Part shown: in pieces, positions 1 to 48,495 of the stretch | Layout of the letters: every line of letters begins with the position of its first letter | Numbering within the stretch: position 1 is the stretch's first letter | NCBI GenBank assembly: GCA_017620525.1 | Contig: JAGAUY010000080.1 | Span: 1-48,495 of the forward strand | Length of the DNA: 48,495 bases | Reading direction: 5' to 3' | Origin: Oscillospiraceae bacterium | GTDB lineage: Bacteria > Bacillota > Clostridia > Oscillospirales > Oscillospiraceae | Position numbers and translations under genes: made by a program | Notes under the pieces: generated by a model | What the model saw: only the letters and a program-made list of their open reading frames with translations | Databases searched by the model: none | Told to the model about the DNA's origin: nothing

Positions 1-136
1 CGTCGTTGCCGTCAATCGCCTGCGAGAACACAGCGTCTTTGTCCCCGATCTCATCGAAATAGTTTATCATTACACTGAGCTGAATTTTTCCATCATCAGT
101 AACCGCAAAGGTAAGAGAGTGCGCCTTTGTTTTCAA
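1..136 (-). CDS. Partial unknown protein, running off the left edge
   Basis: This minus-strand frame is open from a possible TTG start at 136 to the window edge, with an AAGGA-like ribosome site upstream. The product is rich in Asp, Gly and Lys and contains stretches such as TFAVTDDGKIQLSV and NYFDEIGDKDAVF. About three quarters of its codons start with a purine, which favours it over the exactly antisense plus frame that is also open (2-157). I do not recognise the family. It lies next to the point where the neighbouring recombinase loses its 5' end, so it may itself be a fragment. Confidence 0.3.
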   Translation of the reverse strand, partial: MKTKAHSLTFAVTDDGKIQLSVMINYFDEIGDKDAVFSQAIDGND

Positions 137-1557
137 AAATATTTAGTCCTTACTTGACAGCGGCTGACGAGGGCATCACCGGCACTTCCACCAAGAAGCG
201 CAAGGAGTTCAACCGGATGATGAACGATGCCTATGAGGGTAAATTCCGGATGATCGTCACGAAAGAAGTCAGCCGTTTTTCCCGAAACATCCTGGATACC
301 ATCTCCTACACCCGGGAGCTGCGGGCCATGGGCATCGGGGTCATCTTCGCAACGGACCGGATCAACACATTGGAGCCGGAGTCGGAGATGATCCTGTCAT
401 ACATTGCGGCCCAGTCCCAGGAGGAAAGCCGCCGGACCTCGGCCCGTGTGGTCTGGGGCCAAACTCGCCAGATGGAAAAGGGGGTGGTGTTCGGTCAGTC
501 CCTCCTGGGTTACGATGTGAAGGACGGGATAATTTCCGTCAATCCGGAAGGAGCAGAGGTTGTCCGTCTGATCTTTTACAAATATGCGGTGGAGCAGGTA
601 GGCACTTCTGAGATTGCCCGTTTTCTGACCCAGGAGGGCTACCGCACTTACCGTGGCAGCAGCAAATGGAAGTACAATACGGTAATCAAGATTCTAAACA
701 ACGAAAAGTATGTGGGAGATCTGGTGCAAAAGAAAACCTATACTCCGGACTTTCTGACCCATGAGAAGAAAAGCAACAAGGGCGCAGTGCCGCTGATCAC
801 AATTTCCAATCATCACGAACCCATTATCAGCCGTGAAGTCTGGAATCTGGCTCAGGAGCGGCTTCGCAGAAACAACAAGCACGCATCAGGAGAGAGCGGC
901 CATTCAAACCGCTATGTGTTCTCCGGAAAGATCAAGTGTGGGCAGTGCGGCAGCAGCTTTGTGGGGCGGTTCAAGTATCTGAAAGATGGGACGAAAATCC
1001 GCCGTTGGAGCTGCGGTACGGCCACCAATGAGGGCACGGCGGGATGCAATGTAGGAAAGCTGGTCCGGGATGATGACGCCATGCAGATGCTGAAAACTGC
1101 CATCAGGAGCCTTCCCGTGGACTTTGACGCCGTTATCCGTAATGTGACGGATTTGGCATTGGACGCAATTCTGACGGGTCAGACAACCGCCCGGGATGAT
1201 CCCCACCGGCTCCGGCAGGAGCTGGACTGGGTGCAGCAGAAAAAGGAAGCGGTGATGGATGCTTACTTTTCCCGGGAAATCTCGAAGGAGGATATGGTGG
1301 CCTTCACGGCAAAGTACGAGCATCAGCTGACTGCCCTTCGGAAACGGCTGGAAGAAGCCCAAAAGCGGAAGGAGAACAAGCAGGATTCCGCTGCGCTGCG
1401 CTCGAAAATTCAGGCGGAAGTCACGGCAATTTTACAGGGAGAAACCGAGAGCGAAGTGTTTTATAAAACATTGCTTCAAAGCCTCACCGTATTCAAAGAT
1501 CGCCACTTGGAGCTGCGGCTGAACTGGCTGCCCCATGTCTTTCACTTTGTCGAATAA
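127..1557 (+). pseudogene. Large serine recombinase, 5'-truncated
   Basis: Site-specific DNA recombinase of the large serine family. The family resemblance starts at DEGITGTSTKKRKEF, which normally lies about 50-60 residues into the resolvase catalytic domain. The N-terminal block carrying the nucleophilic serine (usual Y-x-R-V-S) is absent, and none of the three upstream plus frames supplies it. What remains is the rest of the catalytic domain (SRFSRN, SYIAAQSQEES), the recombinase domain (about residues 120-240), a zinc ribbon with Cys271, Cys274 and two later cysteines near 298-307, a coiled coil (about 355-430) and a C-terminal strand region. The TTG at 127 is only a formal start with no clear ribosome site. 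Strand exchange should be impossible. It is related to, but clearly diverged from, the remnant at 6796-7672. Confidence 0.8.
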
Positions 1558-1561
1558 AAGA

Positions 1562-1592
1562 GCCGTCCCGCTTTCGCAGGGACGGCATTTTC
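1562..1592 (+). terminator. Rho-independent terminator after the recombinase
   Basis: An 8-bp perfect stem, GCCGTCCC (1562-1569) with GGGACGGC (1579-1586), is followed by ATTTTC. It starts 4 bases after the recombinase stop codon. Confidence 0.75.
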
Positions 1593-1665
1593 TGTTGATG
1601 TATGTGGTTTCTTGTGATAAATTATAAATGAAACTCAGACCAAGGAAGCGAAGGAAGTATTGTTT

Positions 1666-2583
1666 ATGAAAACTGAAACATTTGATTTTTCTGGATACAA
1701 CGATAAAATTCTGCCCGCAATGATGTGGCAGCCGGAAGGGGAGACGAAGGCCCTTCTTCAGATCACCCACGGCATGACGGAGCATATTGGCCGTTACGAA
1801 GCCTTCGCACAGGAGATAACTGCTCAGGGCATCGCTGTTGCGGGCTTTGATCTGCGGGGCCACGGCAGGAATCCCGGCGACAAGGCGGTAGCTTCCTTCG
1901 GAGAAGGTGGCTGGGAGGCCGCAGTTGGCGATATGAAGCGCTTTTACGATCTTCTGGAAGATCAGTTTCCCGGCGTGCCCCATTACCTCCACGGCTTTTC
2001 TCTGGGCTCCTTCCTGCTGCGGGAATATCTGAGCCGTTACCCGGAGGATGGTGTAGGAGCGATGATCCTGGGTACCGGCAATCAGCCGGGATGGCTGCTG
2101 TCCATTATGAAGGCCATTGTTAAGGGCCAGATCAAAAAGGCAGGCTTTGACGGCTACAGCCCCCTGGTGCATCAGCTGTCTTTCGGCACCTATAATCAGA
2201 AATTCAAGCCCAATCGGACGGAAAAGGACTGGCTCTGCTCAGACAACGAAACCATCGACGATTTTCTTGCCGATCCCCTGTGCCGGGATAATTTTTCAGC
2301 CGGACTGTTTTACCAGATGCTCTCTGCCATGAAGCGCACCGGCAGCAAAGATGCGTACGATACATGGGATAAGGAAAAGCCCATTCTGCTGATCTGCGGA
2401 GAAAGCGACCCTGTAGGTAACATGGGCAATGGCGCCAAAGCGGTGATGCAGGCCATGCAGCAGGCAGGACTGGACGTGACCTTCCATCTGCTGCCCAGTT
2501 CCCGGCACATGATTCTGAGCGAACAGGCCAGCGGCGCTGCCGATGCAGCTGTGAAAATCATTCAGGAATGGATTCTGGGGTAA
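1666..2583 (+). CDS. Alpha/beta hydrolase, lysophospholipase or monoacylglycerol lipase-like
   Basis: Cytoplasmic serine hydrolase of the Hydrolase_4 (serine aminopeptidase S33) group, 305 residues. It shows the oxyanion strand ITHGMTEHIGRYE, the DLRGHGRNPG turn, the nucleophile elbow GFSLGS (near residue 113), an acid-side GESDPVG and the late catalytic His in SRHMILSE. This full triad order suggests an active enzyme acting on acylglycerols, lysophospholipids or similar esters. The exact substrate cannot be read. I chose ATG 1666 over the upstream TTG because AAGGAA (1651-1656) lies about 9 bases before it. It is first in a tightly spaced run with arsC-like, SGNH, bcp, yaaA and nnrE. Confidence 0.85.
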   Translation: MKTETFDFSGYNDKILPAMMWQPEGETKALLQITHGMTEHIGRYEAFAQEITAQGIAVAGFDLRGHGRNPGDKAVASFGEGGWEAAVGDMKRFYDLLEDQFPGVPHYLHGFSLGSFLLREYLSRYPEDGVGAMILGTGNQPGWLLSIMKAIVKGQIKKAGFDGYSPLVHQLSFGTYNQKFKPNRTEKDWLCSDNETIDDFLADPLCRDNFSAGLFYQMLSAMKRTGSKDAYDTWDKEKPILLICGESDPVGNMGNGAKAVMQAMQQAGLDVTFHLLPSSRHMILSEQASGAADAAVKIIQEWILG

Positions 2584-2587
2584 AACT

Positions 2588-3001
2588 ATGAACAGAAAGC
2601 CAAATGTCGCCTTTATCTGCGTTCACAATTCTTGCCGCAGCCAGATGGCGGAGGCACTGGGTAAGAAACTCTGCGCCGATGTCTTTGAAAGCTACTCAGC
2701 CGGTACGGAAACAAAGCCTCAGATCAACAAGGATGCAGTCCGTCTGATGAAGCAGGTTCACGGCATCGATATGGAGCAGACCCAATACAGCAAGCTCTTG
2801 TCCGAGCTTCCCCAAATCGACATCGTCATCACCATGGGCTGCAATGTTCAGTGCCCGTTCCTGCCCTGCAAATATCGTGAAGATTGGGGCTTGGATGATC
2901 CCAGCGGAAAAGAGGATGAAGCGTTCCTCTATACCATGCAGCGAATCGAGGAAAAGGTTTTGGATCTGAAACAGCGGATTCAGGAGGGGAAACTGCAATG
3001 A
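2588..3001 (+). CDS. arsC: ArsC-like arsenate reductase / low-molecular-weight phosphatase family
   Basis: 137-residue protein of the LMW protein tyrosine phosphatase fold, thioredoxin-coupled arsenate reductase branch. The N-terminal P-loop CVHNSCRSQMAEA has the C-X5-R signature, and the C-terminal part has VITMGCNVQCPF followed by DWGLDDPSG, as in ArsC enzymes whose extra cysteines relay electrons. Family knowledge suggests reduction of arsenate to arsenite. No arsB/acr3 transporter or arsR lies nearby, so a detoxification role is not supported by context, and a phosphatase role remains possible. The gene starts 5 bases after the hydrolase, and its stop overlaps the next ATG (ATGA), which indicates translational coupling. 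Confidence 0.8.
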   Translation: MNRKPNVAFICVHNSCRSQMAEALGKKLCADVFESYSAGTETKPQINKDAVRLMKQVHGIDMEQTQYSKLLSELPQIDIVITMGCNVQCPFLPCKYREDWGLDDPSGKEDEAFLYTMQRIEEKVLDLKQRIQEGKLQ

Positions 3002-3449
3002 AAGTGGTCTGCTTTGGCGACTCCAATACTTATGGCTACGATCCCGGAGGATATATCGGCGGACGGTACGACCACCCCTGGCCGGCACTGCTGGCGGAGA
3101 AGCTGGGCTGCACCGTCCTCAATTGGGGTGATAATGGCCGGGAAATTCCTGCGAAAGCAGTGGATTTTCCGGCGATGGAGCGATTTTTGGAACCTCTGAA
3201 TCGGCAAAAGATCCTGCTGATCGCTCCGCCGCCCATGAAATTGGGGCCTGGGTACCAAATCAAAAACTGGTTGACAATTCCATGGCTTTTGCAAAATACT
3301 ATCAGGCCCTTTCTGAGTGTCTGGGCATCCGTTTTACTGATGCAGGGAAGTGGAATGTGCCCCTTGCTTATGACGGAGTACATCTGACCCAAGAGGGCCA
3401 TGGAGCTATTACAGAAAGGCTTTTCAACTATTTGTACAAAGGAGAATGA
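2998..3449 (+). pseudogene. SGNH/GDSL hydrolase with internal deletion and frameshift
   Basis: The 5' part encodes an SGNH start, VCFGDSNTYGYDP with the nucleophilic serine, and a later ILLIAPPPMKLG block. The middle is too short: the region that should hold the GTND block is missing between EIPAKAVDFP and AMERFLEP. Around 3258-3270 the frame shifts. The remaining C-terminal part is read in another frame to 3449 and keeps the catalytic Asp-His motif DGVHLTQEGH. A continuous reading stops at 3387 with an unrelated tail. Two lesions make this a decayed esterase gene. It overlaps the ArsC stop codon, so it was once an operon member. Confidence 0.85.
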
Positions 3450-3452
3450 ACT

Positions 3453-3911
3453 ATGCTGGAAATTGGCATGAAAGCACCGGAATTTACCCTGAGCGACAAG
3501 GACGGCAACACAATTTGTCTGTCTGACTTTCTTGGCAAAAAGGTGGTTCTGTATTTTTATCCCAGGGACAACACCCCTGGCTGCACCCGGCAGGCCTGCG
3601 CCTTTGCCGCTGCCTACGAGGGCTTCAAAGCAAAGGATGTGGTTGTCATCGGTGTGAGTCGTGACAGCGTGGCATCTCACCTGAAATTCGCCCAGAAGTA
3701 TGACCTGCCCTTCATCCTGCTGTCCGACCCGCAGCTACAAGTCATTCAAACCTATGGTGTCTGGCAGGAGAAGAAGCTCTACGGCAAAACAAGCATGGGT
3801 GTGGTGCGGACTACCTTCATCATCGATGAAGAGGGCAAGATCGAAAAGATCATGCTCAAGGTCAAGCCCGATACCAATGCGGCGGAAATTCTGGCATATC
3901 TCGGAGAATAA
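3453..3911 (+). CDS. bcp: Thiol peroxidase, Bcp/PrxQ-type peroxiredoxin
   Basis: 152-residue AhpC/TSA-family enzyme that reduces hydrogen peroxide and organic hydroperoxides with electrons from thioredoxin. The active-site segment YPRDNTPGCTRQACAF has the peroxidatic Cys and the resolving Cys five residues later, the hallmark of atypical 2-Cys Bcp/PrxQ enzymes. The length and the ends (APEFTLSDKDG, later TFIIDEEGKI) fit the family. AAGGAG lies about 8 bases before the ATG. It follows the broken SGNH gene by 3 bases and precedes yaaA by 3 bases, so it is probably co-transcribed with another peroxide defence gene. Confidence 0.93.
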   Translation: MLEIGMKAPEFTLSDKDGNTICLSDFLGKKVVLYFYPRDNTPGCTRQACAFAAAYEGFKAKDVVVIGVSRDSVASHLKFAQKYDLPFILLSDPQLQVIQTYGVWQEKKLYGKTSMGVVRTTFIIDEEGKIEKIMLKVKPDTNAAEILAYLGE

Positions 3912-3914
3912 ACT

Positions 3915-4670
3915 ATGAGAATCATTATTTCCCCGGCGAAGAAAATGAAGGTAGACACGGACAGTCTGCCCTGGCGGGACCTACCTGCGTTCCTGACGAA
4001 AACGGAGCAGCTTTGCACACAGTTACAGGGAATGTCTGATGTAGAGCTGAAAAAGCTCTGGAAGTGCAACGATTCCATTGCAGCACTGAATATCCAGCGG
4101 CTTCAGAATATAGACCTGCACAGCCGCCTGACTCCGGCAGTACTAGCCTATGAGGGCATCCAGTATCAGTACATGGCTCCCGGTGTGTTCACGGAGCAGG
4201 CCTTCGATTACGTTCAGGAGCATCTGCGGATTCTGTCCGGCTTTTACGGCATCCTGAAGCCCTTTGACGGCGTGACCCCTTACCGCTTGGAGATGCAGGC
4301 GAAGCTGCGAGTAGGGGAGTGTAAGGATCTGTACGCCTACTGGGGCGACAACCTTGCCAAGACTCTTTTTGCAGAAACGGACTGCATCATCAATCTGGCA
4401 TCTAAAGAGTACAGCGTCTGTGTTTCCAAATACCTGCCTGCAAATGTGCGGTTCATCACCTGCATATTCGGTGAAGAAAAGGACGATAAGGTCATCGAGA
4501 AGGGCACCATGTGCAAGATGGCCCGGGGCGAGATGGTGCGTTACATGGCGGAAAACCAGATCGAAGACCCGGAGCAGATCAAGGCCTTTAACCGGCTGAA
4601 TTGCCGTTTTGATGCAAATCGTTCCAACAGCGAAACATTCGTATTTATCTGTGATGCAACCGGAAGTTGA
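3915..4670 (+). CDS. yaaA: Peroxide stress protein YaaA
   Basis: 251-residue member of the UPF0246/DUF328 family. It begins MRIIISPAKKM and has the characteristic ALNIQRLQ and YRLEMQAKL blocks, a central YWGDNLAK and the late CKMARGEMVRYMAE segment. In E. coli the protein lowers free intracellular iron under peroxide stress and thereby limits DNA damage. The DNA-binding fold is known from the family and not visible here. The gene directly follows bcp. The end of the frame is intact, and the next gene starts 1 base after the stop codon. Confidence 0.92.
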   Translation: MRIIISPAKKMKVDTDSLPWRDLPAFLTKTEQLCTQLQGMSDVELKKLWKCNDSIAALNIQRLQNIDLHSRLTPAVLAYEGIQYQYMAPGVFTEQAFDYVQEHLRILSGFYGILKPFDGVTPYRLEMQAKLRVGECKDLYAYWGDNLAKTLFAETDCIINLASKEYSVCVSKYLPANVRFITCIFGEEKDDKVIEKGTMCKMARGEMVRYMAENQIEDPEQIKAFNRLNCRFDANRSNSETFVFICDATGS

Positions 4671-4671
4671 C

Positions 4672-5346
4672 ATGATTCCTACTGTTTCTGTTAAAAATAT
4701 GCGCCTCAGCGATGCCCATACTATCGACAATTTTGTGCCGAGTCTGGAGCTGATGTACCGGGCGGCCATGGGTGTTTTCAAGGCTTACCACTGGCCCGGC
4801 AGCACCGCCATTGTGGTGGGCTCCGGCAACAACGGCGGCGACGGCTTCGCACTGGCCTGGATTCTGAAGCAAAAAGGCTTTGACTGTACTGTGTTTACAG
4901 TCAGTCAGAAGATGTCGCCAGACAGCGCCTATTACGCCGAAAAGGCGAGTGAATCAGGTGTTCCCGCCCGTCCCTTTGAAGCGGGAATCTTACATGGCTT
5001 TGATACCGTAGTGGACTGCCTCCTGGGCACCGGATTCTCCGGCACCGCCCGTGGAAATTACCGGGATGCCATCGAGGAGATCAACACATCCGGTGCCTTT
5101 GTCATCAGCGTGGACATCAACAGCGGCATGAACGGCGATACCGGCGATGCAGAACTGGCCATCCGGTCTGATCTCACCGTCACCATCGGCTACGTCAAGA
5201 CAGGTTTGGTGACAGAAAATGCCGGAAAGTACATGAAACGGCTGGTCTGCGTCGATATCGGCATCGTTTTGATTCAGGAAGAAGGTCATATCACCGTGGA
5301 AACCTGCCCGCCCTGGCTGGATTTGAATATTATTTCTTCCCAATAA
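4672..5346 (+). CDS. nnrE: NAD(P)H-hydrate epimerase, stand-alone
   Basis: 224-residue YjeF N-terminal domain protein. It converts R-NAD(P)HX to the S form so that a dehydratase can repair damaged reduced nicotinamide cofactors. The nucleotide loop VVGSGNNGGDGFALAW and the conserved VDCLLGTGFSGTARG and VDINSGMNGDTGD blocks are present. The C-terminal ADP/ATP-dependent dehydratase domain seen in many bacterial fusions is absent, so NnrD would have to be encoded elsewhere. I chose ATG 4672, just after the yaaA stop. An ATG at 4654 or earlier would overlap yaaA. Position after bcp and yaaA suits a redox-damage theme. Confidence 0.88.
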   Translation: MIPTVSVKNMRLSDAHTIDNFVPSLELMYRAAMGVFKAYHWPGSTAIVVGSGNNGGDGFALAWILKQKGFDCTVFTVSQKMSPDSAYYAEKASESGVPARPFEAGILHGFDTVVDCLLGTGFSGTARGNYRDAIEEINTSGAFVISVDINSGMNGDTGDAELAIRSDLTVTIGYVKTGLVTENAGKYMKRLVCVDIGIVLIQEEGHITVETCPPWLDLNIISSQ

Positions 5347-5352
5347 CGCACA

Positions 5353-5383
5353 AGAGCCGCCCAACCCGGGCGGCTCTGCTTGT
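5353..5383. terminator. Bidirectional terminator between nnrE and the MATE gene
   Basis: A perfect 10-bp stem, AGAGCCGCCC (5353-5362) and GGGCGGCTCT (5368-5377), lies between two converging genes. T-rich DNA follows on the plus side (GCTTGTTT). The minus-strand tail is weaker. Confidence 0.65.
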
Positions 5384-6727
5384 TTATCGAGATATTCGTT
5401 TCAACATTATGAAATAGCTTGGCACCAAGATCAGATCTGCACCAAACCATGCTAGGACTTCGGCAATGAAGATGCCGTTTTCCCCCACCAGAGTGGGCAA
5501 AAGCAGGACGCCGCTGGTGCGCATGACGAACTCCGCAATGCCGGAGACCATGGGAAGCACCGTGTTGCCCATGCCCTGGACTGACGATCGGGTGACGTGT
5601 AGAATGTAGAGGACGGGCAGGCAGATGCTCATAATGGTCAGGTAGGTTACACCTACCGTGAGCGCCGCTGCGGCTTCCACCGGGGTGCCGGAGATGAATG
5701 CGCCCACGATTGTTTTTCCGAAAACCAGCATCACGGCGGAAATCAGAGCAGAGGTTGCCAGAGCAACAGTGACAGCCCATTTCATGCCGGTTCTGATCCG
5801 GTGGATTTTTCCTGCGCCCAGATTCTGGCTCACATAGGTAATCATGGCGTAGCCATAGGAGGTTGCGGCGATTTCCAGAACGCCGTAGAGCTTATTTACC
5901 GCTGTAAAGCCGCCGATAAAGGCCACGCCATAGCCGTTGACAACGCCCTGGATAATCATGCCGCCCACGGCGATAATGGCATTCTGGGCCGCCATGGGAG
6001 AGCCCAGCGCCAGCAGCCGCCCGGCCATAGTCGCTTTAAGAGCGAAATGGGATTTATGGAGCGTCAGGAACTCGATCTTTTTGATCTTTAGCAGGCAATA
6101 GATGCTGGAAATAACCTGAGCAATGAGGGTGGCAATGGCTGCGCCTGCAATACCCCAGCGGAACGCCAGAACGAACAGCAGATCGAGAAGGATATTGGAG
6201 ATCGCCGCCACAATCATGGCCTGCAGGGGTGTCTGGCCGTCCCCAAGGGAGCGGAGGATAGTAGCAAGCAGATTATAGGCCATGACAATGGGAATTCCCA
6301 GAAACATAATGCGCAGGTACAGCAGCGACCAGTCCATGATCTCCGGCGGCGTGTTCAGCAGGGTCAGAATTGGTTCCGCTGCCACCTGGCCCAAAATCAG
6401 AAACAGCGCAGCGGACAATGTGGAAAGTGTTACCGATCTGCCCACTACGCTCCGCAGGCTCTCAAACTGCTTGGCACCAAACTCCCGGGCCATCAGAATT
6501 CCAAAGCCCTGGGTCACACCCTGGATCATGCCCAGCCACATCCAGTACAGCCAGTCCGTGGCCCCCAGCGCCGCCAGGGCATCCACGCCCAGAGCCTTGC
6601 CCACCACCATAGTGTCCACAACGGTATATAATTGCTGGAAAATATTGCCCACCATCAGCGGCAGAGCAAAGGAAACGATCAGCGGCAAGGGTTTGCCGGT
6701 CGTCATATCTTTTATTTTGGCACTCAT
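5384..6727 (-). CDS. MATE family multidrug efflux transporter
   Basis: 447-residue inner-membrane exporter of the MatE/NorM-DinF superfamily, expected to use Na+ or H+ to expel cationic drugs or metabolites. About twelve hydrophobic segments form two MatE halves. The first half starts LIVSFALPLMVGNIFQQLY, with VVGKALGVDALAALGAT typical of this family, and the second half has SYGYAMITYVSQNLGAGK. ATG 6727 is chosen over upstream starts because GAGG sits about 8 bases before it and the protein then begins MSAKIKDMTTGKPL, a common MATE start. It is transcribed opposite to the nnrE cluster and shares a terminator with it. Confidence 0.92.
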   Translation of the reverse strand: MSAKIKDMTTGKPLPLIVSFALPLMVGNIFQQLYTVVDTMVVGKALGVDALAALGATDWLYWMWLGMIQGVTQGFGILMAREFGAKQFESLRSVVGRSVTLSTLSAALFLILGQVAAEPILTLLNTPPEIMDWSLLYLRIMFLGIPIVMAYNLLATILRSLGDGQTPLQAMIVAAISNILLDLLFVLAFRWGIAGAAIATLIAQVISSIYCLLKIKKIEFLTLHKSHFALKATMAGRLLALGSPMAAQNAIIAVGGMIIQGVVNGYGVAFIGGFTAVNKLYGVLEIAATSYGYAMITYVSQNLGAGKIHRIRTGMKWAVTVALATSALISAVMLVFGKTIVGAFISGTPVEAAAALTVGVTYLTIMSICLPVLYILHVTRSSVQGMGNTVLPMVSGIAEFVMRTSGVLLLPTLVGENGIFIAEVLAWFGADLILVPSYFIMLKRISR

Positions 6728-6746
6728 AATGATACCTCGTATGAAA

Positions 6747-6758
6747 ATTAACGTTAAT
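6747..6758. promoter_or_regulatory. 12-bp palindrome in the MATE promoter region
   Basis: ATTAACGTTAAT is a perfect palindrome located 20 bases upstream of the MATE start codon. Its position suits an operator for a TetR- or MarR-type repressor, but no such gene is nearby. The function is inferred only. Confidence 0.35.
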
Positions 6759-6795
6759 ATCTTACCATATGCAACATGGTTTTTCAACGGATTGG

Positions 6796-7672
6796 AATTT
6801 TCCTTCCTTGCTGGGCTACGATTTGAAAGACGGGGCCATGACCATCAATCCGGAGGGAGCCGAGCTTGTTCGGCTGATTTTTCGCAAATACGGCGTGGAG
6901 CGGAAGGGGACACGCATCGTCGCCCGGGAACTTCGGGAAGCAGGCTACAAGACCCTCACCGGTAACACCAGATGGAACAACAGCCAAATCATGTTTTCTC
7001 CGGCAAAATTCGCTGCGGCCTGTGCGGAGCGGCCTTTGTGGCAAGAAAGAAACGGTACCAGAACGGCACCGTCAATAAGAAATGGGGCTGCTTTACCGCC
7101 ACCAACGAGGGCACAAGCCACATCGATCCCATGGGTAATCCCGTGGGCTGTGACATTGGCCTGATGCTCCGGGATGACTTTGCTATGGAAGTTCTAAAAC
7201 CGCTTCCGAAGCCGTCCTGGCTTCTCCCAAGCGGATTATAGATTTGGTAAGCACCTGCGCCAGAGAGGAAATCCAGCGCAGCGAGATCATAAGCGGCGAC
7301 AGCGCTGAAAAGCTGGAATATGAGATCCGGAAGCTAACACAGAAGAAGGAGAGCATCCTGGATGCTTTCTTCTGAACGAGCGCTACGACCGTCAGATGGC
7401 CGAGCTTCAGTCCGGTCTGCAGGCCGCCCGGAACGGGAGCGGCTGACCTATGAAACAGCAACTCTGAAAGCTGATGTGAAGATGCATATTAGCGATCTGG
7501 TTAGCAGGGAAGTGGACGAAAACTTCTGCAAGGCCATGTTGGAAACAATTACCGTGTATCCGGACAGGAGAGCAGAGCTTCAGCTGAACCTGCTGCCCCA
7601 GAAGTGGCGTTTTGTTCTGGATTCCATTGCCGACATCCGGCACCGCAGCGGTGTGGGGTGTCATTTTGACCC
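6796..7672 (+). pseudogene. Decayed large serine recombinase remnant
   Basis: Fragments of a second large serine recombinase lie in successive frames. The first (about 6796-6990) is recombinase domain (LLGYDLKDG, NPEGAELVRLIFRKYG). A deletion of about 85 codons near 6985 joins it, out of frame, to the zinc ribbon (HVFSGKIRCGLCG, to about 7195). A frameshift then leads into coiled-coil sequence ending at TGA 7374-7376. Further shifts follow until the C-terminal part (SREVDENFCKAMLETITVYPDRR) to about 7630. The whole catalytic domain is missing. The order of blocks matches the recombinase at 127-1557. The remnant ends against the truncated cotJC gene. Confidence 0.85.
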
Positions 7673-7864
7673 TTCCGTACCTATATCTGTCAGTAAACCT
7701 TTGAGCTCGTCAAAGGGCATGGAGTAGCGCTGTGAGAGGTAGCGGAGACTCGCGCCGAGTTCTCCATCGGGACCGCCGTATTGGGTGATGATGATCCGTG
7801 CCAGCTGAGGGTTGGGATGAGCGATTTTTACTGGATACTGAAGCTTCTTTTCATAACTGAACAT
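7661..7864 (-). pseudogene. cotJC: cotJC, truncated after codon 64
   Basis: The first 64 residues match CotJC, the manganese-catalase-like spore coat protein: YEKKLQYPVK, QYGGPDGELGASLRYLSQRY and LLTDIGTE. Intact CotJC is about 190-200 residues, and this copy ends three codons after GTE. All later metal-ligand helices are lost. The break coincides with the end of the recombinase remnant, so insertion or deletion of that element is the likely cause. The ATG at 7862-7864 has AAGGAGGGG upstream and follows the cotJA-B stop codon by 4 bases. The product is unlikely to fold as a catalase. Confidence 0.85.
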
Positions 7865-7868
7865 ATAC

Positions 7869-8315
7869 TTACCCCTCCTTATTGCCGCAGTATTCCCATG
7901 GCCACGGATCATCCAGCCAGTCATAGGAATCACTCTGGCCTGGTGTGCTGTGATTCAAAGGTCCGCATTTTCTGGTGTATTCCATCATACCTTTGTGATA
8001 CAGGTCCTGGTATTGGCGATACAGCTGCAGCGCTTCGCGGTCATCCCGATGGGTGTCCAGATAAAGCGCCAATTCCTGAATGGCAAAGTGCATTACCTGA
8101 AGTTCTGTTTTCGGTGTGACCGGCAATTCATTTTGATTGACCATGCCCATAAAGGGCAGATCCAGCCCGGGGAATAGCGTACCTCTTACGATGCCTTTTC
8201 TGGCTTCGTATTTTGGGGGATTTTCAAGCTGAAAGGGTACAAATGGATTTGCCAGTGGCGCAGAGGCGGGAAGTTTTCCCTCTGTACCATTTTGAGAACG
8301 CATTCTTTGTTCCAA
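7869..8315 (-). CDS. CotJA-CotJB fusion, spore coat protein
   Basis: 148-residue protein joining two coat components that are usually separate. The N-terminal half (about 20-62) resembles CotJA: PFVPFQLENP, then RGTLFPGLDLPFMG. The C-terminal half (about 70-145) resembles CotJB: VMHFAIQELALYLDTHRDD, then YDWLDDPWPWE. Family knowledge places CotJA, CotJB and CotJC together in the mother-cell coat. The start is TTG 8313-8315, preceded at a normal distance by AGGAGG. A later ATG four codons in is less well placed. The gene precedes truncated cotJC in the same direction. Expression by a mother-cell sigma factor is expected, but I saw no clear promoter. Confidence 0.75.
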   Translation of the reverse strand: MEQRMRSQNGTEGKLPASAPLANPFVPFQLENPPKYEARKGIVRGTLFPGLDLPFMGMVNQNELPVTPKTELQVMHFAIQELALYLDTHRDDREALQLYRQYQDLYHKGMMEYTRKCGPLNHSTPGQSDSYDWLDDPWPWEYCGNKEG

Positions 8316-8432
8316 TTTTTATACCTCCTGTCAATTTGGACTTGAACTGTCGTTCCGCGTCATACTATGCCTTATTCACTCCCGAAGTTCATTCCATCCG
8401 CATTAATGCATAAAAACTGTGAGGTGTTGTTG

Positions 8433-9143
8433 ATGAGACTCAAAATGATTATCGGACAGATCGTAACATATTTCCTGGTCCTGACATTATTTACTGTGAT
8501 TACATACGGAGGAAGCAAAGCCGTCAGCGTGATTGCTCAGATGGTTCCTCTGGAGCGGGAACATACCATTGTCATTGATGCCGGTCATGGAGGTGTGGAC
8601 GGAGGGGCCATATCCTGCAGCGGAATACCGGAAAGTATGTATAATCTGGAAATTGCGCTGAAACTGGATGATTTATTGCATCTTCTGGGGATCAACACCA
8701 CAATGATCCGCTCAACAGACTGCTCCGTATATACTGAGGGGGAAACTATCGCAGCCAAGAAGGTTTCTGACTTAAAAAACAGAGTAACAGTGGTCAACGG
8801 GACAGAAAATGCGCTTCTTATCAGCATTCATCAGAATACTTTTTCTGACAGCAGATACAGCGGTGCACAGGTATTTTATGGACCGGAAGGAAATGGTGCG
8901 GAACTGGCCAAAAAGCTTCAGGATGCATTCTGCGCCACAGTCAATCCGCAAAGCAATCGGGTTTGTAAGAAAGCTGAAAATGTATATCTGATGCAGCACA
9001 TCAATTGTCCCGGTATTCTGGTTGAGTGCGGTTTTATATCCAACGCGGAAGAAGAAGGTAAACTTCGAAGCGATGAATACCAACGCAAGCTTTGCTCTGT
9101 AATCGCGACTACGATTTCAGAGTTCTTGACCGGGAAGATATAG
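8433..9143 (+). CDS. cwlD: N-acetylmuramoyl-L-alanine amidase, CwlD type
   Basis: 236-residue Amidase_3 protein with an N-terminal membrane anchor (about residues 5-30). Zinc ligands and catalytic residues appear in order: His in DAGHGGVDGG, Glu in YNLEIALKL, His in SIHQNTF and Glu in LVECGFISNAEEE. In spore formers CwlD removes the peptide side chain so that PdaA can form muramic lactam in the spore cortex, which germination enzymes need. The short single-domain form without SH3 or LysM repeats fits CwlD better than vegetative autolysins. ATG 8433 is preceded by GAGGTG at the right distance. Confidence 0.85.
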   Translation: MRLKMIIGQIVTYFLVLTLFTVITYGGSKAVSVIAQMVPLEREHTIVIDAGHGGVDGGAISCSGIPESMYNLEIALKLDDLLHLLGINTTMIRSTDCSVYTEGETIAAKKVSDLKNRVTVVNGTENALLISIHQNTFSDSRYSGAQVFYGPEGNGAELAKKLQDAFCATVNPQSNRVCKKAENVYLMQHINCPGILVECGFISNAEEEGKLRSDEYQRKLCSVIATTISEFLTGKI

Positions 9144-9181
9144 CTTGATATAATAACAAAAATACGAAAGAAGGTTCGATT

Positions 9182-10543
9182 ATGGCTAAGAATAAAACCG
9201 TCTTTTTCTGTACTTCCTGCGGCAATGAGACACCAAAATGGCAGGGGCGCTGTCCTGCCTGCGGAGCGTGGAACACCATGCAGGAGCATATTGAAAAGCC
9301 TGTTGCTGTTGGAAAAGCCAAATCAGCGCCTGTCGGAATGAGCCGCAGACCACAAAGACTCCGTGAAGTCGACAGCAGCGATGAGATCCGCTTTTCCACC
9401 GGAATGGGAGAACTGGACAGGGTGCTTGGAGGCGGCGCTGTGGCAGGATCTCTTGTCCTTGTGGGCGGCGCTCCCGGCATCGGCAAGTCTACGCTGCTGC
9501 TGCAGATCTGCAACAGTCTTTGCGCCGGAAGAAAGGTCCTGTATGTATCCGGTGAGGAAAGTGAACGGCAGCTGAAGCTCAGGGCGCAGCGTCTGGGAGT
9601 GGCTCCGGAGGAACTGTATATTCTGTCCGAAACCAGATTGAGCGATATTTTGGCGGCAGTTGAAGAAATGCAGCCGGATATCCTGATTGCCGACTCCATT
9701 CAAACGCTTTATAACGAGGAAAATGATTCTTCTCCCGGAAGCGTCTCTCAGGTCAAGGACTGCACCATGGCCCTTATGCAGATATCAAAATCCAACGGCA
9801 TCATGGTATTCGTAGTCGGCCACATCAACAAAGACGGCAATATCGCAGGCCCCAAAGTTCTGGAGCATATGGTGGACTGTGTCCTGTATTTTGAAGGCGA
9901 TCCGAATTCTTCCTACCGTCTGCTCCGGGCGGCAAAAAATCGCTTTGGTTCCACCAACGAGATCGGTGTTTTCGAAATGGCCGACAAAGGACTGATCGAG
10001 GTACCCAATCCGTCTCAGATGCTTTTGGACGGCCGGCCGGAAGGAGCCAGTGGTACATGTGTTGCCTGCGTGATGGAAGGAACGCGCCCTGTCCTTGCAG
10101 AAGTCCAGGCACTGATAACCAAAACGACCTTTAATGTTCCGAGACGTGCCGCGGATGGTTTTGATTTTAACCGCGCTGTGTTGCTGATGGCAGTTGCCGA
10201 AAAGCGGGGCGGTATGAAACTGAATGTATTCGATGCCTATATCAATGTCATCGGCGGTCTGCGACTGGATGAACCGGGAGCGGATCTGCCTGTAGTTCTG
10301 GCGGTTGCTTCTTCATACCGGGATCAGGTGATTTCCGATGATCTGGTAGCCATCGGCGAAGTGGGTCTGACCGGAGAGATCCGCAGTGTTTCCAATATGA
10401 ACCAGCGATTGGGCGAAGTCGCCCGTCTTGGGTTCAAAAAGTGTATTATTCCCAAAAACGGTTCTGAAAAGCTGGAGATTCCCGTAGGTTTATCCGTTTA
10501 TCGGGTCAGGAATCTGCGCGAAGCGATTGAAACCGCAATGTAA
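9182..10543 (+). CDS. radA: DNA repair protein RadA
   Basis: 453-residue RecA-like branch-migration ATPase involved in processing recombination intermediates. Domains in order: a C4 zinc finger (Cys10, Cys13, Cys24, Cys27), a RecA-type core with Walker A GGAPGIGKST at about 94-103, the RadA-specific KNRFG motif near 252, and a Lon-protease-like C-terminal domain (about 285-453). Length and order are standard. An AAGAAGG ribosome site precedes the ATG. It follows cwlD by 38 bases, and the next gene starts 13 bases after its stop codon. Confidence 0.96.
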   Translation: MAKNKTVFFCTSCGNETPKWQGRCPACGAWNTMQEHIEKPVAVGKAKSAPVGMSRRPQRLREVDSSDEIRFSTGMGELDRVLGGGAVAGSLVLVGGAPGIGKSTLLLQICNSLCAGRKVLYVSGEESERQLKLRAQRLGVAPEELYILSETRLSDILAAVEEMQPDILIADSIQTLYNEENDSSPGSVSQVKDCTMALMQISKSNGIMVFVVGHINKDGNIAGPKVLEHMVDCVLYFEGDPNSSYRLLRAAKNRFGSTNEIGVFEMADKGLIEVPNPSQMLLDGRPEGASGTCVACVMEGTRPVLAEVQALITKTTFNVPRRAADGFDFNRAVLLMAVAEKRGGMKLNVFDAYINVIGGLRLDEPGADLPVVLAVASSYRDQVISDDLVAIGEVGLTGEIRSVSNMNQRLGEVARLGFKKCIIPKNGSEKLEIPVGLSVYRVRNLREAIETAM

Positions 10544-10556
10544 GGAAGGCATCAAT

Positions 10557-11351
10557 ATGGAACATTTTGACATTCTCCGGATCCGGGACCGCGTGTATCG
10601 GATTCTGGACGAAAAAGCAGATACGTTTTACCTGGTTGAAGGGGATGACACAGCTGCGGTGATTGATACTGGCGCTGCGTTTGGCTCCCGAATTATACCG
10701 CTGCTGCGGGAACTGACCCCAAAACCTTTGATCCTGATTCTTACCCATGTCCACTATGACCATAGTTTCCATATGGATGAGTTCAAAACTGTTTATATGT
10801 GCCACGACGAGCTGCATATGCCAGGATGGTTTCTTCATCAGATGCTGATGGGAAAAGCGGATCGACTCTGCGAAACGCACCACATTGATACGGATTACGC
10901 AATCGATCTTGGAAACCGCGTACTTGAGATCTGCAAAGTTCCGGGACATACCCCCGGAAGCATCGCTGTCTTTGATCAACTGGATAATCTGGTCTTCACA
11001 GGAGATGCGATAGGAAGCGGTTGCGGTGTATGGATGCAACTTCCGGGCAGTACAAGCCTCACGGAATATGAAATCAGTCTGAGCCATTTCATGAAATGGC
11101 TGCTGAATCGCACCAGTTCGCCGGAATTCTGGGGCGGCCACTGTCTGCAGCGATGGCAGTCTGCAAAGATCCCCGGAGATAATCCGCTGTCCATGGGGCT
11201 TCTGGCGGATCTGATCGATCTGGTTCGTGGTTTGATCGAGGGAACTATTCAGGGGTGGCAAATCGATATGGCACAGGAGTTCCGGGCTGGAGAAGCATTC
11301 AATGCCGCATATGGACGCGCTGAAATTACTTACAATCCGGATAATCTATGA
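10557..11351 (+). CDS. MBL-fold metallo-hydrolase
   Basis: 264-residue cytoplasmic protein of the metallo-beta-lactamase superfamily. The dinuclear metal site is visible as THVHYDHS (HxHxDH), the His of PGHTPGSIAV, the Asp of FTGDAIGSG and a late His in GGHCLQ. This group includes glyoxalase II-like thioester hydrolases, but the substrate cannot be assigned. The start at 10557 is preceded by AAGGAAG. Upstream codons in the frame overlap radA and lack a better site. It probably shares the radA transcript and ends before a strong hairpin. Confidence 0.85.
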   Translation: MEHFDILRIRDRVYRILDEKADTFYLVEGDDTAAVIDTGAAFGSRIIPLLRELTPKPLILILTHVHYDHSFHMDEFKTVYMCHDELHMPGWFLHQMLMGKADRLCETHHIDTDYAIDLGNRVLEICKVPGHTPGSIAVFDQLDNLVFTGDAIGSGCGVWMQLPGSTSLTEYEISLSHFMKWLLNRTSSPEFWGGHCLQRWQSAKIPGDNPLSMGLLADLIDLVRGLIEGTIQGWQIDMAQEFRAGEAFNAAYGRAEITYNPDNL

Positions 11352-11366
11352 TATAACACAAAAGGG

Positions 11367-11396
11367 AAGGGGAGTGCCGTATTTGACACTCCCCTT
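11367..11396. terminator. Bidirectional terminator between MBL hydrolase and XRE gene
   Basis: A perfect 10-bp stem, AAGGGGAGTG (11367-11376) and CACTCCCCTT (11387-11396), with a 10-base loop lies between convergent genes. T-runs are modest on both sides. Confidence 0.65.
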
Positions 11397-11400
11397 GAAG

Positions 11401-11787
11401 CTATATCAATATTCCAACCAGAAATCCCAATAACAGTCCGGTGAATCCAACAGCAGCAAATTCGATGGGATTTCTCTGGTACTTCGTTCTGTAAACCTTC
11501 TTGATAACTGGCTTTTCTACGATTTTCTCCACGACTTTATCGACTTTTTCCACCACATTTACAACAATGGGAGGATTCTCATAGACAGGCTTCTGACCAG
11601 TTGCCAGGTATTCAACTTCAGTATCCAGGACCTCAGCAAGCTTAATCAGCTTAATGGTATCAGGACTGGACTGATCATTTTCCCACTTGCTCACAGCCTG
11701 TCTTGAGACCTCCAGCAATTTTGCCAACTGCAGCTGAGAAATATTCCTTTCTTTACGAAGAATTGTGATTCGTTCACCGATCGACAT
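11401..11787 (-). CDS. XRE-family regulator with C-terminal membrane anchor
   Basis: 128-residue protein. Residues 1-58 form a Cro/C1-type helix-turn-helix (GERITILRKERNISQLQLAK, then VSRQAVSKWENDQSSP). A linker rich in Val, Glu and Lys (about 75-100, repeated VVEKV/IVEKP units) leads to one hydrophobic segment (about 109-128) at the C-terminus, so the repressor is probably tied to the membrane. ATG 11787 has AGGGGG just upstream. The gene follows the tyrosine recombinase on the same strand, 54 bases after its stop. The gap carries TTGTTGCG, the core of the repeats at 12899-12932, so it may bind that motif. Target genes are unknown. Confidence 0.82.
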   Translation of the reverse strand: MSIGERITILRKERNISQLQLAKLLEVSRQAVSKWENDQSSPDTIKLIKLAEVLDTEVEYLATGQKPVYENPPIVVNVVEKVDKVVEKIVEKPVIKKVYRTKYQRNPIEFAAVGFTGLLLGFLVGILI

Positions 11788-11841
11788 AGATCCCCCTATA
11801 TTGTTGCGATATATTGTCAACTATTGGTTGCATTTGCAATA

Positions 11842-12849
11842 TTACTCGATTTTTTCGGCAAAGTCAAGCTTGGAAAGCGGATTTGCCTCGGCTGCTATTT
11901 TCAGTTCCGTGTTCTCGATATGCGTATAAATCTGCGTTGTATTCAGGTTTTCGTGCCCCAGGACCTCCTGAACAGTTTTTACATCAACGCCGCCCGAGAG
12001 CATCATCGTTGCGGCTGTGTGGCGCAGCTTATGAGCTGAGAACTGGTCTGAATCCAGGCCGGCCTGCAGCAGTGCTTTCTTGACCAGCCGATGGACAGCA
12101 GTCACACTGATCCGGTTATTGTCTCTGGAGCCAAATAAAGCACGGTTGTCAGATAGCACTTTTTTGTTGCGTTCAGGCAGATATGCATCAATTGCTTTCC
12201 GGCAGGCAGTGCCGAAGTAGACAAAACGTTCTTTGTTTCCTTTACCGACAACACGGATCCGGTCTTCGTAAACATCGGTCAGATTCAATCCAACCAGCTC
12301 GCTGCGGCGGATGCCGCAGTTCAAAAAGAGCATCAAGATCGCATAATCACGTTTTTCGTTCACGCCGGAAACGCATCTCAGCAAAGCAGCAGACTGCTCC
12401 AAAGTCAAGTATTTGGGAAGGCTTTTTCTGAGCTTCGGATACTCCAGATCGGCAACGGGATTTTCGGATAATTGCTTGGTCCGTACAGTCAGATATTTGA
12501 AGAAGGATTTGATCGCGGAGAGCTTTCTGGCTCTTGCTGCGGCGGCAATACCATACTCAGGTGCCGGAGAGTCTGGATTGGCTGTACGGTCGTTTGCAAG
12601 GTAGGAAAGGAAATCAAAGACTTCGGATGTTGTGATTTCCTGAATGAAATCAAGATCGACATTCTTAATCGGAATGTCATCGAGCCGTGTGTCAATCGGC
12701 ATCTCATTTCTCATTAGCTTGATGAAACGCAAAAACATCCTCAGATCCAGGTAATACTCGGAAATCGTTTTCTGGGATTGACCTTTGATAGTTTCATGGT
12801 ATGTCAGAAAATCTCTGAGGATCTGCGGACAATCGGTATAACGCTGCAT
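11842..12849 (-). CDS. Tyrosine recombinase, XerC/D-like integrase
   Basis: 335-residue site-specific recombinase. The N-terminal SAM-like domain (about 1-155) is longer than in XerC/D. The catalytic domain keeps Arg in GIRRSELV, the Lys of VVGKGNKERF, HKLRHTAATM, the late His of LGHENLNT and the nucleophilic Tyr in TQIYTHI. The window has a separate housekeeping XerD at 24595-25482, so this is probably an extra recombinase for its own sites. Its ATG is preceded by GGAGG. Its likely promoter overlaps a 14-6-14 bp inverted repeat at 12899-12932 that resembles a core recombination site. The membrane-bound XRE gene lies downstream. Confidence 0.9.
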   Translation of the reverse strand: MQRYTDCPQILRDFLTYHETIKGQSQKTISEYYLDLRMFLRFIKLMRNEMPIDTRLDDIPIKNVDLDFIQEITTSEVFDFLSYLANDRTANPDSPAPEYGIAAAARARKLSAIKSFFKYLTVRTKQLSENPVADLEYPKLRKSLPKYLTLEQSAALLRCVSGVNEKRDYAILMLFLNCGIRRSELVGLNLTDVYEDRIRVVGKGNKERFVYFGTACRKAIDAYLPERNKKVLSDNRALFGSRDNNRISVTAVHRLVKKALLQAGLDSDQFSAHKLRHTAATMMLSGGVDVKTVQEVLGHENLNTTQIYTHIENTELKIAAEANPLSKLDFAEKIE

Positions 12850-12878
12850 TTTGCTGCCTCCAATTATTTGTTATTTAT

Positions 12879-12907
12879 ATGATAGCATATTTGCATCTCG
12901 AACGCAA
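12879..12907 (-). promoter_or_regulatory. Sigma-A-like promoter of the tyrosine recombinase
   Basis: Read on the minus strand, TTGCGT (12907-12902) and TATCAT (12884-12879) are separated by 17 bases, 30 bases upstream of the start codon. The -35 box lies inside the left arm of the inverted repeat, so a protein bound there would block transcription. Confidence 0.5.
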
Positions 12908-12932
12908 CAAAATTTTTATTTTGTTGCGTTCG
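12899..12932. repeat. 14-6-14 bp inverted repeat next to the tyrosine recombinase
   Basis: CGAACGCAACAAAA (12899-12912) and its exact complement TTTTGTTGCGTTCG (12919-12932) flank the 6-base centre TTTTTA. Two inward-facing arms around a 6-8 bp centre is the layout of tyrosine recombinase core sites such as dif. A second, partly matching copy is at 14046-14079. The alternative is an operator for the XRE protein. Confidence 0.6.
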
Positions 12933-12976
12933 TTCTTCTGCCCTTGACAGGGCTGCTTCTCCTGTGTTATTTATTA

Positions 12977-13027
12977 CTCGACAACTGAATATGGGGGCGG
13001 CTGCCGGATTAGTCGCCCGGTGGCCGC
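12977..13027. other. GC-rich hairpin upstream of a small ORF
   Basis: GGGGGCGGC and GCCGCCCCC form a stem around a central GC-rich loop, followed by TCTCCTTTTG. It could act as a terminator for rightward transcription leaving the recombinase region. The T-run is short. Confidence 0.4.
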
Positions 13028-13066
13028 CCCCTCTCCTTTTGTCGTGCCAAAGTGTGGTGAAAGATT

Positions 13067-13249
13067 GTGTTCAATGCTGGAAAAACTGATGTTCGTGTCC
13101 TGTTTGAACTTGGTGTTCTTCTGGACAATATGCCTACCGGCTGTATCGACCCTAAATCCGAACTTTATCGGACATTAAAGGACTTAACCAACGCAGTATA
13201 TGAGCAAATGCCGAACAAAATCGTCATTGATTTCACTTCCGACGATTAA
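13067..13249 (+). CDS. Small protein of unknown function
   Basis: A 60-codon frame with GTG start and a weak ribosome site (GGTGAAAG). The product reads LFELGVLLDNMPTG in the first half and LKDLTNAVYEQMPNKIVIDF in the second, with no signal peptide or membrane segment. I recognise no family. The amino acid composition is that of a soluble helical protein. It sits in repeat-rich DNA upstream of the tyrosine recombinase, together with a second small ORF at 13818, and so may be cargo or an accessory factor of that module. Confidence 0.4.
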   Translation: MFNAGKTDVRVLFELGVLLDNMPTGCIDPKSELYRTLKDLTNAVYEQMPNKIVIDFTSDD

Positions 13250-13331
13250 ATCGTTACAAAATGTTACCCATTCGGGACACCGATGGGAGACCTGTACTAT
13301 GCCAGTAGCACAAGCCAATAACAGAAAGAGG

Positions 13332-13690
13332 TTGTCGGGGGCTGGGCTTATCAGCCCCCACAATCCCCTGTAAGCTTCAAAAGCTTCTTCTGCGTGTCCC
13401 TACCCATAGCGAAGCTGGAAGCGCACGGTACAAACCCGCCTAGGACGCTACAACCTCCCCTGCGCGGTCTTTCCGAGCCTGGTTAGGGGCATACACCCCG
13501 AAAGCGAAGCTTTCCCTTGTATGCCAAACGGCGGCGAATAGCCGCCCTAGCGCCCCCGGCGCAAGCTTCCGTTCATCTGCCGCTTTTGAAAGTGATGTAT
13601 CCGTTTTCTCGTGTCATGCCTTTCCGGTGCTCGTACCTGTCTGCAAGCGGATGGGGCAACGGGGTCCCCTGTCCGCTTGCGGGCGGGGAC
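13332..13690. other. Non-coding, hairpin-dense GC-rich tract
   Basis: There is no convincing gene here. Several stems follow each other: TTGT-c-GGGGGCTG with CAGCCCCC-ACAA (13332-13363); GGCATAC with GTATGCC enclosing GAAAGC/GCTTTC (about 13486-13525); GGCGGC/GCCGCC just after; and GCAAGCGGA with TCCGCTTGC enclosing GGGG/CCCC (about 13643-13682). This could be a structured RNA or a single-strand origin or transfer origin of a mobile element. A 109-codon frame across it has unnatural composition and was rejected. Confidence 0.45.
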
Positions 13691-13706
13691 GCTCGCCGGA
13701 ACGGTT

Positions 13707-13750
13707 TGACACACGAAACGCATACTACGACTATTGCGTTTCGTGTGTCA
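13707..13750. repeat. Perfect 16-bp inverted repeat with 12-base loop
   Basis: TGACACACGAAACGCA (13707-13722) is exactly complementary to TGCGTTTCGTGTGTCA (13735-13750). It is the strongest hairpin of the tract and starts the TGTGTCA repeat array. Such structures occur at plasmid origins, transfer origins and protein-binding sites. No T-run follows, so it is not a standard terminator. Confidence 0.7.
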
Positions 13751-13796
13751 TGTGTCAACACATCTGACACATTCTTCAGTTTGTGTCATGTGTCAA
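13707..13796. repeat. TGTGTCA heptamer array
   Basis: Direct copies of TGTGTCA lie at 13744, 13751, 13782 and 13789, and inverted copies TGACACA at 13707 and 13765. Two copies form the 15-base direct repeat TGTGTCATGTGTCAA (13744-13758 and 13782-13796). A further single copy at 14047 overlaps the left arm of the second recombination-like site. The arrangement resembles iterons or multiple binding sites of one DNA-binding protein. Confidence 0.6.
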
Positions 13797-13817
13797 GATT
13801 TGGAGGTGAAATCCCTT

Positions 13818-14018
13818 TTGCCAAAGAAAGACTTTTGTTGCGTTGATAACTTTTCTGTCCTAATTCCCTACCGAGATCTTGAGCGACTACTGGAAACTGC
13901 GAACAAAATGCAGTTTTTTCAAGATCAGCTTACACGAACTAACGAGCAGTTGACAGCACTTCGGATCATGTATTCCGAAGCACTCGAAAAAATTGCGGAA
14001 ATCAACCGTTTTCTCTGA
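13818..14018 (+). CDS. Small coiled-coil protein of unknown function
   Basis: 66-residue frame starting at TTG 13818, with GGAGGT at 13802-13807. An earlier in-frame ATG at 13734 would begin inside the large inverted repeat and is less likely. The product has a short basic start (PKKDF), a hydrophobic stretch and a long amphipathic helix (about 22-64: YRDLERLLETANKMQFF, then EQLTALRIMYSEALEKI) suited to a coiled coil. I do not recognise the family. Because it follows the TGTGTCA array directly, it may be controlled by whatever binds there. Confidence 0.5.
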   Translation: MPKKDFCCVDNFSVLIPYRDLERLLETANKMQFFQDQLTRTNEQLTALRIMYSEALEKIAEINRFL

Positions 14019-14045
14019 CTCCTTTTTGTGATTTACGGTTTGATC

Positions 14046-14079
14046 ATGTGTCAACAAAACGATTATTTTGTTGCGTTCG
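14046..14079. repeat. Second, imperfect copy of the 14-6-14 inverted repeat
   Basis: The right arm TTTTGTTGCGTTCG (14066-14079) is identical to that at 12919-12932, and the shared direct repeat extends to 17 bases. The left arm ATGTGTCAACAAAA (14046-14059) keeps only the inner eight bases CAACAAAA. The central six bases are CGATTA, so only the last two match the first copy. Arm length and 6-base spacing are the same, which argues that both copies are sites for one protein. Confidence 0.55.
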
Positions 14080-14516
14080 TTTCTATGCTCGGTTTGATTC
14101 CAGGTAAATCTCTTCTCTGCTCCTCTTCTAACAGAAAGCTTTTTCCAAATTAAACCTGATTTACAATCCTGGACTGAATACTTAGTTTACTGATTTCAGC
14201 TGAACGGTTATTGTTTTGAAGGAGCTTCAGATTGCGATTGCAGTTGTGCAAGTATGCCATATTTCAGACGGGCATGTGTCTAATTACTACATGAGGTCTT
14301 AGATGATTATTTTTGTTGCATCAGATATACATGGATTGGGCTTTATTCCAGTAGAAGCATACCATAAATTGCATGGCGCATATCTTGATCTACCCCATTC
14401 ATTTGTATTTCTAAATGGTCAAATTAAAAATCAACAAAAAATTATTTATTTCTTCGTGAAATTTAATTTCTTTTTGTGCAAATAGATGAAAAGAGCGTAA
14501 TGCCGCAATGCTACCA

Positions 14517-14544
14517 TTGACATTTTTATAAAATGTAATAGAAT
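14517..14544 (+). promoter_or_regulatory. Sigma-A-like promoter of the sugar importer operon
   Basis: A consensus -35 TTGACA (14517-14522) and a -10 TAGAAT (14539-14544) are spaced 16 bases apart in very AT-rich DNA, about 130 bases upstream of the solute-binding protein gene. The long leader leaves room for regulation. Confidence 0.6.
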
Positions 14545-14673
14545 AAATTTATAGTTGAAACATACAAAGAGCAATGTTATGCAATATGTTCCTTGGAAAC
14601 CGCATAATACATAGCGCAAATACGGAGTCCTTTATATGTATCAGCTAATTATTATCAGGAGGAGAAACAACTA

Positions 14674-16014
14674 ATGAAAAACGCAATGAAGAAGTACCTG
14701 GCTCTGGCTCTGGCTCTGCTGATGGTCCTGTCTCTGGTTGCTTGCGGCGGCGAAACCGCCCCCGCTACCGAGGCTCCCGCTGCTGATCCTGCTCCCGCTC
14801 CCGAGGCTGATCCCGCTCCCGCTCCCGAGGCTGATCCCGCTCCCGCTGAAGGCGTCACCATCAAGTTCCAGCAGTGGTGGGGCGTTGAGCTGCCCGAAGG
14901 CTACCTGCAGGGCATCGCTGACGACTTCGAAGCTGAAACCGGCATCAAGGTCGAACTGATCAGCGCTCCCTGGTCCGACACCAAGACCGCTATCACCGCT
15001 GGCGCTGCCAACGGCACCATCGCTGACGTCATCTCCGTCGACGGCGCATGGCTGGCTGAGTTCTCTGAAATGGGCCTGCTGGCTGACCTGGAAGCTGCTG
15101 GTCTGAACACCGAGCTGGCTGGCGACGTCTGGTCCGTCAATGGTGTCAAGCACGTTGTTCCCGTTAACAACTTCACCTATCCCATGTACGTCAACATGGA
15201 CATCCTGAACGCTTCCGGCGTTGAGGCTATCCCCACTACCTGGACCGAGCTGGTCGACGCTTGTAAGAAGATCGCTGACGCTGGCTACTCCGCATTCGCA
15301 CTGAACCTGGGCGTTACCAATGCCAACGGCATCCAGAACGTCTTTATGCACACTGGCTGGGCTTCCGGCATCGGCCTGAAGAACGAGGCTGGCGAATATG
15401 ACGTCGCTGGCAACGAAGACATCAAGGCTCTGGCTGAGCTGTACAAGACCCTGTACGACAACGGCTGCCTGTACGCCGGTATGTCCACCCTGGAAGAGGC
15501 TGAAATGACCTCCAACTTTGCTGCTGGCAACTGTGCATTCACCGTTGCTTCCGCTGCTACCATGGGCGAGTTCTCCAACCTGGACTTCGAGGCTGCTCTG
15601 ATTCCCGTTAAGGACGGCTACGAAGGCCAGAGCGGTATCTGCTACGCTTCCTGGGCTGCTGGTATCTCCGAGGCTTCCGAGCACAAGGCAGAGGCTGCAC
15701 AGTGGCTGAACTACCTGCTGGGCGGCATCGACGGCACCGACGGTTCCGTCTCCGCTGGTCTGGCTTCCACTCAGACTGCATTCCCCAACTCCAAGATTGC
15801 TAACCCCGACTACAGCGCTACTCCCGCACAGTTCCAGTCCTTCTACGAACTGTACAAGGAGAACTACGTTATCAACGAGTTCATCGGCCTGCCCAACGCT
15901 TCCTCCGTCATGACCGACATGACCAACGATCTGGTCCTGTACCTGGAAGGCGACCTGGATGTTGATACTCTGCTGAACAACTGGCAGGGCTACCTGGACA
16001 ACGCAGGTGCATAA
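14674..16014 (+). CDS. Sugar ABC transporter substrate-binding lipoprotein
   Basis: 446-residue family 1 extracellular solute-binding protein for a carbohydrate importer (CUT1). The signal peptide ends in a lipobox LSLVAC with Cys24 as lipidation site. A Pro/Ala/Glu/Asp-rich linker follows (about 28-60, three DPAPAPEA-like repeats) that likely spaces the protein from the membrane. The mature domain starts VTIKFQQWWG and has family blocks such as YVNMDILNASGV and PTTWTELVDACKKI. GGAGGAG lies 8 bases before the ATG. Codon use is extremely biased to a few C-ending codons, which indicates very high expression. The ligand is unknown. No ATP-binding subunit is encoded here, so a shared MsmK-type ATPase would be needed. 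Confidence 0.9.
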   Translation: MKNAMKKYLALALALLMVLSLVACGGETAPATEAPAADPAPAPEADPAPAPEADPAPAEGVTIKFQQWWGVELPEGYLQGIADDFEAETGIKVELISAPWSDTKTAITAGAANGTIADVISVDGAWLAEFSEMGLLADLEAAGLNTELAGDVWSVNGVKHVVPVNNFTYPMYVNMDILNASGVEAIPTTWTELVDACKKIADAGYSAFALNLGVTNANGIQNVFMHTGWASGIGLKNEAGEYDVAGNEDIKALAELYKTLYDNGCLYAGMSTLEEAEMTSNFAAGNCAFTVASAATMGEFSNLDFEAALIPVKDGYEGQSGICYASWAAGISEASEHKAEAAQWLNYLLGGIDGTDGSVSAGLASTQTAFPNSKIANPDYSATPAQFQSFYELYKENYVINEFIGLPNASSVMTDMTNDLVLYLEGDLDVDTLLNNWQGYLDNAGA

Positions 16015-16035
16015 TTTCCGCCATAACTGAAACTT

Positions 16036-16066
16036 TGGAAAAGGGGTCTTTTGACCCCTTTTCTTT
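16036..16066 (+). terminator. Intra-operon attenuating hairpin after the binding-protein gene
   Basis: AAAAGGGGTC and GACCCCTTTT form a 10-bp stem with a very short loop, followed by CTTTAAAA. Such a leaky terminator after the first gene of an importer operon commonly sets the protein ratio. Confidence 0.6.
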
Positions 16067-16137
16067 AAAAGCGGGAAAATGTCCATTGATTTGAACCATA
16101 TGTTTCCCGTACAATCTTTATGGTAGGAGGGTTAAAA

Positions 16138-17025
16138 TTGAATCTGAAGCGAATCGTAAAGAAAAGCACGCCTTACAGATACCTGTTTCCCACCGTCCTG
16201 CTGATGGTGGTTTTCCTGGTGATTCCCATCTGCATGGTCGTCAGCTATTCTTTTGTTGACAAAGCCGTTGTTTCCAAGACCCCCGAGTTCGTGGGTTTTG
16301 CAAACTACATTGAACTGCTCAAGGATTCCAAGTTCTGGAATGCCGCAAGCAATACCATCGTATTCGTGCTGGTCAGCGTTGTGGCCCACATTGTTCTGGG
16401 CATGGTTTTCGCACAGCTGCTGAACTCCAAGTATTTTAAGACCGGTACTAAGACCATTGCCCGTGTCGTTTACATTCTTCCCTGGGTCTTCACCGCATCC
16501 GTCGTTGCAATCCTGTGGAAGCTGATGCTGCAGCCCTCCGGTATCATCAACTATCTGCTGTCTTTCATGCCGCAGATCAATAATAAGTTTGAGTGGCTCA
16601 GCAACCGTGATCTGTCTCTTGCTGTCGTATGCTTTATCAACATTTGGTGCGGATATCCCTTCTACATGGTCAGTATTCTGGCAGGTCTGCAGGGTGTCCC
16701 CGGCGATCTTTACGAGAGTGCTGCCATTGATGGCGCTACTACCGTCAAGAGCTTCTGGCACATCACCATTCCCCAGCTGATGCCCATCCTGATCAGCATC
16801 GCCATGCTGGACTTTATCTGGACACTGCAGTCTTTCAACGTCATCTGGATGCTGACCGGCGGCGGTCCCATCAATTCTTCCGAAATGCTGAGTGTCTACA
16901 TCTATAAGCTGACATTCCAAAAGCTCGATTACAGTATGGCAAGTACCACCGCAACGGTTCTGCTGATCGTTTGCGTGATCTTCGCCATTTTCTATGTAAG
17001 ACAGCAGAAGAAAGTGAGGGAGTAA
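16138..17025 (+). CDS. Sugar ABC transporter permease, MalF/UgpA type
   Basis: 295-residue inner-membrane subunit with six predicted membrane segments. The EAA loop that docks the ATPase reads YESAAIDGATTVKSFW, near residue 195. I chose TTG 16138 because AGGAGGG (16125-16131) lies at ideal distance. The ATG at 16120 starts upstream of that ribosome site and would not use it. A hairpin-like GGGGTCTTTTGACCCC segment lies between it and the binding-protein gene and may reduce read-through, which would give more binding protein than permease. The next permease gene follows after 3 bases. Confidence 0.9.
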   Translation: MNLKRIVKKSTPYRYLFPTVLLMVVFLVIPICMVVSYSFVDKAVVSKTPEFVGFANYIELLKDSKFWNAASNTIVFVLVSVVAHIVLGMVFAQLLNSKYFKTGTKTIARVVYILPWVFTASVVAILWKLMLQPSGIINYLLSFMPQINNKFEWLSNRDLSLAVVCFINIWCGYPFYMVSILAGLQGVPGDLYESAAIDGATTVKSFWHITIPQLMPILISIAMLDFIWTLQSFNVIWMLTGGGPINSSEMLSVYIYKLTFQKLDYSMASTTATVLLIVCVIFAIFYVRQQKKVRE

Positions 17026-17028
17026 GAC

Positions 17029-17865
17029 ATGGTTGGCAGTTACAAGAAATCCGTCAAAATCGTACTTTCCATTCTGTTGGTCTTGGGCGGCCTTTTTGCC
17101 GGCTTCCCCATCATCTGGATGCTTTGCTCGTCCTTTAAGTCCAACTCCACCATTTTCTCCTGGCCTCCCCAGTTCGTCGATGAGACCTTTGGTCTGCATT
17201 CCTATCTGGCAGTGCTCACCGATCCTTCCAAGGTTCGTTTCTTTATCAACAGTTACATCGTTGCCGCATGTGTCGTTCTCGCGACCCTGTTCATCGGTAT
17301 TCTGGCCGGTTATGCATTCAGCCGTTTTGATTTCCCCGGAAAGAGCCTGCTCAACTCTCTGATCGTCAGTGTTCAGGCTATTCCCCCCATCGTTCTGCTG
17401 ATCCCCTACATGAGCATGATCGTTGCCATGAAGCTGTTCGATACTTATCTTGCTCTGGTTCTAACCTATCTGGTCACTACCCTGCCCTACTGTATCCTGA
17501 TGATGACCGGTTACTTCAATACCCTGTCCAAGGAACTTGATGAGGCAGTTATGATCGATGGTGGTTCCCGTTGGAAGGCACTGTGGTCTGTTATCGTCCC
17601 CATTTCCATCCCCGGCATGGTCTCTGTCGGTATGTATACCTTCATGCAGGCCTGGAACGAGTATCTGTTCGCTCTGTGTCTGACGCAGAGAAACGAGATG
17701 AAGACCGTTCCAATCGGCATCAACCTGCTGATGGGCATGCACGGCAATGACTGGAGCCAGATGATGGCAATGAGTGTTCTGGGTTCCATTCCCGTGCTGA
17801 TCCTGTTTATCTTCTTCCAGAAGTACTTCATCGCCGGTATGTCCGCCGGTGGTGTTAAGGGCTAA
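17029..17865 (+). CDS. Sugar ABC transporter permease, MalG type
   Basis: 278-residue second permease of the CUT1 importer with six membrane segments. Its EAA loop reads LDEAVMIDGGSRWKALW, with the usual Gly spacing near residue 180. The N-terminal segment FAGFPIIWMLCSSFKSN is typical of MalG-type partners. It pairs with the preceding permease to form the channel. It is followed by a 39-base gap with GGAG before the aldolase gene, which places the catabolic genes on the same transcript. Confidence 0.92.
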   Translation: MVGSYKKSVKIVLSILLVLGGLFAGFPIIWMLCSSFKSNSTIFSWPPQFVDETFGLHSYLAVLTDPSKVRFFINSYIVAACVVLATLFIGILAGYAFSRFDFPGKSLLNSLIVSVQAIPPIVLLIPYMSMIVAMKLFDTYLALVLTYLVTTLPYCILMMTGYFNTLSKELDEAVMIDGGSRWKALWSVIVPISIPGMVSVGMYTFMQAWNEYLFALCLTQRNEMKTVPIGINLLMGMHGNDWSQMMAMSVLGSIPVLILFIFFQKYFIAGMSAGGVKG

Positions 17866-17904
17866 TCCACATTACATATTTCATTATAAAGGAGAAAACT
17901 TACT

Positions 17905-18765
17905 ATGCTGATGAATATGAAAGAGCTGCTGGCAGTTGCTAACAAGAACGGCTTTGCTGTTCCCGCATTCAATATCAGTGACTACAATATGTTCAATGGT
18001 ATCATGGAGATTTCTGAGGAAATGAATGCGCCTGTCATCATTGCCATTCATCCCGACGAACTGAGCCATACCAAGCCTGAGATGGTCAAGGGCATCATCG
18101 AGAGAATTCACAAGTCTCCCGTTCCTGCTGTTGTCCATCTGGACCATGGCAGCACCTTTGAGCAGATCATGCTGGCTATCCGCACCGGCTTTACCTCCGT
18201 TATGATCGATGCTTCTCACATGCCTCTGGACGAGAACATCGCCATCTGCAAGAAGGTCGTCGAAGCTGCTCACGCTGTGGGCGTCTCCGTTGAGGGTGAG
18301 CTGGGTACCATCGGCAATGTCGACTCCGCTGAGGGCGGCGCTGACTCCATCATCTACACCGACGTCGCCAACGCCGTTCAGATGATCAACGAAACCAACA
18401 TTGACTGCCTGGCAATCGCCATCGGCACCAGCCACGGCCTGTACCCCGCAAACATGAAGCCCAAGCTGAACATCGAGCGTCTGGACGAGCTGAAGGAAGC
18501 TCTGCCCGAGATCCCCATGGTCCTGCACGGCGGCTCCGGCAACGAGGACAGCGAGATCCGCAAGTCCGTCGAGCACGGTGTTGGCAAGATCAACATCTCC
18601 TCCGACATCAAGGTTGCTTACTACAACAAGATGCGTGAAGTTCTGCAGAACCCCAAGCTGCGTGAGCCCAACCAGATCCAGCCCCCCTGCCTGGAGGCAA
18701 TGAAGGTTGTTGCCCGCCAGAAGATCGAGCTGTTCAAGGCTGACGGCAAGGCTGCTCTGTATTAA
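17905..18765 (+). CDS. Class II ketose-bisphosphate aldolase (first copy)
   Basis: 286-residue zinc-dependent aldolase of the FbaA/KbaY/GatY family. It cleaves a ketose-1,6-bisphosphate to dihydroxyacetone phosphate and an aldehyde. Visible active-site elements are VVHLDHGST (zinc His and catalytic Asp), VEGELGTIGN, GTSHGLYP (zinc His), LHGGSGN (zinc His) and KINISSDI (phosphate binding). Whether the substrate is fructose-, tagatose- or another bisphosphate cannot be told. The position right behind the importer suggests use in catabolism of the imported sugar. Codon use is as extreme as in the binding protein, so expression is probably high. Confidence 0.9.
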   Translation: MLMNMKELLAVANKNGFAVPAFNISDYNMFNGIMEISEEMNAPVIIAIHPDELSHTKPEMVKGIIERIHKSPVPAVVHLDHGSTFEQIMLAIRTGFTSVMIDASHMPLDENIAICKKVVEAAHAVGVSVEGELGTIGNVDSAEGGADSIIYTDVANAVQMINETNIDCLAIAIGTSHGLYPANMKPKLNIERLDELKEALPEIPMVLHGGSGNEDSEIRKSVEHGVGKINISSDIKVAYYNKMREVLQNPKLREPNQIQPPCLEAMKVVARQKIELFKADGKAALY

Positions 18766-18780
18766 TATCTTAATTTCCGG

Positions 18781-18805
18781 TCCGGCGCGATTCTATCGCG
18801 CCGGA
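18781..18805. other. Intercistronic hairpin
   Basis: TCCGGCGCGAT and ATCGCGCCGGA form an 11-bp perfect stem with a 3-base loop between the first aldolase and the kinase. No T-run follows, so it more likely stabilises the upstream mRNA than ends transcription. Confidence 0.6.
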
Positions 18806-18833
18806 ATTCTGGGTACATGAAGGAGAAACATCC

Positions 18834-20042
18834 ATGGGTGAAAAAATTGCGTTAGGCTTTCATACCTGTGTGGATTATGAACTGGTATGGGATACAGCAG
18901 TCGTGGAAAAGCAGATCGCCGCTTTTGACATTCACGCGGACGAACTGAAAATATCCCCTGAAGCGGATTCCGAGCGTGCACTCTGGATCAGCGCCTTGGC
19001 ACATCTGCAGGCCGGCATCGGCGGTGAGATTATCCCCGAAGAGGCATCGGTCTGTGTGGATTTCGCCGATCATTTTGAATATGAGATCACCATGGGTGGC
19101 ACTGCTACCCGTGCTGCAATTGTTCTGGACAAGATGGGCTATGATTCCGTTCTGCAGACCAGCTGCTACAATAAGCATGTGGAGCGCCTGCTTCCCGGAC
19201 ATATTCGCGCTCTTCCCGGTGTTCCCGCAGATCACAATGAGATCTACCCCCATGTGATTCTGCAGTGCGCCGGCGGTGTCAGAATTCACGCGAATGATAT
19301 CGATTTTGTGACCCCCAGAGAGAACAGAATTCTGATCTCCAGAGATATCGACAGTCTGAATATGCCGGTACTCCCCAAGGAATTCGGTGAACTGATCACC
19401 GATGCGGAAGTATTTCTACTGGGCAGCTTCAGTCAGGTTCTGGACCGGGATATTCTGGAAGACCGTCTCGCAAAGACCAGAGATTTGTTCAGCTATCTGC
19501 CTGATGATGCACTGGTTGTCATGGAAGACGGCTGCTATGTTAAGAAGGACTTCCGTAACTATACCCATCAGGCTCTCGCATCCGTGACTGACATCGTTAG
19601 TATGAATGAGGATGAGATGCAGGAGTATATCGGCAAGCGGATCAATATTCTGGATCCTGATGCTGTTATCAACGCTCTGGACGAAGTTTACAGGGGAATC
19701 AACATCCCCATCCTGCTGGTGCATTCTGCTGCCTGGGCTCTTGCATACGGTGAGAATGCCGGTATGATGCGCCAGTCTCTCGAAGGCGGCGTGACTATGG
19801 CCGCTACCCGATTCCGTATTGGCGATGACATCACCCCTGAACTCTATGAGCAGACCAAGACCCTTGCCCCCAAGGCTGACAGTGTCGTTTTCTGCGAGAA
19901 GATGAAGAAAATCCTGGGTGAGAAAATCTGCATCATCCCCTGCAAGGATCTGAGCCATGTGTCCAATCCCACTGTTGTAGGCCTTGGCGACTCTTTTGCC
20001 GGTGGCCTGCTTCCCGGTCTGCTGAAGGAAAACCGCGGATAA
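18834..20042 (+). CDS. ADP-dependent phosphofructokinase/glucokinase family sugar kinase
   Basis: 402-residue protein that I assign to the PF04587 family (ribokinase-like fold, ADP as phosphate donor), best known from archaeal modified glycolysis. The sugar-binding segment ITMGGTATRAAIVLDKMGYD and the C-terminal catalytic loop VGLGDSFAGGLLPGLL, whose Asp acts as base, are visible. Its position between two class II aldolases suggests that it makes the bisphosphate they cleave, possibly by phosphorylating a ketose 6-phosphate. The sugar and the donor are inferred from family and context. A GGAG site precedes the ATG. The next gene starts 18 bases later. Confidence 0.75.
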   Translation: MGEKIALGFHTCVDYELVWDTAVVEKQIAAFDIHADELKISPEADSERALWISALAHLQAGIGGEIIPEEASVCVDFADHFEYEITMGGTATRAAIVLDKMGYDSVLQTSCYNKHVERLLPGHIRALPGVPADHNEIYPHVILQCAGGVRIHANDIDFVTPRENRILISRDIDSLNMPVLPKEFGELITDAEVFLLGSFSQVLDRDILEDRLAKTRDLFSYLPDDALVVMEDGCYVKKDFRNYTHQALASVTDIVSMNEDEMQEYIGKRINILDPDAVINALDEVYRGINIPILLVHSAAWALAYGENAGMMRQSLEGGVTMAATRFRIGDDITPELYEQTKTLAPKADSVVFCEKMKKILGEKICIIPCKDLSHVSNPTVVGLGDSFAGGLLPGLLKENRG

Positions 20043-20060
20043 TTAGTAAGGAGATTTTTT

Positions 20061-20918
20061 ATGTACGAAAAAGTTAGCAACATTCTGAAGATGGCAAAGG
20101 AAAGCAACACCGCTGTCATCGGTTTTGTCTGCATGGACTATGTCATGGCAAGAACGGTAGTATATGCTGCAGAAGCAACCAATACCCCCGCTCTGATCAT
20201 GCTGTATCCCGAACACGTAACCGTTCAGCATACCACCGGCTTTGCCAAGTATGCCGCTATGGTCAAGGAGCTTGCCAACGAGGTCAAGGTTCCCATCGGC
20301 CTGCACTGCGATCATGACTTCAGCTACAACGCAGTTCTAAATACCGTTCAGAACGGTTTTGAGTCTGTGATGATGGATGGTTCCATGCATGATCTGGATA
20401 CCAACATCGCCATGACCAAGGAAGTGGTCGACAAGCTGCACGAGATGGGTGTATGTGTTGAAGGCGAGATCGGCCATGTCGGCGCGGCTTCCAACGTCGA
20501 TAACGATAAGGAAGACCTGTATACCAAGCCTGATGCTGCAGCAAAGTTCTGCAAGGAGACCGGCGTTGACTCTCTGGCTGTTTCCATCGGCAACGCCCAC
20601 GGCGAATACAAGGATACTCCTCATCTGGACATGGAGCGTCTGGATCAGATCCACGCTGCTGTTCCCGATGTGCCTCTGGTTCTGCACGGTGGCAGCGGTA
20701 TCCCTGATGATCAGCTGCTGATTGCTTTCTCCAAGGGCATTAACAAGTTCAATCTGGGCACCGATTATCTGCGCAGATACTTTAATGCGATTTCCGAATT
20801 CGTTGCTGAAAATGCTGAGAATCCTGACCCTGTCAAGATCATCAATATGCCTGCATACGTTCAGGAAAAGCTGCAGCCCTACGTCGAAGAGCGTCTGAGA
20901 ACTCTGTGCCATTTCTGA
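20061..20918 (+). CDS. Class II ketose-bisphosphate aldolase (second copy)
   Basis: 285-residue aldolase of the same family as the gene at 17905 but clearly diverged (for example LHCDHDFSY in place of VHLDHGSTF). Zinc and phosphate sites remain: VEGEIGHVGAA, GNAHGEYK, LHGGSGIP and KFNLGTDYL. The differences around the first His-Asp block suggest a different substrate or stereochemistry from the first copy. AGGAG sits 9 bases before the ATG. It is the last gene before a strong terminator. Confidence 0.88.
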   Translation: MYEKVSNILKMAKESNTAVIGFVCMDYVMARTVVYAAEATNTPALIMLYPEHVTVQHTTGFAKYAAMVKELANEVKVPIGLHCDHDFSYNAVLNTVQNGFESVMMDGSMHDLDTNIAMTKEVVDKLHEMGVCVEGEIGHVGAASNVDNDKEDLYTKPDAAAKFCKETGVDSLAVSIGNAHGEYKDTPHLDMERLDQIHAAVPDVPLVLHGGSGIPDDQLLIAFSKGINKFNLGTDYLRRYFNAISEFVAENAENPDPVKIINMPAYVQEKLQPYVEERLRTLCHF

Positions 20919-20934
20919 TTGCAGTTTAATACTC

Positions 20935-20981
20935 AAGGGAAAGATATCTGTAACTTTCAGGTATCTTTCCCTTTCTGTTTT
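20935..20981 (+). terminator. Terminator of the sugar operon
   Basis: A perfect 12-bp stem, AAGGGAAAGATA (20935-20946) and TATCTTTCCCTT (20962-20973), with a 15-base loop is followed by TCTGTTTTCT. Confidence 0.8.
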
Positions 20982-21098
20982 CTCCATTATCCTCTTAAAA
21001 AATTCTGTGAAAATGTTTACATCATATCTGTACGAAAACAAAAAAGTATGATATGATAATTAAAATCATGTTAATTGAGCAGATCAGGAGGAGACTCT

Positions 21099-21944
21099 AT
21101 GGCGGAAAACAGTGCGGAAAGAACCGTTTTGGACACAATTACCTATATGTACGATAAAATATTTCAGGCAGAAAAGAAGGTTGCGGACTTTATTCTGGCC
21201 AATCCTGATGTTGCGGTGAATTCAAATGTCTCTGAACTTGCCAATCACAGCGGAGTCAGTGATGCAACAGTCATCAGATTATGCAAGCATCTCGGCTACG
21301 ATGGTTACTACCAGATGCGTCTGTGCCTTTCCAGAGATATTGGCCGCATTGCTTCCACCAGCGAAGTTCCAAATGCATCCGAGACATCCGTACAAAACCT
21401 GTTCAAGATCATTGCCGAAAGCTCCCTGGCCACGGCAGGAACGATCAATGAAACTGTCCTTAAGGAAGTCGTCGAGCTTATTCTGAACTGTGATATGGTG
21501 CATCTTGTCGCTGCCGGCAATACCACCAATCTGTGTATGGGATTCGGCCCCCGACTGGAACGTCTCGGAATTCGCTGCACCTATAATATGCTGCCGGAGC
21601 ATTATCTGGGTCACATCAATCTTGCTAGAAAAAACGAAGTTGTACTCTCGATCTCCGGCTCAGGCACCTCCCGTTATGTTGTAAAAGCACTCCATTTGGC
21701 AAAGGAAAAAGGATTAAAGACTGTCGCAGTTACCGGATACCAGTACTCCCCTGTCTCACGGATTGCTGATCATCTTTTGCTGTCCTCCTCTGGCAAAGCC
21801 GGAAAGCATCATCTTCCCCAATCTTCCCATTTAAGTGAGATGATTGTCCTGGAAGTGCTATATCTGATGCTTGAATACGCGATCTCCAAAATTGGCACAC
21901 AGATCTCCGAACCCGAGATGCTTCTGTCTGAGTCCAAGTTCTGA
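21099..21944 (+). CDS. RpiR/MurR family transcriptional regulator
   Basis: 281-residue regulator. Residues 1-80 form the RpiR helix-turn-helix domain (KKVADFILANPDVAV, then SGVSDATVIRLCKHLGYDGY). Residues about 125-260 form a SIS sugar-phosphate-binding domain (MVHLVAAGNT, VVLSISGSGTSRYVVKALHL). It probably senses a phosphosugar made by the neighbouring kinase and controls the operon or the next gene. GGAGGAG precedes ATG 21099. An 8-bp inverted repeat ATCATATC/GATATGAT upstream (21021-21057) could be an autoregulatory site. It has its own terminator, so it is a separate transcription unit from the sugar operon. Confidence 0.88.
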   Translation: MAENSAERTVLDTITYMYDKIFQAEKKVADFILANPDVAVNSNVSELANHSGVSDATVIRLCKHLGYDGYYQMRLCLSRDIGRIASTSEVPNASETSVQNLFKIIAESSLATAGTINETVLKEVVELILNCDMVHLVAAGNTTNLCMGFGPRLERLGIRCTYNMLPEHYLGHINLARKNEVVLSISGSGTSRYVVKALHLAKEKGLKTVAVTGYQYSPVSRIADHLLLSSSGKAGKHHLPQSSHLSEMIVLEVLYLMLEYAISKIGTQISEPEMLLSESKF

Positions 21945-21950
21945 TATATT

Positions 21951-21981
21951 AAAAGAAGACATCTGCGGATGTCTTCTTTTT
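21951..21981 (+). terminator. Terminator of the RpiR gene
   Basis: AAAAGAAGACATC and GATGTCTTCTTTT pair over 13 bp with loop TGCG, ending in a T-run. Confidence 0.85.
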
Positions 21982-22064
21982 CATCTGACCGGCATGGGCA
22001 ATTTGCGTTAAATAACCATTGAAGAGGCTGGAAATTATTACTGATTTTACCGTAAGCTTCCATC

Positions 22065-22110
22065 AAAATGAAATTTTTAGATTGCCAAATTTCATTTTCT
22101 ATGATATTGT
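22065..22110 (+). promoter_or_regulatory. Promoter with overlapping 12-bp inverted repeat operator
   Basis: AAAATGAAATTT (22065-22076) and AAATTTCATTTT (22087-22098) are perfect complements around a 10-base centre. A plausible promoter, TTGCCA (22082-22087) with TATTGT (22105-22110) and 17-base spacing, lies across the right arm. A protein on the palindrome would block polymerase. TGAAA...TTTCA half-sites are of the kind reported for RpiR-family operators, and the RpiR gene is directly upstream. Confidence 0.5.
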
Positions 22111-22140
22111 AGAGGAAAATATATAGGAGGATTATATTAT

Positions 22141-23370
22141 ATGAAGAAGTCCGGAAAAAAACTGTCGCTGACTGTTAAAATCTCGATCAGCCTGTTGCTT
22201 GGTATCCTGGCAGGTATCGCGCTGCAGAAGCATTCTGATTTTGCGGTCCAGTATATTAAGCCTCTTGGCACAATTTACCTGAATCTGATCAAGATGATCG
22301 TTGTCCCGGTCGTCCTGCTTTCTATTACGCAGGGCATTGTCTCGCTGCAGGATATCAGGAAAGTCGGTTCGATCGGTCTGCGCACCGTTGCATATTATGT
22401 TGTGACAACTGCCCTCGCTGTTACGATTGGTCTGCTTTTTGCCAATATTCTGAATGTCGGTGCCGGTTATGTGCTTCCTTCCGGAGAACTGAGCTATCAG
22501 GCTTCTGAAGCTCCCAGCTTCATTGATACGATCGTTAACATCTTCCCTTCCAATGCGTTTACTCCTCTGGTTGAGGCAACAATGCTCCAGGTGATCGTTC
22601 TGGCACTCTTTCTGGGTTTTGGTATCATTCTGGCCGGAGAAAAGGGGACCACTGCTGTCAAGGTGGTTGACAGCTTTGCTGAGGTTGCATTCCGTATCAT
22701 GGATATGATCATTCAGCTGTCTGCTATTGGTGTTTTTGCCCTGATCTGTCCTGTTGTTGCCCAGAACGGTCCTGCAGTTCTTCTACCGCTGCTGAAAGTT
22801 ATTCTTGTGGCTTATACCGGCTACTGTGTTCACATGCTGATTACCTATTCGCTCTCCGTCAAGTTCGTTGCCGAAATGAGTCCTGTAACTTTCTTTAAGG
22901 AAATGAGTCGTCCCATGCTGTTTGCCTTCTCCAGTGCCAGCAGCGTCGGTACCCTGCCCTTCAATCTGGAAACCACCGAAAAGCTCGGTGTACGCAAGGA
23001 GATTTCCAGCTTTGTCCTTCCTCTCGGCGCAACCATCAATATGGATGGCACCGCAATCTATCAGGGTGTCTGTGCCATCTTTATTGCTCAGATTTTTGGT
23101 ATCGACCTGACCTTGACTCAGCAGATCACGATTATTCTTACCGCAACTTTAGCCTCCATTGGTACCGCCGGTGTCCCCGGCTCAGGTATGATCATGTTGG
23201 CAATGGTTCTGCAGAGCGTTGGTCTGCCTCTGGAGGGTATCGCCCTGGTCGCCGGTATTGACCGGATTCTGGACATGGGCCGTACTGTTGTTAATATTAC
23301 AGGTGATGCTTCCTGCGCGATCTGTGTGGATGCCTGGGAGAAGAAGAGAGAAAACAAGCAGTCTAAATAA
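22141..23370 (+). CDS. Dicarboxylate/amino acid:cation symporter (DAACS family)
   Basis: 409-residue secondary transporter of the GltP/DctA/SstT family, importing glutamate/aspartate, C4-dicarboxylates or serine/threonine with Na+ or H+. Conserved substrate and ion sites are seen in hairpin HP1 (SSASSVGTLPFNLE), in TM7 (GATINMDGTAIYQGV, the NMDGT motif) and in HP2 (IGTAGVPGSGM). The TM8 segment ends INITGDASCAICVD-like. Its specificity cannot be read. GGAGG is 9 bases before the ATG. Its promoter carries a palindromic operator, so its expression is probably conditional. Confidence 0.9.
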   Translation: MKKSGKKLSLTVKISISLLLGILAGIALQKHSDFAVQYIKPLGTIYLNLIKMIVVPVVLLSITQGIVSLQDIRKVGSIGLRTVAYYVVTTALAVTIGLLFANILNVGAGYVLPSGELSYQASEAPSFIDTIVNIFPSNAFTPLVEATMLQVIVLALFLGFGIILAGEKGTTAVKVVDSFAEVAFRIMDMIIQLSAIGVFALICPVVAQNGPAVLLPLLKVILVAYTGYCVHMLITYSLSVKFVAEMSPVTFFKEMSRPMLFAFSSASSVGTLPFNLETTEKLGVRKEISSFVLPLGATINMDGTAIYQGVCAIFIAQIFGIDLTLTQQITIILTATLASIGTAGVPGSGMIMLAMVLQSVGLPLEGIALVAGIDRILDMGRTVVNITGDASCAICVDAWEKKRENKQSK

Positions 23371-23383
23371 GTATGTATTTCAC

Positions 23384-23420
23384 AACCACCTGATCCGGTA
23401 CCGATCGATCAGGTGGTTTT
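23384..23420 (+). terminator. Terminator after the symporter gene
   Basis: AACCACCTGATC (23384-23395) pairs with GATCAGGTGGTT (23407-23418), followed by TT. Confidence 0.75.
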
Positions 23421-23469
23421 CATACTGCTTTCCTTTTTAGAGGTTTTGTGTTTTTTTGTAAAAAACGAC

Positions 23470-23498
23470 TTTACAATCTGCTCAATAGAAGGTAAAAT
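23470..23498 (+). promoter_or_regulatory. Sigma-A-like promoter of pfkA
   Basis: TTTACA (23470-23475) and TAAAAT (23493-23498) have 17-base spacing and lie about 45 bases upstream of the pfkA start. A small inverted repeat TTGTAAA/TTTACAA overlaps the -35 region. Confidence 0.6.
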
Positions 23499-23543
23499 AC
23501 AATCAGATAGAATATTGGGAATTTCCAACAGGAGGAATTCATT

Positions 23544-24524
23544 ATGAGCGTTAAAAGAATTGGTGTTCTGACCAGCGGCGGCGATGCCCCCGGTATGAAC
23601 GCAGCTGTTCGTTCCGTTGTCCGTACCTGCCTGTATCACGATATCGAGTGTTACGGCATTCGCCGCGGCTGGAATGGTCTGATCAATGGCGATGTGATCA
23701 AGATGGATGAGAATAAGATCGCCCATACCATTAACCGCGGCGGTACAATTCTCTACACAGCCCGCAGCGAAGAGTTTATGACCGAAGCCGGCCAGCGAAA
23801 AGCTGTCTCCACCTGCAAATTCCTGGGGCTTGACAGTATCATTGCCATCGGCGGCGACGGTACTTTCCGGGGTGCCCGTGCCCTTTCCAAACATGGCATC
23901 AATGTGATCGGTATTCCCGGCACTATCGACAATGATATCAGCTGCACCAATTATTGCATCGGTTTCGACACGGCTGCCAATACTGCTATCGAATGCATCG
24001 ACCGTCTGCGCGACACCATGCAGTCTCATGAGCGTTGCTCTGTGGTTGAGGTTATGGGCAGAAACGCCGGTTATCTGGCGATGTATGTCGGACTTGCAGT
24101 CGGCGCAACTGCGATTCTGGTACCTGAGAAACCCATCGATTTTGAGCGGGATGTGATTGAAAAGATTCGTCAGGCCCGTTTCAGAGGCTTTACCCACTAC
24201 ATGATTGTTGTTGCAGAAGGCGCAGGCAAAGCAACTGAGATTGCGGAACAGATCCACAAGGCCATTGATATGGAACCCCGTGTCACTGTTCTGGGTCATA
24301 TCCAGCGCGGTGGCTCCCCCACTGGACGAGACCGTGTCAATGCAACCAAAATGGGTTATCTGGCTGTTGAACTGCTTCTTGCCGGAAAGAATAACCGCAT
24401 TGTTTGCACTCATGATGGTGGTTTTACCGATGTGGATATCGACGAAGCTCTGAATATGAAGAAGAGTATTCAGCAGATGGAGGTTGATGTTCTGACTGCT
24501 ATGACCGGCCTGATCGACAAGTAA
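23544..24524 (+). CDS. pfkA: ATP-dependent 6-phosphofructokinase
   Basis: 326-residue glycolytic enzyme making fructose 1,6-bisphosphate. It shows LTSGGDAPGMNAAVR, the GGDGTFRGA loop whose Gly favours ATP over pyrophosphate, the catalytic PGTIDNDI and the VMGRNAGYLA and HIQRGGSPT blocks. Standard bacterial length. GGAGG precedes the ATG. It has its own promoter and terminator. The presence of an ordinary PFK next to the ADP-dependent kinase argues that the latter has a different job from central glycolysis. Confidence 0.96.
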   Translation: MSVKRIGVLTSGGDAPGMNAAVRSVVRTCLYHDIECYGIRRGWNGLINGDVIKMDENKIAHTINRGGTILYTARSEEFMTEAGQRKAVSTCKFLGLDSIIAIGGDGTFRGARALSKHGINVIGIPGTIDNDISCTNYCIGFDTAANTAIECIDRLRDTMQSHERCSVVEVMGRNAGYLAMYVGLAVGATAILVPEKPIDFERDVIEKIRQARFRGFTHYMIVVAEGAGKATEIAEQIHKAIDMEPRVTVLGHIQRGGSPTGRDRVNATKMGYLAVELLLAGKNNRIVCTHDGGFTDVDIDEALNMKKSIQQMEVDVLTAMTGLIDK

Positions 24525-24529
24525 GAATA

Positions 24530-24562
24530 AAAATCCGCTGTGCTATGCACAGCGGATTTTTT
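24530..24562. terminator. Terminator after pfkA
   Basis: AAAATCCGCTGTGC (24530-24543) pairs with GCACAGCGGATTTT (24547-24560), giving a 14-bp stem and a T-run. Confidence 0.9.
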
Positions 24563-24568
24563 CGTAAA

Positions 24569-24596
24569 AAAAGGTCTGCCATATGGCAGACCTTTT
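24569..24596. terminator. Terminator for xerD, second of a tandem pair
   Basis: AAAAGGTCTGCC and GGCAGACCTTTT form a 12-bp stem around ATAT, with an A-run on the left that becomes a U-run in minus-strand RNA. It overlaps the last bases of the xerD stop codon. Confidence 0.8.
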
Positions 24597-25482
24597 ACGC
24601 TTTCGGATGACATTTTTCGTAAACAGATTTCAGCTTGTTGTTGATCATATGGGCATACATCTGAGTAGAGGAAATATCACTGTGTCCCATCAGCTCCTGC
24701 ACGGATCCCAAATCAGCACCATTTTCCAGTAAATGCACTGCGAAGCTGTGGCGCAGCGTATGCGGGGTGATATCTTTTTCGATGTGTGCAGTAGCCTGAT
24801 AATGCTTCAGGATCTTCCAGAAGCCCTGGCGGCTCATCCGTGCACCTCCAACATTGACAAACAACGCTTTCTCGGCCGGATTTGCGATCATCGCAGTCCG
24901 GATGTCCTTCAAATAGATCGACAGCGCTTTCAGCGCACCTGGATACAGAGGAATTGCTCTGGATTTCTTGGCGCTGCTGCACTTGATGATACCCAGATCC
25001 AGATTTACGTCATCGACATTCAGATCGATCAATTCCGTAACCCGGATACCGGTTGCATACATCACTTCCAGCATAGCTTTGTCGCGAAAACCCTTGGCAT
25101 CCATGCATACAGGCTGCGCAAGCAGCAACTCGACCTCTTTGCCCGTCAGAATCTGGGGCATCTTCTTCTCGCCCCGTTCAACGCGGATATCGGTCGGAAC
25201 AGGAGATTGTTCCAGAAAACCAGAGGAAACAACATAGGCATAGAAGTTCTTCAGACTTGCCAGACTCCTGGAAACTGTTGCTCCGGAACGTCCTTCCTCC
25301 TGCAAATGCGCAAGATAGCCGCTGATATTCAGTTGGGAAGCATCCACCACATCAATATTCTGCGTCTGCTGCAGCCATCCGGAAAACTGCCGGATGTCCC
25401 GCATATAGGAGAATACGGTATTGGCCGATGCTTGCTTTACCTTTGTCAGGTAGTTCTCATAGGCATTGATCAGATCCAACAT
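24595..25482 (-). CDS. xerD: Site-specific tyrosine recombinase XerD
   Basis: 295-residue recombinase that with XerC resolves chromosome dimers at dif. The N-terminal core-binding domain (about 1-90, TFSYMRDIRQFSGWL-like) precedes a catalytic domain with Arg in GIRVTELIDL, Lys in SSAKKSRAIPL, HTLRHSFAVHLL, the His of GHSDISSTQ and the nucleophilic Tyr in QMYAHM. Length is that of Firmicute XerD (RipX). In Bacillus the gene lies near spoIIM, and here a membrane protein precedes it on the same strand. The start has no strong ribosome site. Confidence 0.92.
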   Translation of the reverse strand: MLDLINAYENYLTKVKQASANTVFSYMRDIRQFSGWLQQTQNIDVVDASQLNISGYLAHLQEEGRSGATVSRSLASLKNFYAYVVSSGFLEQSPVPTDIRVERGEKKMPQILTGKEVELLLAQPVCMDAKGFRDKAMLEVMYATGIRVTELIDLNVDDVNLDLGIIKCSSAKKSRAIPLYPGALKALSIYLKDIRTAMIANPAEKALFVNVGGARMSRQGFWKILKHYQATAHIEKDITPHTLRHSFAVHLLENGADLGSVQELMGHSDISSTQMYAHMINNKLKSVYEKCHPKA

Positions 25483-25508
25483 GAGTCAGCGTACCTTAAA
25501 CCCTTCTG

Positions 25509-26030
25509 TTATGATATAACTGCCGCCAAAAAAGGCGAAACGAAATAAAAGTCGAAAATACCGATCAATACCAAAAACAGCAATACAATCGGTGCGGCAA
25601 GAGCAGATGGTCGATTTCGTAGGGAGATGTATCTGATCCAGTACCAGAAGAGAAACGGCAGACTGAAACATTCACTGAACATCAGTAGAAACCGAACCAA
25701 TATTCCGGCGGTGCCGTAGGCAGAAACCAAAGCACAACCCAAAAAAGCAGCCAGAAATGCTTTACCGAAAGAAATCGGGAAAAACAGCCACGGAAGCTGT
25801 AAACAGACCGCAAGCGCGGATAACAGGAAGGGTAATAAGATTGCCGTCAGCAGGCCGAGGATCGACACACGACCAAATGCCGCCGTGCGCATCAAAGAAA
25901 CAAGAGGATTACCTGCTGATAGAGAAAACAAAATACCTGTCAAAAGTCCGAGAGACCAGGATAAAGCAAGAAACAAGTGACCATTCTTGCGTAAAGTAAA
26001 CGGCAATTTAAGATTGAAATACCTGCCCAT
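25509..26030 (-). CDS. Integral membrane protein, possibly SpoIIM-like
   Basis: 173-residue very hydrophobic protein with about five membrane segments and a short basic N-terminus (MGRYFNLKLPFTLRKN). Its pattern (an early GLLTGILF segment, a central GKAFLAAFLGCALV, then GILVRFLLMFSECFSLPF) resembles SpoIIM, a subunit of the engulfment complex. Its place just upstream of xerD matches the spoIIM-xerD neighbourhood of Bacillus. Sequence identity is not strong enough to be sure, and the protein is shorter than Bacillus SpoIIM. AGGAGG precedes the ATG by 9 bases. The alternative is an unrelated small membrane protein. Confidence 0.5.
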   Translation of the reverse strand: MGRYFNLKLPFTLRKNGHLFLALSWSLGLLTGILFSLSAGNPLVSLMRTAAFGRVSILGLLTAILLPFLLSALAVCLQLPWLFFPISFGKAFLAAFLGCALVSAYGTAGILVRFLLMFSECFSLPFLFWYWIRYISLRNRPSALAAPIVLLFLVLIGIFDFYFVSPFLAAVIS

Positions 26031-26393
26031 GTCATCAAACCTCCTGCTGATTTGTAAATGGATGCATTTGAAGCATTGCAGGTTCGCTTGTGAATGGCAC
26101 AGGTATTGTTCTTCCCTATGTCTTAATTACAACCATACTATACTCCAAAAACAACTCAATTTCAAGCATAATTCGGTGCTTTTGCATTTTTTGTAAATTA
26201 TGCTGATTTTTATGTCAACATCATTATGTCAACCTGCGTAACTGCCGGCTGGATTAGTTTTATCATTTTCGACTATAGCTCAATATCTTGGGTTTTTGCT
26301 TATTCTGAATCACTAAATATTGACTCTGCAAGTTTTGCTGCAATATTGATATTGAGGTAAGCGTAATTTACCTGCCTGTGCATTTTGTACAAC
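26031..26393. other. 363-bp AT-rich intergenic region
   Basis: It lies between two minus-strand membrane protein genes. A short direct repeat TTATGTCAAC occurs twice near 26210-26235. I saw no gene, hairpin terminator or clear promoter. It probably contains the promoter of the SpoIIM-like gene. Confidence 0.4.
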
Positions 26394-26822
26394 TTATCGA
26401 TTGGTCAGTTTGCGTCGGCGTTTATGCTGTGCTTTTTCACGGCGCAGCCCCAATATTGCTACAGCTCCAGAGCCCGCCGCTACAAGCAAGCCGGATACAC
26501 CGATCCCCTGATACTGCCCTCCGAAGAACAATGCTGTCATACTCAATAGAGTTACAAAATAGATCAATCCCGATATCCCGCAAACAAAAACTCTCCTTCT
26601 TTTGATTCTGTTCACAGCAACAGCGGAGCCAGTTGCCGCAGACAGCAGTATGATGATCATTACGCAATACCCTATAGCATTTTCCGTCAATATTTCTTTC
26701 GATATCAGGTACCCACAGACTCCTGCTCCGGCAATGGTGACTGCAAGGCTCATGGCACCTGCGATCAAAAGCCCCATCGTCATAGAAGTCGCTGTACCGG
26801 TTACTTTCCTGTTAACTACCAT
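26394..26822 (-). CDS. TIGR04086 family membrane protein
   Basis: 142-residue membrane protein with four hydrophobic segments (about 14-36, 46-68, 78-98, 104-125) and a strongly basic C-terminal tail (RREKAQHKRRRKLTNR). This layout and length fit the TIGR04086/YrzE family, found in endospore-forming Firmicutes with no known function. AGGGGAGGGG precedes the ATG. It is transcribed on the same strand as, but is separated by a terminator from, the gene at 26915. Confidence 0.65.
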   Translation of the reverse strand: MVVNRKVTGTATSMTMGLLIAGAMSLAVTIAGAGVCGYLISKEILTENAIGYCVMIIILLSAATGSAVAVNRIKRRRVFVCGISGLIYFVTLLSMTALFFGGQYQGIGVSGLLVAAGSGAVAILGLRREKAQHKRRRKLTNR

Positions 26823-26871
26823 ACTCCCCTCCCCTTTCGATACAAGCTATTCGTATTGACCGAAAAAAAGA

Positions 26872-26901
26872 ACCGGGACAGATCAAAAGATCTGTCCCGG
26901 T
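26872..26901 (-). terminator. Terminator of the coaD operon
   Basis: ACCGGGACAGATC and GATCTGTCCCGGT form a 13-bp stem with loop AAAA. An A-run on the left gives a U-run in minus-strand RNA, directly after the stop of the gene at 26915. Confidence 0.85.
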
Positions 26902-26914
26902 ATCGGGTTAGTTA

Positions 26915-27418
26915 TCAAGCTTCAGTTTTTGGAGACTGCGCAGCACGCTGCTTCTGTGCTTCGGTCAGGGCGCGAAATTTCACGCGGGTATCGCGAACAT
27001 TGTTCAGAGACTGCGCAATGACTTCCTCCGTCCGACGCAGAGCGTCATCCATGTACTCGTTGCTGACCTTCTTCAGTTCCTCAATGCGGTTCTGAGTTTG
27101 CTGTACCAGTTCTTCGCTGCGACGCTTTGCCTCAATATAGATAGCCTCCTTGGTGACCATCTGCTTTGCCTGTTCCTGAGCCTGGCGGATGATCACTTCA
27201 GCTTCGCGGCGGGCCTGGCTGATCAGTTCGTTGCGGGATTCCACAATGGTCCGGGACTGCTTCAGTTCACTGGGCAGCTGGGCGATGATCTCATCAAGCA
27301 TATCCAGAACTCTGTCACGTTCCAGCATGCACTTATCAGCAGCCAGGGGCACAGTTCGTGCATCCTGCACCATATCATACAGTGCGCCAATAATATCTTC
27401 AGTATTACGATCGCTCAT
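26915..27418 (-). CDS. Coiled-coil protein, ATP synthase b-subunit/DivIVA-like
   Basis: 167-residue soluble, highly charged helical protein. From about residue 40 to 150 it is almost continuous coiled coil (ESRNELISQARREAEVIIRQ, then EELVQQTQNRIEELKKV). Proteins of this type are often found beside coaD in clostridia and are annotated as ATPase or DivIVA-like, but no function is proven. There is no signal or membrane segment. ATG 27418 is preferred over 27424 because AAGGAGG then lies 9 bases away. It overlaps the region just after the coaD stop, which indicates coupling. Confidence 0.65.
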   Translation of the reverse strand: MSDRNTEDIIGALYDMVQDARTVPLAADKCMLERDRVLDMLDEIIAQLPSELKQSRTIVESRNELISQARREAEVIIRQAQEQAKQMVTKEAIYIEAKRRSEELVQQTQNRIEELKKVSNEYMDDALRRTEEVIAQSLNNVRDTRVKFRALTEAQKQRAAQSPKTEA

Positions 27419-27420
27419 TT

Positions 27421-27918
27421 TCATTTTCCTCCTTGAAGGTTTGACTTTATTCTTTCCTGGAAATCCGGAATAATCGCTTCCGGTAAAAACTCCGGCAATA
27501 CAACACCATAACGCCCCAGTTCTTTAACGGTGCTGGAACTGAGGTACATATACTGATGCTCCGCGGTCAGGAACATCGTATCCAGATTGGGATTGATATT
27601 GTGATTGATCAGTGCCATCTGGAATTCATTTTCAAAGTCCGAGCCGGCCCGAAGTCCCTTCACAATAACACAGCTTCCCTTGCGCTTGGCATACTCTGCC
27701 AGAAGCTCATTAGAGCTGTCAACCTCTACATTGGGAATATCCGCTGTAACACGTTTGATCAGATCCACACGCTCTTCCAGGTTGAACATGGGACTCTTGC
27801 CTGCATTAACCATCACACACACGATCAATTTATCAAATATATTCGCGGCACGCCGGATGATATTCAAGTGGCCGCTGGTAATCGGATCAAAACTGCCAGG
27901 GTAGATCGCAACTTTCAT
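27421..27918 (-). CDS. coaD: Pantetheine-phosphate adenylyltransferase
   Basis: 165-residue enzyme of coenzyme A synthesis that transfers AMP from ATP to 4'-phosphopantetheine. Motifs: YPGSFDPITSGHL (the HxGH-type nucleotide site), KGLRAGSDFENE and the C-terminal YLSSSTVKEL. ATG 27918 is chosen over the preceding GTG because GAAGG is at better distance. It lies 18 bases downstream of rsmD, the common rsmD-coaD pairing in Firmicutes. Confidence 0.96.
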   Translation of the reverse strand: MKVAIYPGSFDPITSGHLNIIRRAANIFDKLIVCVMVNAGKSPMFNLEERVDLIKRVTADIPNVEVDSSNELLAEYAKRKGSCVIVKGLRAGSDFENEFQMALINHNINPNLDTMFLTAEHQYMYLSSSTVKELGRYGVVLPEFLPEAIIPDFQERIKSNLQGGK

Positions 27919-27936
27919 CACAGTCGCCTTCTTTGC

Positions 27937-28479
27937 TCAATCTTTTCGGTAAATCGTCAGTAGGACCTTGCCATATTTATAGTCCTTCGAGCGGGTGTAT
28001 CCCTCGAATTCCCATGGAAGTTCCTTCCCTAACGGGCGCTCTGTGACTATTATACCACCAGATTGCAAAATGTCAATTTCCGTGATACATTTCAGGGCAT
28101 TTTCCAGAAAAACTTCCGCATATGGAGGATCCAGAAAGATGATTCCGAATTTCTCACGGCACCGCTTCAGATAGTCAAGATAATCAGATCGGACAACCTT
28201 GGCATCCTGCTCCAGTTTTGTTCTGCGCAAGTTTTCACGAATCAGTCTACAGGCATCGTCCCGCTGATCTACAAATACTGCGCTTTTCGCGCCGCGGCTC
28301 AGCGCTTCGATGCCCAGCTGTCCGGTGCCGCCGAACAGGTCCAGCACATCCGCCATAGGGATATCAAAATTAATGATGCTGAATAACGCTTCCTTGACCC
28401 GGTCCGTGGTTGGACGAGTCAGCATACCGTCCGGGGTCTTCAACTGGATACCCCGTGCCTTTCCCGTAATTACTCGCAT
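27937..28479 (-). CDS. rsmD: 16S rRNA (guanine966-N2)-methyltransferase
   Basis: 180-residue SAM-dependent methyltransferase. It begins MRVITGKARG, has the SAM site VLDLFGGTGQLGIEALSRGA and the catalytic IIFLDPPYAE motif that binds the target guanine. Length is standard. AGGAGG precedes the ATG, and the gene abuts the end of uvrC (stop at 28480), so the two are probably co-transcribed. Confidence 0.96.
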   Translation of the reverse strand: MRVITGKARGIQLKTPDGMLTRPTTDRVKEALFSIINFDIPMADVLDLFGGTGQLGIEALSRGAKSAVFVDQRDDACRLIRENLRRTKLEQDAKVVRSDYLDYLKRCREKFGIIFLDPPYAEVFLENALKCITEIDILQSGGIIVTERPLGKELPWEFEGYTRSKDYKYGKVLLTIYRKD

Positions 28480-30303
28480 TTATGATTCCTCCTCAGGCCG
28501 GTGAAAGTGATGATACACAGCCGCAGCGGCATCCCGCGGAAGCAGACGCTCCAGTTCCGAAATGGATGCTCTGGAAATAGCGGCAATAGATTTGAATGTT
28601 TTCAGCAGATCCTGTTTGCGCTTGGGGCCGATCCCGGGAATGGAATCCAGCTCAGAATAGCGCAGCCGCTTACCTCTGAGCTGCCGGTGATAGGTGATGG
28701 CAAATCGATGGGTCTCCTCCTGAATGGTTCCGATGAAGGAGAATACCGCCTGATTGCTGTCAATGCCGATTTCATGACCCTCCGGTGTCACCAGTGCCCG
28801 GGTCCGGTGCCGATCGTCCTTGACCATACCGAATACATTCATACGCAGTCCGAGCTGTTCCAGCGCTTCCACAGCCACCCTGGCATGGGCGATGCCGCCA
28901 TCAATCAGCAGAAGATCCGGTGCCTGATCAAATCCTTCATCCCCTGCCTTGTAATGAGAAAACCGCCGGCGCACAACCTGCGCCATGGATGCGTAGTCAT
29001 CCTGGTTGGTCAGCGCCTCGATCTTAAAGCGCCTGTAGTCTTTTTTTCTCGGTTTTCCATCTTCAAACACCACCATGCTGGCAACAATGTCCGTTCCGGA
29101 GATATTGGAAATATCGTAGGACTCAATGCGCCTGGGAGGCTCCAGAGCCAGCATTTTCCCGAGCAGCATCAGTGTGCCATGATTCTTTTCTTCCCGGCTT
29201 GTGACCCGCTCAGCCTCCTTAAAGGCATTTTTACAGGCCAATTCCACCAACCGGACGTTATCTCCCCGCTGAGGGACACGCAGGTGTGGTTTGCGTCCGT
29301 ATTGCTGCTCCAGCAACTGCGCAAATAATTCCGCATCTTCAATCTCAAAGGGCAGCAGCACCCGCCTGGGCGCCAAACCGCGGCTGAGATAATACTGCTT
29401 CATCAGGCTGGATACGGCAGATTCCCTGTCGTCCGGAACAGAAAACACCTCATAGTCTTTATCAAGCAGATTGCCCCCGCTGAAATGCAACACTGCAAAA
29501 CAGGCTTTTGCTTCAGTCTCAGCATATCCAATCACATCCGTATCTGCCAGTGTGCCGGCTGTCACAAGTTGCTTCTGCCCCAGGGATTCCACAGCCTGGA
29601 GTCTGTCACGCAGGCTCGCAGCCAGTTCAAATTCCAGATTATCAGCAGCGGTAAGCATCTGTTCCCGGATCTCGGAAGCAACCGTCTTATAGTTTCCAAG
29701 CAGCAGTTGCCGCGCCTGCTCCATTAGAGCCCGGTACTCCACACAGCTTTTTCCCTCCATGCACCAACCGCCGCACTGATTCATGTGGTAATTGAGGCAG
29801 GGTCTGTCTTTGCCGATGTCCCTTGGGAATTCCCGTTTGCATCCGGGCAGTTTCAGCGTCAGGCGGATGGCCTCCATCACATCCTGGGTCACCCCCCGGC
29901 TGCCGTATGGTCCATAGTAACCTGCTCCATCCTCGGAGATTCTGCTGACCATTGTGATCCTGGGATAGACATCCTTCATGTTCAGACGAAGATAAGGGTA
30001 TCCCTTGTCATCTTTCAGAAGGATATTGTATTTTGGCATATAGCGCTTAATCAAGCTGCACTCCAGCACCAGCGCCTCAAATTCTGAAGCGGCAACAATG
30101 ACATCAAAATGATCGATTCTGCTGACCATAAGCCGTGTCTTGGGGGTATGGGAAGCCGTATTCTGAAAATACTGACTGACACGATTTTTCAGTTTCTTGG
30201 CCTTGCCGACATAAATTACTTTGTCGTCTTTGTTGCGCATGATGTAGACACCCGGTGCATAGGGCAGACTCAGCGCTTTTTCCTTCAATTCATCAAAGGT
30301 CAT
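28480..30303 (-). CDS. uvrC: Excinuclease ABC subunit C
   Basis: 607-residue nuclease of nucleotide excision repair, making both cuts around a lesion. In order: GIY-YIG domain at the N-terminus (PGVYIMRNKDDKVIYVGKAK), a cysteine cluster (CLNYHMNQCGGWC), the UVR motif (near 200-235), the RNase H-like 5'-cutting domain (ESYDISNISGTD, LLIDGG, late HR) and a C-terminal HhH pair (LDSIPGIGPKRKQDLL). I chose ATG 30303, preceded by GGAG. The TTG at 30315 overlaps that ribosome site. Confidence 0.96.
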   Translation of the reverse strand: MTFDELKEKALSLPYAPGVYIMRNKDDKVIYVGKAKKLKNRVSQYFQNTASHTPKTRLMVSRIDHFDVIVAASEFEALVLECSLIKRYMPKYNILLKDDKGYPYLRLNMKDVYPRITMVSRISEDGAGYYGPYGSRGVTQDVMEAIRLTLKLPGCKREFPRDIGKDRPCLNYHMNQCGGWCMEGKSCVEYRALMEQARQLLLGNYKTVASEIREQMLTAADNLEFELAASLRDRLQAVESLGQKQLVTAGTLADTDVIGYAETEAKACFAVLHFSGGNLLDKDYEVFSVPDDRESAVSSLMKQYYLSRGLAPRRVLLPFEIEDAELFAQLLEQQYGRKPHLRVPQRGDNVRLVELACKNAFKEAERVTSREEKNHGTLMLLGKMLALEPPRRIESYDISNISGTDIVASMVVFEDGKPRKKDYRRFKIEALTNQDDYASMAQVVRRRFSHYKAGDEGFDQAPDLLLIDGGIAHARVAVEALEQLGLRMNVFGMVKDDRHRTRALVTPEGHEIGIDSNQAVFSFIGTIQEETHRFAITYHRQLRGKRLRYSELDSIPGIGPKRKQDLLKTFKSIAAISRASISELERLLPRDAAAAVYHHFHRPEEES

Positions 30304-30372
30304 AGGATTCTCCAAAAGAATACCGCCTCAATGTTGCCAAAGCTTCCATTGAGGCGGTCGTTTCACAAAATA

Positions 30373-30633
30373 TCAATAAACATCCCGCTGAAGCAGAGCT
30401 TCCAGAGCGTTCACTGCCGCCTCCGCGTCAGATCCCTGCGCGGACAGCGTTACGGTTGCGCCGGTAACAATGCCCAGGGACATGATGCCCAGCAGACTTT
30501 TTGCGTTCATTTTACGGTTGGCAGATTCCAGCCAGATACTGCTCTCAAATTCGTTGGCCTTCTGAACGAAGTATGTAGCCTGCTTATTATGCAGACCGGA
30601 CTCGCAACGAACAAGGACTTCCTTCTTGAACAT
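30373..30633 (-). CDS. HPr-family phosphocarrier, variant active site
   Basis: 86-residue HPr fold protein. The phosphorylatable His is kept in SGLHNKQATYFVQKANEF, but the usual GLHARPA reads GLHNKQA, so the conserved Arg-Pro is replaced by Lys-Gln. The regulatory serine of HPr/Crh is kept in AKSLLGIMSLGI. This could be a regulatory Crh-like partner or a PTS carrier with altered partners. No ptsI is adjacent. AAGGAG is 8 bases before ATG 30633. Its own promoter is visible upstream. Confidence 0.8.
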   Translation of the reverse strand: MFKKEVLVRCESGLHNKQATYFVQKANEFESSIWLESANRKMNAKSLLGIMSLGIVTGATVTLSAQGSDAEAAVNALEALLQRDVY

Positions 30634-30687
30634 AAAACACACTCCTTTTTGGCACTGCTTGGTCAGGGCAGCGACAAGTATGCCTAT

Positions 30688-30715
30688 ATCATAGCAAATT
30701 TACCGAAAAAGTCAA
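30688..30715 (-). promoter_or_regulatory. Sigma-A-like promoter of the HPr-like gene
   Basis: On the minus strand TTGACT (30715-30710) and TATGAT (30693-30688) are separated by 16 bases, about 55 bases upstream of the start codon. Confidence 0.6.
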
Positions 30716-30802
30716 TCAATTTTAGCATAAATTCACAAACTATTACTTTAGCACGCTAAATTAACAGATATAGGAAACCGTTTTTGTCAAAAAAGTTGTA
30801 AA

Positions 30803-33181
30803 TCAACCAAATTCCGCGATGGTTACGCCATCTTCGCCCTCGCCATAAGCGCCCAGCCGGAATTTCTTAATGAACTTGTTACGGTGCAGTTCCTGCTGCA
30901 CCGCTGCACGGAGGACACCTGTTCCCTTGCCATGGATAATCCGCACCTGTTTCAGACCGGAACGCATGGCGCTGTCCAGGTAGCGCTCCAGAACGCAGAT
31001 GGCCTCAACAGAGTCCATACCGCGCAGGTCTACCTCCATAGGCTGTGCTTCCAATTTCATTTCGCGGCCTGAATGGGCAGGTCTGACAGCCTTCTGCTTA
31101 TACGGATTCTCATTCTCCAGCAGATATACCTCTTCAGGCTTGACCGTCAGCTTCAGAATACCGGCCTGAAGCTGATAGGTGCCATCTTTATTGATGGAAA
31201 TGACGCTTGCCTTGGTTCCCAGTTTCAGCAGTTCAACAGTATCGCCCACCATGACCCCCCGTTTGGGCTGGGGGCGCTGCACCTTGGGCTGCTGGGAACG
31301 GATCTGACTTTCCATTTCGTTCAGGCTGCGGCGGACTTCCGCCTGGCGCTGGTTGATGCCAGAGGCATCGGCGCTGTCCTGAAGCTGCTTGCGCAGAGCC
31401 TTCAGTTCCTCGGATGCCAGATTTGCCGCAGTGCGTGCATCATCAATGATCCGCTGAGCCTCCCGGCGGGCGGATTCCATTGCCTTTTCTTTTTCCTTCT
31501 GAAGCTGGGCGGAGTATTCCTCACTCTGCTGCTTGATCTTTGCGGTCTCCGCCTTCAGGCGCTCGGCCTCCAATCGGGCAGATTCCATCTGCTGGCGCTG
31601 CGATTCCAGTTTAGAAATTACATCTTCGAAATTCTTGTCACTCTTGTCCACCAGATCATCGGCTTCTTTCAGAATCTCCTCAGACAGTCCCAGCTTTCTG
31701 GAAATGGCAAAGGCATTGGACTTGCCGGGAATACCGATGAGCAGCTTGTAGGTGGGCCGCAGTGTCTCAACGTCAAATTCGCAGGAAGCATTGATGACGC
31801 CTTCCGTACGCATGGCATAGAGCTTCAGTTCTGCATAGTGGGTCGTAGCCGCGACGCGGCTGCCCATCTTACGGCAGAATTCAATAATCGCGGTAGCCAG
31901 AGCCGCGCCCTCAGCAGGGTCTGTGCCGGCGCCAAGCTCGTCAAAAAGAACCAGAGTACGGTCATTGCACTCTGCCACCACATCCACAATGGTGCGCATA
32001 TGGCTGGAGAACGTGGACAGGCTCTGGGCGATGGACTGCTCATCACCGATGTCGGCCAAGATCGCATCGAATGTACTCAGACAGCTGCCGTCCCCCGCGG
32101 GGATATGCAGACCGCATTCAGCCATCAGCGTCAGCAGGCCGATGGTCTTAAGAGTAACTGTCTTGCCGCCGGTATTGGGACCGGTGATGATCATTGTATC
32201 AAAATCGCCGCCAAGACGCAGTGATACGGGCACGACCTTCTTCGGATCGATCAGAGGATGTCGGGCATTGCGCAATTCTACCTTGCCGGTATCGTTCATG
32301 ATGGGTGCCCAGGCGCGCATCCGGTATGCAAGCTTTGCCTTGGCGAAAATCACATCCAGCTGCACCAGCATCCGGAAATCAAGATCAATATCTTCCCGGT
32401 GGGAAGCAGCTTCACTGGACAGTTCCGCCAGAATCCGCTCAATCTCCTTCTTTTCCTTCAGTTCCAGTTCCCGCAGCGCATTGTTTGCATTCACAGCGGA
32501 CATGGGTTCAACAAAATACGTAGAGCCACTGGAAGAAACATCATGTACAAGGCCAGGCACATCGTTCTTGCATTCTGCCTTGACAGGAACCACATAGCGT
32601 CCGTCCCGGATTGTGATGATGGCATCCCGGAGGAACTTGGAGTAAGCGGGAGAAGAGATGATCTTCTGCAGGCTGTCACGGATTTTTCCCGCCTGGATGC
32701 GCATATGGCGGCGGATATCTGCCAGCTCATGGGAAGCGTTATCAGCGATCTCTTCCTCGGAAAGGATAGCGCCAAAGATCTTGTCCTCCAGATATTTGTT
32801 GGGTGTCAGTGCCTGGAACAAGCTGTCAAGAACGGTTGCCTTCTCGTCATCGGCAACATAGCCTTTGGTGGTGCGGGCACAGCGCAGAACAGCTGCGATA
32901 TGCAGCAGTTCTTTCGGTTGCAGACTTCCGCCCCGGTCCGCACGTTCCAGCGACGCTGAAACATCCCGAACTTCCGAAAAGCCGGGATTACCCTTGCGGG
33001 TACACAAATCTGCGGCTGCAGTGGTCTGTTCCAGCATCAGCCGGACTTCCTCAAGGTCGGAATTGGGGCGAAGCTGCAGACAGGCGGCTTTACCCTCAGA
33101 ACTGCCTGCGCACTGCGCCAGCAGTTCCAGAACCTGGTCCAGTTCCAGTTTCTGAAGGGATTTTTCGTATAATTCAGACAT
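30803..33181 (-). CDS. mutS2: Endonuclease MutS2
   Basis: 792-residue ATPase of the MutS2 family, involved in suppressing recombination and rescuing stalled ribosomes in Firmicutes. The core has Walker A GPNTGGKTVTLKTIG (near residue 337) and Walker B VLFDELGAGTDP. A long coiled coil follows (about 520-630). The C-terminal Smr nuclease domain has VDLRGMDSVEA and the RIIHGKGTGVLR signature. The mismatch-recognition domain of MutS is absent, as expected. It lies 10 bases downstream of recO. Confidence 0.96.
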   Translation of the reverse strand: MSELYEKSLQKLELDQVLELLAQCAGSSEGKAACLQLRPNSDLEEVRLMLEQTTAAADLCTRKGNPGFSEVRDVSASLERADRGGSLQPKELLHIAAVLRCARTTKGYVADDEKATVLDSLFQALTPNKYLEDKIFGAILSEEEIADNASHELADIRRHMRIQAGKIRDSLQKIISSPAYSKFLRDAIITIRDGRYVVPVKAECKNDVPGLVHDVSSSGSTYFVEPMSAVNANNALRELELKEKKEIERILAELSSEAASHREDIDLDFRMLVQLDVIFAKAKLAYRMRAWAPIMNDTGKVELRNARHPLIDPKKVVPVSLRLGGDFDTMIITGPNTGGKTVTLKTIGLLTLMAECGLHIPAGDGSCLSTFDAILADIGDEQSIAQSLSTFSSHMRTIVDVVAECNDRTLVLFDELGAGTDPAEGAALATAIIEFCRKMGSRVAATTHYAELKLYAMRTEGVINASCEFDVETLRPTYKLLIGIPGKSNAFAISRKLGLSEEILKEADDLVDKSDKNFEDVISKLESQRQQMESARLEAERLKAETAKIKQQSEEYSAQLQKEKEKAMESARREAQRIIDDARTAANLASEELKALRKQLQDSADASGINQRQAEVRRSLNEMESQIRSQQPKVQRPQPKRGVMVGDTVELLKLGTKASVISINKDGTYQLQAGILKLTVKPEEVYLLENENPYKQKAVRPAHSGREMKLEAQPMEVDLRGMDSVEAICVLERYLDSAMRSGLKQVRIIHGKGTGVLRAAVQQELHRNKFIKKFRLGAYGEGEDGVTIAEFG

Positions 33182-33191
33182 GGTTTATCTC

Positions 33192-33935
33192 CTATATCAG
33201 CAGGGATTTATAAAAATCAAGGGTTGAAAACCCTCGTTCCAGTTGAGTCGTTAAGTAAGCTTCAGTCAGCTGTGAGAGGACAGTCAGATTCTCTTCTCCG
33301 ATCTGGAAGGAAAAGAGTTTCTTCGGATCACACAGGCAGGTGTAGCGCATGGCTTCCAGTACCGCCGGATTGATGGGCATACGGATTCCCTTTGAATCCA
33401 TGCTGCGGCAGCGGGTGCATTCCAGCCGTCCTTCTGCCAGATCGAATTTGTCCGGTGTCTGGCTGCCGCACTCATGGCAGCCGAACAGATCCGGCATATA
33501 GCCTGCCAGACAGGCAGCACGCATTTCGAATACCGCTTTGACTTTCTGTTCGCTCTCGTTAAGCCTCGACAGGGCGAACAGGCAGTTGAGCAGCAGCGAC
33601 TGAAGCTCCGGATTTGGGAGATCTTCCTGAGAGATCACCTCAGCCGCCTGGGCAAAATACGTTCCCAAACTCAGCTTGATCAAGTCACGCCGGAGGGGAC
33701 TGAACAGCTCAATGGACTGCGCTTCGTTAATGGTATACATCCCCCGGTATTCAAAAAGCGTAAATTCACCATAAGCCAGCAGCTGGCACGGCGCAATCAG
33801 AGGACTGTTCTTTCTTCTCAGTCCTCTGGCTTTGATGGTCAGTTTGCCGTGATTGCGGCTGAGTACTGTAAGCAGTGCGTCCCGGTCATTGTAATCCGTG
33901 ACTCTGAGCACAATGGCCTGGATCGTCAGATACAT
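33192..33935 (-). CDS. recO: DNA repair protein RecO
   Basis: 247-residue recombination mediator that helps load RecA with RecR. It has an N-terminal OB fold (IVLRVTDYNDRDALLTVLSR, then KGLRRKNS-like ARGLRRKNS) and a zinc finger with CHECG and CTRC (about 156-180). GGAGG lies 6 bases before the ATG. The first 50 bases overlap the 3' end of the yqzL-like gene upstream. Confidence 0.93.
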   Translation of the reverse strand: MYLTIQAIVLRVTDYNDRDALLTVLSRNHGKLTIKARGLRRKNSPLIAPCQLLAYGEFTLFEYRGMYTINEAQSIELFSPLRRDLIKLSLGTYFAQAAEVISQEDLPNPELQSLLLNCLFALSRLNESEQKVKAVFEMRAACLAGYMPDLFGCHECGSQTPDKFDLAEGRLECTRCRSMDSKGIRMPINPAVLEAMRYTCLCDPKKLFSFQIGEENLTVLSQLTEAYLTTQLERGFSTLDFYKSLLI

Positions 33936-34029
33936 GGTTTGCCTCCATTTTGGTTGCCTTCTGGTACATCAGATAGTATTCCGGTGCGCCGGTCTCCATA
34001 AAAAACTGCCAGTAATCCGATGCGTTCAT
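33886..34029 (-). CDS. yqzL: YqzL-like small protein
   Basis: A 47-residue frame between era and recO. The N-terminal part NASDYWQFFMETGAPEYYLMYQ has the W-x(3)-F-x-x-T-G-x(3)-YL-x-Y pattern of the YqzL family, which sits at the same place in Bacillus. The function is unknown. ATG 34029 has GGGAGGG upstream. The last third overlaps the start of recO in another frame, so the real functional part may be only the first 30 residues. Confidence 0.7.
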   Translation of the reverse strand: MNASDYWQFFMETGAPEYYLMYQKATKMEANHVSDDPGHCAQSHGLQ

Positions 34030-34084
34030 GCTCATCCCTCCCATTGTTAGGATTTGCAGAACAGGAAGACTCTACAACTGGAAA

Positions 34085-34972
34085 TTATTCGCTGTAACCG
34101 AAATTGCGGACCAGGAAGTCGGAATCTCTCCAGTTCTCCTTCACCTTTACCCAGGTGGTCAGAAATACCTTGGTACCCATAAACTTTTCGCAGTCAGATC
34201 TTGCCATGGAAGAGATCTTCTTGAGCATATCGCCGCGCTTGCCGATAATAATGCCCTTGTGGCTGGCCTTTTCGCAGTAAATGGTCGCGTCGATGTCGAT
34301 AATGCCGCTGTCGCGCTCGGAGAAGCGAGTGATCTCTACGGCAGTACCGTGAGGAATCTCCTTGTCCAGATTCCACAGGATCTTTTCACGAATGATCTCC
34401 GCCATCACCTGACGCTCCGGCTGATCAGTGGTCAGATCTTCCGGGAACAGGAAAGGAGACTCAATGGCATACTTTTCACAGGTCTTCAGAAGATCGTCAA
34501 CACCGTCGCCGGTCTTGGCGGAGATGGGAATGATGGCATCAAAAACACCGGTCTGGGAATACAGGGCGATCACTTCCAGAAGGCCTTCCTTCTCAACGGT
34601 ATCGATCTTGTTGATGGCCAGAATGGAAGGACACTTGCGGCCCTTGATCTGCTCAATCAGTCCCTCTTCCTGAGGGCCGATGGACGCGATAGGCTCCACG
34701 ACCAGGATGGTGGCGTCCACATCGGCGATGGAATCCTTGGTAACATTCACCATGTATTCACCAAGCTTTGTACGGGAGCGGTGGAAACCGGGGGTATCTA
34801 CGAATACGAACTGGGTATCGTCACGGGTGACGATGCCGCAGATGCGGTTGCGGGTAGTCTGAGGCTTATTGGACACGATGGCAATCTTCTCGCCAACGAG
34901 ATAATTGGTCAGGGTAGACTTACCGACATTGGGACGGCCGGCAATGGTGATCATAGCAGTCTTTGTATTCAT
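34085..34972 (-). CDS. era: GTPase Era
   Basis: 295-residue GTPase needed for 30S ribosome maturation. G1 GRPNVGKST (12-20), the switch region KPQTTRNRICGI, G3 DTPG, G4 NKID and the SAK of G5 are visible. The C-terminal KH domain that binds the 3' end of 16S rRNA includes KGIIIGKRGDMLKKI. Complete and of standard length. It lies between ybeY and yqzL in the usual Firmicute order. Confidence 0.97.
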   Translation of the reverse strand: MNTKTAMITIAGRPNVGKSTLTNYLVGEKIAIVSNKPQTTRNRICGIVTRDDTQFVFVDTPGFHRSRTKLGEYMVNVTKDSIADVDATILVVEPIASIGPQEEGLIEQIKGRKCPSILAINKIDTVEKEGLLEVIALYSQTGVFDAIIPISAKTGDGVDDLLKTCEKYAIESPFLFPEDLTTDQPERQVMAEIIREKILWNLDKEIPHGTAVEITRFSERDSGIIDIDATIYCEKASHKGIIIGKRGDMLKKISSMARSDCEKFMGTKVFLTTWVKVKENWRDSDFLVRNFGYSE

Positions 34973-34994
34973 AAGTAATCTCCTAAGTTCAGTA

Positions 34995-35492
34995 TTATCT
35001 GCTCATTCCGGGAATCGCCGCGGCAATGGCCTCTTCCCGGGCGCGCATCCGGCGCTTCTGTGGACCTTCATCCAGATGGTCATATCCCAGCAGATGAAGC
35101 ATGGAATGGATAGTCAGGTAACCGACTTCCCGTCTGGAGGAATGGCCGAACTCTTTTGCCTGGGCAATGGCCCGCTCCAGACTGATGCACATGTCGCCCA
35201 GAGGACACAGGTCCGTCTCAGGGTCCAGATAATCCTCCCAGTCCTGCGGAGGATTGCCGGCTTCCAGATCAAACATCGGGAAACTCAGTACATCTGTGGG
35301 ACGGTCGATATTCCGGCTGGCGCTGTTAATGGCATGGATGCCCCGGTCATTGGTGACCAGTACGTTGATCTCGCAGGGGGCATTCACACCCTCAGCATCC
35401 AGTACGGCATGGATACATTTTTTGATGACTCCGGAAACCAGCGGCTGCTGGACCGTGAAAATGTCATAAGTCAGGTTGATTTTATGATTCAT
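34995..35492 (-). CDS. ybeY: rRNA maturation endoribonuclease YbeY
   Basis: 165-residue zinc metalloprotein acting in 16S rRNA 3' processing and ribosome quality control. The metal site HSMLHLLGYDHLDEG (H-x3-H-x5-H) is near residue 130, and RPTDVLSFPMF is the usual upstream block. I chose ATG 35492, which gives the standard length. Upstream codons of the frame lie inside phoH. The phoH stop is 1 base away. Confidence 0.95.
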   Translation of the reverse strand: MNHKINLTYDIFTVQQPLVSGVIKKCIHAVLDAEGVNAPCEINVLVTNDRGIHAINSASRNIDRPTDVLSFPMFDLEAGNPPQDWEDYLDPETDLCPLGDMCISLERAIAQAKEFGHSSRREVGYLTIHSMLHLLGYDHLDEGPQKRRMRAREEAIAAAIPGMSR

Positions 35493-35493
35493 A

Positions 35494-36510
35494 TCAATTC
35501 TTCCTCTGATAACTGCCCTTAAAGTCAGCATTGGGCTTTTTATATTCAGGCTTCTTGTTGGCCTTTTCGTAAGCATTGATGATCTCCTGCACCAGCGCAT
35601 GGCGGACCACATCCGCAGCGCTGAGTCGGCAGATGGCAATATCATGAACACCTTCCAGAACCCGCACCGCATCCTTCAGACCGGAAACCTTGTCATCCGG
35701 CAGGTCGATCTGGGTCACGTCGCCGGTTATGACGATCTTGGATCCAAATCCGAGGCGGGTCAGGAACATCTTCATCTGCTCCCGAGTCGTGTTCTGGGCC
35801 TCGTCGAGAATGATGAAACTGTCGTCCAGAGTACGGCCGCGCATATAGGCCAGCGGTGCCACTTCGATGGATCCACGCTCCTGGTATTTCTGAAATGTTT
35901 CTGCCCCCAGCATATCATAAAGTGCATCGTAAAGCGGACGCAGGTAGGGATCTACCTTGTTCTGAAGGTCGCCGGGAAGGAAACCAAGCCGTTCGCCGGC
36001 TTCCACCGCCGGGCGGGTCAGGATGATCCGGTTCACCGTACGCTCCCGGAAAGCTGCCACGGCAGCGGCGACAGCCAGATATGTTTTGCCTGTACCGGCA
36101 GGACCGACGCCAATGGTAATGGTATTCTTCTGAATGGCCTTCATGTATTTCTGCTGGCCGACAGTCTTGGCTTTGATGGGTTTTCCTTTGGCGGTGATGC
36201 ATACCACATCCTTAGCCATCTGAGCTACCTGATCATCGTTGCCCTCTCTGACCAAAGTGATCAGATAGCGGACACGTTGTTCGTCAATGGTCTCACCCTT
36301 GGCGGATAATGCCAGCAGTCCTTCCAATGTCCGGACTGCTTTATCAACATTTTCCTCATCGCCTGAAACCTTCAGGTCAGTTCCGCGGTTGATGATCCGC
36401 ACTTCCAGCGCATCCTCGATCCGCTTGATATTCTCATCGAAAGAGCCGAATACCGCAATCAGATCATCAACCCGGTCTGCATTGACGATACGTTCAATCT
36501 GTTTTCCCAT
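35494..36510 (-). CDS. phoH: PhoH family ATPase
   Basis: 338-residue P-loop protein of the PhoH/YbeZ family, thought to work with YbeY in RNA metabolism. Walker A GPAGTGKTYLAVAAAV (near 137), RIILTRPAVEAGE and Walker B SFIILDEAQNTT are clear. An N-terminal KH-like part (about 1-80) precedes it. ATG 36510 with GGAG upstream is chosen over an earlier start. The start overlaps the end of yqfD by 17 bases. Confidence 0.93.
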   Translation of the reverse strand: MGKQIERIVNADRVDDLIAVFGSFDENIKRIEDALEVRIINRGTDLKVSGDEENVDKAVRTLEGLLALSAKGETIDEQRVRYLITLVREGNDDQVAQMAKDVVCITAKGKPIKAKTVGQQKYMKAIQKNTITIGVGPAGTGKTYLAVAAAVAAFRERTVNRIILTRPAVEAGERLGFLPGDLQNKVDPYLRPLYDALYDMLGAETFQKYQERGSIEVAPLAYMRGRTLDDSFIILDEAQNTTREQMKMFLTRLGFGSKIVITGDVTQIDLPDDKVSGLKDAVRVLEGVHDIAICRLSAADVVRHALVQEIINAYEKANKKPEYKKPNADFKGSYQRKN

Positions 36511-37684
36511 TATAATCTCCAATCTTCTCATAACGAACCCTGCCGATCATCTCGACACAGGAGTATTCCCCTGTCAGTATGCTGACACCATCCTCATGTG
36601 TGACCATGCAATCCGCGTTGATGATTTCTCCGGCGACCATGGTCTGACGCAAATAGTCTTCAGTAAAACCGCAGAGCTGTTTTTCAGCTATACGTTGCTC
36701 CTGAACACGTTCTGACAGTTCACAGGAGGTCTGTACTTCCTTTACCAGTGTTACTGGAAGCTCAAATCCTCCCGGCAGGATCAAATGATATTCTTGATAC
36801 ATTTTACCACAAGTGGCATCCCAAATTCCACTACCTTTATAGAAATTTATGCGTTTTTTTCCGATGATGAGGCTGAAATTTACCGTCTTGGACCGTTCCC
36901 TCCCGCGAAACCGATACTTTGATGGTAAAACCGCCTCCAAATCACGCTGGGTCTGCGCCATGATCTCCCCCTGTGCCTGCGCCGCGCAAATGGTCAGTCC
37001 GCAGTCTGTATAACCGGAGATCAATACTTCGCCGCGTTTTACGGCCTGCCCCGCAGCGCACAAAAGATTCCCTTTTGTCGCCGTGCAGGACTGTATAATC
37101 CCGTCCCTTGCCGCAACGATGCTGCATACCTGATTCTGCCCTCCTTCTTCCTGCGGTATGCTCCGCTCCCGGACAGATATCACAGCAACACAGCCGTAAG
37201 TATTGACACCGGCCCACTTTAGCTGCGGCAGCGCCGACAGCAATTCATTCTTTACCTTTTCACTCCGGACTGTTCGTCTGGAGGCACCGAAGCGGATGCC
37301 GCTTTCCTCAGCCGCTTCCAGAATCAACTTTTCGGGAACCGACTCATTTCCATCTACCTGCACAAACCAAACACGGCTCGGTATGGATAGCGCTGCGCTG
37401 AGCAAAATCAGCATACCGATGATCAGCACAGGTCTGTGCAGCAGACTCCTGGTGCTCCAGTATATCCCTTTGCGTTCACGCAGACAGAGCCGATATCCCC
37501 GCTTTTTCGCAAGACGTTCCAGGTTTTGCAGGTCCGCGCGGTGTATCAGGAACCGAACGGTTAGATCTCCAGACTCACGGACAGATGATACAGTTATCCC
37601 GCGGCCACTGATCTCATCAAGCGCAGCTGCCGTATCTGCGCTTGTCAGTTCGACATCGACCATTCCGGCAAGGGACCTCCACAT
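36494..37684 (-). CDS. yqfD: Sporulation protein YqfD
   Basis: 396-residue bitopic membrane protein, counterpart of SpoIV-stage YqfD in Bacillus, needed for efficient sporulation. An N-terminal cytoplasmic domain (1-85) precedes one membrane segment (about 87-108, VLIIGMLILLSAALSI), then an extracytoplasmic region (VWFVQVDGNESVPEKLI and later a GIIQSC...KRGEVLISG barrel-like part). Its ATG shares its A with the yqfC stop (TAATG), so it is translationally coupled. Confidence 0.9.
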   Translation of the reverse strand: MWRSLAGMVDVELTSADTAAALDEISGRGITVSSVRESGDLTVRFLIHRADLQNLERLAKKRGYRLCLRERKGIYWSTRSLLHRPVLIIGMLILLSAALSIPSRVWFVQVDGNESVPEKLILEAAEESGIRFGASRRTVRSEKVKNELLSALPQLKWAGVNTYGCVAVISVRERSIPQEEGGQNQVCSIVAARDGIIQSCTATKGNLLCAAGQAVKRGEVLISGYTDCGLTICAAQAQGEIMAQTQRDLEAVLPSKYRFRGRERSKTVNFSLIIGKKRINFYKGSGIWDATCGKMYQEYHLILPGGFELPVTLVKEVQTSCELSERVQEQRIAEKQLCGFTEDYLRQTMVAGEIINADCMVTHEDGVSILTGEYSCVEMIGRVRYEKIGDYNGKTD

Positions 37685-37965
37685 TATTGCGTCCTCCGTG
37701 TCAGCTGCACATGATCAATTTTTCCCGTGATGATCAGCTGCTCTCTTGCCATACATGTCAGTTCCAGTCCGCAGCCACAGATGCAAAGCATACCATAGCG
37801 CATCTTCACACAGATCCGTTTTTCACTGTACTCCGTGACCCCGCGATGGCCTTCAATCAACACCCTTCTGTCCCCCACAAGCTCCAGAATCGGCTCTCCC
37901 GGCATGGTTTCGCCGGGAAGATCCATGCTCTCTGCCAAATGAAGGGCCCATTGTTTTTTCCGCAT
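37684..37965 (-). CDS. yqfC: Sporulation protein YqfC
   Basis: 93-residue protein of the YabP/YqfC family. Typical blocks are MDLPGETMPGEPILELVGDRRVLIEGHRGVTEYS (split here over residues 14-47) and a C-terminal GLELTCMAREQLIITGKI. In Bacillus it belongs to the sigma-E regulon. ATG 37965 with AGGAGG 9 bases upstream is preferred over longer starts. It heads the yqfC-yqfD-phoH-ybeY-era-yqzL-recO-mutS2 series, and a divergent gene starts 88 bases away. Confidence 0.88.
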   Translation of the reverse strand: MRKKQWALHLAESMDLPGETMPGEPILELVGDRRVLIEGHRGVTEYSEKRICVKMRYGMLCICGCGLELTCMAREQLIITGKIDHVQLTRRTQ

Positions 37966-38052
37966 AAGAGCGCACCTCCTTTTGCTCAAACATATGAATC
38001 CCGGGATTATTTTATAGCAGACAATCGCATAGATTCTTCCGAGGTGATGCAC

Positions 38053-39072
38053 ATGAACGCTCGAAATTCATGGACGGGGATCTTCCCGGCAGCCGGAATG
38101 CTCTTTCTAATCATTGACAGCCACACTGCCGCAGCGGGAATGCAATCCGGAATCGAGCTGTGTCTGAAAACGATCATTCCTTCCCTGTTCCCGTTTTTTA
38201 TCCTGTCCTTCCTGCTGACCGGAAATTTGACGGGATGCAATTTGAAGATACTGCGTCCGTTCAGCAGGTTCTGCGGTATTCCTGAGGGGGCAGAATCCTT
38301 GCTGATAACCGGGTTTTTGGGTGGATATCCGGTCGGTGCGCAGAATACGGCGCTTGCCTGCCAGAGAGGCAGTATCTCAGCAGAAGATGCGCAAAGAATG
38401 CTTGCCTTCTGCAGTAATGCAGGACCTGCGTTTCTCTTCGGCATCGTCGGTCCGCTGTTTGATTCCCCCCGATATGCCTGGGTGTTGTGGGGAATTCACA
38501 TTACTTCCGCCCTGATCGTCGGGGCAATTACAGGAAAGTCGAGTACAAAAGCAGCAGCCATTGCGCATCAATCGGCATTCACATTGACACAAGCACTTCA
38601 AAAATCCCTCTCCGTCATGGCGCAGGTTTGCGGTTGGGTCGTCCTGTTCCGCATGATATTGGCATATCTGGACCGGTGGTTATTCTGGTTGCTTCCGCAG
38701 GGCGCACAGATTTTCGCAGCTGGTCTTTTGGAACTATCAAACGGGTGTATCCGGCTGCAGGCAATAGATCGTGATGGAATCCGTTTTACAGCAGCATCGT
38801 TTCTACTGGCCATAGGCGGGTTATGTGTTACGCTGCAGACAAGTTCTGTGACAAGAGGATTGTCTTTGCAGTATTACTATCCTGGAAAACTGCTGCAGGG
38901 TGCATTGAGCATTCTGCTGTCCATTTGCGCGCAGGTATTCTTTCCCGAGGCACACAGAATGGAAAACGGAGCCTTAATTCTTGCGCTCAGCTGTATTGCT
39001 TCTCTGATTGCGATTGGTTTCCTCAGGAAAAATCAAAAAAACAGTAGCATTCCGCTTTCAGTTGGTGTATAA
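38053..39072 (+). CDS. YlbJ-like sporulation integral membrane protein
   Basis: 339-residue polytopic membrane protein with about eight segments. It belongs to the nucleoside-recognition (Gate) domain family, shown by LITGFLGGYPVGAQNTA (near 92) and LAFCSNAGPAFLFGIVG, which are the hallmark blocks of YlbJ. In Bacillus YlbJ is made under sigma-E and needed for heat-resistant spores. Its cargo is unknown. ATG 38053 is chosen because GAGGTG (38041-38046) abuts the earlier ATG 38047. It is divergent from yqfC. Confidence 0.8.
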   Translation: MNARNSWTGIFPAAGMLFLIIDSHTAAAGMQSGIELCLKTIIPSLFPFFILSFLLTGNLTGCNLKILRPFSRFCGIPEGAESLLITGFLGGYPVGAQNTALACQRGSISAEDAQRMLAFCSNAGPAFLFGIVGPLFDSPRYAWVLWGIHITSALIVGAITGKSSTKAAAIAHQSAFTLTQALQKSLSVMAQVCGWVVLFRMILAYLDRWLFWLLPQGAQIFAAGLLELSNGCIRLQAIDRDGIRFTAASFLLAIGGLCVTLQTSSVTRGLSLQYYYPGKLLQGALSILLSICAQVFFPEAHRMENGALILALSCIASLIAIGFLRKNQKNSSIPLSVGV

Positions 39073-39102
39073 TCTATACATTATCGCAAGTGAGGTTCGC
39101 TC

Positions 39103-39312
39103 ATGCTGTTTCGAAAGAAAATTGAAAAATCCTGCAGTTATTGTCTGTTCAGCACAGCGCTTGACGGTGGAGAATATCTGTGCTCCAAAAAGGGAGTGCA
39201 GAACCAGGACGGAAAATGCTTCCGCTTCCGCTATGATCCCTGCAAACGCATTCCCCCCAGGGCAAAGGCACTGGATTTTTCCAAATACGATCAGGAAGAT
39301 TATTCCCTGTGA
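39103..39312 (+). CDS. Small cysteine-containing protein of unknown function
   Basis: 69-residue soluble protein. Five cysteines occur in the pattern C-x2-C (KSCSYC), then single cysteines in YLCSKK, KCFRF and YDPCKR, which suggests a metal site or disulfides. The C-terminal part PPRAKALDFSKYDQEDYSL is acidic. I do not know the family by function. It has GTGAGG before the ATG and sits between the YlbJ-like gene and the phosphodiester glycosidase on one strand. Confidence 0.65.
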   Translation: MLFRKKIEKSCSYCLFSTALDGGEYLCSKKGVQNQDGKCFRFRYDPCKRIPPRAKALDFSKYDQEDYSL

Positions 39313-39345
39313 CCTCAGACGATTCCACCAAGAGAGGAGTATACT

Positions 39346-40581
39346 GTGGATACAAACAATACTAATGAAAGCACAAAGCGCAGCGGTTTTGCCGTCGTGC
39401 TGATCATCTCCGTTTCTGTCATCGGCATTTTGCTGACTGGTGTCCTGTTTTCGGGCCTGCTGTCGACATTCTTTGAACCAATCGAAATACAGGTTCAGGA
39501 AAAGCCCGCAGAAACAATCGCTGACACAATGCCTGTCGCAACTGCTCCTGTTGAATATGCTCTGATGGATAACTATGATACCTTTATCTCCGGTACCATG
39601 AATGATGCATATGCCGGTGCAAAATCCGTCAAAAAGCTTTTCTGGATCGACGAGGAGGCAGAACTCCCCCCCGTTGCCAATGCCGCCAATTATGGCGAAA
39701 CCACAGATCCGACCAGTCTGCAGTGGCTGATCGACGAAGCCCAGCAGATCCTGGACGGACAGGAACTGACTTTCAGCACTGATGTTGCGATCTACCCCGG
39801 TTCCAAAGTCACATATTATCTCGATGAATCCATCTTTGCCGTCACCTGGAAGGCCGTATATTACGACTTTGTTTACACCATGTGCGAAGTCAAGGTGGCA
39901 CATCCTTCCCAGGTACGCCGCTACATCGCGGAAGGAACCTACGGCTCCGACTACCTGTACACGCCTACCACCATGGCATCCAGTGTCAATGCCGTGGCAG
40001 CAATGAGCGGTGACTATTATCGCGGAAGAAACTACGGCATTGTGGTTTATGACGGTACTGTTCACCAGGTCTCCTACGGCAACCAAGTGGACACCTGCTA
40101 TGTGGATTATGACGGCGATTTCCACTTCACTTACCGCGGTGAGATCCTGGATAAAGAAGCTGCCCAGAAGTATGTCGATGACAATCATATTTCTTTCAGC
40201 CTGGCATTCGGCCCCATCCTGGTGGATAACGGTGTCCGCTGTGAGCATGACAGCTATGCCCTGGGCGAAGTCAACGACGGCTATCCCAGAGCCGCCATCT
40301 GCCAGAAGGACAAACTGCATTACATCCTCGTAACCGCAAACTGGGAAGGTCCTTATTATAAGAGTCCCAACATCCACACCTTTGCATCGGTGATCGAAAC
40401 GTTCCAGGTTCAGAAGGCATACACCCTGGACGGCGGTCAGACCGGTGCCATCGCGATGGATGGCAAGCTGATGAATCCCACACTTCGCGGCGAACAGCGG
40501 CGCATCAGCGACATCGTCTATTTTGCAACTGCAGTTCCGAATTGGAGTTCCGAAACCGAAGCAACCGAACCTACTGCATAA
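39346..40581 (+). CDS. Phosphodiester glycosidase (NAGPA domain) family protein
   Basis: 411-residue exported or membrane-anchored protein. One N-terminal membrane segment (about 14-40) is followed by an Asn/Glu/Ala-rich linker. The NAGPA (PF09992) domain covers roughly 180-400: VNAVAAMSGDYYRGRNYGIV, then LAFGPILVDNG and the late DGGQTGAIAMDG with the catalytic-type Asp-Gly-Gly-x-x. Family members cleave GlcNAc from phosphodiesters in cell-wall or exopolysaccharide material. GTG start with GAGGAG upstream. The codon use of the 3' half is strongly biased. It ends at a strong terminator. Confidence 0.85.
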   Translation: MDTNNTNESTKRSGFAVVLIISVSVIGILLTGVLFSGLLSTFFEPIEIQVQEKPAETIADTMPVATAPVEYALMDNYDTFISGTMNDAYAGAKSVKKLFWIDEEAELPPVANAANYGETTDPTSLQWLIDEAQQILDGQELTFSTDVAIYPGSKVTYYLDESIFAVTWKAVYYDFVYTMCEVKVAHPSQVRRYIAEGTYGSDYLYTPTTMASSVNAVAAMSGDYYRGRNYGIVVYDGTVHQVSYGNQVDTCYVDYDGDFHFTYRGEILDKEAAQKYVDDNHISFSLAFGPILVDNGVRCEHDSYALGEVNDGYPRAAICQKDKLHYILVTANWEGPYYKSPNIHTFASVIETFQVQKAYTLDGGQTGAIAMDGKLMNPTLRGEQRRISDIVYFATAVPNWSSETEATEPTA

Positions 40582-40582
40582 C

Positions 40583-40618
40583 AAACCGGGAAGCGATCTG
40601 ATCGCTTCCCGGTTTTTC
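40583..40618. terminator. Bidirectional terminator between NAGPA gene and ligA
   Basis: AAACCGGGAAGCGAT (40583-40597) pairs with ATCGCTTCCCGGTTT (40601-40615) over 15 bp, followed by TTTCTT. The left side AACAAA is short for the minus strand. Confidence 0.85.
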
Positions 40619-43217
<2,599 letters not shown>

Positions 43218-43261
43218 AACACATCCCCCCGGTCGGAGAATATGCAGACAGATGCCGGAAA

Positions 43262-45703
43262 TTACAACTTTTTCATATGGACAGAGGCAGTCTTTGCCAT
43301 GAGCTTCTTAGTGCCGATGTCATCGAACGCAATCTCCAACAGCGCATCTCCGCCCATTTTCATAACGGACAGCACCATGCCGCGTCCGAAGGCTGCATGA
43401 AGTACCATATCGCCCTTGTTCAGTTCCAGATAAGCTGCTTTCTGACTCTGTGCAGTAAACACAGAATTCTCGCTGCGCTTGGTCTGATCCTTACGGGCCA
43501 GGTCCTGTGCCGTTGCTCTGCGGGGATATGCAGCGTAGGAAGAACCGTAAGCACTGCCATAGGCGCCGTAGCTGCCTGTCTCGGGCTTCGGCTTGTATCC
43601 GCCCTTGCGGACGACACACTCCTCAGGAATCTCTCCCAGAAAACGTGACTTTAACGCAGAGCTGGTCCGGCCATAGAGCATACGCTGCTTTGCATGGCTG
43701 ATGGTCAGCGTCTTTTTTGCACGCGTGATGGCAACATAGCAAAGACGACGCTCCTCCTCCATCTCCTCCATATCGCCGATGGCGCGCATTCCGGGGAACA
43801 GACCATCTTCAAATCCAACCAGGAACACATGGGGAAATTCCAGACCCTTGGCAGAGTGCATCGTCATCATGACAACTGCATCATCGCTTTCGTTATACTG
43901 TTCCAGGTCGGTATACAGTGCGATTTCCTCCAGGAACCCCGCCAGTGTGGGGACATCAGCATTTTCCACATAGGAATTAATGCTGGATTTCAGTTCGCGC
44001 ACGTTTTCTAGTTTGGTTTTGTTCTCCTCTGTGGGTTTATTCTGAAGCATTTCCACATAACCGCTGCGTTCAAGCAGTTCATCATAGAAGTCTGGCAGAC
44101 TCATGCCGCCTTCCAGCAGTTCCGCCATGCCTTCGATCAGAGCGGTAAACTGCATCAGCTTCATGGCAGGCTTTTCCAGCGGGCCGTAGGAATAAGGATC
44201 CGATACAACGCTGTAAAGATGCTTTCCCTCTGCCTGCGAGAGACGCTCGGCAGTTTCGACTGTCTTTGCACCGATGCCTCTGGGCGGATTATTGATGATC
44301 CGCTTCAGCCGTAAATCATCGGATCGGTTGTTGATCACACATAGATAGCTGAGCATATCCTTGATCTCTGCCCGGTCAAAGAAGCGCATTCCACCAATGA
44401 CGCGGTATGGAATACCATTGCGCTTCAGCGCAAATTCCAGCGCGTTGGACTGAGCATTGGTGCGGTAAAGGATCGCATAATCCTTGAAATTCTTACCCTT
44501 GGAACCTGCAATAATCTGTCCTGCGACAAAATTACCCTCCGCACCTTCGTCAAAAGCCTCATAGATTGTGATGGGATCGCCGCTTCCGTTGGCGGTCCAC
44601 AGCCGCTTTCCTTTACGGCCCAGATTATGTGAGATAACCGCATTTGCAGCATTCAGGATAGACTGGGTGGAGCGGTAATTCTGTTCCAGCCGGATCACCC
44701 GGGCACCGCGGTACTGCTGTTCGAAGCTCAGAATGTTTTCAATGGTAGCACCGCGGAAGCGGTAGATACTCTGATCATCATCGCCCACAACGCAGATATT
44801 CTCATAACCGCCGGCCAGGAGACTGGTCAGCAGGTACTGCATATGGTTTGTATCCTGATACTCATCAACAAGGACATAATGGAATTTTCTCTGGTAATAC
44901 CGCCGTACATCCTCATGTTCCTGAAGCAGTCTGACCGTAACGCAGATGATATCATCAAAATCCAGGGCGTTATTTTCCTTCAGGCGGGTCTGATATTTCT
45001 GGTAGGCTCTGGCTATGTGGAGCATTCTCAGATCGTTGGTCGTTTCCGCGCGTTCCAGCAGCTCATCGGGGGTAGTCATTTTGTCTTTTTCTTTACTGAT
45101 GGCACACAGCACAACTCTTGCGGGGAATGTCTTATCATCAAGACCCATGTCCTTTATGATGTCCTTCATCACCCGCTCGGAATCGGAAGAATCGTAAATG
45201 GTAAAACTTCTGTCATAACCCATCCGTTCAATCTCCCGGCGCAGTATCCGGCAGCAGGCAGAATGGAAGGTCATGGCCCAGATATCCTGCGCTTCCGGTC
45301 CCAGCAGCACAGAAAGGCGCTCTTTCAATTCATTTGCAGCTTTATTTGTAAAGGTAATGGCGATAATACTCCACGGTGCGGCAGGCCGCAGCGCACAGAG
45401 GTATTCTGCCCGCTGGCGGTCATATTCAGAGCAATCTTCCGGCAGATTTTCAAGGAAGAGAACATCTTCTTCGGTAACCGTATCTGGGATCTCATAGCTG
45501 TCAGCCGCGCAGCCGAAGCGCATCAAATTGGCAATCCTGTTAATCAGGACTGTGGTCTTTCCGCTTCCTGCACCTGCGAGCAGCAGCAGCGGACCGTCCG
45601 TTGTCAGGACAGCTTCCTGCTGCATATTATTCAAATTGGAAAATTGACCCGCAATATACTGCCGTCGGGCAGTCAGAAAGCGGGCTTCGAATTGTTCGTT
45701 CAT
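43262..45703 (-). CDS. pcrA: ATP-dependent DNA helicase PcrA/UvrD
   Basis: 813-residue superfamily 1A helicase. Motifs: Q motif LNNMQQEAV, Walker A LAGAGSGKTTVL, Walker B VDEYQDTN, motif III VGDDDQSIYRFRGA, motif IV QNYRST, motif V MTMHSAKGLEFPHVF and motif VI VAITRAKKTL. The C-terminal tail GDMVLHAAFGRGMVL is the Tudor-like RNA-polymerase-binding domain of PcrA. It unwinds DNA in repair and displaces RecA. ATG 45703 is preceded by AGGTG. It lies downstream of sigF on the same strand. Confidence 0.95.
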   Translation of the reverse strand: MNEQFEARFLTARRQYIAGQFSNLNNMQQEAVLTTDGPLLLLAGAGSGKTTVLINRIANLMRFGCAADSYEIPDTVTEEDVLFLENLPEDCSEYDRQRAEYLCALRPAAPWSIIAITFTNKAANELKERLSVLLGPEAQDIWAMTFHSACCRILRREIERMGYDRSFTIYDSSDSERVMKDIIKDMGLDDKTFPARVVLCAISKEKDKMTTPDELLERAETTNDLRMLHIARAYQKYQTRLKENNALDFDDIICVTVRLLQEHEDVRRYYQRKFHYVLVDEYQDTNHMQYLLTSLLAGGYENICVVGDDDQSIYRFRGATIENILSFEQQYRGARVIRLEQNYRSTQSILNAANAVISHNLGRKGKRLWTANGSGDPITIYEAFDEGAEGNFVAGQIIAGSKGKNFKDYAILYRTNAQSNALEFALKRNGIPYRVIGGMRFFDRAEIKDMLSYLCVINNRSDDLRLKRIINNPPRGIGAKTVETAERLSQAEGKHLYSVVSDPYSYGPLEKPAMKLMQFTALIEGMAELLEGGMSLPDFYDELLERSGYVEMLQNKPTEENKTKLENVRELKSSINSYVENADVPTLAGFLEEIALYTDLEQYNESDDAVVMMTMHSAKGLEFPHVFLVGFEDGLFPGMRAIGDMEEMEEERRLCYVAITRAKKTLTISHAKQRMLYGRTSSALKSRFLGEIPEECVVRKGGYKPKPETGSYGAYGSAYGSSYAAYPRRATAQDLARKDQTKRSENSVFTAQSQKAAYLELNKGDMVLHAAFGRGMVLSVMKMGGDALLEIAFDDIGTKKLMAKTASVHMKKL

Positions 45704-45770
45704 AGGCACACCTGTCCATAATAAGATGCTCCTATTTTAACGCATTTTGCAGAAAAGGTAAAGGGTATTT

Positions 45771-46475
45771 TTACGACAGCAGTTCCCGCAGATGTACCAG
45801 CGCCTTTTTTTCGATCCTGGAAACCTGAACCTGACTGACAGATAGTACCTTAGCAACACGATCCTGTGTCAGGCAATGATAGTAGCGCAGTTTGATGACC
45901 ATATTCTCACGTTCCGGAAGCCGTTCGATCGCCTGACGCAGGGCAATACGTTCTACCATCTTTTCCTCGGATTCCGTATCGGTCAGTACGTCTTCCAGAC
46001 TGAATCCTTCATCGCCCGTTTCCTTCTGGATCGACTCAGTTGCAGCTGTTGCCGTCTCAGCCATGGCGATCTCTTCGGGTGTCAGTCCTGTCTGCCGGGA
46101 GATCTCCTGTACCGTCGGTTCCCTGCCAAAGGCTGACGTCAGATGATTTCGTGCGATCTTAATTGTCGCCGACTGTTCTTTCAGTCCTCTTGATACTTTC
46201 ACCGCACCGTCATCCCGGAGAAAGCGTCTGATCTCTCCGGCAATCTTCGGTACTGCATAAGTTGAAAACTGTGTACCGTATTCCAGATCAAACCCCTCAA
46301 CTGCTTTCAGAAATCCCAGGCAGCCCAGCTGGTACAGATCGTCTGCTTCTGTTCCTCGCCCCATAAAGCGCCTGGCCACGGACCAGATCAGTCCGGAGTT
46401 CTCCATCACCAGGGCCTCCCCTGCTGCCTCATCTCCCGCCTGACGCAGGGCAATCAGCTCTTCTGTCCGGGTCAT
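45771..46475 (-). CDS. sigF: RNA polymerase sigma-F factor
   Basis: 234-residue forespore-specific sigma factor. Region 2 (NSGLIWSVARRFMGRGTEADDLYQLGCLGFLKAVEGFD) holds the core-binding and -10 recognition helices (about 27-65). Region 3 (SRGLKEQSATIK, EISRQTGLTPEEI) and region 4 (DRVAKVLSVSQVQVSRIEKKAL) follow. The compact length without region 1 is normal. It overlaps the end of spoIIAB by 4 bases (ATGA), as in other spore formers. Confidence 0.95.
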   Translation of the reverse strand: MTRTEELIALRQAGDEAAGEALVMENSGLIWSVARRFMGRGTEADDLYQLGCLGFLKAVEGFDLEYGTQFSTYAVPKIAGEIRRFLRDDGAVKVSRGLKEQSATIKIARNHLTSAFGREPTVQEISRQTGLTPEEIAMAETATAATESIQKETGDEGFSLEDVLTDTESEEKMVERIALRQAIERLPERENMVIKLRYYHCLTQDRVAKVLSVSQVQVSRIEKKALVHLRELLS

Positions 46476-46903
46476 TGGCGCTGACGGATCTTCCGCCGCA
46501 TATGAACACTGGTGCCCTTCCCCGGCTGAGATGTCACCTCAAAACTGGTCATAAAGCTTTCCATGATGGTAAATCCCATACCGCTTCGGTCAGCACCACC
46601 GGTTGTATATGTGGGCCTTCTCGCCTGCTCCAGATCCGGTATTCCAACACCCTTGTCTTTTATGACGATATCCAGCGTATTGTCCTTCAGAATGCGGCAG
46701 CGCAGGGTGATATTGCCCAAATCTTCCGGATAGGCATGGACAATGCAATTTGTTACCGCTTCGGACACCGCTGTGCGGATATCACCCAGTTCTTCCATCG
46801 TCGGATCCATCTGCGCTGCAAAACATGCCACAGCCGAACGGGCAAATGCTTCATTTGTCGACTTGCTTGGAAATTCCAAAATCATATAATTCCCGAATTT
46901 CAT
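46472..46903 (-). CDS. spoIIAB: Anti-sigma F factor and kinase SpoIIAB
   Basis: 143-residue GHKL-fold serine kinase. It holds sigma-F inactive and phosphorylates SpoIIAA. N box SEAVTNCIVHAYPED, G1 DKGVGIPD and G2 RSGMGFTIMESF are visible. It overlaps both neighbours by 4 bases, which keeps subunit ratios fixed. Confidence 0.96.
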   Translation of the reverse strand: MKFGNYMILEFPSKSTNEAFARSAVACFAAQMDPTMEELGDIRTAVSEAVTNCIVHAYPEDLGNITLRCRILKDNTLDIVIKDKGVGIPDLEQARRPTYTTGGADRSGMGFTIMESFMTSFEVTSQPGKGTSVHMRRKIRQRQ

Positions 46904-47217
46904 GATACTGCCTCCTTCATTTGCACCAGTTTGTCAATCCCGGATGCGCGGAATACACGCATCGGTTGATTTCCGATCCCCGTGAGAATTAACTGCCCCT
47001 CGATCTGAGTCATATACCGCAGCGCGTTGATCACAACCGCAATACCAGATGAGTCCACAAAGGTGACCTCCGCAAAATCCAGAACACACAATTCTGGGGT
47101 GTACGCTTCAATTTTGGCCGCAATGGCCTGAATATAGCTTTTAGCGCAATGATGGTCGATCTCTCCGGTCAGTGCGACCGTCAGCCTTCCATTTTCCAAA
47201 AAGCTGGTAAAATGCAT
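46900..47217 (-). CDS. spoIIAA: Anti-anti-sigma factor SpoIIAA
   Basis: 105-residue STAS-domain protein that frees sigma-F by binding SpoIIAB. The phosphorylation-site serine is in FVDSSGIAVVINAL (near residue 56). ATG 47217 with AAGGAGG upstream is chosen over a longer frame that would run toward the terminator. It is the first gene of the spoIIA operon. A sigma-H promoter is expected upstream, but I cannot point to one with confidence. Confidence 0.94.
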   Translation of the reverse strand: MHFTSFLENGRLTVALTGEIDHHCAKSYIQAIAAKIEAYTPELCVLDFAEVTFVDSSGIAVVINALRYMTQIEGQLILTGIGNQPMRVFRASGIDKLVQMKEAVS

Positions 47218-47302
47218 GATATCTCCTCCTTGGTAAAATGTCCGTTTCCAGTATAAAAGAGTGTGTTCACTTTTGCCGTCGGAAGAAAGGGGCAAAAAAG
47301 AA

Positions 47303-47335
47303 AAAGAGGTGCAAACCATTGGTTTGCACCTCTTT
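47303..47335 (-). terminator. Terminator of valS
   Basis: AAAGAGGTGCAAACC (47303-47317) pairs with GGTTTGCACCTCTTT (47321-47335) over 15 bp. Left A-runs give U-runs in minus-strand RNA. It insulates the spoIIA operon from valS. Confidence 0.88.
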
Positions 47336-47348
47336 AGAAATATAAGGT

Positions 47349-48495
47349 TTACAGCTTCTGCATGGATTCCAGGCTCTGTTCCAGCTGGGCGATCAGGTCA
47401 CGGGTCTTGGCGGCCTTTTCGCGCTCGGCGGCGACAACAGCCTCAGGCGCACGGGCAACAAACTTCTCGTTGCTCAGCTTGCCTTCCAGACCGGACAGGA
47501 ACTTGCGGTTCTTCTCCAGTTCCTTAGAGATCCGCTCCACTTCCTTCGCAACATCCACCAGCTGACCCATGGGGATATACAGCTTGGCATCGGGAGTAGC
47601 GCAGGTAACCATGCCGTCCAGGTTTTCAGGCTCATTTTCCAGAATGGACACAGCATCGGCATAAGCCAGTCTCTGAATGAAGCCCTCACCCTCAGTAAAG
47701 ATCTGAGGCTTGGAGGTCAGAACGTACAGCGCAGCCTTCTTGCTGGGAGGAACGTTCATCTCGGTACGGCGGGCACGGATCGCACGGATCGCATTCATAA
47801 CGGACTCCATCTGAGATTCCTCAGCCTTGAATGCCAGATCAGCGCTGTACTCAGGCCACTTTGCAACGATCAGTGCATCACCCTCGTGGGGAATGGACTG
47901 CCAGATTTCCTCAGTAATGAAGGGCATGAAAGGATGCAGCAGGCGAAGGATCTGATCCAGAACATAGACCAGAACCTGGATGGCGGTCTGCTTGCGGTCA
48001 ATATCCTCGGAGTACAGACGGGCCTTGGTCAGCTCGATATACCAGTCGCAGTAGGTGTCCCAGATAAAGTCGTAGATCTTCTGAATGGCGACACCCAGCT
48101 CATACTTATCCATGTTTTCAGTAACTTCAGCAATCAGGGTATTCAGCTTGCTGAGGACCCACTTATCAGCGATCTCCAGCTTGGAAGTCTCGGGCAGCTC
48201 ATTTCTGGCATCCTCAGACAGATTCATCAGAACATAGCGGGAAGCGTTCCACAGCTTATTGGCGAAGTTACGCATGGCCTCGCAGCGCTCCACATAGAAA
48301 CGCATGTCGTTTCCGGGAGAGTTGCCGGTGACCATGTTCATACGCAGTGCGTCGCATCCGTACTTTTCGATCATCTCCAGAGGATCGATGCCGTTACCCA
48401 AGGACTTGGACATTTTGCGGCCCTGATTGTCTCGGACCAGACCGTGAATCAGCACGGTGTGGAAAGGCGTCTTGCCGGTATGCTCGCAGCCGGAG
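47349..48495 (-). CDS. valS: Valine--tRNA ligase, C-terminal part (gene runs off the window)
   Basis: The frame is open to the right edge, and the upstream sequence continues the class I synthetase pattern (EHTGKTPFHTV before LIHGLVRD). The visible 380 residues include the KMSKS loop (QGRKMSKSLGNGIDPLEMI), the anticodon-binding domain (WVLSKLNTLIAEV, HPFMPFITEEIWQSI) and the C-terminal coiled coil (VAKEVERISKELEKNRKFL, end) that is characteristic of ValS. The enzyme attaches valine to its tRNA in the cytoplasm. The N-terminal part with the HIGH motif and editing domain lies outside the window. Confidence 0.96.
   Translation of the reverse strand, partial: SGCEHTGKTPFHTVLIHGLVRDNQGRKMSKSLGNGIDPLEMIEKYGCDALRMNMVTGNSPGNDMRFYVERCEAMRNFANKLWNASRYVLMNLSEDARNELPETSKLEIADKWVLSKLNTLIAEVTENMDKYELGVAIQKIYDFIWDTYCDWYIELTKARLYSEDIDRKQTAIQVLVYVLDQILRLLHPFMPFITEEIWQSIPHEGDALIVAKWPEYSADLAFKAEESQMESVMNAIRAIRARRTEMNVPPSKKAALYVLTSKPQIFTEGEGFIQRLAYADAVSILENEPENLDGMVTCATPDAKLYIPMGQLVDVAKEVERISKELEKNRKFLSGLEGKLSNEKFVARAPEAVVAAEREKAAKTRDLIAQLEQSLESMQKL

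What the first reader, a model, noticed from the sequence alone, without database searches (positions are those of the whole stretch)
14674..20918. Sugar operon with an ADP-dependent kinase between two different class II aldolases
A CUT1 importer, a class II aldolase, a kinase assigned by motif to the ADP-dependent PFK/glucokinase family, and a second diverged aldolase follow each other on one strand. That kinase family is best known from archaea. A normal ATP-dependent pfkA lies at 23544, so the ADP enzyme probably serves another sugar. There is no isomerase, glycosidase or epimerase, so the imported compound may be a ketose or sugar phosphate entering near the bisphosphate level. The two aldolases differ around the first His-Asp block, which suggests two substrates or stereoisomers. 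The pathway as a whole is not one I can name.
Basis: partly seen in the sequence, partly recalled or inferred. Interest (0 to 1): 0.75.

Follow-up and report, generated by a model that had tools for sequence, protein, structure and literature searches.

The report
ADP-type kinase in ketose-cleaving operon
A sugar-uptake operon in this bacterium pairs a kinase of a family best known from archaea, which probably spends ADP instead of ATP, with two sugar-splitting enzymes; similar sets recur in related bacteria and look like an unstudied route for an unidentified sugar.

Summary
Six genes at 14674-20918 lie at the stated places. The kinase passes the PF04587 cut-off (47.3 vs 27 bits) without a PfkB match. 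The set recurs, mostly in Lachnospiraceae: 42 of 44 examined loci with a kinase of groups A, B or C carry a class II aldolase; 0 of 6 loci of a stand-alone relative do. Three corrections. (1) pfkA is backbone: 6 of 6 same-genus genomes inspected have xerC-pfkA without the operon, so the operon is an insertion. (2) An isomerase belongs to the theme: a D-lyxose-isomerase (PF07385) relative sits beside half of the group A loci. (3) Entry "near the bisphosphate level" is unlikely: the kinase has glucokinase-type residues at the specificity positions and both aldolases lack the residues recalled as C6-phosphate ligands. Best reading: free ketose > ketose-1-phosphate (ADP-type kinase) > dihydroxyacetone phosphate + free aldehyde. 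The sugar is unknown. Recurrent xylulokinase-type genes, the second aldolase and a replaced Asn in the sugar site are unexplained. New variant of a known kind; no activity was measured.

The parts
14517..14544 (+). promoter-like site, TTGACA-16-TAGAAT, about 130 bp before the first gene
   Evidence: 11 of 12 consensus positions; a consensus match only
14674..16014 (+). sugar-binding lipoprotein of a CUT1-type ABC importer
   Evidence: PF01547 106.8 bits
16120..17025 (+). CUT1 permease, MalF-like
   Evidence: PF00528 59.4 bits
17029..17865 (+). CUT1 permease, MalG/GlcU-like
   Evidence: PF00528 65.2 bits
17905..18765 (+). class II aldolase 1 (close to PRK08185, which has no assigned function): lacks the Arg331 and Ser61 equivalents of FbaA
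   Evidence: (PF01116 304.9 bits; NF006042 394 vs cut-off 405)
18834..20042 (+). ADP-type sugar kinase (PF04587, group A), glucokinase-type residues at the specificity positions
   Evidence: (47.3 bits, cut-off 27)
20061..20918 (+). class II aldolase 2, a separate clade (100/100) found only with group A kinases among the loci examined: Val at the Arg331 position, Tyr at Ser61
20935..20973 (+). terminator-like hairpin with T-rich tail after aldolase 2
21099..21944 (+). RpiR/MurR-family regulator (HTH_6 + SIS); start taken at the ATG after AGGAGGAG rather than the TTG at 21075
   Evidence: RpiR relatives at 20 of 28 group A loci
12850..23543 (.). inserted segment between backbone genes xerC and pfkA, holding the operon, the regulator and an SDF-family transporter
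   Evidence: operon absent from the xerC-pfkA interval in 6 of 6 same-genus genomes inspected

Best explanation
A laterally acquired catabolic operon of the isomerase-kinase-aldolase kind. A CUT1 importer takes up a sugar. Where it is an aldose, an isomerase (PF07385 type, beside the operon in half of the group A loci, elsewhere in this genome) gives the free ketose. The PF04587 kinase transfers the beta-phosphate of ADP to C1 of the unphosphorylated ketose. One or both class II aldolases then cleave the ketose-1-phosphate to dihydroxyacetone phosphate and an unphosphorylated aldehyde. In some relatives the aldehyde is probably captured by a dihydroxyacetone-kinase-type enzyme with TIM and RpiB-type isomerases. 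An RpiR regulator probably senses a sugar phosphate. Shown here: gene content, family membership, residue patterns, recurrence of the set, insertion in this species. Inferred: ADP as donor, C1 as the site, order of steps, regulation. Not determined: the sugar (a pentulose such as xylulose and a hexulose such as fructose or tagatose are both open).
For: Linkage: an aldolase at 27 of 28 group A, 13 of 14 group B and 2 of 2 group C loci, against 0 of 6 of the stand-alone group. Loci are not independent (near relatives; L018 and L024 are one genome), and 14 of 24 group B matches were examined, mostly the best-scoring. Kinase: E65 and H140 sit at the E90 and N181 positions of the ancestral enzyme, where Glu marks glucokinases and bifunctional enzymes and His a specific glucokinase (passages of PMC7948494; mapping by the alignment to 1ua4). 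H140 in 40 of 40 rows of groups A-C, E65 in 24 of 24 A, PFK-type Lys in 0 of 40. Aldolases: FbaA R331 absent in 35 of 35 Ald1 and 22 of 22 Ald2 rows, present in GatY, KbaY and 2 of 2 Ald3-type enzymes; YdjI, annotated as an octuluronate-1-phosphate aldolase, lacks it too. Isomerase and epimerase. DhaKL in 4 of 7 CUT2-type group B loci and in Cellulomonas L023, with RpiB and TIM genes in L084, L085/L117 and L023.
Against: A second sugar kinase recurs: FGGY kinases in L012, L016 and 6 of 7 CUT2-type group B loci; the two tested pass the xylulokinase model (L084 470.6, L012 547.3, cut-off 380.25); a PfkB kinase follows in L013. That would fit two successive phosphorylations. [quoted passage not shown] the His of HXE is not kept in A and B. 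ADP use is thus not proven by motif. Four of 14 group B kinases lack the Glu. At FbaA Glu182 Ald2 has mostly A, else S, K or C (alignment uncertain). No DhaK in the window's genome (68% complete) nor in 7 others of 26 searched, so the aldehyde's fate here is unknown. 14 of 28 group A loci show no isomerase nearby. The roles of R331 and S61 are recalled. No structure model could be made.
Confidence: 0.53

Rival explanations
1. Bisphosphate route: another kinase (xylulokinase-type FGGY or PfkB) makes the terminal phosphate, the PF04587 enzyme adds the C1 phosphate as ADP-phosphofructokinases do, and the aldolases cleave a ketose bisphosphate.
For: FGGY kinase in the locus at 6 of 7 CUT2-type group B loci and at L012 and L016; PfkB kinase at L013. 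ADP-PFKs of the same family do this chemistry. The family-wide Asn32 is missing, so substrate reading from residues is uncertain.
Against: PFK-type Lys and Asn absent in 40 of 40 rows of groups A-C; Arg at the R212 position in 1 of 40 (L089). FbaA Arg331 absent in 57 of 57 Ald1 and Ald2 rows; Ser/Thr61 absent in 56 of 57 (L017_6 has Thr in a disturbed N-terminus). 25 of 28 group A loci show no second sugar kinase of the types searched for (FGGY, fructokinase-like, PfkA) other than the window's backbone pfkA.
Confidence: 0.2
2. Dual route for one pentose: D-lyxose to D-xylulose by the PF07385 enzyme, then either xylulokinase to xylulose-5-phosphate or the ADP-type kinase to xylulose-1-phosphate, cleaved to DHAP and glycolaldehyde. 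A special case of the best explanation with the sugar named.
For: PF07385-type isomerase and FGGY kinase in the same locus at L012, L016, L084, L085, L087 (xylulokinase model passed by L012 and L084); characterised D-lyxose isomerases use D-lyxose, many also D-mannose (PMC8378251, passages).
Against: The D-lyxose/D-mannose isomerase equivalog is not reached by the two tested (250.7 and 200.7 vs 350). DhaKL, TIM and RpiB have no obvious job on glycolaldehyde. 14 of 28 group A loci show no isomerase nearby (some contigs are short).
Confidence: 0.15
3. The kinase is an ordinary ADP-glucokinase and the aldolases process an unrelated compound brought in by the same importer.
For: Glucokinase-type Glu and His; NCBIfam best hit is ADP-dependent glucokinase (far below cut-off).
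Against: Linkage of kinase and aldolase at 42 of 44 loci across three kinase groups and two importer types is hard to square with unrelated roles; both Asn of the sugar block are replaced in most group A rows.
Confidence: 0.07

Closest known systems
Archaeal ADP-dependent glucokinase / phosphofructokinase family (PF04587)
   Same: Passes the family cut-off; keeps the sugar-site Asp, the GG turn, the Arg equivalent to R206, the two Mg-site Glu, NXXE and GXGD.
   Different: 402 aa against 453-511 aa for the matching solved chains; His of HXE and the Asn pair of the sugar block not kept; sits in a bacterial catabolic operon with aldolases.
Sulfo-EMP2 sulfoquinovose pathway (SqvD, SqiK, SqiA)
   Same: Free ketose phosphorylated at C1, then a PF01116 class II aldolase gives DHAP and an unphosphorylated aldehyde (PMC9594981, passages).
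   Different: There the kinase is PF00365 and the isomerase PF02952; here PF04587 and PF07385. No sulfoquinovosidase family among the nine window proteins scanned.
E. coli ydj route (YdjH kinase, YdjI aldolase)
   Same: Kinase plus PF01116-type aldolase annotated for a ketose-1-phosphate; the aldolase also lacks FbaA Arg331.
   Different: YdjH recalled as a PfkB kinase (not tested); putative transporters and dehydrogenases of other kinds; YdjI branches apart from Ald1 and Ald2 on a long branch.
L-fucose / L-rhamnose pathways and mammalian fructolysis (recalled)
   Same: Isomerase, C1 kinase, aldolase, mutarotase; in fructolysis a DhaKL-family triokinase takes the aldehyde.
   Different: Other enzyme families and ATP as donor.
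Erythritol/threitol kinase-isomerase sets (LerK, LerI, DerI; recalled)
   Same: DhaKL + TIM + RpiB trio next to group B set L117 and in Cellulomonas L023.
   Different: The RpiB proteins are below the DerI cut-off (129.8 and 154.9 vs 240); the L023 one passes the actinobacterial ribose-5-phosphate isomerase model (183.7 vs 168.2). Joined here to a PF04587 kinase and an aldolase.

Membership tests
ADP-dependent sugar kinase family PF04587 | profile score over Pfam's cut-off | tested here: met
   47.3 bits, cut-off 27; five relatives of groups B, C and stand-alone 109.9-224.8 bits
ADP-dependent sugar kinase family PF04587 | catalytic GXGD and NXXE motifs, Arg equivalent to R206 | tested here: met
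   G383-L-G-D386, N258-E-D-E261, R165
ADP-dependent sugar kinase family PF04587 | HXE motif | tested here: not met
   Glu231 kept, His replaced by V/M/I/L/F in group A and Y/F in B; kept in group C and the stand-alone group
[quoted passage not shown]
   His10 in the window protein; Asn only in L101 and L103
ADP-dependent sugar kinase family PF04587 | ADP as phosphoryl donor | not testable with these tools
   needs an assay
ADP-phosphofructokinase | Lys179, Asn181, Arg212 (ancestral-enzyme numbering) | tested here: not met
   Tyr138, His140, Asp171 in the window protein; all three appear together only in L101 and L103
ADP-glucokinase | Glu at position 90 and His at position 181 | tested here: met
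   E65 and H140
ADP-glucokinase | equivalog score (PRK14039) | tested here: not met
   46.4 bits, cut-off 387
   no match at E 0.001
class II aldolase family PF01116 | profile score; Zn ligands and catalytic Asp | tested here: met
FBP/TBP-specific class II aldolases (FbaA, GatY, KbaY) | Arg331 and Ser/Thr61, recalled as C6-phosphate ligands | tested here: not met
   N331/H61 in Ald1, V331/Y61 in Ald2
isomerase - C1 kinase - aldolase (ketose-1-phosphate) pathway | isomerase in the same gene set | tested here: inconclusive
   PF07385 type at 14 of 28 group A and 6 of 14 group B loci; in the window's genome only on another contig, beside a fructokinase-like PfkB gene
isomerase - C1 kinase - aldolase (ketose-1-phosphate) pathway | kinase makes a 1-phosphate of a free ketose | not testable with these tools
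   needs an assay

The most novel reading that the evidence does not exclude
A bacterial catabolic pathway in which a member of the archaeal-type ADP-dependent kinase family has been recruited to make ketose-1-phosphates (not glucose-6-phosphate or FBP) for dedicated class II aldolases, with the free aldehyde fed through a dihydroxyacetone-kinase/TIM/RpiB module in some lineages. It would be an ADP-driven 'fructolysis-like' route and would give functions to the unnamed PRK08185-type aldolases and to three groups of bacterial PF04587 kinases.
Probability: 0.43. Interest if true: 0.72.

Novelty: new variant of a known kind. Interest (0 to 1): 0.55.

Why it matters
Bacterial ADP-dependent kinases are noted in print (abstract of PMC7948494, seen: 'also been reported in bacteria'), but no role in an operon like this was found in the paper searches named in the report. 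A recurrent operon with a kinase that may spend ADP gives a concrete substrate question that can be settled with a few purified proteins, and would extend ADP-dependent sugar kinases from central glycolysis to peripheral catabolism. It also gives a testable role for two unnamed class II aldolase clades.

Tried and rejected
Rejected: pfkA as part of the system (backbone gene; no pfkA relative near the other copies). MAG contamination as the source of the operon (flanking genes in the same order in same-genus genomes). A kinase-isomerase fusion in Cellulomonas L023: the frame is open across the junction, but a GAGGAG and GTG start suggest two genes and an N run follows; not counted. Sulfoquinovose: no marker family in the window proteins scanned. 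Plasmid-borne relatives: no match with two queries, a group A kinase (L023) and a group B kinase (L084). The wider Actinomycetota: 1 of 396 genomes, the centre of the search itself.

The genomic setting of the E. coli O157 lyxose isomerase was not reached. The substrate could not be read from the binding protein. DhaK survey: 18 of 26 genomes have one, too common to be telling by itself.

Limits: groups A, B, C and stand-alone are my names. Counts are of loci, many from near relatives. Genes at the loci were mostly named by tblastn similarity to a few tested proteins (matches over 60 bits). Group B: 14 of 24 matches were given neighbourhoods (not: G1113, G1119:C99, G1193, G1202, G1266, G1329, G1401, G1411, G1476, G1479). 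Stand-alone group: 6 neighbourhoods; the weak Bacillota matches G391 and G455 were not fetched further and not classed. Left out as duplicate fetches: L081, L082, L105, L106; from the kinase alignment also L008, L013, L015, L024 (partial or duplicate contigs). The aldolase alignment has 61 rows; one search adds Ald1 rows of L013, L022, L023, L119 and the Ald2 row of L016; Ald1 of L086 was taken in a wrong frame there and dropped, and L015 and L024 aldolases were never aligned. The aldolase tree leaves out L017_6 and warns of long branches.
Full report
Check of the observation. The kinase passes Pfam's PF04587 cut-off (47.3 vs 27 bits, E 1.6e-12) with no PfkB match. With the profile of 18 relatives, the solved structures matched at E 0.002 or better are 14 distinct sequences, all ADP-dependent kinases or, by their names, ancestral versions (best 5k27 8.7e-16, 1ua4 3.4e-13, 5od2 4.6e-10); the window protein alone gives 8.1e-5 at best. 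The two aldolases are PF01116. Aldolase 1 nearly reaches NCBIfam PRK08185 (394 vs 405 bits), a subfamily named only 'hypothetical protein'. A promoter-like site lies about 130 bp upstream and a terminator-like hairpin just after aldolase 2, so the six genes may be one transcript, with an RpiR-family gene next.

Is it in the right genome? Yes, and it is an insertion. In six same-genus genomes xerC, pfkA and xerD stand in the same order as in the window (xerC 79-88%, pfkA 81-88% identical) and none has the operon between xerC and pfkA; five have 0.4-2.9 kb there, one has 12.3 kb of other content. The window has 10.7 kb. Of 300 genomes of the family only the window's own has a PF04587 gene. The kinase's nearest relatives are 71% (Faecalicatena contorta) and 70% (Lactonifactor longoviformis) identical, and it falls in a starred clade of 14 rows (98/97) of Lachnospiraceae and otherwise Bacillota. 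The importer and aldolase 1 genes have GC3 0.67-0.74 against 0.45-0.62 in the flanking genes. I read this as lateral acquisition. pfkA is backbone, not a partner.

Relatives. A scan of genome contigs gave 23 loci. Surveys of whole genomes gave matches in 12 of 398 Bacillota, most of them weak, in 1 of 396 Actinomycetota, the centre itself, and in 30 of 397 genomes of the family of Sporofaciens musculi. The kinases form groups (tree): A (the window's, about 400 aa), B (about 445 aa), C (513 aa or more) and a stand-alone group of 484-508 aa. Five members tested, of B, C and the stand-alone group, pass PF04587.

Neighbourhoods (extended loci). Group A, 28 loci: aldolase 1 type in 25, aldolase 2 type in 23, at least one in 27 (not L077); isomerase in 14; epimerase relative in 10. 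Contigs of several loci are short, so absences are lower bounds. Group B, 14 loci: aldolase 1 type in 13 (one found only in the extended stretch L119; none for L091), isomerase in 6; seven have a ribose-type CUT2 importer, six of these an FGGY kinase. Group C: 2 of 2 with a PF01116-type gene and CUT1 importer. Stand-alone group: 0 of 6 with an aldolase. Linkage of this kinase type to a class II aldolase thus spans three kinase groups, two importer types and two phyla (Cellulomonas and Phytoactinopolyspora have CUT1, aldolase 1 and kinase in the window's order, without aldolase 2).

What the kinase binds. [quoted passage not shown] Through the alignment with 1ua4 these map to Y138, H140, D171, E65, H10, D14 and R165 of the window protein. 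H140 is present in 40 of 40 rows of groups A, B, C; Asn there only in L101 and L103 of the stand-alone group, which also have the Lys, the Arg and Asn32 and look like true PFKs (L103: TIGR02045 300.5 bits, cut-off 408.1). E65 is kept in 24 of 24 A, 10 of 14 B and 2 of 2 C rows. So groups A-C look made for an unphosphorylated sugar. Against a simple glucokinase: Asn32 is His and Asn34 is Cys in 20 of the 23 group A rows that cover them.

What the aldolases cleave. Against E. coli K-12 FbaA, GatY, KbaY and YdjI the Zn ligands and catalytic residues are kept (L017_6 has a disturbed N-terminus), so DHAP chemistry is expected. FbaA R331, recalled as the main C6-phosphate ligand, is Arg in FbaA, GatY, KbaY and two Ald3-type enzymes but absent in 35 of 35 Ald1, 22 of 22 Ald2, 2 of 2 group C rows, one further aldolase (L095_10) and YdjI. 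Position 61 is Ser or Thr in the former, His in 34 of 35 Ald1, Tyr or Phe in 22 of 22 Ald2, Gly in YdjI. YdjI is annotated as an octuluronate-1-phosphate aldolase. Ald2 (100/100) and Ald1 (99/97) are separate clades.

Pathway. Free ketose, kinase on C1, aldolase to DHAP plus free aldehyde is the simplest reading; it is how sulfo-EMP2 works with other enzyme families (PMC9594981, passages). In four of seven CUT2-type group B loci and in Cellulomonas a DhaKL gene lies in the set (two tested pass PRK14479, 584.8 and 685.3 vs 492), with RpiB and TIM genes at L117, L084 and L023, as if the aldehyde or its isomer were phosphorylated and isomerised. What speaks against a one-kinase route is the recurrent FGGY kinase (also beside group A in L012 and L016; two tested pass the xylulokinase model) and a PfkB kinase in L013. 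They could serve a parallel branch from the same ketose or a first phosphorylation; the aldolase residues favour the former.

The sugar is open. Characterised D-lyxose isomerases act on D-lyxose and many on D-mannose (PMC8378251, passages); with xylulokinase this points to xylulose, while DhaKL points to a glyceraldehyde or tetrose. The window's own isomerase is on contig C16 beside a fructokinase-like gene and may belong to another route.

Literature. Ten searches of open-licence PMC papers listed no description of this gene set; I saw the listings, passages of seven papers and the outline of one more. The passages of two reviews (PMC12965863; PMC12203962) place ribokinase-type ADP-PFKs in archaea, and the first mentions bacterial ADP-PFKs only of the PFK-A type. 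PMC9700705 (abstract, outline and passages) describes a ribulose-1-phosphate aldolase route in haloarchaea with an ATP-dependent kinase. PMC10101011 (abstract and outline) concerns an evolved D-tagatose route in E. coli. Subscription papers were not searched.

Noticed in passing
window 12850-23543 and L144: The xerC-pfkA interval seems to be an insertion hotspot in this genus: 0.4-2.9 kb in five genomes, 10.7 kb here, 12.3 kb of different content in G1501.
   Followed up: partly
window 12899-12926 and 14052-14079: A palindromic stretch (CGAACGCAACAAAAT / ATTTTGTTGCGTTCG) occurs twice in inverted orientation around a 1.1 kb region without a convincing gene, upstream of the operon.
   Followed up: no
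window 22141-23370: SDF-family symporter inside the inserted segment; a relative at 61-62% identity in only 2 of 20 other same-genus genomes, and no SDF match among the predicted genes of L002-L024.
   Followed up: partly
L098-L103: Stand-alone bacterial PF04587-type kinases in Bacillota; L101 and L103 carry the full PFK-type residue set, the other four a mixed one.
   Followed up: partly
L119:7382-8575 (-), L088:4384-5580 (-), L093:3022-4263: A protein of about 400 aa, perhaps a cupin (25-26% identical to a ManA-like protein in two cases), recurs beside group B loci; the L119 copy has no Pfam or NCBIfam match.
   Followed up: partly
L017:8991-11020 and L024: Degraded or rearranged copies of the operon: binding-protein and aldolase 1 pieces close together without permeases (L017); broken frames and an inverted second copy (L024, Suipraeoptans).
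   Followed up: no
L026 (G000:C16) 1676-9064: The window genome's PF07385 isomerase sits next to a PfkB fructokinase-like gene and, by eye, near a manA-like gene, possibly a separate mannose/fructose route.
   Followed up: partly
L095:10083-10943 (-): A further, divergent class II aldolase (36% to Ald1) next to a group B kinase and an Ald1 gene.
   Followed up: no
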